The position numbers and the translations under genes were made by a program. The notes below the pieces were generated by a model. It was given only the letters and a program-made list of their open reading frames with translations, was not told where the DNA came from and searched no databases. 46,487 nt of DNA, from the NCBI GenBank assembly GCA_001600495.1, contig BCKE01000053.1, positions 238,625 to 285,111 on the forward strand, in the 5' to 3' direction. Each line of letters opens with the position of its first letter. Position 1 is the first letter of the stretch. This document shows positions 1 through 46,487 of this stretch, in pieces. The DNA is from Pilasporangium apinafurcum (lineage: Eukaryota; Oomycota; Peronosporomycetes; Pythiales; Pythiaceae).

Positions 1-695
1 TCTACCGCCTAAGCAAAACGCCTCCTCTCTCAGCATAAAGTGTTACACATGGAATGATATCTCAGATCATCTCCTAGTCAACCTGGTTAACTCGATGCCT
101 GAGAGATGTGTAGCAACTATAAGGTCTGATGGAAGGAAGATAGACTATTAACTAGCTAGTTCATCCGCTTTTCTCCGCCATTTCGCTAATAAAATGCTCC
201 CCCAAGCGCAATTCTTAAAATGTCCATACACTTATGGCGCACTCTCTAAATTTATATATTGCTCTAGTGCCGTGAATATTGTGAGTTAGTGTTTCAAAGT
301 TTGTCACCAGTATTCAAGCATTTTATATTATATATACACCAAGTTTCAGCCTCTAAGTTTTAGAATTCAAAAAGTTATTACAGAAAATAACGTTTTTTTT
401 CGTGTCCAGTTATTTATGGCGCGCACTGTATTAAATATTAAATTTAAGAACATAACCTTACAGTTCGAATCAGATATCGAATATGGGATGATAACGCAAT
501 ATTCGTGTACTATTCGCGAAATCGTTGATTACGGAATGACAGGATGACGCGAAAAATAAATGCCATGGGTGAGCCATTCGTGACTTCAACACGCTGTTTC
601 GGCACTTGACCTGCAATTCTACAAAAACGTGAGTATCAGGTGCGAGTATCATTTGTGGCAATGAGAGAGAAAGTCACAATTCGTTGTATGCAATT
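1..695. other. intergenic, no gene recognised
   Basis: AT-rich sequence with only short open frames that resemble no family I know. I see no RNA gene or repeat here beyond simple A/T runs. Confidence 0.5.
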
Positions 696-710
696 GCCAT
701 TCTTCAAAAT
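696..710 (+). promoter_or_regulatory. oomycete-type initiator for first MDR gene
   Basis: GCCATTCTTCAAAAT fits the oomycete initiator pattern (CATT, pyrimidines, CA.TTT) and lies 36 bp before the ATG at 746. The same pattern sits at a similar distance before several other genes in the window. Confidence 0.5.
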
Positions 711-745
711 ATCAACTCTCCACCAAGTGACCCTCAAAAAGCATC

Positions 746-1744
746 ATGACTGATTTGACTACCACGATCCCAGACACATTCAAAGCCTACCAATACGAGA
801 AATTCGGCAACGCGCTCGAGGAACCCAAAATCAACCCAAGCGTCAAGCAAATCCCGCTTCAGTCCAACCAACTGCGTATCAGAGTGCACAGCGCTGCAGT
901 TAACCCTGCTGATTACGTGTTGATTGAAGATGGAGCACTCTTCCTGTCTCCAGAGTACCATCCATCCCCAGAGAAACCTTGTAATATGGGCCATGACGCC
1001 GCCGGAACGATCGTAGAAGTCGGCGCTAATGTCAAGGACTTCCAAGTGGGCAATGCGGTTTGTGTTAAGACTCCATTCGGTCGAAGCGGAACGTTCGCCG
1101 AGTATTTGGTGATTGACGCAGATGCAGTTGCACTGAAACCCAAACGCTTGACGTTCAACGAAGCTGCTGGCATCGCTGGTGTGTCACTTGCTAGCTACCA
1201 AGCACTGGTGTTGGATGGGAAGATTAAGAAGGGAGATCGAGTGTTAATCTGCGGTGGTAGTACTAGTTGTGGGATTGTTGGTATTCAACTCGCCAAGCTT
1301 GCCGGTGCCTACATCATCGCTACAACCAGCTACCGCAATATTGAGCTAGTCAAGTCATTTGGTGCAGATGAAGTGATCGATTATACCAAAGAGAAATGGG
1401 ACGACGTAGTCAAGCCGCACTCGCTTGACATCATTCTGGACTGTGTGGACCCTACGATGTGGAACAACGAAGCGCAAAAAGTGCTGAAGCCCCAGATCGG
1501 TCAGTTTCTCTCACTTTTGCCGATCCCCAATGAAATCGAATCTCCAATTGGCGCGTCAGCGTTGCATGTGCGAACTCAGGCGAAAGGGCAAATTTTGAAC
1601 AAGATCATGAATCTAGTCGAAGTTGGGAAGCTCAAAGTTCCGATTGACTCGATCTATCCGTTTGAGAGGCTATCAGACGCTCTGGCAGTCCAGAAAACGA
1701 AGCGAGCGAGAGGCAAGATCATTCTTCAAATTTTAGCTGAATAA
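746..1744 (+). CDS. medium-chain dehydrogenase/quinone oxidoreductase-like protein 1
   Basis: A 332-residue NAD(P)(H)-dependent MDR-superfamily oxidoreductase, probably cytosolic because no signal peptide is visible. The N-terminal GroES-like part has NPADY and GHDAAGTIVEVG. The Rossmann part has GDRVLICGGSTSCGIVG, then a GADEVIDYTKEKW stretch shared by all five paralogues. The length is normal for zeta-crystallin or RTN4IP1-like enzymes. The catalytic zinc ligands of true alcohol dehydrogenases are not visible, so a quinone or enone reductase role is more likely. The nucleotide loop reads STSCG where paralogue 2 has the textbook SGGTG. The start is supported by the initiator 36 bp upstream and by the conserved TFKAYQYEKFG that follows. 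The substrate is unknown. Confidence 0.9.
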   Translation: MTDLTTTIPDTFKAYQYEKFGNALEEPKINPSVKQIPLQSNQLRIRVHSAAVNPADYVLIEDGALFLSPEYHPSPEKPCNMGHDAAGTIVEVGANVKDFQVGNAVCVKTPFGRSGTFAEYLVIDADAVALKPKRLTFNEAAGIAGVSLASYQALVLDGKIKKGDRVLICGGSTSCGIVGIQLAKLAGAYIIATTSYRNIELVKSFGADEVIDYTKEKWDDVVKPHSLDIILDCVDPTMWNNEAQKVLKPQIGQFLSLLPIPNEIESPIGASALHVRTQAKGQILNKIMNLVEVGKLKVPIDSIYPFERLSDALAVQKTKRARGKIILQILAE

Positions 1745-3150
1745 TATATTGTTGTCTTTGCTTTTGAAAAACAAAATCCCGTCCTCCGTACTTCCTGGTG
1801 TGTCTATCTTAAATTCAATACTTAACTCATCAAATTGGTATACACGTCTCTCCTTTTGCCTGTTTCATATCTACGCAAGAGTGTCGAGAACGATTCCACC
1901 ATTCAGATGCACCGGTAATGTGTAACCCGGACTGACTGTTGTACTTTGTTGATGAAATTTATGGTAATCGTCCCTCTATTTGGTGCTTTACTCTAAATGT
2001 CAACTTCAACCAAGAATGTTGGTTTTTATCTCCGAAAAACTGAAGAATTCTTAATATCCATTGTCTTTAAGGAAGCTAACGATTACAATTTGCATCTGTG
2101 CGATGTTTGTATCCGGCAATTGACATGTATTCTAGGAGCCTAGTTGTTCTGTGTTTTGCTTTCGTTCCTTCGCTGCGCTCCTATTATGGGTTTGGCTATC
2201 AAATTCATCTTGAGATATAATACTCATGCATGCGACACTTACTACATAGTATTTCTTGCAGCTGGTCTTGTGTGTTCTACATGCGCTTAGACGTATCGAC
2301 AGCGGTCGTCAGTGTAGGCAGGGTGTTGACGTAACCAAGGTATAGTCTACCGCAGTTCATTATATAAATATTGACTCGATTTCGGTGTCTTTCTTTAATC
2401 ATCTGTTTCGCAGCTTTCATATTTCATAGCATCTCAACTATACAAGCTGTTGTATAGGAGTGAAAGCATATACATAAGAGTACCTACGAGTGATTCGAGG
2501 TATTGAATAATATAATTAACGTTGTGTGGTGTCAATCGTGCTAATTACATCCAGCTTCATGAACACTCAACTGATACATCTAGCCATTGTCTATTGTGTA
2601 GATGCAAATGCGCCGACTCTCGGTGGGTGCTCAGTATCGAGATGCTGCTCTAACTTCCAACTCGGAAAGTATTGCGATTTGCACGTGCAGCTGCGAACAT
2701 CACACAAGAAAGTATCCACGAAAATATGAGACGCTCCCGACCGGCTCTCTCATTGAATTTGGACTTCAAGGCAAATGCGCATTGCCACTTCAGAAGAGAG
2801 CGAGAATAGTTTCCCGAGGCTCAACTAGAGGGTATGCAAATTGTAACTTTGGAAGAGAGCTGGAGCGAAACTTCATAACTTCAACCTGGACAAAGACAGC
2901 AAGTGAAAATCTCTCCCACTTTCAAGGGTCTGCCATGTCTAATTCAATTGAGGGGCAGCGTGGCAATAAGCATGAAATGTAGATGCTGCCCTCAGCTATC
3001 TCATCTACTAGATCTTGCAATCGATGAGCTATGAAATATCTCGGTCTCTCTGGTCGATCGATCAATCGATCTTAAACGAAGAGTCCAGAAGTCTTCTATG
3101 CTTGGAAGTGGGACCAAATGTGCTTTTGACTTTTCTAGAGACGTCCATGG
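1745..3150. other. intergenic, no confident gene
   Basis: Non-coding or decayed sequence. An open frame at 2602-2982 (126 residues) has no recognisable motif and no paralogue in the window. A CGATCGATCAATCGATC run lies near 3054. Confidence 0.4.
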
Positions 3151-3159
3151 CTATGAAGG

Positions 3160-3345
3160 TACGAAACTGGACGAGGCATTATCCCATTTAACAGCGCACA
3201 CGCCCATGAACAAATGGAGGGGGAATAGCGACTCATCTGTTCACTGTGGCTGCTTGTTATTGTGTAATGGATCGCCAGCAATGATTTGCATGCTGCAGAG
3301 GTTGGCTCTGTCTCCTTACAATGGATAGGACGCACCTGTCGCAGA
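3160..3345 (+). pseudogene. decayed copy of the gene fragment upstream of AAAP gene B
   Basis: Nucleotide blocks here, such as TGGACGAGGCATT and TGGATAGGACGCACCT, match the minus strand of 15317-15500 in the same order, spacing and distance from an AAAP gene. The reading frame at 15229-15783 is not kept here. This shows that the A/B duplication took in upstream DNA as well as the transporter. The function of the ancestral gene is unknown. Confidence 0.45.
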
Positions 3346-3589
3346 TTGGTGTGTGTGACAGGACATTAACTAATATCAATATTATACATTCTTTTAGCTA
3401 TATGGTGAGGATGACAGCATGCCAAATGTATTGGTTTAATACTGTTGTGGGCGGCTTTTGGTTCTTTCAGCACTGCGCGCCTCTCTCTCGCTCTTGAACT
3501 GGTGGTAGCTGATGCAAATGGCTGGCCTAAGCTCTTGGCATCTGTTTTATTAAGTAGTATTGTGTCTGCTTTGACGTGGCTCCGCATTA

Positions 3590-4578
3590 TGTTCTCTCTC
3601 TAGCATTCCGTGGTGAAGGGTGAGTCAGTCGCGAATTTTCTTCGACCATCACAAATAGCCAACCTGTGCCTCGAATTTCGATTGACTTCATCAAGTAATC
3701 ATGGGTAAAGGGAGACCACTCTTCACGCTCGAAGACGCCAAGGCGGCGTTCAATCTTTTCTGTTGCGTCTACGGCATCGGCACTCTCGGTATGCCCGGTA
3801 ACTTCTCCCAAGCCGGGCCAGTCCTCGCTACTATTGCGTTATGCTTCATGGCTTTTGCCAATGTCTACGCGTCTGTATGCATCTGCAGAACGCTGCTAGA
3901 AGCGCCTCGCTCAGTCAAGACCTACGGTGATCTCGGAGAGTATAGCATGGGAAAAATCGGTCGATATTTGACCGTCATCTCTCAAATGGGTGTCTGTTTG
4001 TTGGTGCCATGTGCATTCCTTGTGCTTGGTGGCACCTTGTTGGACGATCTCTTTCCCGCTGCCTTCAGTCAGCGAACGTGGATCATCCTTATGGCTATTC
4101 TCGTACTTCCAGTATGCTTGACGCCCACTCTCAAGGAAGGAGCTGGAGCTGCTTTGGCTGGTTGCCTCGGTACACTCGTTGCCGATATCATTGGTGTGGC
4201 AGTACTGTTGCACGGTATGTCAGGTCATCCTTCAGTGCCTAAGCCTGATATTACCTTCAAGCAAGTAGCCAACACATTCGGTAATTTGGCTCTCGCTTAT
4301 GGTGCTGGTATTGTCATTCCGACTCTGCAACGTCAACATAGCGACCCAACGCGCATGCCTCGTGTGGTGTTCCTGACGCTTACGCTCATCTCAATTCTGT
4401 TTTTGGTGTTGGCATCTACTGCCTATTCTGCTGTGGGTTGTCAGATTTCGGGTAACTTGCTCTATTCAATCTACCCTGATGCCACCACAGGGTTGACTGA
4501 TCTTGGCTTTGCAAGTGACAAGGGTATTGTCATTATCGCGTTCTTGGGTATGCAATTGCACATCACGATCGCTTTCAA
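3590..4578 (+). repeat. near-perfect inverted duplicate with 14070-15058 (gene-conversion tract)
   Basis: The plus strand here equals the minus strand of 14070-15058, with paired positions summing to 18648. Every stretch I compared matches without a mismatch: the leader, most blocks of the coding region, and two alternate reading frames. Residues 1-294 of the two proteins are identical. At 3589 and again from 4579 the copies become clearly different although still homologous. The sharp edges inside homologous DNA suggest recent gene conversion. Confidence 0.85.
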
Positions 4579-5188
4579 TGTCGTCATCGCACCGGCGTTT
4601 TACCTGCTGGAGCGTATGGTCTTGGGCATGCACAAACGGTATGATACCCCAATGGACATCGAAGCTCCGACTTCAGCGGCTTATGCAAGCGTACAAACTC
4701 CGCAGAACGGTGAGATCATGCCCCGGCGCTCATCCAAGATGTCGATCATCTCCATGGCTGATATTGAGAAGGAATCACTCGAAGAAGACTTGGAATTGGC
4801 GGAATACAAGGGTGCCAATGTCATCAAGTACATTGTGCTCCGTGCTGCTGTGATTGTGATTTTGGTGATTGGGTCTGTTCTCGTGGATAGCCGACTTAGT
4901 GACCTCACTGATTTCACTGGTGCTTGGGCTCACTCACTCAGTTCCATTATCTTGCCTATCATATTCCACTTGAAGATGCGCTGGCGAAAGATCCCCATAT
5001 ACGAGAAGATTGTAGCCATCATCGTTGCCCTTGTTTGCATCGGATTTGGTTGCTATGTGACATACAACACCGGGAAACAGCTCTTTAATCCAGCAACAGA
5101 GTCACCGGACGATCCAGTGTTTCCATATTGTCATCCAGAAAACGAGTACGAGATCTACTATATCAAGGACAACTCCACTCGCTTGTAG
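3701..5188 (+). CDS. AAAP-family amino acid/auxin permease, copy A
   Basis: A 495-residue polytopic membrane protein of the amino acid/auxin permease family (Aa_trans), a proton- or ion-coupled amino-acid transporter of the plasma membrane or an endomembrane. A short cytosolic start (FTLEDAKAAFNLFCC) leads into the family's first-helix signature VYGIGTLGMPGN. I count about eleven hydrophobic segments. A charged loop lies at residues about 308-372 (SSKMSIISMADIEKESLEEDLELAEY), between the helices ending near 307 and starting near 375. The C-terminus is PYCHPENEYEIYYIKDNSTRL. No intron is needed. It is the inverted partner of copy B: residues 1-294 are identical, and the rest differ at scattered sites mostly in the loop. 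The substrate cannot be read from sequence. Confidence 0.92.
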   Translation: MGKGRPLFTLEDAKAAFNLFCCVYGIGTLGMPGNFSQAGPVLATIALCFMAFANVYASVCICRTLLEAPRSVKTYGDLGEYSMGKIGRYLTVISQMGVCLLVPCAFLVLGGTLLDDLFPAAFSQRTWIILMAILVLPVCLTPTLKEGAGAALAGCLGTLVADIIGVAVLLHGMSGHPSVPKPDITFKQVANTFGNLALAYGAGIVIPTLQRQHSDPTRMPRVVFLTLTLISILFLVLASTAYSAVGCQISGNLLYSIYPDATTGLTDLGFASDKGIVIIAFLGMQLHITIAFNVVIAPAFYLLERMVLGMHKRYDTPMDIEAPTSAAYASVQTPQNGEIMPRRSSKMSIISMADIEKESLEEDLELAEYKGANVIKYIVLRAAVIVILVIGSVLVDSRLSDLTDFTGAWAHSLSSIILPIIFHLKMRWRKIPIYEKIVAIIVALVCIGFGCYVTYNTGKQLFNPATESPDDPVFPYCHPENEYEIYYIKDNSTRL

Positions 5189-5189
5189 A

Positions 5190-6080
5190 TATGTTATAGT
5201 CTGGACGCCGGTTATGTTTTCACCTCCATAAAATCAATACAAATAAGTGATTAGATCATGATCGTTTTCTATCATTTTTGTTTCATGATTAGTGCTCCAT
5301 CCAAACAACTGATACGATGGACACTAGACGCTAATGTCGAAATATCCCTCTCTCTGTCAATCTTAGTTCTTCCATAGAGAAACGACATGACTGGCTATTG
5401 AGCACCAAATGTGACTACAAGAGAAAGAAATCGCTTCAACTTCATCAAATCAATTGATTAGAAGATGTGAATAACCGTCCTGTCTCGTATCTTCTTTGCA
5501 GACATGAGGTGGGGATTGATGATGGGTGAGATTGCCACATGAGACACTGATCCAGAGAAAGATGATACGATTTCCTGTACACAATTTACCTCTACAAAAA
5601 CGTACTTGCTGGATTATTAAGTGCTTCTAAACGGGATTTAATGCAGATAGTATTTCCTCCAGTTGCTCTGGATTCTTCATACGAGTATGGAAAACATACA
5701 TGGTTGGCTAACTGCATACATGGTTGGTTCAGTTATCTTAGGTTTTCCAGCCGGCGTCATGCCTCTTAAAAGCAAAATTTACTGCATCCTAACTGAATCA
5801 GATGTAACCAGTGTTGTTCATCAGACAAGTATCATCACGTCTACACGACTGTGCTATGTCGCGACAGTTACGGTTTTTTGTATCGTCCAATCTTTGGATT
5901 AGATTTATCGAGCCCAATGTCACTCAACTATAAGGAAGGACTTCAAGACTAGAGCTACAGATAACTATTGTTTCAACGGACCAACACCATTCGTTGGTAT
6001 AAAGGTTTGTATCCTTTGAGATCCGCGTTCATTTCTTAATTAACCTCCTCAGACCAAGCGAATTCAACGCCCGCAGTGGC
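5190..6080. other. intergenic, 3' flank of AAAP copy A
   Basis: AT-rich DNA. AATAAAATC-like and CAATACAAATAAG stretches just after the stop codon could serve polyadenylation. I see no gene. Confidence 0.4.
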
Positions 6081-6082
6081 GC

Positions 6083-6505
6083 TGCCAGAAGGCTTGCCTC
6101 CAGTCACCCTCCACCTCTTTTGCTTTGTCTACGGCATCGACACTCTTGGTATCCCTGTCAAGTATGAAGGGACTCTATAGCTCCACTGTGCGCACTATAG
6201 TATAAGTTTATTCCAGACAGGGATTTCACCAAAAAGTCATCAAAATCCTACACTTTCTCCACGCAAGCAAGTTTGGGGAAGAAGAGAACAGAACGAAGCT
6301 TCTGGGATTAGACAAGAGTGAAACCCGACAAGCACCACAAATATGTCACGCGAAATCAAACCCAAGACAAGCAAATATAAAGAGCTACGGTGAAAGAGAT
6401 CTAGTCATTCCCATGATCGTTGTTGACCGGTACATCAAGCGTGCCGATGCCGTAGACATAGCAAAACAGGTAGAAGGAAACTGGATCAAGCTTGTAGGGC
6501 AGTAA
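6083..6505. repeat. fold-back unit 1 with AAAP-derived arms
   Basis: The left arm (about 6083-6165, plus) and right arm (about 6505-6425, minus) are inverted copies with roughly 75-80% identity. Both translate to the AAAP first-helix signature: LFCFVYGIDTLGIPVK on the left and SFYLFCYVYGIGTLDVPV on the right. Shared sequence starts outside the motif at CTGCC...CTTG..TCCAGT. The interior of about 260 bp shows no coding similarity to AAAP genes. It could be a MITE-like element carrying captured coding sequence, or a decayed head-to-head gene pair. Confidence 0.7.
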
Positions 6506-7080
6506 TACGGCTAGGTACTTTGGTATGACTAAATGAAATACTTCGTGAACGTATTTTCTCTCTGGTGATATCAACACTGGTCGGTATTTCATCGATATTT
6601 GATCTCGATATAAAAGGCATCAAGTGGAGGGAGAACCAAACTGAAGCGACATTGATAGCAACACTTAAATGTGACTGGTGGCCATTCAAAGTTGAAAATA
6701 AATTCCAACTATGCAACCATAAGCGATATTGCTCTGGGAATCCAAACAAGAGTGAGTTGCTGAAACGAGAAAAAGAACTAAAAAGTCTGTTGTGAAGAAT
6801 GTGGTGATTCATTCAATAACAAGAATTCTTTGTCCCAGGACAAGCGTAGTCATCATTACAAGAACTAATAGTCTGCAATTTGAACTCGAAGAACTGGACT
6901 GTGTGTTCTAAAATATATCAATTTTGAGCATCTGTTGACAGTACAAGTTAATCAACTTGCACTAGAGATTGCAGTTGGATCATAATTACTACTAGTAGCA
7001 TTGTCTGGCTTTTCTTCTGTGGTCACGTCTGTGCGGGTAGCAGCTTCTTACTTACCGAGTTCACACTTTCTGAAAACAAA
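6506..7080. other. intergenic, nothing recognised
   Basis: Short open frames only. No motif, RNA gene or clear repeat is visible. Confidence 0.4.
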
Positions 7081-7082
7081 CA

Positions 7083-7508
7083 TCAATCAACGCTATTGGG
7101 TGATGCTGCTAAGATCAACGAATGTAAATTTCCTCGTCTTCCTGGTTTTTTCACAATAGTTCTCTGACTTTTCATGCTCCATGCATACTTTTGGCTGTGA
7201 TTGAGAAAGAATGCTGTTTCATCCACTGCTATCCACTTTTCCCCTGTATGTTTGGACAATGATGACAGAAAATGACGTTGTTGTGTGCTACAGGCTTCTT
7301 GATAAGCAATGGAAGCCTTTTTGTACGTGATTTTATGTTCTAGCAAGATGCCCTGGACTATTCGTAGAGAGACATCAACGTCATACGTATTTTTCACGAA
7401 AACAACTCCGTCAGCAAGTGTGCTTGTATTACGGTTGAGAAAAAATTGACGAGCTGGTTGCGCTGGTTGCCATTCAATTTCCACAGGTGAGATCGATTGA
7501 GAGGTCAT
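7083..7508 (-). pseudogene. Tc1/mariner (IS630)-type DDE transposase fragment
   Basis: A 141-residue frame with the middle of an IS630/Tc1/mariner transposase. A helical stretch (SLRIVQGILLEHKITYKKAS) precedes KWIAVDETAFFLNHSQKYAW, where D96 of the VDET motif would be the first catalytic aspartate. It is followed by KKPGRRGNLHSLILAAS, as expected after the first strand. Full-length family members have over 300 residues and two more acidic catalytic positions downstream, which are missing. It is a truncated, inactive relic. Confidence 0.7.
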
Positions 7509-7665
7509 GCTGCAAACTTAACACCACTGAGCCAATGTTGAACGGTTCATTTGCTTATATCAAGAATCTCAGCTATTTTGTGGAGGTAAACCCTTAGGTC
7601 CGAAGACGAAAACAAATTTGTCGTTTAGCAGTTGAATTCATGACTATATATTTTTGTGGATAGGG

Positions 7666-7699
7666 ATGACATTCTCGGTGCCCTCCATATTAAATAATA
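7666..7699 (+). repeat. dispersed repeat copy, TGACATTCTCG type
   Basis: This copy begins ATGACATTCTCGGTGCCC and matches the sequences at 9126-9155 (same strand) and 41105-41132 (opposite strand). It lies about 1.4 kb before the inverted copy at 9071-9099, so it could be one end of an element enclosing the secreted-protein gene. Confidence 0.5.
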
Positions 7700-7771
7700 G
7701 CTGTATTTTTTGTATCGTTATGTGCAACTTACTTCAAAGGACAAGATACGAACACGTATCTCTGCCAACTC

Positions 7772-7966
7772 TTGCTCCATATTACCATCAACAATCATAT
7801 GCATTATTGCGATCGAAACAAGAATCGAGATAAGTATAATGCGCGGTGTAGAGAATTGAATTTATGTTCAAAGAAATGTGAAAAGTGTTTAGTTACATTT
7901 CCTACAGCAAATACCTTTTACAAACACAAAAAAGATGTAGTAGTGTCTAGAATGATCAATGTCTAG
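7772..7966 (+). other. short open frame with zinc-finger-like motif
   Basis: The frame has no ATG at its start and encodes CEKCLVTFPTANTFYKHKK, which resembles half of a C2H2 finger (C-x2-C-x12-H) with a poor second histidine. It is probably a fragment or chance, and no role is proposed. Confidence 0.2.
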
Positions 7967-8455
7967 TATTCGAACTGCCACCGTCTTCATTCATCATTAA
8001 AACATTCAATTCTTCACCACCAACTCGCCCCAACCAACAACGAAGACGAACCACCTATCATATATCGACCTTCAACCAAAACCATCATCGCCACAGCTGC
8101 CTTGCTTCCGCCACTCAAATGGGATGAAACGAAAACAGACGCGACCGAATGCACGACGGACGCCATCACCATTCAACACAGAAACAACAATCAACTTGAT
8201 GTCATCAAGTATCCAAGACATGACATGATATCCGACGTTCAACATCCGTCAATCACACACAAGTACAACAACTAGCAGCCGTCGCTTCCAAATCAACCAT
8301 TTTCCACGAAATGCACTNTGCATTCTCGTCTAGAAACGTCCCAATCACAACTCCTAGTGACAGCGACAGACTTTCACAACAATCCACCGAACACCACTGC
8401 TCTCCAAACCAACACAACGTTACTTGCTTCCAACTTCACAAGTCACAACAACACC

Positions 8456-8731
8456 ATGAAGTTCATTACCTTTGTTGTCACTGCGCTTATCGCTATCACT
8501 ACTGGTGTAGCATCCACCAATGCTGCAGTCAGCGATGACGTTGCTACTCCAGCCAATCCATCATNCGTCATCTCACCACAGGAAGCGCCACAAGCGATCA
8601 AGGAACTTGAACTTCCCAAGAGAATCACGCTCACTAATACTGCCGAGTATATCTCAGAACCAGCACAACAACAAACCGACAAGAAAGAAGTCGATCTTCA
8701 CGGTGCGCAATNCGATGACAAGAAGGAATGA
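8456..8731 (+). CDS. small secreted protein (first open part)
   Basis: 91 residues. MKFITFVVTALIAITTGVA is a clear signal peptide, probably cleaved after ASTNA. The mature part is acidic and lysine-rich (KELELPKRITLTNTAEYISE, DKKEVDLHG). Two ambiguous bases fall inside (8565, 8712). The frame ends at two consecutive TGA codons (8729-8734) and then stays open in the same frame for 55 more residues. I chose the ATG at 8456 because it starts the signal peptide; the upstream ATG at 8357 would bury it. A CCATTTTCCACGAAAT initiator-like run lies near 8297. The function is unknown; small secreted proteins of this kind are common in oomycetes. Confidence 0.65.
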   Translation: MKFITFVVTALIAITTGVASTNAAVSDDVATPANPSXVISPQEAPQAIKELELPKRITLTNTAEYISEPAQQQTDKKEVDLHGAQXDDKKE

Positions 8732-8734
8732 TGA

Positions 8735-8902
8735 GGAGGTTGGGGAGGCTCGAGTGGATTTGGACCATACCGCTTCGGATATAATTGCGGTGGCTGGGAA
8801 GGATGGGGTTACTCACTCGGTTACTGGAATACCTATGGTGCTGGATTGCACAGAGATGGCTGCAGACTTGGCATTCCCTTTGGCGGCCTCTTCTATTGCT
8901 AA
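8735..8902 (+). pseudogene. in-frame Gly/Tyr-rich continuation of the secreted protein after TGA TGA
   Basis: The frame directly continues the upstream protein past two TGA codons. It reads GGWGGSSGFGPYRFGYNCGG and goes on Gly/Trp/Tyr-rich with cysteines, ending in GIPFGGLFYC and a TAA. This composition resembles the tails of oomycete secreted glycine-rich proteins and is unlikely by chance. Each TGA is one G-to-T change from GGA (Gly), so recent inactivation is the simplest reading. Readthrough or a sequencing error are alternatives. Confidence 0.6.
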
Positions 8903-9070
8903 ATTATCGGCACCNACTGTCGTTTGCACGCTTGGATTGGCCATCTCCAATACCATCGTTATGAATCAACCTCAAGAGCGCGTGGGCAGGATGCAGTGTT
9001 GTCGTAAACTATCGCCCGTTTCTCATTACTAAATAATCAACATCCGAGCTTTTTCGTATCATGCCTCTGC

Positions 9071-9155
9071 ATTATTGCCAAAGACATCGAGAATGTCACC
9101 GTAGGATTTATTTCGTGGCAGCAGAGTGACATTCTCGTTGCCCTTTGTAATAATT
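9071..9155. repeat. inverted repeat with CGAGAATGTCAC / GTGACATTCTCG core
   Basis: CGAGAATGTCAC at 9088-9099 and its exact complement at 9126-9137 are 26 bp apart, with weaker matching extending outward over about 29 bp per side (ATTATT...AAAG). The right arm also matches 41105-41132 in inverse orientation, differing at about two of 28 positions. These look like element termini. Confidence 0.55.
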
Positions 9156-9635
9156 CATAGTGCTGATATTGGAGCTGATGTTCTGATTTCTTGGATGAAT
9201 AGAATTACTAGAATCATAATTTGATCAGCTACATCAGCACATCAATAACTGCAGTAGCTAGATATGTAGCCATGTTATCAGCATTTGTTTGCTTCTCGAG
9301 CACGATGATTGGCTCGTTTCGTATCTTAGATGTCAACAGCGAGCAAACTTAGGTTCCTCGAGTCATATATCCTCAACTTCATATACAATCGTTTGTGCAT
9401 CATCGTGTGCTACGTAAGCTGCTGATGCTTAGTTTTAGTTGTGAATATTTGTTGTTGTTGGCGTGTCTACAAGCAGATGCCAGGAATGAACAAGTTCGGT
9501 GTTCGAAATCAGATGAGAGAAGAAAAACAATGTGACGCCGTTATGCTGGCAATTGAAGACTAAGCTATCAATGGGATTGCGGGAGGCTTGTGTTTGGGCC
9601 CAAGCGTGAGGCGTTAAACAGCGTGTCCAATTTGT

Positions 9636-10030
9636 TCAACATTGCTGCCGACGCTGAATGAGCAATTCAGATACCATGCCGACTTTCTTATATAAAACCC
9701 ACGCATTATGCTCAACAAGTAGATCAAACGTCAAAAATCCACATTTTGAAAAATCCATCCAATCTTGTTGTTTGGATGGGGTACAAGAGACATGAGACAA
9801 TGCTTTTCGATTCGTTTCCAACTTTGGGTCGCTGAGTGCATCTTCAACGAGGCGCGAACTCGTTTGATGTGTAAACGAAACACCCATCTGCATTTGCCCA
9901 TAGTAGTCCAGCAGATCTCCACAGAAAAATCCGCCTTTATCCAGCATTCAAGGTAAAAAAACACTACCACGGAACTTGGACTTGTCTTGGGTGCGCTGAG
10001 TAAAACCCGTTGAATGAAAAATCCATCCAA
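9636..10030 (-). pseudogene. possible decayed gene in two frames
   Basis: Two overlapping minus-strand frames of about 100 residues exist. One contains GGFFCGDLLDYYGQMQMGVS, then QQDWMDFSKCGFLTFDLLVE. I do not recognise a family. It may be a broken gene or noise. Confidence 0.2.
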
Positions 10031-10176
10031 TCGCTTTGATTCGACGCAATCGCCACCTTCAACAGCAGCGTGTTCGGCGTGACATGCTACAGTGGCAACG
10101 TATTCAAATGGTGTGCAGACGAACCATGCCAGCGATTATGTCAGCATCCAGTATGGGATGACTGATAGGTGCTGTT

Positions 10177-10193
10177 GTCATTCTCAAATTTCC
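10177..10193 (+). promoter_or_regulatory. oomycete-type initiator for SWEET gene 1
   Basis: GTCATTCTCAAATTTCC matches the oomycete initiator pattern and lies 57 bp before the ATG at 10250, which supports starting the gene in the upstream exon. Confidence 0.5.
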
Positions 10194-10249
10194 TCATTGG
10201 CCACCAAGTCTGTCTATTTAAAAGCAAAGCACCGCATACACACGCAATC

Positions 10250-11116
10250 ATGGGCTTTTGGCTCGTTTTCTTGAAATCCATGGCCTCAATTTCGTCGGTC
10301 GTTATGTGTCTCAGTCCGTCGCCATCGATTTACCGCATTCACAAGCAACAAAGCACAGGCGTCGTGCTCGTACCACCACTCGTGTCTTTCTTCTTCAATT
10401 GCTATGTCTGGTAAGAAAATATGGTACTGTGGCTAGCTGACTCACACACTAATCCCTTTTTCTTTTCCGTCGATTGCATCAATAGTGTTATCTATGGCAT
10501 CGTCACGGGCAATTACTTTCCAATAGTGGTCACATATTCCATTGGGTTCGCACTTAGTCTCGTCTACCTCGGCGTTTACTTCCGCTGGACCCCAGAGCGC
10601 GCCTACGTGGCCAAGCTCATCATGCTTGCTGTAGTCGTGATGGCGGCAGCCACTGTGTATACGATTCTGGGTAAAGCAGGCTACACGGGTCAGTCCTCGA
10701 GTGATGTCAATGACGTGGTTGGGTACATGACTGCTGCGGCTAGTGTGCTCATGTACGCATCACCACTTGAGGTGATCAAGAAAGTGATCACAACCAAGTC
10801 TGCCGCTCCTATCCCTATCGCGTTGTGCCTCGCAGGCACGATCTGCAACACGTTGTGGGTTATCTACGGCCTCGTGATTGACGATTTCTTTGTCTTCTTC
10901 CTTGGTGTCGTTTGTGCTGTTCTGGGGGCCATTCAAGTCGTGCTATATATGCTCTACAATCCAGCTCGCATTGCTGAAGGACATACACTGACTGCTCCAG
11001 CGGTGAATGGGAGGAACAGTAAGTACGAATTACCAGTCTCGGTGCAAGAGACGCGCTATCAAACGTCCAGCCCGTGTTTCGAATCGATGTCTTCACCGCT
11101 TGCTTCACGGGTGTGA
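10250..11116 (+). CDS. SWEET sugar transporter 1 (two exons)
   Basis: Exon 1 is 10250-10410 and exon 2 is 10486-11116; the spliced protein has about 263 residues. SWEET/MtN3 proteins are seven-helix sugar uniporters (two PQ-loop triple-helix bundles). Exon 1 gives SSVVMCLSPSPSIYRIHKQQ, with the conserved SP..Y..hk segment, then PLVSFFFNCYV. Exon 2 gives VIYGIVTGNYFP, YFRWTPERAY, the second repeat MYASPLEVIKKVITTKSA.PIP, and LCLAGTICNTLWVIYGLVIDD. The intron (10411-10485, GTAAGA...ATAG) matches SWEET 2 in position and phase. Splicing makes Cys where SWEET 2 and most family members have Trp before .(V/I)YG. The C-terminal tail ends SSPCFESMSSPLA. Confidence 0.85.
10411..10485 (+). other. 75-bp phase-2 intron of SWEET 1
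   Basis: GT-AG boundaries restore the frame between NCYV and VIYG. The same site carries a 77-bp intron in SWEET 2. Confidence 0.8.
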
Positions 11117-11284
11117 GGGCAAAATCCAAGAGCTAAAGACGACTTATAGGCGCTATCTATGTGAGTACTAGTAAGATGCAACAAGAATTTAAGCATAAGT
11201 TGCATATATTTGACATGTAAATTGTTTTTATCAAGTTAGTGTTTAAACAATAAAGCTTTACAATTCATGTCACGATCTGATATC

Positions 11285-11632
11285 TTCTTGAACTCTCTTC
11301 AATCGATTTTGCTTTGTCTACGGTATTAGTACACTTGATATATCTTCCATTCATACGGTATCTCCACATGGACCGTCTTCGCTTCAATGACTCCGATGAA
11401 CCTAAAACGAAACCAAAGGGTCATCTCATACTTGACCTTGTTCGTTCATCAATCAGCAATAAGGGAAACGCACTGAACTTGGCCATTTACGTTCATATCT
11501 AGTTGTTGACGACTGCTAAAACCACTTAATCCATCAATTGTATGTTGGTCGTTGTATATACATGGCAGGTATAGCAAGAGAACCAATGCCGAAGACATAG
11601 CCGAAGCGATTGCAGGAAGTAAAGGGATCTTC
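11285..11632. repeat. fold-back unit 2 with AAAP-derived arms
   Basis: The left arm (about 11296-11352, plus) reads FNRFCFVYGISTLDIS. The right arm (about 11620-11561, minus) reads CNRFGYVFGIGSLAIPAM. The two arms pair as inverted copies at roughly 70% identity and converge on about 200 bp of unrelated sequence. It is the most diverged of the three such units in the window. Confidence 0.6.
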
Positions 11633-11639
11633 AAGATCA

Positions 11640-12265
11640 CTACTACAATGAGTGCATTGCTCTTTGCAACAACTTGAGTCGAATGTGGTTAATTAAAGAT
11701 TGCAGATGACGCAATCTGGGAACGCATAAAGGAACATTTGGTATCTGTCCAAATATTAATGAAAATCAGTATGTGCACATCGAAACAATACTGAGACGGG
11801 TTGGATGACCTCAGCTAATCAAGTATTGGATCAAGTTAATAATACCGACATTCACTCTTCGGTCGTATCATCCTATCTGGTGGATTGGAAGAGTACAACA
11901 ACCGATCAACAAAAGCCGTTCCTCATCTCCAGTATTGCACAATTATCAGATCAATAGAGTGTTTGTGCATTCCTTATTGGCAAGACGCATACTGGTGTCA
12001 GTGCCATTATTGTAGTGGTAAATTTCTTGTAGTGAACTTGCAAAAAATATATTAGGAATTTTGACTGGTACCAAGATAATATCAGTGGTATCTCATGATT
12101 CCATGCGCAGCACCAGTCCATTACCTCAGCCTGTATTTTGCTGCAGTCTAGTTTAATCTTGCCGAAAAGCAATTTCCTGCAATCGTATATGGTCTACAGA
12201 GGAGAAGGACAGGAAGGAGACCAAAGAATTGGTATATTTCACTTCTAGCGATGAGCTAAAGAATA
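11640..12265. other. intergenic, nothing recognised
   Basis: AT-rich DNA between two fold-back units. Only short frames without motifs. Confidence 0.4.
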
Positions 12266-12269
12266 TATT

Positions 12270-12668
12270 CTACAAAGTGGATTACTTTGCTCCAGCTTCC
12301 TTCTACCTATTTTGCTGTGTCTACGGTATCGGTACGCTTCATATATCTGCCACCAACAATTACAGGGTCCCATATGCGTGCTTTACTTTCTCCAGTTTGT
12401 CGGGCAAATTCTCGTTCTTGTATCGTATCGTAGCTTTTTATTGTCTTTCTCCTGGCATGTTTGACTTCAATAAAGAGCTCGATGGATGTTGATTGCGCAT
12501 TTGTCACTGGTAAACACTGGTACACGTCGATTACATAGTGAACTTGACGATAGAAGGCGAAAAATAGCGAAGTGGGCCATGCATACTTGGGCAGAGACAC
12601 GAAGTGTGCCGATACAGTAGACAAAGCAGAGTAGGTAGGAGGAAACTGAAGCCAGATCCTCAGACAGC
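12270..12668. repeat. fold-back unit 3 with AAAP-derived arms
   Basis: The left arm (about 12280-12345, plus) reads PASFYLFCCVYGIGTLHIS. The right arm (about 12660-12590, minus) reads SVSSYLLCFVYCIGTLRVS. Arm identity is near 80% over about 63 bp, and they face each other across about 245 bp. The SFYLFC start is shared with the right arm of unit 1, so the units are related as elements as well as by the AAAP motif. Confidence 0.7.
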
Positions 12669-12669
12669 G

Positions 12670-13460
12670 GTTGGGTAAGCGCTGGTGGTGCTTTGTGTCG
12701 GACGAAGCAAATTAGAGACTGATGTTTGCAAGTTGCTGTAAATGCAAATAGATGCCATTGCGCCCTTCCACACAACTGTAGTTTTTCATTTCATCCAACA
12801 TGTTTCTGATGAATGGTATCTCGTGAGTGACCATCACTCGTTAATTGCGCTTCCTATCCAATAGATTGGACGAGTCACAATAATCTCCACTGTGGAGACA
12901 ACACTCATCTGATTGTGTTGACGTAATGGCCAAATCGAACCAGCATAGCTGGACAACTCTGTGTATTGGATCGATGAATAAGGAGAGGAAATTCAAAATG
13001 TTGTGCGTTTTTTCTTTTTGTCGAAATGATGTCTAAGCTATGTGAATAGCGTGCACTCATCTCGAGATAGTTTGATGAGTTCACTTGCAAACTAGTGGTA
13101 GATTGTGAAGCTCTTCGTTTCCTGGCTACGTTATGATCATTTTCTAGTGGACTCGGTGCTTGGGTATGGAGAGTGCAGACCTTCACAATTCGTTGACAGT
13201 GGGAAGACGAAGCGCATTGTTTTTGTTTACTGTCATGTCTCGTTTTATCAACTGCACTCATCATCATTTGCGTTCCATCCTATCAGTTGATTTGATGAAG
13301 ATTGACTCAACCAAACCATTGATTAGATGGATAGATTTCATGCGAGAAAAATCTGCAATTAAAGCACATTAGCGCTTTTACACAGTACCAAGAAATCCCT
13401 AAACAGGTGAAAACACATTTTCTTTATTGAAATGAGAACAGATACATGCCACAGACTATC
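12670..13460. other. intergenic, 3' side of AAAP copy B
   Basis: No supported gene; the short frames here overlap on both strands without motifs. CAATAAAGAAAATG on the minus strand near 13415 could be a polyadenylation signal for copy B. Confidence 0.4.
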
Positions 13461-13462
13461 TT

Positions 13463-14947
13463 TTAAAAACGTGTGGAGTTGTCCTTGATATAGTAGATCT
13501 CGTACTCGTTTTCTGGACGGCAGTATGGGAACACTGGATCGTCCGGTGACGTTGGGTCGGGGTTGAAGAGCTCCTTACCAGCGTTATACGTCACATAGGC
13601 GCCGAACACGATGCAGATAAGGGCAACGATGATGGCTACAATCTTCTCGTATATGGGGATCTTTCGCCAGCGCACCTTCAAGTGGAATATGATAGGCAAG
13701 ATAATGGAACTGAGTGAGTGAGCCCAAGCACCAGTGAAATCAGTGAGGTCACTGAAGTGGTCGTCGACTAACACGGACGCGATGACCAAAATCACAATCA
13801 CGACAACACGGAGCACAATGTACTTGATGACATTGGCACCCTTGTATTCCGCCAATTCCAAGTCTTCTTCGAGCGATTCCTTCTCAATATCAGCCATGGA
13901 GACGATCGACATCTTGGAAGTGCGCGCCTTGATTTCACCGTTCTGCGGAGTTTGCACATTCTCATACGCAAGCGATGCTGGAGCCTCAATATCTGCATGG
14001 CTGTGATTCTTTTGGTGCATACCCAAGACCATACGCTCCAGCAGGTAAAATGCGGGGGCAATGATAACGTTGAAAGCGATCGTGATGTGCAATTGCATAC
14101 CCAAGAACGCGATAATGACAATACCCTTGTCACTTGCAAAGCCAAGATCAGTCAACCCTGTGGTGGCATCAGGGTAGATTGAATAGAGCAAGTTACCCGA
14201 AATCTGACAACCCACAGCAGAATAGGCAGTAGATGCCAACACCAAAAACAGAATTGAGATGAGCGTAAGCGTCAGGAACACCACACGAGGCATGCGCGTT
14301 GGGTCGCTATGTTGACGTTGCAGAGTCGGAATGACAATACCAGCACCATAAGCGAGAGCCAAATTACCGAATGTGTTGGCTACTTGCTTGAAGGTAATAT
14401 CAGGCTTAGGCACTGAAGGATGACCTGACATACCGTGCAACAGTACTGCCACACCAATGATATCGGCAACGAGTGTACCGAGGCAACCAGCCAAAGCAGC
14501 TCCAGCTCCTTCCTTGAGAGTGGGCGTCAAGCATACTGGAAGTACGAGAATAGCCATAAGGATGATCCACGTTCGCTGACTGAAGGCAGCGGGAAAGAGA
14601 TCGTCCAACAAGGTGCCACCAAGCACAAGGAATGCACATGGCACCAACAAACAGACACCCATTTGAGAGATGACGGTCAAATATCGACCGATTTTTCCCA
14701 TGCTATACTCTCCGAGATCACCGTAGGTCTTGACTGAGCGAGGCGCTTCTAGCAGCGTTCTGCAGATGCATACAGACGCGTAGACATTGGCAAAAGCCAT
14801 GAAGCATAACGCAATAGTAGCGAGGACTGGCCCGGCTTGGGAGAAGTTACCGGGCATACCGAGAGTGCCGATGCCGTAGACGCAACAGAAAAGATTGAAC
14901 GCCGCCTTGGCGTCTTCGAGCGTGAAGAGTGGTCTCCCTTTACCCAT
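13463..14947 (-). CDS. AAAP-family amino acid/auxin permease, copy B
   Basis: A 494-residue single-exon permease, the inverted partner of copy A. Residues 1-294 are identical to copy A. After that the protein differs in the cytosolic loop (HQKNHSHADIEAPASLAYEN versus HKRYDTPMDIEAPTSAAYAS) and at scattered sites in the last helices (RVVVIVILVIASVLVDDHF). The C-terminus PYCRPENEYEIYYIKDNSTRF is conserved. The promoter-proximal leader is also identical to copy A back to 15058. No frameshift is present, so both copies look functional. Shared leaders imply similar regulation, but this is inference. Confidence 0.92.
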   Translation of the reverse strand: MGKGRPLFTLEDAKAAFNLFCCVYGIGTLGMPGNFSQAGPVLATIALCFMAFANVYASVCICRTLLEAPRSVKTYGDLGEYSMGKIGRYLTVISQMGVCLLVPCAFLVLGGTLLDDLFPAAFSQRTWIILMAILVLPVCLTPTLKEGAGAALAGCLGTLVADIIGVAVLLHGMSGHPSVPKPDITFKQVANTFGNLALAYGAGIVIPTLQRQHSDPTRMPRVVFLTLTLISILFLVLASTAYSAVGCQISGNLLYSIYPDATTGLTDLGFASDKGIVIIAFLGMQLHITIAFNVIIAPAFYLLERMVLGMHQKNHSHADIEAPASLAYENVQTPQNGEIKARTSKMSIVSMADIEKESLEEDLELAEYKGANVIKYIVLRVVVIVILVIASVLVDDHFSDLTDFTGAWAHSLSSIILPIIFHLKVRWRKIPIYEKIVAIIVALICIVFGAYVTYNAGKELFNPDPTSPDDPVFPYCRPENEYEIYYIKDNSTRF

Positions 14948-15058
14948 GATTACTTGATGAAGTCAATCGAAATTCGAGGCACAGGTTGGCTATTTGTGAT
15001 GGTCGAAGAAAATTCGCGACTGACTCACCCTTCACCACGGAATGCTAGAGAGAGAACA
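14070..15058 (-). repeat. partner of the 3590-4578 gene-conversion tract
   Basis: It matches 3590-4578 on the opposite strand without a mismatch in the blocks checked. Homology continues beyond 15058 toward 15200 at roughly 75%, so the tract edge is not the duplication edge. Confidence 0.85.
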
Positions 15059-15228
15059 ACGCGAACCCACGCGAACATGCATGTCAGCACTCAACAAAAC
15101 GGAACAAAAGGACTTAGGCTGGCCATTTGCATCAGTCACCACCGATCCATGAACGAGAGAGAGGCATCAGCTTGGTACGAGAGCAGGAGAGGTACAAGGC
15201 ACTTGACTCGAAAATAACATCTCTCAAA

Positions 15229-15783
15229 TCAGTACTTTGGGTGCATTACCGATGAAATCAAGTGGTGAACGCAAGTAAATTTACTGAAACAAGTTAGTAT
15301 CGATTCGTAGACCATCATTCTGCGAAAGGTGCGTCCTATCCATTTGTTAGGAAGAGCCGCAATTTGGGACACAAATCGCTGGTGCCGATCCATTGGGAGA
15401 AGCGTCTGGAACCGTATCTTATTAGTCGCTTGTTTGCCCATTCGCTGTGCGCGGCATACAAGTACAGCAAGAAAAAATGCCTCGTCCACTGCCGTTGGTG
15501 CTGAATCACGACGTGTGATGCATGATGTAGCAGCTGCGAGGTTTTGGCTCCAACTGGAACCGTATTTGCGAGGGAAGAGACGTGCGCAACGATTGATTGT
15601 GGAAGTTGGATCCATCAATTGGAAGCGAAGAAACTCGTGTGTCATCGATTTTTGATAGCTAGAGGAAGAGGGGCGTCTGCGTTTTTTTTTAAGTGGCTTC
15701 TTTTTGCGGGCTCCTTGAATTAGATGAGGAAAAACTTGTGCGCACGAGTGGGATAGGCATCCGTATTGGTTGATCTTGGACAA
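15229..15783 (-). CDS. hypothetical protein upstream of AAAP copy B
   Basis: A 184-residue frame with a basic run (ARKKKPLKKKRRRPSSSS) and the stretch ALPNKWIGRTFRRMMVYESI. Nucleotide homology to 3160-3345 follows this frame better than the plus-strand frame at 15329-15655, but the homologous copy is broken. I do not recognise the family. It may be a real small gene or a relic carried in the same duplication as the permease. Confidence 0.3.
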   Translation of the reverse strand: MSKINQYGCLSHSCAQVFPHLIQGARKKKPLKKKRRRPSSSSYQKSMTHEFLRFQLMDPTSTINRCARLFPRKYGSSWSQNLAAATSCITRRDSAPTAVDEAFFLAVLVCRAQRMGKQATNKIRFQTLLPMDRHQRFVSQIAALPNKWIGRTFRRMMVYESILTCFSKFTCVHHLISSVMHPKY

Positions 15784-16810
15784 GTTGAAGCTTGTGCAAC
15801 TTGTACTTGTCTAAAGCTACAATATGCAGACCCAGTTGAAGCTCGGGAGAATTGCTCTCGCTCTTTTCTGAAGCGGGAATGTACAGATCTGTTTGAAGTG
15901 TATATTCAATGATTGAGACTGTCAACAAAGTCACATAAACTTTGTAGATGCTGTTTTGTTGAGTGGTTCGAAGCTTCAAGTGCAATCTTGCTTTGTTCAC
16001 TATGTTAGAAATGGGAGTGGCTACTGTAGATAGGTTTTCACATCGAGAACACCCACCGAGAGTCAGCGGGATTTGCATTTATATGAATAGATGTGGAGGT
16101 TGAAGTGGTTGAGTGCTTATTTGGCAATCTAATCATCATGATTGCCACAAATATATGATTCTGTAATTCGATATATTGTTGCCTTATGCTATTATTCACA
16201 TTGGATAAGGCAAAATATCAAAAATAAAATATGATGTTTGCTTTCAATATAGTGAAAAAAAGAGTCTGTTGCTTATTGATGGCCACAGTGTAAGGAATAC
16301 AAGACGCAGAAATCAAGCTGGTAAGATTGCTGTTTCTTTAACCCTGAAAACTGCGAGGCTTTATTTCCTGCTTCCATCGACATCATTGGCGAATCGTCTG
16401 AGCATGATTAGCTCAGTCTTGATTGATTGGTAGCATGTGTATGGCATCCATACTTTATTAACACATCAAATGAACAGGCAAAGTAAATATGGGTTTACTT
16501 GCTGATGTTTTAGAAAAGCACTACACGACAATGAAACAACTTTGGGAGTTTTTTCCACTGTTGTAGATAATGTGAGTCAACAGCATTGAGTCATCTTTCC
16601 CAATTCAGAGCCCAAGTAATTATGGCTTGCGATCACATCTCGTGCACAACGAGTCATCATGTGTAAAGCCGGAAAAAAGATATTTGAGATACACTTTGTT
16701 CAGGATGTGATCGAAATAGACGGTACGAAATATCGGATTGCATGATTTTCGCATGGATTGCTGGTTATATGGTTGGATCAGCCCAACTGCGATATCATTA
16801 ACTTTAACTT
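15784..16810. other. intergenic, nothing recognised
   Basis: AT-rich sequence with short frames lacking motifs. No repeat found other than those listed nearby. Confidence 0.4.
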
Positions 16811-16815
16811 CATTT

Positions 16816-16831
16816 GTACCACGCGTGGTAC
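16816..16831. repeat. 16-bp perfect palindrome
   Basis: GTACCACGCGTGGTAC is its own complement. It lies downstream (minus-strand sense) of the Fanzor-type fragment at 16915-17307, as the larger GTACC...GGTAC hairpin lies downstream of the relic at 26959-28305. Confidence 0.6.
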
Positions 16832-16914
16832 GTAGCACATAAGGCTAAGTGTTAAATGTCATATTTGTTATGGGTTTTTAATACATTGCCGACCCATCCA
16901 TTTCCAAAAATGGG

Positions 16915-17307
16915 CTAAACCCGAATGGGTTCTGCAAACATTTTTTCTCTGCATGAGAGTTCTTCTACTAGGTACGACTGTTCATTGTTTATGATGTTCC
17001 GTAAATAAAAGGATTTACCAAACTTGAAAGAAAGAGTACCAGTCACTTTTCTGAAGTCACTAAAGAGAAACATCTCAGGTGTAGAAATTTGTATTTTAGA
17101 TTGGACTGCTTGGAATATGACTTGTTCTTGTGAAGCGACTGGTGCGCTATGATGGCACGATCGAATGTATTTACATTGCACGATATCATTCATGAGTCTT
17201 TTTTAATTGGTTATTTACCATATCTCACTCAAGTTTAAAAGATCTGGCAAGTCTAAAGCGCATACACACATGATAGTTTGCAATTCTCTGTCAATCAAAA
17301 ATCACCA
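16915..17307 (-). pseudogene. Fanzor lineage F1 relic, 5' end only
   Basis: The minus strand from 17307 to 17119 is identical to 20175-20363, including the upstream leader and MNDIVQCKYIRSCHHSAPVA. After residue 24 the frame continues into sequence (IFQAVQSKIQISTPEMF...) not shared with the other copy and lacking RuvC motifs. It is a severely deleted element keeping its left end. Confidence 0.55.
17119..17307 (-). repeat. 189-bp perfect inverted repeat (with 20175-20363)
   Basis: Positions pair with a sum of 37482. Mismatches begin at 17308 and 17118. The repeat holds the putative left end, leader and first codons of Fanzor lineage F1. With its partner it encloses AAAP copy C. Confidence 0.85.
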
Positions 17308-17339
17308 TGAATGTTGCTGTTAGTATGCAGTCTGAATGC

Positions 17340-17500
17340 AATTATTTGCGATTCGATTCGAACAGTCTCCTTCCGCTAAATTCTAGTTCGCTGTCACTCT
17401 CACTGTCGTCGATCTCTTTTGTCCTCTGCATGTGCTCGTAAATGTCTGCTAAATGACCATTTGCTTTGTCAATACACTCCTGTATTTGTACAGCAGTTAA
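17340..17500 (-). pseudogene. possible C-terminal exon fragment of an unknown gene
   Basis: The minus strand reads TAVQIQECIDKANGHLADIY, then EHMQRTKEIDDSESDSELEF and a stop. It is preceded by a plausible intron acceptor (CTCGTAG). The helical stretch plus acidic tail resembles transposase C-termini, but I cannot assign it. Confidence 0.25.
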
Positions 17501-17523
17501 CTACGAGAATACTGTTTGCAGTC

Positions 17524-17690
17524 AAATAACATTCTTACACTTACCATCCGTCTCCTTCGTGGACTTTCAAGACTATTAGAGTTAAGACGAGGAGAATAAA
17601 GCGCAGGTAGAGTATGCGTGGACAGCGGGAGAGTCTAACAACCTCTCAAACGCGTCCACACGGTTAGTCCGTATGCTGGTAACCGACAGT
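17524..17690 (+). pseudogene. Fanzor lineage F1 3' end fragment
   Basis: The plus strand reads NILTLTIRLLRGLSRLLELR ending in a TAA, matching the C-terminus of the relic at 20175-21275 (NILTLVMCVLRRLSRSLELQ). Similarity continues about 85-100 bp beyond the stop, to GGTAACCG.CAGTA. The post-stop sequence can form CGGTTA...TAACCG, also possible in the other copy. Fanzor guide RNAs come from this region in known systems. Confidence 0.55.
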
Positions 17691-17776
17691 ACCAAATTGG
17701 CAATTTTATGGATTATGAAAGAGAGTAGGAACAATAATACAGCCCAACTTCTATGCAATCACAAGCCTACTTTACT

Positions 17777-19246
17777 TTAATAACGTGTCGAATTGTCTTT
17801 GATGTAGTAAATCTTGTATTCATATTCTGGCGCGCAGTATGGGAACACCGGATCGTCAGAAGACGAAGGTGAAGGGCTAAAAAGCTCCTTGCCCGCGTTG
17901 TATGTTACATAGCAACCCAGGATGATGCACACGAACAACACCACAATCCCAGCAATTTTCTCGTAAAAGGGGATTTTCTTCCAGCTGACCTTCAGATAAA
18001 ACAAGATTGGCAAGACAATGGAGCTGAGCGTCGAGGCGCAGGCACCAGTGAAGTCTGTGAGGTCACTAAAATGGTCCTTGACAACCACTGACGCGATCAC
18101 CAAGACTACAACTACCGCAATACGCAGTACAATGTACTTGATAACGTTAGCACCTTTGTACTCGGCCAACTCGAGATCTTCATCTAACGGCTCATTCACG
18201 GTATCTGCCATGGATACGATGGACATCTTGGAGACGCGTGCCTTGATCTCCCCTTGTGGGGTCTGCATGGTCTCATAAGCAGCTGTTTCAACATCTACGG
18301 GCTTCTTCTGATGCATTCCAAGTAGCATGCGCTCCAGTAGGTAGAACGCTGGTGCGACGATGACGTGAAACGCGATCGTGATGTGTAGTTGCATACCCAA
18401 GAACGCCAACACGACGACGCCTTTGTCACTAGCGAAGCCAAGTGCGGTCAATCCCGTGGTCGCGTCTGGATAGATGGAGAAAAGCAAATTACCTGAGATC
18501 TGACATCCAATAGACGAATACGCCGTCGATGCCAAGATCATAAATAGACAAGAGATGAGAGCAAGCGTCACGAATACCACACGAGGCATGCGAGCGGGAT
18601 CGCTGTGTTGCCGTTGTAACGTTGGAATTACAATACCAGCACCATATGCAAGCGACAAGTTACCGAATGTGTTGACAACTTGTTTGAACGAGATGTCGGG
18701 TTTGGGCACTGATGGATGACCCGACATACCATGCATCAGTACCGTCACACCGAGAATATCGCCGACAAGCGTGCCAAGACAACCAGCCAGAGCAGCACCC
18801 GCTCCTTCCTTAAGAGTCGGTGTCAAACACACCGGCAACACAATGAGCGCCATCAAGATGATCCACGTCGTTGAGCTGAAGGCACCGGGAAAGAGGTCGT
18901 CCAGTAATGTGCCGCCAAGCACGAGAAATGCACATGGTACTAATAGACACGAGCCCATTTGTGCCACAACCGTTAAATAACGACCAATTGCGCCCATGCA
19001 CCACTCGCCGAGATCGCCATAAGTCTTGACTGATTGTGGCGCCAAGAGCATCGTTTTGCAAATGCAGAGGGACGCGTAAGTGTTTGCAGATGCCATAAAT
19101 ACCAATGCAATGGTCGCTAGTACAGGACCGGCCTGTGAAAAATTACCAGGCATCCCGAGTGTGCCGATACCATAGACGCAGCAGAACAGGTTGAACGCCG
19201 CCTTACTGTCTTCGAGCGTGAAAAACGGTTTGGCATCCTTCCCCAT
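17777..19246 (-). CDS. AAAP-family amino acid/auxin permease, copy C
   Basis: A 489-residue single-exon permease, clearly homologous to copies A and B along its length but diverged throughout, with no converted tract visible. It starts GKDAKPFFTLEDSKAAFNLF, keeps CCVYGIGTLGMPGN and the same helix pattern, has a shorter cytosolic loop (KKPVDVETAAYETMQTPQGE), and ends YEYKIYYIKDNSTRY. It lies inside the pair of 189-bp Fanzor-derived inverted repeats. It is intact and probably functional, with unknown substrate. Confidence 0.92.
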   Translation of the reverse strand: MGKDAKPFFTLEDSKAAFNLFCCVYGIGTLGMPGNFSQAGPVLATIALVFMASANTYASLCICKTMLLAPQSVKTYGDLGEWCMGAIGRYLTVVAQMGSCLLVPCAFLVLGGTLLDDLFPGAFSSTTWIILMALIVLPVCLTPTLKEGAGAALAGCLGTLVGDILGVTVLMHGMSGHPSVPKPDISFKQVVNTFGNLSLAYGAGIVIPTLQRQHSDPARMPRVVFVTLALISCLFMILASTAYSSIGCQISGNLLFSIYPDATTGLTALGFASDKGVVVLAFLGMQLHITIAFHVIVAPAFYLLERMLLGMHQKKPVDVETAAYETMQTPQGEIKARVSKMSIVSMADTVNEPLDEDLELAEYKGANVIKYIVLRIAVVVVLVIASVVVKDHFSDLTDFTGACASTLSSIVLPILFYLKVSWKKIPFYEKIAGIVVLFVCIILGCYVTYNAGKELFSPSPSSSDDPVFPYCAPEYEYKIYYIKDNSTRY

Positions 19247-19249
19247 GAC

Positions 19250-20170
19250 TTCGCTTTACTTGAATTGACGTGATTTTTTGGGAAGTGAAGTGGCTTGTGC
19301 GAAGCAAATTCAAAACTGACAGAGGCTGTCTCGCCGGCGGACCAATACGTATGAAGCTACGCTCGTCAAAGGAAATAGTATGCTACTACTGAGTCTGGGT
19401 GGTTAAAGAAGGCAAAACCATCTTGAATCCCTCGCTAGGTGACAGACAACCATCTTACGCAAGTGCATCCGCCCAACGGATACGCTGGCGGGCCCCATGA
19501 CGCGCAAAGCGTCGAGGTTGAGCTGATCATGTTTTCTCCCATTTTAGAGATAGACAGTACTACTTGGGATGGTTCTATAGAACCAAATTCAGTGAATGAA
19601 TGGGATAGTTGCTGCCAGTAACTCAATAATATACTGAGTTTAATTAATATATACTGCAAATCTTTTTGGATCAGGTTCATCTCATTGGCTCACTGAGTCA
19701 ATAGCTTTCAGTAATCGTTAGAAATTACCTACCACGTTGCCTTCTCGAGCTATATTTGACGGCAACAGACAAGCTGCGCAGACTGAGCTCTTGGCAAAGG
19801 CAGACTGACCTCTTGGCAAAGGCAGACTCACATCGATGCAAGTCAGGCCGCTATACGCACGGATAAAGCACGGGTTTCGGACTAGGTAGTCAGCTGACTA
19901 ACATGATTTGACGTCTGTACAAATACCTATGTTTCTAATCCACTGCAACTACTGTTGTAACCTCTCCATCAGCACCAACATCCGATGGGAAAGTTAGACG
20001 TACAAAGCAGAGGCAACTGCTGTGATGAATAGCTTGTCATCGCTGTTTCGGTGGACTGAGGCGGTTAAGCGCTTTGTTATGCGAATTTTTTTCTCAACCG
20101 TACTTGTCAACTGATAAGAATATACAGAGATCGACCCTCAACTGATGGAAAAACGCGCAGTATATGATGT
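19250..20170. other. intergenic, promoter side of AAAP copy C
   Basis: No supported gene. It contains the 22-bp tandem repeat listed separately and several short palindromes such as ATCCGCCCAACGGAT near 19467. Confidence 0.4.
19778..19821 (+). repeat. 22-bp tandem repeat, two copies
   Basis: GCAGACTGA(G/C)CTCTTGGCAAAG occurs twice head to tail with one difference, followed by a partial third copy (GCAGACT). Confidence 0.8.
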
Positions 20171-20174
20171 CTCG

Positions 20175-21275
20175 TGGTGATTTTTGATTGACAGAGAATT
20201 GCAAACTATCATGTGTGTATGCGCTTTAGACTTGCCAGATCTTTTAAACTTGAGTGAGATATGGTAAATAACCAATTAAAAAAGACTCATGAATGATATC
20301 GTGCAATGTAAATACATTCGATCGTGCCATCATAGCGCACCAGTCGCTTCACAAGAACAAGTCGTGCGTTGATCACATTCACACCAGATCGATGAATCAG
20401 GAACGCAAGCGCGATGAGTGCGATGCTGATGCACCAACAGAAGATGGACTCAAATACTCGACCGTCACCATGAAGTAGGCGATGCCCTGCCACAATCCCG
20501 TCATCCAGCAAGAAGTAAATGACCGAGTACTGACGATGAAAAAAGTCCAGATCGAAGCCTGGCACGTCGCGAACCTGCATGTGCTTCGCTGTCTCAAGGA
20601 TAACATCCCGCTGACGGAATTCACTCACACATTTTTTACAGATGATGTACTGGTATGCTTTTACAAGCAAATGACAACCTAGCAAAAGCGTGCAGCGATA
20701 AAAATCTTAACGATATGCTTCTTGGCAAACTTTTACGCATCGCATCCATTTCGTAAATGGCATTTCCTTCAGTTCAGATTTAGTCGGAAGACGTTGGCAC
20801 ATCTGACAAAGCAGTTGGTACCCACATCGAGTCCTCAGGCTTGCATTACCGTTGGTGATTGAAGTCGACAGGACTTCATCAAGGGTCATGTGCACGGACT
20901 CGTGAAGCGGTTCACACATGAGCTGGCAACACATGCGACCGTGATGTAGATCGACGAGTATCGCATGAGTCATTGGTGCTCCAAGTGATATCAGCAGCTT
21001 GAAAAGATGATGGAAGTGCGGGTGTCGAACTCTCCCACTAGATTCTCCGCTGCAACAACAGCGAGTGCAGAATCACATGGGAGCGAGATGTTAATGCGTC
21101 GAAAAATATCCTTACACTTGTCATGTGTGTCCTACGCAGACTTTCACGATCACTAGAGTTACAACGACGACGAGTAGAATAGAGTGTAGAAGGAGTATTT
21201 GTGGGCAGCAAGAAAGTCTAGTAACTTCTCAAACGCGTCTACACGGTTTAGTCTGTATTGTGGTAACCGCCAGTA
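20175..21275 (+). pseudogene. Fanzor lineage F1 relic (TnpB-like nuclease), frameshifted and deleted
   Basis: Fanzors are eukaryotic homologues of the RNA-guided nuclease TnpB. The left leader is shared with 17119-17307. The N-terminal part is split over frames: MNDIVQCKY..., then RKRDECDADAPTEDGLKYST, then QIEAWHVANLHVLRCLKDNI (to 20682). The RuvC-I region is missing. The C-terminal part shows IDEYRMSHWCSK near 20950-20985, where the family has DEYRTS..CS.C. It then shows CNNSECRITWERDVNASKN, whose aspartate at 21087-21089 is the RuvC-III residue. Stops interrupt every part, so it is inactive. Similarity to 17524-17690 runs past the stop to about 21275. Confidence 0.65.
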
Positions 21276-21277
21276 TC

Positions 21278-21527
21278 TTAACCTTTATCCCCCCACTTCT
21301 CCCACTAGTGGGATATACTTTGATGTGTTTTTTCTCCCTATCGATAGAAATAGAAACTTTTCCAATTCTTCACAATGAGCGCCATTCTTCTTTTCAAGAA
21401 CGGATGCGAAGCGATGACAGTGCATGCCCGAGGAGATCGAGTGCGTGGAGAATCAAAGTGACTGTCCAGAAAATGTGGCATGGTAGTATCGGTGTGAAAG
21501 GAAGGCAAGCATCATACATACGACTGC
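21278..21527 (+). repeat. repeat shared with 34100-34360 (minus), with conserved hairpin
   Basis: The sequence from the TCCCACTAGTGGGA palindrome (21300-21313) through CCCTATCGATAGAAA and an ATG at 21375 matches the minus strand of 34100-34360. Predicted peptides share LFKNG.EAMTVH..GD and VKGRQ.S. The copy then joins Fanzor F2 sequence near 21527. Family unknown. Confidence 0.55.
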
Positions 21528-21529
21528 AA

Positions 21530-21765
21530 GGAACACTTTACAACAAAGACTTGTTCTCAGTGTGGAAGAATCAACCACACGATTGAGCATCAGAAAGTCT
21601 TTTAGTGCCCTCACTGCAAGTTCATTCTCGATAGGGATGTCAATGCTGCGAGGAACATCTTTCTTAAGAATGAACACCTACTCTCCTGGACTCATCGAGT
21701 CCAGATGTCGGAGACACCTGCTCCACGGTGTCTAGTCTAAGGTAGCTTTTGTTAGTAAGTCGGGC
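21530..21765 (+). pseudogene. Fanzor lineage F2 C-terminal relic
   Basis: The plus frame reads CKEHFTTKTCSQCGRI, then a TAG, then CPHCKFILDRDVNAARNI. This is the TnpB/Fanzor zinc ribbon (CxxC...CxxC) followed by the RuvC-III DRDVNAARN motif, with the catalytic aspartate at 21637-21639. The 3' flank TGTCTAGTCT..GGTAGCTTTT is shared with both other F2 copies. The N-terminal two thirds are missing, replaced by the unrelated 21278-21527 repeat. Confidence 0.75.
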
Positions 21766-22028
21766 CAATACAATAACAGTTAGCTCAGTATTTGTTGACA
21801 TACAGTATTGGAGACAAACTTTCACAATGAGCCATATACTAGATTAAGTTATTATTGGACGACCCATCCTGGTGAAAAGGTCCAATGATTTTCGAACGAG
21901 CAGACAGATCAGTCGACTGCCCCAAAAGTCTTCCCTGCTAGCGCGACCATGAATCAAATGTGGGCAGCCAACATATTGCGATAGTGGCCGGGAGAAGCGA
22001 AGACCAGTGATAGAAGACAATATTACAA

Positions 22029-22966
22029 ATGGGAACGGAGCTACTGGTCCTGAAGGCGCTGGCGTCGATCGCATCCATCAGCATGTGCCTCAGCCCCACG
22101 CTCTCCGTCTATAAGATCCACATGCAGAAACATGTCGGTGAAGTGGCTGCTGTCCCACTCGTGTCGCTCTCTGTCAGCAATTACATGTGGTAAGCCAGGT
22201 GTTTATGCGATGTCTCATATTTATATATCGAAATCGAACCACTAATTGACTTGTCTTGGTATGAAGGATGGTCTATGGATTCCTGACGAAGGATTGGGTG
22301 CCATTGTTTGCCACGTACGTATTCGGTGTGGTCGCTGCTCTGCTTTATATCGCTGTCTACTTCCGCTGGACCAAAGAGCGACGATATTTATTGAAGGTCA
22401 TGGCCTGTGCGTTCACTTATGCATTACTCGTGACACTCTACGCTGTGTTGGCTCGAATTGGAGTCACCAATCAAACAACTGACAGTGTGAACGTCACGTT
22501 CGGGTATCTCACGGCCATCTCGTCCATTTGCTTGTACATGTCGCCTTTCGAGACTGTCGCACGCGTACTTCGCACGAAGTCAGCTGTTTCGATCCCCATT
22601 GCTTTATGTTGTGCTGGCACTGTCAGCAATACACTGTGGGTAATATACGGCGCTGTGATCAATGACATGTTTGTCTGCCTTGTGGGTGTCTTTTGCGACG
22701 TGCTTGCGATCGTCCAAGTGATCTTGTATTGGATTTACCATCCGCGGAAGCAGGCGAGTGATACAGCAGGAGCTCTGGAGATCAGTCGACTAAGTGCTAT
22801 TACTCTTAAGTACGAACTCCCCACTGTCTTAACAGTCCCCACGCCGACCGGCAAAAGTGGAACTGCTGAAAATGATGGGGGAATCGCTCAGGCCCTGTTG
22901 CCGAGTCCATGCTTCCAAGCCATGCAGTCCCCTCTAGCTCTATCTCATCACCAAGTTGGCCAGTGA
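22029..22966 (+). CDS. SWEET sugar transporter 2 (two exons)
   Basis: Exon 1 is 22029-22189 and exon 2 is 22267-22966; the spliced protein has about 286 residues. Exon 1 encodes MGTELLVLKALASIASISMC, then SPTLSVYKIHMQ and VAAVPLVSLSVSNYM. Splicing across GTAAGC...GAAG gives MWMVYGFLTKDWVP. Exon 2 keeps YFRWTKERRY, MSPFETVARVLRTKSAVSIP and CCAGTVSNTLWVIYGAVIND. These are the features of a seven-helix SWEET sugar uniporter. Exon 1 has the same length as in SWEET 1 (161 bp). The cytosolic tail is longer, yet ends with the same motif (SPCFQAMQSPLA). Confidence 0.85.
22190..22266 (+). other. 77-bp phase-2 intron of SWEET 2
   Basis: GT-AG boundaries splice TG|G into the conserved Trp codon, at the same site as in SWEET 1. 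Confidence 0.8.
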
Positions 22967-23112
22967 TTAAGCATGTCGATTAATTTGCAGGGTCTAGATT
23001 CAGAGAGATTGGGACGAGTCGCACCAACCGCCAGAAGCCACCAACTCGTCAGCATGACGGTTGATTGCTTATGATCGACTAACTCTGTTAACTTTAAATT
23101 TTGTTCTTGGAC

Positions 23113-23129
23113 GCTCATTTTTCTTTTCC
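23113..23129 (+). promoter_or_regulatory. oomycete-type initiator for MDR gene 2
   Basis: GCTCATTTTTCTTTTCC is a near-consensus oomycete initiator and lies 34 bp before the ATG. Confidence 0.6.
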
Positions 23130-23163
23130 TAATAAAGCGCCAGCGTAGATCAGTATATTTCTA

Positions 23164-24162
23164 ATGACGAAAGCCAATACTCCGGAATTTTTTAAAGCGT
23201 ACGTGTTCGAAGGCTATGGGAGTCCCTCTGAAGTTATCAAAATCCGTGACGACGTAAAGCTAGCGCCGTTACAGCCGCTTGAAGTGCTTATTCGCGTCTA
23301 CAGTGCTGGTGTAAACCCTGTAGATTACAAGTCGATCGAATTTGGCGTTGGCAACTCGCTTACTGAAACTTCGCCATCGTCCATAAAACCCTTCCGATTC
23401 GGCTTTGATGTGACTGGTGTCGTCATGGACGTCGGTTCGTCTGTGGAGAAGTTTAAAGCTGGTGATGTGGTGTACGCTATGACCCCGTTCAATCACACAG
23501 GCGCATTTGCCGAGTACATCGCTATCGAAGAGAAGAATGTGGCGATAAAACCCGCCAACCTGACATTCAATCAAGCCGCTGGCGTCCCATTGGCCGCATT
23601 GACCAGCTATCAAGCGCTGGTTCAGCACGGAGATGTGAAAAAAGGAAATCGTGTGCTGATTTTGGGTGGAAGTGGAGGTACCGGTACGTTTGCGGTGCAA
23701 CTCGCGCATCTTCTTGGAGCGTTTGTAGTGACAACCACCAGTTCGGAGAATGTACAGTTGGTGAAGAAATTAGGTGCTGACCAAGTCATCGACTACACTC
23801 AGGAAAAATGGGCGGATGTACTGGAACCGCATTCGATCGACCTCCTGTATGACTGCGGCATGGAACCGAATTCGTGGAATGATGTTGCACAAAAGGTGCT
23901 GAAGGCTCCCGGTGGAAAGTTTGTGACTATTTTGCCCATTGCCGACAAAGTCGCATCGAATGCAGGTACGACCGCTTTGGAAGTGCGTGTACAGCCATCA
24001 GGTGAGGATTTGAGCAAAATAACGGCGATCATTGAAGCAAGCAAACTCACACCGGTAGTTGACTCGGTCTACCCGTTTGACCAGCTCGTGAGGGCGATTG
24101 AACGCGTAAAATCGTGCCATGCGCGTGGTAAAGTTGTAGTAGAAATAGTTTCTACGCAGTGA
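23164..24162 (+). CDS. medium-chain dehydrogenase/quinone oxidoreductase-like protein 2
   Basis: 332 residues of the MDR superfamily. NPVDYKSIEFG and GFDVTGVVMDVG form the GroES-like part. NRVLILGGSGGTGTFAVQLA is the classical nucleotide-binding loop, the most canonical of the five paralogues. GADQVIDYTQEKW and DSVYPFDQLVRAIERVKSCH follow. No catalytic zinc ligands are visible, so an NADPH-dependent quinone or enone reductase is likely. It is followed in the same direction by paralogue 3, with a Fanzor relic between. Confidence 0.9.
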   Translation: MTKANTPEFFKAYVFEGYGSPSEVIKIRDDVKLAPLQPLEVLIRVYSAGVNPVDYKSIEFGVGNSLTETSPSSIKPFRFGFDVTGVVMDVGSSVEKFKAGDVVYAMTPFNHTGAFAEYIAIEEKNVAIKPANLTFNQAAGVPLAALTSYQALVQHGDVKKGNRVLILGGSGGTGTFAVQLAHLLGAFVVTTTSSENVQLVKKLGADQVIDYTQEKWADVLEPHSIDLLYDCGMEPNSWNDVAQKVLKAPGGKFVTILPIADKVASNAGTTALEVRVQPSGEDLSKITAIIEASKLTPVVDSVYPFDQLVRAIERVKSCHARGKVVVEIVSTQ

Positions 24163-24490
24163 GTGGAAGGAAACAAAAAATGAGTTAATGTTTGTAAAGG
24201 TTGAAGGAGAAGTTGATGATGTCAATGATCATACATACAAAGAAATGATCCCGCGTCACTCGTCGGTCGCATAGGATGGCGCAACTGCTGACATAATGCA
24301 GCACTACTTAACTGCACTAATTCACCGTTAACCTCCAGAGATTGTCCTTCATTCGATGTTCGCTACACATGCAAATCCTCGTGGATATCGGATCTATCCA
24401 AATAGAATACGAAGACGATGAGTGGTAAAGTATTTTTTTTACTCAAAAGTAAGATCGAAAGCGAGAACGGCAAGCAATACCAAACTAAAC

Positions 24491-24604
24491 CTCCTACGTC
24501 TCAAGAAATCATATGAGCTAACAAAGCACGAGTAACTCAGGGAGGATCTCCTGTTTTTGTTTCGGTTCGACTTGGTCAGTAAAAGCTAGCTAAGACTAGA
24601 CAAT
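24491..24604 (-). ncRNA. candidate guide-RNA scaffold / right end of Fanzor F2 (copy 1)
   Basis: This non-coding stretch follows the RuvC-III coding end and is conserved (about 75%) with 32931-33040; its first part is also found after the copy at 21530. Known TnpB and Fanzor systems make their guide RNA from this position. Expression is not shown, and conservation could simply reflect transposon-end requirements. Confidence 0.35.
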
Positions 24605-24990
24605 CGCAGAATAGGCATCTCCGACACCTGGACTTGATGCGTCCAGACGAGTAGATGTTCATTATTGAGAAAGATGTTCCTGGAAGCGTTGACATCTCTA
24701 TCAAGGATGAAGTTGCAGTGAGAACAGTCAAAGACTTTCTGGTACCAAACATCTTGCGGAAAAGTTGTTTCTGTTTCTTCGTTGGATACAACCTCACTTT
24801 CAAGATGCTGTTCGGAGTTGGGTACTAGCGCTTGAGATAGCTCTGGTGTTAACCGGATCTTAAAGATCTCACCTTCTGCGGGTTTCTGGTTGGATATAAT
24901 GTATCTTTGATAGAAAATACATAGTTGGTCATGCCTTTCGACTGAAATTGATGTCGTGAGCTTGACAGGTGAGATAGATGATAGTAAATG
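24491..24990 (-). pseudogene. internally deleted Fanzor lineage F2 copy
   Basis: Reading the minus strand from about 24990: a left region shared with 33600-33780, then GEIFKIRLTPELSQALV, then in another frame KVRLYPTKKQKQLFRKMFG (the TnpB/Fanzor N-terminal signature). This joins directly to QKVFDCSHCNFILDRDVNA, the RuvC-III end, with its aspartate codon near 24694-24696. Everything from RuvC-I to the first zinc cysteines is deleted. The 3' flank to 24491 matches that of the copy at 32931-33040. It looks like a non-autonomous, MITE-like derivative. Confidence 0.7.
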
Positions 24991-25460
24991 AAAAAAGAGC
25001 TAACCGTTTGTCTTGCTTGTTCTTCTTAGATGCTACTATGAACACAAAGATATTCTTTGCTTCACAGCGGCAACTTTGAGTTTCGAATTGAGTATGATTA
25101 TAAGAGCATGTGCTCATGTCGTTTTGACATATTTAACGGGGTATTTTCTTATCTCTAATGAATGAAAGAGTGCGCTTACACTCATTTTTAGACTAGGAGA
25201 TACCTTGTAGGGCTTGACCAACTATTGTGAGAACTCAAAATTGATACTAATCACGCCACGACGAACACCGTTCTACTTTTCGCTATGGAGAACGCAAAGG
25301 TGTGATGATGCAATGATGATTGGTAATCGCGAAAAAGATTGGTGACCCAGGGCCATCGTTCGCTCTGATTGGCCCCAATGAGGTCATTTTGTGCTCATTA
25401 TTACCATGCCGCTTACGTTGCTGATGGGAATGGCAAAATGCAATTGTGCATGTGAATTCG

Positions 25461-25475
25461 CCTCATTTTTCAATC
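25461..25475 (+). promoter_or_regulatory. oomycete-type initiator for MDR gene 3
   Basis: CCTCATTTTTCAATC lies 40 bp before the ATG and fits the initiator pattern. Confidence 0.55.
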
Positions 25476-25514
25476 ATCCTTCCAGTGCATTGACTACTGA
25501 AAACTTCATTCAAC

Positions 25515-26504
25515 ATGACTACTACTTTCGTTATCCCCGAGACTTTCAAAGCCTATCAATACGAAGCCTTTGGTGATGCGCTGGAGCAAGTCAAACTCTA
25601 CTCGAACGTTAAGCAAACACCTCTGAATCCGGATGATGTGCGCATCAAAATCCACAGTGCAGCACTTAATCCCATTGATTACAAGCTCGTGCAGTTCGGC
25701 AAGACCCTCTTCTCCACGGAGCCAACGACCGACAATCCGTTCCGCATTGGCTTTGACGTTGCTGGCACAGTTGTTGAAGTTGGAGCCACTGTTTCGAAGT
25801 TTCAAGTCGGCGATGAGGTCTATGCCATGGCCAGGACGCCGACATTTGGGTCGTTTGCGGAATATTTGACCCTGCCTCAAGAGATTGTCGCGCCAAAACC
25901 AAAGAACTTGTCGTTCAATGAAGCGGCAGGGGTACCATTGGCCAGTCTAACCAGTTGGCATTCGCTTGTGCGCTTCGGTCAAGTGAAAAAGGGTGATCGT
26001 GTGCTCATCCTTGGAGGCAGCAGTGGCTGCGGAGCTTTCGGTATTCAAATTGCTAAAGCGTTTGGTGCATATGTCATCACAACTACCAGTTTCCGCAACA
26101 CCGAGCTGACCAAATCACTCGGTGCGGATCAAGTGATTGACTACACGAAGGAGAAGTGGGTCGACGTGCTTGACGCTCATTCGATCGATATCATTTACGA
26201 TTGTGGTGTAGAGCCAAATGCCTGGAACAATGAAGCTCAAAAGGTGTTGAAGCACAAAACCGGCCAGTTTGTGACGATTCTGTCGATCACTGACCCAATT
26301 GAGTCGCCTATTAATGCAACTGTTCACCAAGTACGGAACCAATCTAGTGCAGTGCTGTTGGAAGAATTGACGAAACTAATTGAAGCGGGAAAAATCAAAG
26401 TGCCTATTGACTCGGTGCATCCGTTTGAGAATCTGTTGGATGCACTCAAGATCCAATTGTCGAATCACGCAAAGGGCAAGATTATCCTCCAAGTTCTCTC
26501 ATGA
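25515..26504 (+). CDS. medium-chain dehydrogenase/quinone oxidoreductase-like protein 3
   Basis: 329 residues. NPIDYKLVQFG and GFDVAGTVVEVG form the GroES-like part. The cofactor loop is LILGGSSGCGAFGIQIAK, followed by GADQVIDYTKEKW, YDCGVEPNAWNNEAQKVL and PIDSVHPFENLLDALKI. It is closest by eye to paralogues 4 and 5, which share DCGVE.N.WN. The start is set by the initiator and by alignment of PETFKAYQY. The role is as for paralogue 1, with substrate unknown. Confidence 0.9.
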   Translation: MTTTFVIPETFKAYQYEAFGDALEQVKLYSNVKQTPLNPDDVRIKIHSAALNPIDYKLVQFGKTLFSTEPTTDNPFRIGFDVAGTVVEVGATVSKFQVGDEVYAMARTPTFGSFAEYLTLPQEIVAPKPKNLSFNEAAGVPLASLTSWHSLVRFGQVKKGDRVLILGGSSGCGAFGIQIAKAFGAYVITTTSFRNTELTKSLGADQVIDYTKEKWVDVLDAHSIDIIYDCGVEPNAWNNEAQKVLKHKTGQFVTILSITDPIESPINATVHQVRNQSSAVLLEELTKLIEAGKIKVPIDSVHPFENLLDALKIQLSNHAKGKIILQVLS

Positions 26505-26852
26505 TGACTAAAGCCAGCTCAACGCTAAGCTATGCATGTTTGACATCGACCTATCTACGTTAACTCCCTAAAAAAACTGCATTCGCGAATTAATTACATA
26601 TGTATACTCTGTTGTGACCTGCTATTCCAGTGCATGAAAACTTTGTGTGTAGATAGATGGAAACGATATCACGTTGATGCTGTGATATTGGTGTGTAATT
26701 CCAACAAATAGAAGCAGTTGATGAACCCAACTGAACCAATACAAAGTAATCTGAAAGAACACTTGGATGCCAACAAGATAACGAACAGGCAAAGACGCGC
26801 ATACGCATCATTATAATCAAGAAGAAATGTTTCACTTCGTGACTTTCTTTAA

Positions 26853-26910
26853 CCTTTATTCCCCACGTGTTCTGTACCGCACGTGGTACCGAACATGTAG
26901 AGAATAAAGG
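26853..26910. repeat. 58-nt extended hairpin
   Basis: The arms CCTTTATTC (26853-26861) and GAATAAAGG (26902-26910) are exact complements. Inside them ACGTGTTC pairs with GAACATGT (one G-U), and inside that GTACC pairs with GGTAC. It lies about 50 bp beyond the 3' end of the Fanzor F1 relic at 26959-28305, in a position where element ends or guide RNAs occur. It could also be a transcription terminator. Confidence 0.65.
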
Positions 26911-26958
26911 CTACACTCATCCGTTTCCGGAATCATAGCAGTGAGATCGTTTATCACC

Positions 26959-28305
26959 TCAGGTTTTGATTTCAAGTACCAATTCATTCTTTTTCCTCGT
27001 GAACGCCTCGAGTCTCCTCTTTTTCTTCACTTGGTTGATGTCGCGGTTCCACAATGTACGATGGCATTCACTATTTTTGCAGTGTCGCACACCATAAAGA
27101 CCGTCACTGACAGTTTTTCCGTCAAGGACGAACTCCTTCATCTTCTTGTGACAAGCACAACACAGCTTGCTCGTCCTGAACTCGTCCACATCAACAGCAT
27201 AACACCTGGAACCAATTTTCTTCCGTAGGGTCGTTGTGGGAACAGCAATGTTGCCTTTAGCTGAGCTTGTGAAACTTGCATCTCCATACGCGATAACGGT
27301 TTATTTATCACCACCTGTAAGGTTCTTGACTACGTTCTCGTACGTCTGTTGTCAACGAATGTAGGTCGACTATCATAGCCTCTTCATCCTCCTTGATGAA
27401 TACACGTCAAGAAGACGATCCAAATACACGAGACAAAATCTCATCCGTTTCAAATAGGAGATAAGGTCCGCAACTTTTGCCGAAGGAACGTTTTCATCGA
27501 AGGTTTTGATGTCAGGCTCAGCATCAATCCACTCTTTGGTCAACTTTGTTCGTCTATGGTAGTCACACTCTCTGTAGAAATGGCCCTTAGACCAGTGGAT
27601 GACTTCATGTTTCACGTTCTCTCCTTTCGGTTTTTGCAGCGTAGCCATGCTTTCCTCTTTGTAGACAACAGCAGTGAAGATCTTCTTTCTTCTCGGGTCC
27701 AAATCGATGATCCGGTCTTCAAGAAAAAATGCCTCTTTTTGCTCTCTCGCGGGAAGCTTTGGACGGGTGACTGCCACACTGACATACCGTCAGTCAAGAT
27801 GAAGTCTGCAAACTTCTTTCGCTGAGCTATGATCACAAGACCCATATCAAAGTATCTGCGCCATAACTCAGCTTTGTCGGCATAAAGCTCAACAGGGTCA
27901 TTCAAAGCCTTAGCAAGTTCCTTCAGAACGGTGATATTGATATTGATGAAAATGGGTCTGAACTGTTTCTGTGGAAGCAGAGATCAGACTCGGCAACCCT
28001 TCATTCCATCATCCACGTGAGCTTGTATCTCTTTCAGCATTGTGCGGAGAAAGGGTATGTGACGTTCCGGTGATTTGTTCAAGTCAAGTGGCAGCGATCC
28101 GATCTCGTTTCTCACTCTATCCAATAATTCTTGCATCCAAACAATCTCCTCAGTAGGGATGGGATACTTCTTGAACCTGGAGTACGCGGGAATCAGATTG
28201 GATAAGCTATGCTGAGTTTGGGTGCTTGCACGGACCAGCACTCTTGATTATCTTGTCTTGGTGCTTTTCAAAATAGTCACTGTCGCGAATGAGAGTTGCA
28301 AGCAT
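26959..28305 (-). pseudogene. Fanzor lineage F1-type relic, nearly full length, frameshifted
   Basis: The minus strand can be followed in order across several frames. The N-terminal part has DYFEKHQDKIIKSAG and RFKKYPIPTEEIVWMQELLD. The region before RuvC has NDPVELYADKAELWRRYFD and KKFADFILTDGMSV. RuvC-I is DRIIDLDPRRKKIFTAVVY (aspartates at 27697-27705). RuvC-II-like YGDASFTSSAKGNIAVPTTT follows near 27230-27300. The zinc ribbon DEFRTSKLCCACHKK...CKNSEC leads into RuvC-III WNRDIN, aspartate at 27040-27042. YGD.SF..S.KG and DEFRTSK.C.ACH are features of Fanzor rather than bacterial TnpB. At least two frameshifts and several stops make it inactive. Confidence 0.8.
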
Positions 28306-28309
28306 AGTG

Positions 28310-28795
28310 TGAGAAGGTAGGTTCCAGAAGCGCACATTTGGTCAGAATACTGTTAACGGTTCAAAAAAAGATAGATCTCTAGATCATCAAGTTAAATTGG
28401 TAGAAGGTTCAGGATAGTTGTAGAAGGAATGCTCAGCAATAAGAATACATAGCTGTTTGCAAATGGATAATCACTAGGTAGATAAAACCAGAAACACGAT
28501 CACTTTCCAATTGCTCATCTACCTTACAATCTCCACATGCCAATATCGTCATAACTATTTGTTGCCCTGCAGAAAATGAAATAGCGAAAGAATCCTCAGA
28601 ATCTACTCTTTTATGCCAAGTGGAGTGCTCGTTGCTAAATCCAGTAGAAACTAACTTACACTGTAAAAGAGGATGCACTTCATATACTACAACTCTACTT
28701 CCACTAGTACACTTGGGGAAAAAAGGTTAAAAGTCTCGTATTTATTTACCCATGCATAAGCAGATAGAACAACAATTCATACACTAATAGAGGGT
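28310..28795. other. intergenic, nothing recognised
   Basis: One minus-strand frame of 81 residues (28433-28678) has no motif. No repeat detected. Confidence 0.4.
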
Positions 28796-28801
28796 ATTCT
28801 T

Positions 28802-29794
28802 TTACTCATCCTTGTTGATTTCGATGATGATCTTACCCACCGCTCGTCCCGACATTGCGATCTTAATGGCGTCCAACAAGTTCTCGAACGGATGCACCGA
28901 GTCGATCGGGATCTGCACTTTACCTGCGTCAATAAGTTTTGTCCATTCTTTTAGGATTTCGGCTGATTGCGAGTTGAAAATCTGATGCAACGTCGCACCG
29001 ATAGACGATTCAATCGCGTTATGTACCTTGTCGATCGTGACAAAAATGCCCGTGTTTTTCTTCAGCACCTTCTGCGCCTGGTCGTTCCAGGTATTGGGCT
29101 CCACACCACAATCGTACACTACATCGATTGAATGGGCCTCAATCACATCGCCCCACTTGGCCTTGGTGTAGTCTATGACTTCATCAGCACCCAAGGACTT
29201 GACCAGCTCCACGTTACGAGAGCTAGCAGTGGCGATCACGTGCGCACCAAACTCCTTGGCGAGTTGAATGCCGAAAATGCCACACGCTGTGCTGCCACCA
29301 AGAATAAGTACACGATCACCAGCTTTGAGCTTGCCGTACTCCACCAGTGCATGCCAACTCGTGAGCGCAACCAGTGGTACTCCCGCCGCTTGCTTGAACG
29401 TGAGACTCTTGGGCTTCGGGGCGATGAGGCTCACGTCCTGCGTCAAATATTCAGCGAACGATCCAAACTGCTGGAAGGACGCCATGAAGAACACTTCGTC
29501 ACCCACTTTGAAGTCTTTGACATCACTACCCGCCTCGACAATCGTGCCGGCCGTGTCGAAGCCAATGCGGAAGGGCTTCTCTGCAGTGGGAGGGTCCGGA
29601 TACATGAATGCGCCGTACGTCACGAGCTTGAAGTCGACCGGATTCACCGATGCATAATGGACTTTGACGCGGACTTGGGTCGGCTGCAGTGGCTCCTGCG
29701 GCACACTCGGGTTGAGCTTGATGAGTTCCAGCGGATCGGGGCCAAACGCTGCGTATTGGTAGGCTCGAAACGTTGGAGGGAAGGAGGCAGCCAT
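28802..29794 (-). CDS. medium-chain dehydrogenase/quinone oxidoreductase-like protein 4
   Basis: 330 residues, the only MDR copy on the minus strand. NPVDFKLVTYG, GFDTAGTIVEAG and GDRVLILGGSTACGIFG mark the GroES-like and cofactor domains. GADEVIDYTKAKW and DSVHPFENLLDAIKIAMSGR complete the fold. A 241-residue plus-strand frame across it (29132-29857) is an antisense artefact of codon bias. The enzyme probably reduces quinones or enones with NAD(P)H. Confidence 0.9.
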   Translation of the reverse strand: MAASFPPTFRAYQYAAFGPDPLELIKLNPSVPQEPLQPTQVRVKVHYASVNPVDFKLVTYGAFMYPDPPTAEKPFRIGFDTAGTIVEAGSDVKDFKVGDEVFFMASFQQFGSFAEYLTQDVSLIAPKPKSLTFKQAAGVPLVALTSWHALVEYGKLKAGDRVLILGGSTACGIFGIQLAKEFGAHVIATASSRNVELVKSLGADEVIDYTKAKWGDVIEAHSIDVVYDCGVEPNTWNDQAQKVLKKNTGIFVTIDKVHNAIESSIGATLHQIFNSQSAEILKEWTKLIDAGKVQIPIDSVHPFENLLDAIKIAMSGRAVGKIIIEINKDE

Positions 29795-29859
29795 GCTATT
29801 TTGTTTGTTGAGTTCGAAGTGAAGAGGGTAGAAGAAGACTTGTGCTTGTTTGAGTGATT

Positions 29860-31765
29860 TCTAGAATGAATATCGTAAGATTTATTTATATTGTCTTTAG
29901 TGGCTGGCCAGTCGCTGGCTCATCATCCATTGTTGGTCCCTGCAGTGCACACTTCAAATCCTGCTGTCATGATCACTTGAAGATGAGCATCCAGGCAAGG
30001 TCTCAGACACAAGTGTCTGATAATTTGCTTTGTTAACGCAACATTTGAAAAATACTAAAATATATCCAAAATAGTTGGTAATTTATATTTGACGAATTAT
30101 TATTGGCTATTTTGCTAATATATTCCATAACGATATTTACGATATTACCTAATCAATGTGATGATCAATTTTGTGTTGACGGAATCGTTTATATAGTGAT
30201 CAATTCCCGGCTGCATCACAGATCGGCTTTCTTGATAGATGGGCCAGCTCTTTTATTGAAAATCAAAACAAAATCAGAACGGATTGAATGGTGGAGTTCC
30301 TAATCGTCTATTAATGGCTGCAAACGCACTATTCATTGATAATCCTTCAAATTACTGGAGTTGGAAAGAATATGGACGATATGTCGAGTGTAGTCATCCA
30401 GAACCATTAGTACTGATAACGTATTCCCCTATGTGATGTTCATCCATTGAAGCGGCTATAAAGGTTAAAGAGACCAGAAGCATGGGACTCGTGTAAGAGA
30501 TCTATCCAACTTATTGTACTTTAGTCATGACTCCTTGTTGATGATTGGCAGCAGAATGCTGTCCTTGACCACGTCATTCGTCAGTTCTCTGTGCATGCTT
30601 TCAGAGTACTGTTGCAGTTCAATGTGAAATGATAAAGAACAGCTGCGGTCAGATATTACGCATATACGTTTCACATCATATGGGAGTAGTAATCAACCCA
30701 AGGCAGCCATCTCACGGCCATTGCTACCGCTAATTGGTTTTGCTATAACCAATATGTTTGCATGGAATTAAAGAGCTGCCTTTCACTTCGTTTATTGGCA
30801 TTAAATCCGCAAGCTCCATTGCTCTCATCATCGCGATATCTATGCTAGGCTGGATCCACTGAGGTACCTGCAGTGATTTTTTTGCGTGTGTGTATGATTG
30901 TTCTTAGACCTCGTATCTGCAAGGGATCAGTTCATCCTTTAAGTTTGATTCTTTCGGCTAGTTCATCATGTTAAAATCAAGTTAATTTAATCATGATGGT
31001 GCACACAGCGTGAAACGATTTTTTGCCGCTACAATTTTGTTCGTGCAGGGCAATGCTTGGACACCGATAGATCTGTTGATCCATTCACCAGCGCGACTTC
31101 CCACCCAGTGCGCTACCTTCCCTTGTCGTTCTACCAAGAGTACAGCAAACCAATAGAAGCAAACGAACGCGTTAAATGTCTATTGATTCGGTCCAGTATG
31201 TGTGAGACTCCGTTGGGTGCACTCGCGATCCAGTCAAATATCAAATTACCTAAAACACAAAATGAATAGGTAAGTTCGCCATGGCTGTCAACCTTTGCTA
31301 TTAACAATCTACAGGTAAGCATATCACATAATTCAATTTTTAGCTTAGTTGCCTCAACATTGCTAAGACGCTATCGAATAACAAATGATACAGCTCGCAT
31401 CTAGTGGTATAAAATATTTTGCACACGAATTCATTGTTAGTTCAGTGTCGTTGTGTCAATCGGTGGTATGGAAAGCACCGTCCTGTCTTTGGCATAAGCC
31501 CACGAATGACTGAAGCTGGTGTGGATGTGATGACGAAGAAGATTATAGAAGTTGAAATCCTTATGATCGTACACTTGTTTTTGTTCATCAGTTCCTGAAT
31601 GCTTGGCGATGTGCGATTGCGTCGTCCTGTGCGTCACGTAAACATCAACAATTCACAGAAGGACAAATAAACTATAAATGAACATCCGGTATAACGTGTA
31701 TACCGCATTTTATAGCTCTGTGTCGTCTCAACTGTTTTGTTGGTAGTTTACTTAACATGATAATG
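29860..31765. other. long intergenic region, nothing recognised
   Basis: About 1.9 kb of AT-rich DNA between divergent MDR genes 4 and 5. Short frames without motifs; I could not align any part to the transposable relics in this window. Confidence 0.4.
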
Positions 31766-31772
31766 CTCATGG

Positions 31773-31787
31773 ACCATTTTCAAAAGT
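31773..31787 (+). promoter_or_regulatory. oomycete-type initiator for MDR gene 5
   Basis: ACCATTTTCAAAAGT lies 32 bp before the ATG at 31820 and argues for that start over the upstream ATG at 31805. Confidence 0.5.
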
Positions 31788-31819
31788 AATTTCACTTGTG
31801 ACGAGTGATCCCATTCGCC

Positions 31820-32812
31820 ATGACTAGTGCTTTGTTTCCTGAGACCTTTCGTGCGTACGAATATACTAAACACGGTCCTTTTAACGACGTTGTACGGCTC
31901 AGTAACACAGTTAAGCACGTCCCACTTGGCCCAGCGGATGTGCGTATCAAGGTCCACAGCGCTGCACTCAACCCGGCCGATTATAAATTTGTCGAATTCG
32001 AATCTGGTGCGCTCCCCAGTTCCCCTACGGTGGAAAAACCCTTTCATGTAGGCTTTGATATCGCCGGTACGCTGGTAGAGATCGGAGTAGACGTGAAAGA
32101 GTATAAGGTTGGCGATCAAGTCTTTGCGATGGCACCGAACGCCAATATTGGAGCTTTTGCTGAATTTCATGTGCTGGATGTGCAATACATTGCCTCTATG
32201 CCCAAGCGTTTGACGTACAACCAAGCGGCGGGGATCCCATTAGCGTCACTTACGAGTTTTCAGGCGCTGACTGAGCACAGTCACGTCACAGCTGGGAGTC
32301 GTGTGTTGATTCTCGGTGGCAGTAGCGGCTGCGGAGGGTTTGCCGTACAAATCGCCAAAGCATTGGGCGCGTATGTATTTGCAACGACAAGCACACGGAA
32401 CATTCCGTTAGTACAATCACTGGGTGCAGATCGAGTGATTGATTATACGCAAGAAAAGTGGGTCGATGTGATTGATGAGCAATCAATCGATGTCATTTAT
32501 GACTGCGGTGTCGAGGCGAATGCATGGAATATTGGTGCACAGAAAGTATTGAAGGCCAAAGCGCGGTTTGTGACGCTACTGCCGATTGCCCAGCCACAAG
32601 TTACCTCGGCAGTTGGTGCAACTGCCTCGCACATTCGCACGAGACCCGATGGCACCTGCTTAAAGGAGATCACGAAGCTGATCGATGCAGGAAACCTGAA
32701 CACACCTATTGACTCGGTGCATCTGTTTGAAAATTTATTTGAAGCCATGGCGATCCAGCGATCGGGCCGCGCTCGAGGCAAGATCATTCTCGAGATTGCG
32801 AAAGAGCTCTAA
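31820..32812 (+). CDS. medium-chain dehydrogenase/quinone oxidoreductase-like protein 5
   Basis: 330 residues from the second in-frame ATG (MTSALFPETFRAYEYTKHGP), chosen because it aligns with the starts of the paralogues; an ATG at 31805 would add five residues. NPADYKFVEFE and GFDIAGTLVEIG lie in the GroES-like part. LILGGSSGCGGFAVQIAK is the nucleotide loop. GADRVIDYTQEKW and YDCGVEANAWN follow. An intact, probable NAD(P)H-dependent reductase. Confidence 0.9.
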   Translation: MTSALFPETFRAYEYTKHGPFNDVVRLSNTVKHVPLGPADVRIKVHSAALNPADYKFVEFESGALPSSPTVEKPFHVGFDIAGTLVEIGVDVKEYKVGDQVFAMAPNANIGAFAEFHVLDVQYIASMPKRLTYNQAAGIPLASLTSFQALTEHSHVTAGSRVLILGGSSGCGGFAVQIAKALGAYVFATTSTRNIPLVQSLGADRVIDYTQEKWVDVIDEQSIDVIYDCGVEANAWNIGAQKVLKAKARFVTLLPIAQPQVTSAVGATASHIRTRPDGTCLKEITKLIDAGNLNTPIDSVHLFENLFEAMAIQRSGRARGKIILEIAKEL

Positions 32813-32930
32813 CGAAATAACTACAAATGGAACCAGGCTAGGAAAAACGCGTGGTGAGCAAGTGGATGCTTAGGAGGAATTAACGTATTCGTCCTATCTG
32901 ACCGAGTGGCTATCTGACATTATAACCTCA

Positions 32931-33040
32931 ACCTCAAGAGATCATATGAGACACCAAAGTACTAGTGCCTCAGAGAGGACTTGCTGATTTTTCTTTGGGC
33001 CCGATTTGACTACCAAAAAGCTACTTAAGACTAGACAACT
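32931..33040 (-). ncRNA. candidate guide-RNA scaffold / right end of Fanzor F2 (copy 2)
   Basis: Conserved with 24491-24604 over its length, including CTCAAGA.ATCATATGAG and AGACTAGACAA. It starts where the F2 coding similarity stops. Same caution as for copy 1: no expression evidence. Confidence 0.35.
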
Positions 33041-33790
33041 GCGGAGTAGCCATTCACGATATCTGGACTTTGAGAACAAGTCTTTATTGTAGTGTTTCTC
33101 ACACTCGACCATCCTTCCGCTATCCCTTTCCATCTTGCACTTCAGTAGCTTCATAAACTTGTAGTGAGACCATGTGGGCATTACTCTTGACGCCTTGCTT
33201 GAAATCCTTTTTTGCTTGGATGTCATCACTGAAGCCCAAAAGGATAGAAGAAGAGTTTCATAGTAGTTGTCCGACAGCCACTTGGACTTTATAATGCGTG
33301 GCCGACATCATCGTTTTCATTCGTTGAAAGATCCTATAAACTCTTTATCATAAAATGGCGTTTTCGTTTGGACTTTTCTTGAGACAATCGGGACTTGAGA
33401 CGATCGATTAATAAACAGACAGCGGTTGAACATTGCGTTCTTGGTGTCATCTACACTTAACGCGATGACATGAGGGTCATACAAAGTGGTGAAACTACGG
33501 ACTCCGGGATCAATTATGTACGTGCGAATGAAGTCTATACTGAAATTCTTTCAATACTAGAGCGCAGACAATTGATTCAAGATCATACGACCGCGTTCTG
33601 TATCTGCTAGCGCTTGAGACAGCTCTGACATTAGCTAGACCTTGAAGATCCCACGTTCTAATGATTTCAGAATGGATACCAAATATCTCTAACATTGGCA
33701 GATGATACATACTTGGTCATGCCTTTCGACTGAAATGATGTCATGAGATTGACAGATGAGATAGATGACAGTCAGTCACAGGCTGCACTT
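32931..33790 (-). pseudogene. Fanzor lineage F2 relic with RuvC-I and bridge regions
   Basis: Read on the minus strand: a left region shared with 24841-24990, then MSELSQALADTERGRMILNQ. Next is TYIIDPGVRSFTTLYDPHVI (about 33470-33530), the TnpB/Fanzor RuvC-I motif with the DPG aspartate near 33509-33511. Next is SKWLSDNYYETLLLSFLGFS, and in another frame RVMPTWSHYKFMKLLKCKME and RMVECEKHYNKDLF, the segment leading to the zinc ribbon. There a one-base loss and a deletion remove the cysteines and RuvC-III, and the copy jumps to the conserved 3' flank. It complements the deletion pattern of the other two F2 copies. Confidence 0.8.
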
Positions 33791-34099
33791 GAAAGTTTAC
33801 AGCTATGGATGATATGTAAATAACGTACTAGAGATGAAGAGCCATCGCATGGAACTATTCAAGTGCTGTCGCTGCTTGTTGCGGTTGGAGCAACAGGTCA
33901 GTTGTCACAGATCGTCCAATAGTGTTTGGCTGAAGGTTTCATAAAATAACTGGCGTCAGTTCCCAGTTTGAGCATGTGACCAAAAGGAAATGGTAGTGGT
34001 GAACTACGGTTTATTAAATTCCTATTTACGACTCAACGGTGCATCGGTGGTAATATCACGGACATGGACGCACTCAAGGCTCCCACTGTCCCATATAAG

Positions 34100-34360
34100 C
34101 TCGTATGTGCGATGTTTGCCTTCCTTTCACAGCGATACTACCGTATCACACTTTCTGGACAATCACTTTGACTTAGTCATCAGCTGGATCTCCTTGGAGA
34201 TGCACTGTCATCGCTTCGTATCCGTTCTTGAAGAGTGGCAATGAAGAGCTCATTGCGGAGAATTCGAAATAAGTTTTTGTTTCTATCGATAGGGATTGTT
34301 TCGCTTCAAAAAACATGTCAAAGTGCATCCTACTGATAGGAGAAATGGAGGATAGATCTC
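34100..34360 (-). repeat. inverted, diverged copy of the 21278-21527 repeat
   Basis: The minus strand reads a hairpin TCCTATCAGTAGGA, CCCTATCGATAGAAA, then MSSSLPLFKNGYEAMTVH before a stop; a second frame has VKGRQTSHIRA. Nucleotide similarity to the other copy is roughly 75-80%. The parent gene or element family is unknown. Confidence 0.55.
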
Positions 34361-34641
34361 ATTTTTGCTTATTATCCACACCGCAAAGAATCAGGTGCAA
34401 AAATTTTCTTGTTTCTGTTTGAATAACGCTTTAATGATGGATGGAGGAATGTACTGTATCCGCCCATGAGGATAACAATGCAAGAAAATCTGCCTACTCC
34501 TTCACAACTCCACTGGAATGCACGTAACAATGTGACGCATCGCGGAACATTGCGACCGCACGATAGTCGGATGCCCGATCATGAGATGCCCACTTCGAAG
34601 TTGGCAGCCACTAACAGATGGTTCGAAATACAACACGTATC

Positions 34642-34667
34642 CTCTCTCTCTCTCTCTCTCTCTCTCT
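34642..34667 (+). repeat. (CT)13 microsatellite
   Basis: Uninterrupted CT dinucleotides. A shorter CT run lies at about 39186-39201. Confidence 0.9.
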
Positions 34668-34679
34668 TTGCTGTGTCTC

Positions 34680-35300
34680 ACTGGGAGAATTTGCGCTTTA
34701 TTGTCCCACTGCCGCCACTCATTCTATTTCCACGAACTGCGCGTGGAACAGCGATGTTGATCCGGGTTTAACAAGATTCTAAGCCACCCATGTCAAAGTG
34801 CTGTTCCATGTTAAACAACTTGGCAAGTACAAAAGTGTGACTTCCGCAGCTGTGCTAAGCACCTGTTGCCGCTTGTGTCGGTTCTTCGGGCGACGAGTTA
34901 TCTGAGTATTTTTAACTACATGCGTTTTTGATTGGTGTTTTTGCAATTTCTCGATGGTTTTGGAAGCCAATAATTCAATACCAGAAGCTGCTGGATACTT
35001 ATTTCGTTTAAAAAGATGCTGTGGCCCGAAGGTTCTTCTAAAATTACGGGAGGTATCTGCAATATTGAAGTTGCGATTTCTCTATAGGACTATGAAAAAT
35101 GATATATCGGAGGCTACATGTGGGTATAAGAAAACGAAGTGAAAAGATGGGGAATCTCTTACGGTATTCAACGGCACAAACTTTTTTTTTTCTCTCTTTT
35201 CTTCGACAATGCACAATGTATGGGAGGAAAATGGTGGACCGAAATGACATTGACAACGTCTTTCATTTCGTATTTTCCACACTGGTACACACTTCAACGA
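34680..35300. other. intergenic, 5' side of the cysteine-rich gene
   Basis: Contains a TTTCATTTCGTATTTTCC initiator-like sequence near 35263-35280, about 50 bp before the ATG at 35327. Otherwise nothing recognised. Confidence 0.35.
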
Positions 35301-35326
35301 TTCTATCATCAAGTTTTAACCAGACC

Positions 35327-35731
35327 ATGTCACACCAAGTCCCATCGTTGCAAATAGAGGACTATGAGTCACACATGCGTACGCAAGGATCGAAAGCACC
35401 CTCCATCTCACCCTTATCCGATGGACAGCGCTGCCGCACACACTCACCCCACTCCTGCTGTTGCTGTTCGTCACCATCCTGCTCTGTGAAGAGCCGATTG
35501 CATGACCGTTGTTGTCATCTGCAATTTTCGTACAATACTGACGAAGATTTGTGTTCGATGTCGCAAAAGAACATTATGGAGCTGATTACGATCGCCAAGA
35601 ATGACCCAGAGAGTCGAAGCGCTCAACTCGCGAAGAAAGCACTCAAGTACCGAAAGATTTTGGATTCGGTCGACGACAGTGACCTCAATGACCCTGCATT
35701 TGATTCGATGCAACGAGATGATCAGCCCTGA
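35327..35731 (+). CDS. hypothetical cysteine-rich small protein
   Basis: 134 residues from the ATG at 35327, chosen because an initiator-like element lies about 50 bp upstream; the frame is open further up but that part looks non-coding. The N-terminal half has a dense cysteine cluster (HSPHSCCCCSSPSCSVKSRL, then DRCCH). The C-terminal half looks helical and charged (MSQKNIMELITIAKNDPESR, AQLAKKALKYRKILDSVDDS). There is no signal peptide or membrane segment. A metal-binding or palmitoylated cytosolic protein is possible. I do not recognise the family. Confidence 0.5.
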   Translation: MSHQVPSLQIEDYESHMRTQGSKAPSISPLSDGQRCRTHSPHSCCCCSSPSCSVKSRLHDRCCHLQFSYNTDEDLCSMSQKNIMELITIAKNDPESRSAQLAKKALKYRKILDSVDDSDLNDPAFDSMQRDDQP

Positions 35732-35734
35732 ATG

Positions 35735-36520
35735 ACGCAAATCAGTTCTCAAGTTAGTTAGAAGAGAGTTAGCCAGCATGAATAGTCCATGATCATCCAA
35801 GCTTGGGCTGCTATTATTATTGGACGTCGATACACTTTTAAACGCACGTTTGAACAAGTAAACCAACTGTATAATCATCCACACAGCTAAAAGTGCGTGC
35901 ATTCTTCACATATCCTAACCGGTTCGCTCCGCTCGCAAAAGGAAAAACGCACACAACTTGGCATATCTTTACCAAGTAACTGGTTTCAAGATTGCCACTT
36001 TAGTGGGAATGAGCTCATCCAACTTATCCAGTCGCCCGGTCTCTCCCACTACTGAAGTATAGAATAACGCAGTAAGATACAGCCTTAGGATACATAGTCT
36101 CTGTACATGAAGAGATAGCTACTTCGATGTTGTTGCATCCATCATATTTAACGTAAAGGAATTGTTACAACCCACCTCTACACCATTATCACGCACCTCA
36201 ATATCCTAACTACGATGTGTCTTCGATAACTGGTCTGTGATTGGTTCACAATGACAGTAGTACATCGAAGCAGCCAGATGGCTGCATCCTCTGTGTCAAC
36301 GATGCTGAATACTCTCTACACAACATGACGCTATCCTCTCTTACTAACAAGCTGCCTGGAAAGATACTCTCATCTAGCATGCACTGTCGAAACTCCAGAC
36401 CAACAAACCAAGCAGACGCGCCTGACGTGAGAGCCATGTGATGAAAACATCCTCAGAAACTGCAAAGGCAAGGTTGATTCATTTCTCCACCTTTGCATAT
36501 GCGAACACAATCAGAGATGA
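35735..36520. other. intergenic, nothing recognised
   Basis: Short frames only. TAGTGGGA near 36001 and TCCCACTA near 36044 form a loose inverted pair. Confidence 0.4.
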
Positions 36521-36523
36521 TTC

Positions 36524-36539
36524 ATTCATTACAGAATTT
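36524..36539 (+). promoter_or_regulatory. oomycete-type initiator for GH6 gene 1
   Basis: ATTCATTACAGAATTT lies 31 bp before the ATG at 36570 and downstream of the more upstream ATG at 36438, which it therefore excludes from the transcript if used. Confidence 0.45.
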
Positions 36540-36569
36540 GCGCCCGTCGGACCATCACAATCCACCGAC

Positions 36570-38507
36570 ATGGTGCGCTTCTCCTTCGTAACCACTCTCT
36601 TCTATGGAGCTGCATTAAGTAGTGCTGTCTACGCTGACAGCGAGGAGCTTTGCTCGCTTGCGCCTGGAACATACGCCTCAGCAAAAATCACCTATCCAGC
36701 TGTGGCGTCTGCTCTCTCGAAATTAGAGAATTACTCAATCGCGACATGGTACACTGATCGAGACAGCACGTACGCCACCACTGCAGCGAATCTTGTGGCT
36801 ACTTGTCCCGAGTCTTCGCGGTTAAGTATCGTGGTCTATGGACTCCCCAATAAAGATTGTGACGCAGGCTACTCGTCCAGTGGTAGTGTAACCACCGCCG
36901 AGCAATATGAGGCATTTTTGACAGAATTGACTACCACCATTGGCGAACGGAAGGTGTTGTATGTCCTAGAACCTGATGCTGTCGGACTCTTGGCCGACAT
37001 CGATGGTTGTGGTGAAAGCGCTGGCTATCGTACCAACCTGAAGACGGCGACTAGTGTACTCTCAGCAAACCCAAATGCTGATATTTACTTGGACGTGGGC
37101 TACTGGACGCTCATGGACCCAACCAAAGCGGCCGCAGTGGTTGATGTCGTCACAGAACTGAGTGAAGCTGGACGAGTGAAGGGGATCACACTCAACACAG
37201 CTAATTATCGATCAACCGATGAGATGGCAGAGCTCTGCACGACGTTTCAGGAAGCAATGGGGTTGGAGGAAATGCACTGCATCGTCGACACGTCCCGTAA
37301 CTACAATGAGCCGCAATCGACCGAGTGGTGCAATGTGAAGCAGGCTGGTATTGGATTTCCACCCAGTGGATCAACCGGATATGCGAACCTAGACTATTTT
37401 CTCTGGATTAAGCCACCAGGCGAGAGCGATGGGACTTGCACCGATGGAAGTCACACGTCGGACTCGCTTGATGGTCCAGCTGCAGGTAGTTTTTTTGAGG
37501 AAGCGTTCACTTTGCTTTGGAATCAAGGCTACTTTGTCCAGCAACTTGGCATGCCGCAGATCGGTGATAACGCAGAGCAAACGTCGATACCAACTACATC
37601 TACACCAACGCCAGTACAGACACCATCACCAACAACTTCCATACCTTCTCCAACGACAGGAGAACCACAGACACTGGCACCAGTCACCCCGGCACCAGTC
37701 ACCCCGGCACCAGTCACCCCGGCACCAGAACCAACAACTTTCGCGCCTGCTCCCACTCAGACTGCAGTCACTTTAGCACCAACACCCACTACTAGCGAAC
37801 CGTGCCTCCCTACTGTGCCCTCATCAACTACGCCATCTGATATCCCTACTCCAGCTGCAACTGCTGTAGAGTTGATAACAGAATCTCCTGCTCAAGTAGT
37901 AATCTCGACAACACCAGAAGCTACCGCTACATCTGCTCCATTATCTGTTGTAAACAGCGGTAGTAGTGATGAATTAGCTGCTGGTCCGTCTATTTACGAT
38001 GGCGACAGCTCTGGGTCCGATAGTGAAGACGAAGGAGGTTCCAATAGCAGTGACAGTGCAATTAAAGCTGCTGCTGAACAACTCGCACTAGCTGGCAGTG
38101 ATATGAACGCTCAACTGGCTGCAGCCATTATGCTGCTTAGTCCGTTTGATGATATCGTGACTCCGACACCGACGCCGAAACGCACGACTCCTTCCCCAGT
38201 AGTGGTGGCTGCAAAAGCGGAGGCAACTCTTATATCAACTTCATCGCTCCGTTCAGCGGAAAAAGAATCAACTTCCTCTGCGGAGAGTGGATATGATGAA
38301 ACACAAACTGAAGCAACGACGACGGCTACATCTTCTGGTGGCGATACTGGCGTATCGGCTGGTGTCATTGGCGCAGCGTGTATGGTCGCAGGTGTCGCGG
38401 CAGTTGTAGCAGTGATGAGCGTGCGTGCTCGAAAGAAGCAGTTGAAAGAATCCAAGTCACCGGTAGTCAGTTGCACGCCGCAGATCAATTTCGTGTCAGT
38501 GCTCTAA
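36570..38507 (+). CDS. membrane-anchored glycoside hydrolase family 6 (cellulase-type)
   Basis: 645 residues. MVRFSFVTTLFYGAALSSAV is a signal peptide. The GH6 catalytic domain spans about residues 24-335 and would hydrolyse beta-1,4-glucan by inversion. Compared with Trichoderma Cel6A, Y90 and D96 lie in VVYGLPNKDCDAGYSS, D136 in VLEPDAVGLLA, D175 in YLDVGYW and D287 in KPPGESDGT, so the catalytic acid set is complete. A Thr/Pro-rich linker with APVTP repeats and a long Ser/acidic region (about 338-590) follow. Then comes a hydrophobic helix (about 597-618) with a basic stop-transfer RARKKQLK. The enzyme is probably displayed on the cell surface. The frame opens at 36438, but that start would hide the signal peptide. 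Confidence 0.9.
   Translation: MVRFSFVTTLFYGAALSSAVYADSEELCSLAPGTYASAKITYPAVASALSKLENYSIATWYTDRDSTYATTAANLVATCPESSRLSIVVYGLPNKDCDAGYSSSGSVTTAEQYEAFLTELTTTIGERKVLYVLEPDAVGLLADIDGCGESAGYRTNLKTATSVLSANPNADIYLDVGYWTLMDPTKAAAVVDVVTELSEAGRVKGITLNTANYRSTDEMAELCTTFQEAMGLEEMHCIVDTSRNYNEPQSTEWCNVKQAGIGFPPSGSTGYANLDYFLWIKPPGESDGTCTDGSHTSDSLDGPAAGSFFEEAFTLLWNQGYFVQQLGMPQIGDNAEQTSIPTTSTPTPVQTPSPTTSIPSPTTGEPQTLAPVTPAPVTPAPVTPAPEPTTFAPAPTQTAVTLAPTPTTSEPCLPTVPSSTTPSDIPTPAATAVELITESPAQVVISTTPEATATSAPLSVVNSGSSDELAAGPSIYDGDSSGSDSEDEGGSNSSDSAIKAAAEQLALAGSDMNAQLAAAIMLLSPFDDIVTPTPTPKRTTPSPVVVAAKAEATLISTSSLRSAEKESTSSAESGYDETQTEATTTATSSGGDTGVSAGVIGAACMVAGVAAVVAVMSVRARKKQLKESKSPVVSCTPQINFVSVL
37677..37722 (+). repeat. 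15-bp coding tandem repeat (APVTP), three copies
   Basis: GGCACCAGTCACCCC is repeated three times with no visible change, encoding APVTP units in the GH6 linker. Perfect repetition suggests recent slippage and possible length variation. Confidence 0.8.
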
Positions 38508-39675
38508 GACGCAGTGGAGGAGATTTATGTAGATGACAACCATGCAGCCGGTATCTTTCACTTCGTGTCTTGATTGATGTGTAAAAGTGTAAGTTTAGGT
38601 TGATCAGTTTTGTGTAGCGTAAAGGAGGGAATTTGTGTTTTCCAGCCAACGTGTATGAGCGATAAATAAGCAAACGTCGGTGTCTTTGAGTCTACTCATC
38701 TGTCGAGGTGTGTGGAAACCAAAGTCGTACACTTACATGCGTTGTGACTAGTGTTGCAAATTCTATTATTTGGATGCATGGATGGCATATAATGGGGAAT
38801 CTGAGCTTGTTCATTTGGAGTTTCACATTATATTCGGCTTTTACGTTGACGACTGAGCATATTCAGTCTTGTTGGGGTAATACCACAGCCCATGATGCTG
38901 GCGTCATTCAAATATGGAATGTGGATATGTTCGCTAGCGTCAGCTGTTGACATAGTGTGTGGCTATCCTTTTATGAAGAACAACGGAAAGCATCGGACCA
39001 TGTTTCTGGAGTTTTCCAGCTGCGCTTCGAAAGAAAAAAGATTAATTCATTGGACATCAAAACTGAACTGTTACACCAACCCGACTCTGTATCAGATAAT
39101 CAGTCATTTTATATGTAGTTTTGTATACTGAGATCAGTTATGCAACTGGTGAATCAAGTCAGATATAGTTTCGACTGGACTTTCCTCTCTCTCTCTCTCT
39201 CACATCTACTTCTCCCATTGCCTTTGCTGTTCGAATGTTCCACCCTACGACTTAATCATCAAAACTATCTTCAGCAATACATATCGCACAATCAACGGAT
39301 TCATCCACAAAGCATTTTTCTCAAAGGTTTCCGAGCGAAACTTGACTTTCTATCTTCAGATATGCATTGGCTTCATATGTAAAAACTTTACAGGCACTGT
39401 CCTCACAATCAGACGACAGTGATCCATATAATAAATCTCTAGAACTTTCTCTCTGTGGGCACACTCGCGTCGGTAACATCCTCAGCCTGTCGAACCGTTT
39501 CTGGCGCGCCATCTGCTGTTTTTGCTTTTTTTTCGTTTTTGTTCAATAACTGACGCTTCAGTAATAGACCAGGCAGTGGTGGTGGTGTGTGTCAGATTGC
39601 AGCAACTACTTACTTACGCTGATTAGAAAAGTCGTATCATTTTAAAACTTGCCATCCACACCTCAGCCCAAGCCT
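38508..39675. other. intergenic between the GH6 genes
   Basis: No supported gene. It contains a short CT run near 39186. Confidence 0.4.
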
Positions 39676-39680
39676 CGGCA

Positions 39681-39694
39681 TCCATTTCCAAAAG
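39681..39694 (+). promoter_or_regulatory. oomycete-type initiator for GH6 gene 2
   Basis: TCCATTTCCAAAAG lies 22 bp before the ATG. Confidence 0.45.
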
Positions 39695-39715
39695 GACCGA
39701 GTTCCTATCCTCACA

Positions 39716-40963
39716 ATGTTGCGATTCTTCCAACAAGCGCTGCTCACTACAGTACTCCTCGCTCTTTCCTATTCTCCAGTGGCAGCCGTGGGTGAAGAAC
39801 TCTGTTCCACTGTCCCCAAGTCGTACCCAAACGCTAAACTTGAGTATCCAGCCACGGCGTTTGCCATCCAGGAACTGGAGAAATACTCAATCACGAAATG
39901 GTACACTGACCGTGCTGTTGACGGTCCACGCGTTCCCTTGGTACAAAGTCTCGTTGATACATGCTCCGAGTCATCACGCATGACTCTCGTAGTGTATGGA
40001 CTGCCGAATAAAGACTGTGAAGCTGGTTATTCGAGCGATGGGGATGTGAAGACTGCGGATGATTATGTCAATTTCATTACGGACTTGACCACAATTGTCG
40101 GTGATCGCAAGATTTTGTATGTGCTTGAGCCAGATGCTGTGGGACTCTTAGCCAAGGCTGAATGTGCAAAAGAATCAGGATATCTTGAAAATGTCCAAAA
40201 GGCGATTGAGTTGCTAAGTGCGAACCCCAATGCCGAAATTTATTTGGACGTCGGCTACTGGACGCTTGCAGATCCATCAACTTGCAGTGGCATTGCCGAT
40301 GTGGTCAAACAATTGGCGGGAACTGGCAAAGTTAAGGGTATTACGCTTAACACGTCGAACTACCGGTCAACCGATGAGATTGCGAATCTCTGCACGAAAT
40401 TCCAGCAAGCGTACGGTTCTGATGCATTGCATTGCATTGTCGACACCTCACGCAACCTCAATGGATCACCTTCGTCCGAGTGGTGCAACAACAAAAATGG
40501 CGCGATTGGAATTCCACCGACATATAACACTGGGTATGCAAATTTGGACTACTTCATGTGGATTAAACCACCTGGCGAGAGCGATGGTAAGTGCGATGAC
40601 GGTAGCCACACGGCGGATGCATTAAAAGGACCTGCGGCGGGTGTGTTCTTCGAACAAGGCTTCAAACAGCTGTGGGATCAAGGATATTTTGTCAAACAAC
40701 AGGGAATGCCCGTAATTGGAGACTACATCAGTAGTTCAACTGGCTCCAATTCCACCACAGAGCAGGACGACGCTTACTCGCCTGGCACAGTGGAGACAGA
40801 GGGTACATTGCCTGCATCGACCTCAGCAACACCTGAGACGACAGCACCAGTAGTGACGAGTAGTGCAACCCCAGCAACATCACCTCCTACGGTCGCTCCA
40901 ACGTCAGCAACGCCAAGCGCAGGTTGCAAACGAAAATTGCGATCTAAGGATCGTCGTCACTGA
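39716..40963 (+). CDS. secreted glycoside hydrolase family 6 (cellulase-type)
   Basis: 415 residues. MLRFFQQALLTTVLLALSYS with PVAA forms a signal peptide. The GH6 domain (about 26-338) keeps Y94 and D100 in VVYGLPNKDCEAGYSS, D140 in VLEPDAVGLLA, D178 in YLDVGYW and D290 in KPPGESDGK. A Ser/Thr-rich tail follows, ending CKRKLRSKDRRH, with no membrane helix. The catalytic domain aligns with the neighbouring GH6 throughout, so they are a tandem duplication whose C-terminal ends diverged. It probably acts on cellulose of plants or of the organism's own wall. No carbohydrate-binding module is visible. Confidence 0.92.
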   Translation: MLRFFQQALLTTVLLALSYSPVAAVGEELCSTVPKSYPNAKLEYPATAFAIQELEKYSITKWYTDRAVDGPRVPLVQSLVDTCSESSRMTLVVYGLPNKDCEAGYSSDGDVKTADDYVNFITDLTTIVGDRKILYVLEPDAVGLLAKAECAKESGYLENVQKAIELLSANPNAEIYLDVGYWTLADPSTCSGIADVVKQLAGTGKVKGITLNTSNYRSTDEIANLCTKFQQAYGSDALHCIVDTSRNLNGSPSSEWCNNKNGAIGIPPTYNTGYANLDYFMWIKPPGESDGKCDDGSHTADALKGPAAGVFFEQGFKQLWDQGYFVKQQGMPVIGDYISSSTGSNSTTEQDDAYSPGTVETEGTLPASTSATPETTAPVVTSSATPATSPPTVAPTSATPSAGCKRKLRSKDRRH

Positions 40964-41815
40964 GACGGGTAGGCAGGCAGAATAGTTTTATGCCTAGGAG
41001 AAAAGAAAGATATAGTGGTTGTTTTATGTATGCATGAGCCAATATAGTCAAAGCTGATTACTCAGTGGATAATCATTAGAGGAACAAATCGCCAGACTGA
41101 TGCGTTATTACAAATGGCAACGAAAATGTCACCACTCTGACCCCGAAGGGCAATAATGTTCGAGAACCTCAGCCATCAAGTAAGGATCGAACTAGCCACT
41201 AGCCACCCTAAGGTGTAAAAGGATAACTCTTTTACTGGCTTACACTGTTGTGCAGTGAGGAAGCGCAATTGATTGGCGACGGACGTCGTCAATCAAAAGG
41301 AAAGGAAAGAGAGAAACCGAAAGAGACTTACTCTTTTGGAAGAAAATTAGGAACTGAATTATTGTTTTAACACGCAGTCTCTGAATCAATCAGACTAAAA
41401 TACGTAGGTGGTTGGCAATCTAAAAAATCCGGTTAAATTTGCCTACAAACGTGGATTGAGGAGCAAAACGCTATGTATTTCAGGATCTCATATTCGAGTT
41501 CAGATGTTCGTTATGAGTTGTAATTAACGAGTAGCTGTGATTTGAAGGCAGCACTCTCAAGAATTTCCTAACATATTTTTGCCAAAGGGCATCGCATTTT
41601 CGCTCACTTATTTGCATTTAACAGAGGTAAATGTGGTCTCGTCTGGTAGTATAGCAATATATCTTTGAAGAATCACTATCTTTCACGGCGTTTTAGGTCG
41701 TGCTGGGGAATACCGGGATGTCCGAAAGGTGTTGATGGTTGACTTCAATTCAAATTGCATGTCTTCTGACTCAGTAGGTGATTGTGCTCATCACCATTTC
41801 GCAGACTTATGAAAC
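40964..41815. other. intergenic upstream of the transposase element
   Basis: Contains the inverted copy of the TGACATTCTCG-type repeat at 41105-41132 and a short hairpin near 41271-41299 (GATTGGCGACG / CGTCGTCAATC). No gene seen. Confidence 0.4.
41105..41132 (-). repeat. dispersed repeat copy, TGACATTCTCG type
   Basis: The complement begins GTGACATTTTCGTTGCC and differs from 9126-9153 at about two positions. It is therefore a repeat shared across 32 kb. Confidence 0.6.
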
Positions 41816-41819
41816 AAAA

Positions 41820-44800
41820 GTGTAACCCTGGTTACACTCACGTACAGTCATTTGTCCATTACTGTGCTATGGTTACATTACTCCATTACAGTTTCTGAAA
41901 ACGTGAGAGGGACAGCGCAACGGTGAAGCCACCGTATCGTGTATATCGGGATCAATCCGCTAAGAACTTGGACTTTATAGTTCCTACGAAGAAAAAGAAA
42001 ACCTCTTGCTATCACTTGTGTAAACGCAGTCGCTTTCAGAATTCTATGAGCGTATGCAAAAAACTGATATACTGAATCTTGATTATTGTTTGTGTTACTG
42101 CTGTTATTGCATTCAGAACTTAAGCGATGGAATCCCCTCCTATATTAACATGTGCTTGCAGGGTTGCTCGCTGTCAAACCTGTTTAGCATGTAGTAGGTG
42201 TGGTTGCGGGCATGATGGATTTTCGCCGACTGAAAAAGCGAGCAGAAAACGTGGTCAGCGTGGTGTTAGCTTTGCCAATAACGCTTCCAAGAAGAAATAT
42301 AAGCGAGATGCAAACAAGTACAAACCGGGACTCTTGTACGAATCGCCGCTGATTCCAAAAGTTTCTCCACGCACACGCATGAAAAATGGACAGTACACCA
42401 TATTTTCGTCGTTCACGAGCTCGAATCCTGCTATTTCGACTCCTCAATGTGATAGTGTTGCAGACGTGCTGAGGATATTTGGTCTACATGATAAAGTCAA
42501 CTACATATACTCTCACATGCCTTCTACCGATAAACGATCTGACCCGTCAGCATGGCAAAACAATGACGAAGCTTCGACAAAAGTTGTTAAAAACATCATT
42601 GGAGAAATAATTCAACGCGTGTGCACCTTGTTCTGCGGTAATTCGATGGAGGCCGGTGCTGCATTGTGGGATTATTTAGTGCGTGCAAACTTCAATCAGT
42701 CAAGTAGATTGGATATCTCTGGAAACACTCTTTTGAAGAACATTGTGGAATGCTATGTGATGGCACAAAAATCGTCGATAGAGAAGCGCGTGCTTCGAGC
42801 ATGTATATCAAGTTATACACGTGAAGAGTTGAAGGAACTCAGTAATGAAGTGCCAGGATTTTCACTATCATGTGGCAGTTTTGCTGTAGCGCGTCAGGAT
42901 TTGAGCGCACTAAAAGAGGGCCGTCTTATCAAAAAAACTAACCGAAGCATCCAGCGGTTTGACACAAGAGCCGTTGAGTATGCTGTTGCCTATATTCTCT
43001 CACCTGATAATGTCTCTTTCTTGTCATGGGGAACAAAACGGCTTCAAGTGGATGGGAAGACAGAACTATTTCCTGCATTGATTCGACGCCGATCCAGAAC
43101 GCACATATACAAAACGTACATTGTGACGGTAACTACAAAAGTTCCTAGCGATGAGCCTCTTTCCCGCGCGACATTTTTTCGCATTATGTCGACAATTACA
43201 GCAGGCGATGCAAAGCTGCGAAAAGGGATAGACTATGTGGTTGGCCTTTTGGTGAACGACCCGTTCGAACTATTGAAACAAATGTTACTCAGTCTGAATA
43301 TCAATGACGAGCGCATGATTGCAGATATGGAAATCTACCGGGCGTATTTGAAGTATGGATTTGACTCGAAAGTGAAAAATACATCCAAAATGTCATGTCT
43401 ACTTCATCAGATCGATTATGGACTCGATTCCAACGTCCCAGTAAGCAGCGGTAAAGCAGGAGAATTTTGCAGTGATTGCAAAAGTACTTTCTACTTCTAT
43501 GATCGAGTCAAGGCACTTTTGGATTTGAATAACGCACCAATGTCCGCAATCAAGATTGTAGATGACTGCAGTGAGAAAGCAAAAATATTTTTTGGTCATC
43601 GCCTCCGTGTCATCAACCAGCAATTGGCGATTGCGAAGTTGATAGAAGACATGCGCATGCGGTGCATAGAAAACAGTTGCTTCAATGAAGCGTTAGTTAT
43701 ATTGGATTTCAAGATGAAACTGGAACCCATGTACTTCCGTGAAAAAACCGTTGATCATTATGGGAAACGGGGAATAAGCTGGCACGGTGCATTGATACAA
43801 TACTTTGATGATGGTAATGACACCAACCAGCCATCCGCATTGATCAGTCAGAAAATGTATTTTGATCACATTTCGAAAGAAGACAGCAAACAAGACCGTG
43901 AGTCGGCTATTTCTATGATTGAAGCTGTGCTGATCCGACTCCGAAAAGATCTACCCGGTATCAAGAAGATCGTTCTACAGTCTGATAATGCTTCTTGCTA
44001 CCAAAACATGCTCCTACCACTGGTTCTGCCGTATCTATCGTTTGTTCATGGGATTGAGATTAGTCGCTTCATTCATACAGAAACACAAGACGGCAAGAGT
44101 GTCTTGGATGCGCATTTTGCTAGAGCAATGCAAGTGCTTGTAACTTGGGTGAAAGAAGGTAATAATTGTATTACTCCAACACAAGCTGTAATTGGATTAA
44201 AATGTCATGGTGGTTTGCCCAACAGTGTTGTGGAGCTTGTGGAACACGATCGTCAGTCGCTTCAGCTACTAGTAAAACAAGTGGAAGGAATGGAAAAACA
44301 GCTTCGTCGAGTTGTAAGTCGGGCAAATGATATTGAAATATCGATTACAACACCAACACCAAGCACAGGAACCTCGGTTAATATGGGATATAGAGGATGT
44401 CCTGAGTTTACCCTGACAATTTACGAATACTCCGGCATTGGTGATGGGTTGAAGGTTACGTGCCATCCTTTCAACAATAAATGCACCCTCAATTCTTCTA
44501 TGGATTTGGGGGAGCTGGCCGGCGAGGATGACGAAGATATGATGCCCGACGATATTGACAGCGGCAATGTGGTAGAGCAGGTCATTGCAGATGTTGACAA
44601 CGACAATAGACTTGATACGAACGTTGATATGATACATCAAACTGGCGTGGACGTTGAGAGCGACGTAGAAGCGTCAGATGGTCAAGAATGTGATACAGAG
44701 ACTATTGAAGTAGATATGACGATAGGACCAGTCAGCGGCATAAAGATATCTACACAAGGACAGCTACGGCGACGAACCAGACGTTGGAAAAAGCAGCCAC

Positions 44801-46190
44801 AACTGGAAAAATCTTCCGATCCAGCGATTCAGTCAAAACATGNCATTGCATACGCTGTGAAAATTGCGCTAGAAATGCGAAACGCTGGCGCAATTTTCGT
44901 TCAAGACGCCTCTAGTATACATTTGAATGACTGTAATGCCATTCTAAAGCAATTTGCTGTTCCTCATTCCTTTCCGGCAGGATGGGCCAGACGTCCAAAG
45001 AAAGGAAAGATGTATGGTCAAAGATATGTTGCTGCTTTTCAAGACGATATCAAAGAGCTATTTGAACGCGGGGAGATAGACAAAGCGAACAAAATGGGCC
45101 CAGGACGCATACTGGAGGTGTTGCGCGATCGGCATCCAAACCGATTTGATATCCCTGCCGAAAATGAGATTCGACAGGAGCTATCCAAGCTGAAGAACCT
45201 TCAGGCATCAACATCATCCTCGCGAGAGGCGAACGGTATAGCTACAACGCGATCCAGTGTCTCGAGCGAAAAGAAGTCAGAGTATAACGCTTTTTTTTGT
45301 GATTTACTTATCGCAAATCCTCAAATTAAGCCTATGGTGGCGCTTACTCGATTCAGAGAAGCGTTCAAGGAATCTCATCTCACAGACAAGCAAATCAAGA
45401 ACAAGATAAACTATTTGAAATCTCAGAAGAAAAGTGGATAGTAGGATGTGCGAGTTTATGACTATCATTGGTTCCATGCGAAAGTGGTAAAATACTTGAG
45501 GTCTTCACTGATTGCACCAACAAACTATGGTGCGCTTTTCGGTAAGCCTGCAACTCTCCAAGGAATGGGAAGTTACCTCAGAGATACGGCAAAGATTTCC
45601 GCAAGTTTCGTCGCGAGACACTGGCATGGAATCTCGCATTCAGATCTTCAGCACAACTATTCTACTAACAACGACATACATGACACCGACTAATGCAAGC
45701 CTACGATAATTACTCAACTAACAGAAGAACTATGTGCAAGTTTCACAATTTTCGCGAAAGCTATCAAGCATAAAAGCAACTCACTACTGCTGTATACCCC
45801 CTATCGAAGTAACCATTTAGATTTACAGGACATTTAAGCTGCTGTTACAAGTTTTGCTATTAATTATGTGAAACAATGGGTCCTTCGACCGGCGGGCGAG
45901 TGTATTCCCGCGCGGNGCACTCATGTACAATACGAGAAATCTTATTCTCAGCATTGTTGCTCTATTAAACCAAAACACACTATCCGACAATTTAGACAGC
46001 TAATTCGCACTACCACTTCTACTCCTAACGCTGGATCCGTGGCTTCATGTAAAGATCTATATCAAGCAACACGACCTACATTAACGCTATCCAGCATTAG
46101 CACTAGTGATTAACCAGAACGACCAGAATGTGTAGTTCGCTGGATACACCCCTGGAAAGACTTCCCAACTGGTTACACGTGGGTTACACA
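41820..46190 (+). mobile_element. candidate DNA transposon around the DDE-like gene
   Basis: GTGTAACCC at 41820-41828 has its exact complement at 46182-46190. A second GGTTACAC occurs near each end (41830, 46172), and GGTTACA recurs near 41873. These would serve as short terminal and subterminal repeats of an element of about 4.4 kb. No target-site duplication could be recognised, so the exact ends are uncertain. Confidence 0.4.
42127..45441 (+). CDS. large DDE-type transposase-like protein
   Basis: 1104 residues, uninterrupted except for one ambiguous base (44843). The N-terminus is cysteine-rich (CACRVARCQTCLACSRCGCG), probably zinc-binding. The middle has the layout of an RNase-H-fold transposase. 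D527 lies in VILDFKMKLEPMYFREKT, followed by YGKRGISWHGALI. D620 lies in IVLQSDNASCYQNM. A third acidic residue is D655 or D661 in ETQDGKSVLDAHFARA. I recall similar FGKRGISWH and D..GK..D motifs in uncharacterised animal and oomycete transposase-like proteins, but cannot name the superfamily. An acidic region (GEDDEDMMPDDID) and two helical C-terminal DNA-binding-like segments (FQDDIKELFERGEIDKANKM; FREAFKESHLTDKQIKNKIN) complete it. It looks intact. Confidence 0.65.
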   Translation: MESPPILTCACRVARCQTCLACSRCGCGHDGFSPTEKASRKRGQRGVSFANNASKKKYKRDANKYKPGLLYESPLIPKVSPRTRMKNGQYTIFSSFTSSNPAISTPQCDSVADVLRIFGLHDKVNYIYSHMPSTDKRSDPSAWQNNDEASTKVVKNIIGEIIQRVCTLFCGNSMEAGAALWDYLVRANFNQSSRLDISGNTLLKNIVECYVMAQKSSIEKRVLRACISSYTREELKELSNEVPGFSLSCGSFAVARQDLSALKEGRLIKKTNRSIQRFDTRAVEYAVAYILSPDNVSFLSWGTKRLQVDGKTELFPALIRRRSRTHIYKTYIVTVTTKVPSDEPLSRATFFRIMSTITAGDAKLRKGIDYVVGLLVNDPFELLKQMLLSLNINDERMIADMEIYRAYLKYGFDSKVKNTSKMSCLLHQIDYGLDSNVPVSSGKAGEFCSDCKSTFYFYDRVKALLDLNNAPMSAIKIVDDCSEKAKIFFGHRLRVINQQLAIAKLIEDMRMRCIENSCFNEALVILDFKMKLEPMYFREKTVDHYGKRGISWHGALIQYFDDGNDTNQPSALISQKMYFDHISKEDSKQDRESAISMIEAVLIRLRKDLPGIKKIVLQSDNASCYQNMLLPLVLPYLSFVHGIEISRFIHTETQDGKSVLDAHFARAMQVLVTWVKEGNNCITPTQAVIGLKCHGGLPNSVVELVEHDRQSLQLLVKQVEGMEKQLRRVVSRANDIEISITTPTPSTGTSVNMGYRGCPEFTLTIYEYSGIGDGLKVTCHPFNNKCTLNSSMDLGELAGEDDEDMMPDDIDSGNVVEQVIADVDNDNRLDTNVDMIHQTGVDVESDVEASDGQECDTETIEVDMTIGPVSGIKISTQGQLRRRTRRWKKQPQLEKSSDPAIQSKHXIAYAVKIALEMRNAGAIFVQDASSIHLNDCNAILKQFAVPHSFPAGWARRPKKGKMYGQRYVAAFQDDIKELFERGEIDKANKMGPGRILEVLRDRHPNRFDIPAENEIRQELSKLKNLQASTSSSREANGIATTRSSVSSEKKSEYNAFFCDLLIANPQIKPMVALTRFREAFKESHLTDKQIKNKINYLKSQKKSG

Positions 46191-46487
46191 ACGTAGCGAT
46201 GGTTTTTTGCAAGTCCATCTCCATAGAGTACGTCTTTCATCCACTGTCACCCGTTCTGAGTGCAAATGGTATGCTCAACCAGCATTAGTGCTCAAATTCA
46301 GCCCGCCAATTCTCTTCATAGACGTTTAGTTTGGAAGTAAACAGAATATAATTCTTATCACAGTAACATGAAGATTTTGGAGGTGAGATTTTTTTTTAGA
46401 TTAGATTAGTTCCGGATTTTATGAATATTGGTTGACCTCCACAAATCGACTTTTTTTGGTCTGGTTGACTCTGAGATTACGAGTTAA
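45442..46487. other. 3' region of the transposase element and flank
   Basis: Short frames only. It contains the putative right terminal repeat at 46182-46190 and an ambiguous base at 45916. Nothing else recognised. Confidence 0.4.

Follow-up and report, generated by a model that had tools for sequence, protein, structure and literature searches.

What are the three fold-back units that lie between two AAAP permease genes (A and B) of Pilasporangium apinafurcum, in a stretch of 46,487 nucleotides that was analysed as a whole (the window; Table 1)? An initial annotation offered two readings, a MITE-like element that had captured a permease fragment and spread, or palindromes kept because their transcripts could direct silencing of this gene family. 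Our analysis did not bear out the first and favours the second, for which Phytophthora miR8788 is the precedent in the report that describes it (PMC3804510). The units, called U1, U2 and U3, are probably noncoding microRNA-type hairpin genes of the miR8788 kind, derived from their targets and silencing AAAP permeases.

Table 1. Positions in the window of the fold-back units, the AAAP permease genes and the arm cores.
Feature	Positions	Strand	Details
Fold-back U1	6083..6505		arms 6089-6165 and 6419-6495, loop ~250 nt; listed as I10 (63 nt, 81%)
Fold-back U2	11285..11632		weakest of the three; arms ~11278-11354 and ~11558-11634
Fold-back U3	12270..12668		arms 12281-12357 and 12584-12660, loop ~226 nt
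AAAP permease gene A (PF01490)	3701..5188	+	segment homologous to miR8788 site ~3771-3792
AAAP permease gene B	13463..14947	-	segment homologous to miR8788 site ~14856-14877
AAAP permease gene C	17777..19246	-	segment homologous to miR8788 site ~19152-19173
U1 left core (columns 38-58)	6126..6146	+	2 mismatches to gene A
U1 right core (columns 38-58)	6438..6458	-	2 mismatches to gene A
U2 left core	11315..11335	+	2 mismatches to the C17 gene at 394971
U2 right core	11577..11597	-	2 mismatches to the C21 gene
U3 left core	12318..12338	+	1 mismatch to three C17 genes, identical at the site
U3 right core	12603..12623	-	3 mismatches to gene C

A gap-free scan of the window for 58-nt inverted arms lying 150-320 nt apart confirmed that the three units are present. 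U1, U2 and U3 were the top three inverted repeats of their size, with 47/58 matches for U3 (arms 12293/12591), 46/58 for U1 (6098/6429) and 43/58 for U2 (11292/11563), compared to 32/58 for the runner-up site and maxima of 33-34/58 in five block-shuffled windows. Their stems are about 70 bp long, and the folding of their putative transcripts held up in prediction: on the + strand, each unit folds better than all 100 of its dinucleotide shuffles (z -6.5 for U1, -3.0 for U2 and -7.8 for U3). The values for the - strand are -7.5, -0.66 and -6.5, respectively, and 27 of 100 shuffles fold as well as U2, whose fold is thus not unusual on this strand.

All six arms were found to encode, in the AAAP frame, variants of the first-helix motif LFCCVYGIGTLGMP, as the initial annotation had stated, with a stop codon directly upstream of the motif in U2-left. 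Arm-to-arm identity is 60-83% over 58 columns, so the divergence is 17-40% and not the 20-30% first given. The SFYLFC stretch, thought to be absent from the intact genes and therefore to indicate a common element, is exact in only two of the six arms (U1-right and U3-left), and of the four C17 AAAP genes, three have ASFNLFC here, so the stretch cannot be regarded as alien to the intact family. The conservation profile of the arms is bell-shaped: mean pairwise identity reaches 84-86% in 10-column windows across columns 31-45 and drops to 21-36% beyond the arms. Local alignment scores for four arm pairs were 12.6-27.8 standard units (z) above those of 200 shuffles. When the U1 and U3 regions were aligned as mirror images, the arms were 71% and 82% identical, the loop 41.6% and the intergenic sequence 44-45%; aligned piecewise, the arms reached 65% and 79% (12 shuffles gave 50% at best), the loop 54% (49.5%) and the intergenic sequence 46.6% (44.4%). 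The similarity of loops and flanks is at most faint next to that of the arms. Local alignments compared with shuffles revealed no clear interior common to U1-U3, and alignment of the arm flanks no common outer flank. Among 20 comparisons, the two best local matches outside the arms were both mirror-oriented: the sequence upstream of U1 with that downstream of U3 (z 3.9), and loop with loop (z 3.0).

Near matches to the arms occur only at AAAP genes. A 27-nt arm core pattern, searched with up to three mismatches in the 36.5-Mb genome, had 15 matches, at all six arms and at nine AAAP genes, and a second core pattern had 14 (five arms and nine AAAP genes); the reversed control of the first and the control of the second had none. 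None of three such pattern searches yielded a further copy of the units. BLAST of each unit against the genome likewise gave no close copy, a result that excludes close copies only, since the sister units were missed as well, as they were with a single arm as the query; the same BLAST detected at least 40 copies of a dispersed repeat. A MITE-like element with the captured fragment as its terminal repeats would account for inward-facing arms and for three neighbouring copies, but similarity that fades outside the arms, the lack of a clear common interior and the lack of copies elsewhere in the three pattern searches, together with the slight additional weight of the BLAST comparison, make this origin extremely improbable. 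Similarity confined to the arms and the absence of other copies had been named in advance as signs against the proposal as a whole, but both are expected of microRNA genes.

A profile of the arms, run against the window and seven other AAAP stretches, matched the six arms and the same site in 12 AAAP genes at E<1, with eight weaker matches at E 1.1-9.8. We considered that the arms might be remains of longer, hidden AAAP pseudogenes and rejected this, as the gene similarity of U3 in BLAST spans 59 nt only and the matches at E<1 are the arms and the gene sites. No fold-back of the AAAP 5' motif was present at the other AAAP loci (seven stretches; pairs of at least 30 nt, within 800 nt). Locus L020 has one 32-nt inverted pair and L021 has two, at least one of which is made of AAAP 3' ends. 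No Rfam family was found in the window at E<=10.

The match between arms and permease genes peaks in a core of about 21 nt: mismatches to the nearest AAAP gene number about 12/21 at the outer edge, 2.0/21 in columns 38-59 and 5.3 at the inner edge, the core limits and the register 38-58 having been picked after the data were seen. If all positions had decayed evenly from one gene, an individual arm would have two mismatches or fewer with P 0.022 and three or fewer with P 0.073; the observed numbers are 1, 2, 2, 2, 2 and 3. Separate arms best match separate paralogues. Over the 22-column core, the U1 arms are 91% and 86% identical to genes A/B and 77% and 82% to the three identical C17 genes, and U3-left is 81% identical to the latter over 59 nt (BLAST). 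Over a longer stretch, the C17 genes outscore the neighbouring genes with the arm profile. In a tree of 15 rows of 72 nt, the arms cluster at a support of 75, which is not decisive.

In the core (columns 30-59), arm pairs differ at codon third positions in 46/150 comparisons, compared to 25/150 and 21/150 at the other two. Such a lean would be expected if a guide followed a coding target, and it is not seen outside these columns; counted as variable columns (5, 3 and 5 of 10 by codon position), the core has no third-position bias. The bias and the complementarity are in part inherited from the coding ancestor. True arm pairings form 145/174 pairs and the five swapped pairings 136-144, so the signal of compensatory change between arms is weak.

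It is conceivable, albeit quite unlikely, that the units are neutral debris, left as inverted pieces when AAAP copies decayed in a gene cluster subject to turnover through duplication and conversion. Genes A and B are inverted relative to each other and share about 900 nt at 100% identity, which indicates that the cluster rearranges or converts, the inverted pairs at L021, 526-696 nt apart, likewise include AAAP 3' ends, and limited arm identity with weak compensatory change would fit decay. However, debris should not have arms much more similar than its loops and flanks, nor decay least in its central 21-30 nt. The same focus on one core of about 21-30 nt, rather than conservation that is flat along the stem, makes it unlikely that U1-U3 are long-hairpin siRNA loci whose imprecise dicing yields heterogeneous 21-nt RNAs directed at AAAP genes. 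Stems of this length could accommodate three registers, and P. infestans does have a long-hairpin siRNA locus, pin-IR2758, a 714-nt inverted repeat giving heterogeneous 21-nt siRNAs, with a continuum suggested by its authors (PMC3804510). U1-U3 resemble it as long inverted repeats, and its 21-nt pathway is the one they might use, but their conservation is focused, and the passages on pin-IR2758 state no AAAP link (PMC3804510).

Plant-style criteria for MIRNA genes allow up to five mismatches in the guide/star duplex and a fold-back of less than 300 nt. With G-U pairs not counted, the duplexes of U1, U2 and U3 have 3, 5 and 3 mismatches on the + strand and 2, 5 and 3 on the - strand, within five throughout; between the outer ends of the guide sites, two fold-backs are below the length limit (273 and 296 nt) and one is above it (323 nt). 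Plant MIRNA genes can arise by inverted duplication of their targets (PMC3237417), and in U1-U3, too, the arms resemble the putative target genes well beyond 21 nt; the differences are that the host is a stramenopile and that the arms cover just the 5' end of the coding sequence.

The closest known relative in kind is miR8788 of P. infestans, P. sojae and P. ramorum, which targets AAAP permeases, with mRNA cleavage backed by RACE in P. sojae; the arms of MIR8788 are more conserved than its loop, and in P. sojae it is present twice, on opposite strands and at a distance of about 4.5 kb (PMC3804510). The P. infestans probe printed in that report reads G-A-G-T-L-G in the sense direction, and the guide derived from it has its best site within the AAAP motif in 11 of the 12 AAAP genes of our genome, scoring 5.0-6.0 in six of them (best of 60 shuffles 7.0) and no better than shuffles in the other six. 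As in MIR8788, the arms of U1-U3 are conserved and the loop is not, apart from the faint similarity kept by the U1/U3 loop, and AAAP mRNAs would be matched at the same motif. Unlike in MIR8788, there are three units, the best register is about 5 nt off the probe site, the loops are longer, and the fold-backs exceed the 136-140 nt given by the published coordinates (PMC3804510). Nor are the first 15 nt of the guide preserved: in the same register, the arms match P. infestans miR8788 at 9-11 of these positions and at 11-15/22 overall. Gene sites match it at 11-17/22; the guide is thus as similar to the genes as to the arms, which speaks for a common site and not for common descent of the hairpins. 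With this guide likeness and fold-back length, U1-U3 resemble miR8788, but membership in MIR8788 is not established.

In the miR8788 register, the left arms have the best scores (2.5, 1.5 and 3.0, compared to 4.5, 5.0 and 6.5 for the right arms), hinting at transcription of the units from the - strand; U2 folds better on the opposite strand. The better scores of the left arms also defy a mirror, and we rejected U1 and U3 as mirror-image duplicates that arose along with genes A and B. The order of the four does agree with a mirror duplication, as do the mirror orientation of the two best local matches outside the arms and the loop and intergenic alignments, which lie slightly above their 12 shuffles.

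For the origin, transcription, dicing, loading and silencing activity of U1-U3, we infer the following course. A fold-back would have formed when the initial ~60-70 nt of an AAAP coding sequence were duplicated in inverted orientation, and local multiplication would then have produced the units between genes A and B. The hairpin transcript would fold on itself and a Dicer-like enzyme would cut duplexes of about 21-22 nt from the stem. Argonaute would retain the 3' arm strand, predicted to be antisense to the AAAP first-helix segment whichever strand is transcribed, since both arms face inward, and this strand would guide cleavage of AAAP mRNAs, with separate arms now best fitting separate paralogues. 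The genome contains genes for Dicer-like, Argonaute and RdRP proteins; among the 120 matches listed for its AGO1, none exceeds 74% identity.

As late as 2024, miR8788 was termed the only confirmed oomycete miRNA (PMC11062530). A survey published in 2023, which covered six oomycetes including three Phytophthora, did not detect miR8788 and suggested that most such RNAs are species-specific (PMC10080066). In the open-access literature, we found no report of hairpins of this kind outside Phytophthora. More tentatively, oomycete AAAP permeases may be governed by hairpins born from their own 5' ends, either from before Phytophthora or by repeated new origins. In P. apinafurcum, this circuit may have split up among clustered hairpins, with their arms tracking different paralogues at codon third positions, in a guide-target race or a division of labour within one transporter family. 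This reading is made less probable by the P. infestans guide being as close to the gene sites as to the arms. If our interpretation is true, the relation between the AAAP motif and hairpins would be old or would have arisen repeatedly, in a host outside the sampled Phytophthora, and U1-U3 would provide a testable non-plant case of miRNA genes arising from the genes that they target.

Our analysis suggests that the three fold-back units of the window, U1 to U3, each consisting of two inward-facing arms around a loop, most likely behave like MIR8788, the gene of the Phytophthora microRNA miR8788, in giving rise, as hairpins, to small RNAs directed against AAAP permeases. The fold-backs reported in the initial annotation are genuine and stand out: when the entire window was scanned with 58-nt arms they gave inverted-arm scores of 47, 46 and 43, against 32 for the next-best place and 33-34 in five shuffled windows. 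The AAAP first-helix motif said to be carried by the arms is indeed readable, in variant form, in all six.

Fold-back units, AAAP genes and other features (positions in the window unless a contig is named; C3, C17 and C21 are other contigs)
Feature	Coordinates	Strand	Folding z (+ strand; - strand)	Nearest AAAP gene of arms (ties omitted) or remark
U1	6083-6505		-6.5; -7.5	gene A (both arms)
U2	11285-11632		-3.0; -0.66	C17 gene at 394971; C21 gene
U3	12270-12668		-7.8; -6.5	three C17 genes; gene C
AAAP gene A	3701-5188	+		
AAAP gene B	13463-14947	-		
AAAP gene C	17777-19246	-		
Tract of genes A/B with upstream 100 nt	3600-4499; 14149-15048			identity 100% for about 900 nt and 71-99% in the 100-nt steps beyond
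Inverted pair	17119-17310; 20172-20363			192 nt, 99% identity; brackets gene C
Diverged direct repeats	17521-17691; 21098-21275			74-86%; second copy upstream of TNB-like piece
TNB-like piece	21606-21734			43 codons, open; matches end of Cas12f1-like TNB domain (PF07282, E 4e-6; 27.2 bits, cut-off 26.3)
GH6 enzymes, adjoining pair	36441-38507; 39716-40963			
Open reading frame	42127-45441			1104 codons; no Pfam family above its cut-off
Piwi-domain matches	C3:238134-238636			two pieces, several stops

The units had also been proposed to be a MITE-like spreading element, a reading contradicted by three genome-wide pattern searches that matched just unit arms and AAAP genes. A degenerate pattern drawn from the core of the arms found, with up to three mismatches, 15 places, of which six are the arms and nine lie in AAAP genes (A, B and C, four genes of C17, and a single gene on C7 and on C21); the reversed control had none. 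An outer-arm pattern found three places (U1-right and both U3 arms, half of the six; control 0), and a third pattern five of the six arms and nine AAAP genes (control 0). Within the reach of these patterns, that is, copies within the allowed mismatches in assembled sequence, there are no units beyond U1-U3, and a mobile-element identity was rejected. BLAST with each unit detected no close copy, a weak search since the sister units were missed too; the same tool listed at least 40 copies of an ordinary dispersed repeat from the window. This repeat is the inverted pair around gene C, for which 40 copies were scored out of 154 genome-wide candidates. The TNB-like piece may be a remnant of a TnpB/Fanzor-like gene.

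The hairpins would most simply be explained by a single event in which the 5' end of an AAAP coding sequence was duplicated in inverted orientation and the product then copied locally. An arm profile placed the four C17 genes on top (E about 3e-13); the C21 gene came next (2e-9), ahead of genes A and B (7e-8). U3-left shares 81% identity with three C17 genes across 59 nt (BLAST), and the U1 arms are closer to genes A/B in the core. In a 72-nt tree all arms cluster (support 75), as do those of U1 and U3 (support 93). A mirror-image origin of U1 and U3, jointly with genes A and B, is possible, since in 20 comparisons the only two non-arm matches that stand out (z 3.9 and 3.0) are both in mirror orientation. 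The identical tract of genes A and B reflects either gene conversion or an assembly effect.

The arms have kept their sequence better than their surroundings. In a region alignment of U1 and U3 they are 71% and 82% identical, against 42-45% for the surround, and separate alignments gave 65% for left arm 1/right arm 3 (shuffled maximum 50%), 79% for right arm 1/left arm 3 (49.1%), 54% for the loop (49.5%) and 46.6% for the intergenic sequence (44.4%); thus a mere trace of similarity is left in loops and flanks. Six-arm conservation peaks at 84-86% around columns 31-45. Invariant columns number 17/30 in the core (columns 30-59 of the six-arm alignment), 4/21 in the outer and 4/13 in the inner arm (core versus outer, Fisher P 0.01, with columns taken as independent and limits chosen post hoc), and arm mismatch to the nearest AAAP site reaches its minimum, 2.0 of 21, at columns 38-59 (nine distinct sites). 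Pairwise core differences among arms favour third codon positions, the count of variable columns shows no such lean, and coding-gene descent accounts for part of the pattern. Compensatory pairing between arms is weakly supported (145/174 pairs formed in true pairings, 136-144 with swapped arms).

In Phytophthora, the miRNA miR8788 is 21-22 nt long and has a fold-back with conserved arms; its predicted targets in three species are 5, 11 and 11 AAAP transcripts, and RACE in P. sojae found two AAAP transcripts cut, one at the canonical 10/11 position and one at 9/10 (PMC3804510). In P. capsici it is said not to be processed by DCL2, implying DCL1 (PMC11062530). The printed miR8788 probe (PMC3804510) reads GAGTLG in sense, a motif absent from the best 120 gene A relatives listed, which carry YGIGTLGMP (83), YGVGTLGMP (29) or other variants (4), with 4 of 120 unmatched by the motif expression. 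A guide derived from this probe, scored with our own version of a TargetFinder-like scheme, has its best site at the AAAP motif in 11 of the 12 host AAAP genes scored (the distant C23 copy and a C17 gene fragment were left out). Six genes did better than any of 60 shuffles, whose best score was 7.0: three scored 5.0, two 5.5 and one 6.0. Five other genes (10.5-11.5) did no better than shuffles, and the best site in gene C (9.5) lies outside the motif. Of its 22 nt, the guide has 11-15 in common with the arms and 11-17 with the AAAP sites. Because guide sequence and fold-back length, both tested, differ, the host units are not assigned to MIR8788; the resemblance may stem from common descent or from independent birth.

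The host encodes a Dicer candidate, an ORF of 1490 codons that combines a Dicer dimerisation domain with two RNase III domains; at a second place, two RNase III domains lie in adjacent ORFs. It also has one full Argonaute ORF, a second Argonaute spread over two adjacent ORFs and, on two contigs, matches to RdRP. The Piwi-domain matches on C3 appear to be a broken additional Argonaute copy. The window (C53:238625-285111 of a 36.5-Mb assembly of 136 contigs) holds AAAP permeases, SWEET-type transporters, GH6 enzymes and zinc dehydrogenases. Among the matches listed, the best relatives of gene A are from Globisporangium (68% identity), and host AGO1 is 73% identical to that of Nothophytophthora, 69-73% to most Phytophthora matches, 71% to Globisporangium and 62% to Albugo; the host is therefore an oomycete near these genera and a close relative of no sampled one.

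If the proposed role is right, such hairpins would reach beyond the sampled Phytophthora species, and a cluster of three would lie among its own target genes, with its origin from the target gene still visible and its best arm matches spread over the AAAP paralogues.
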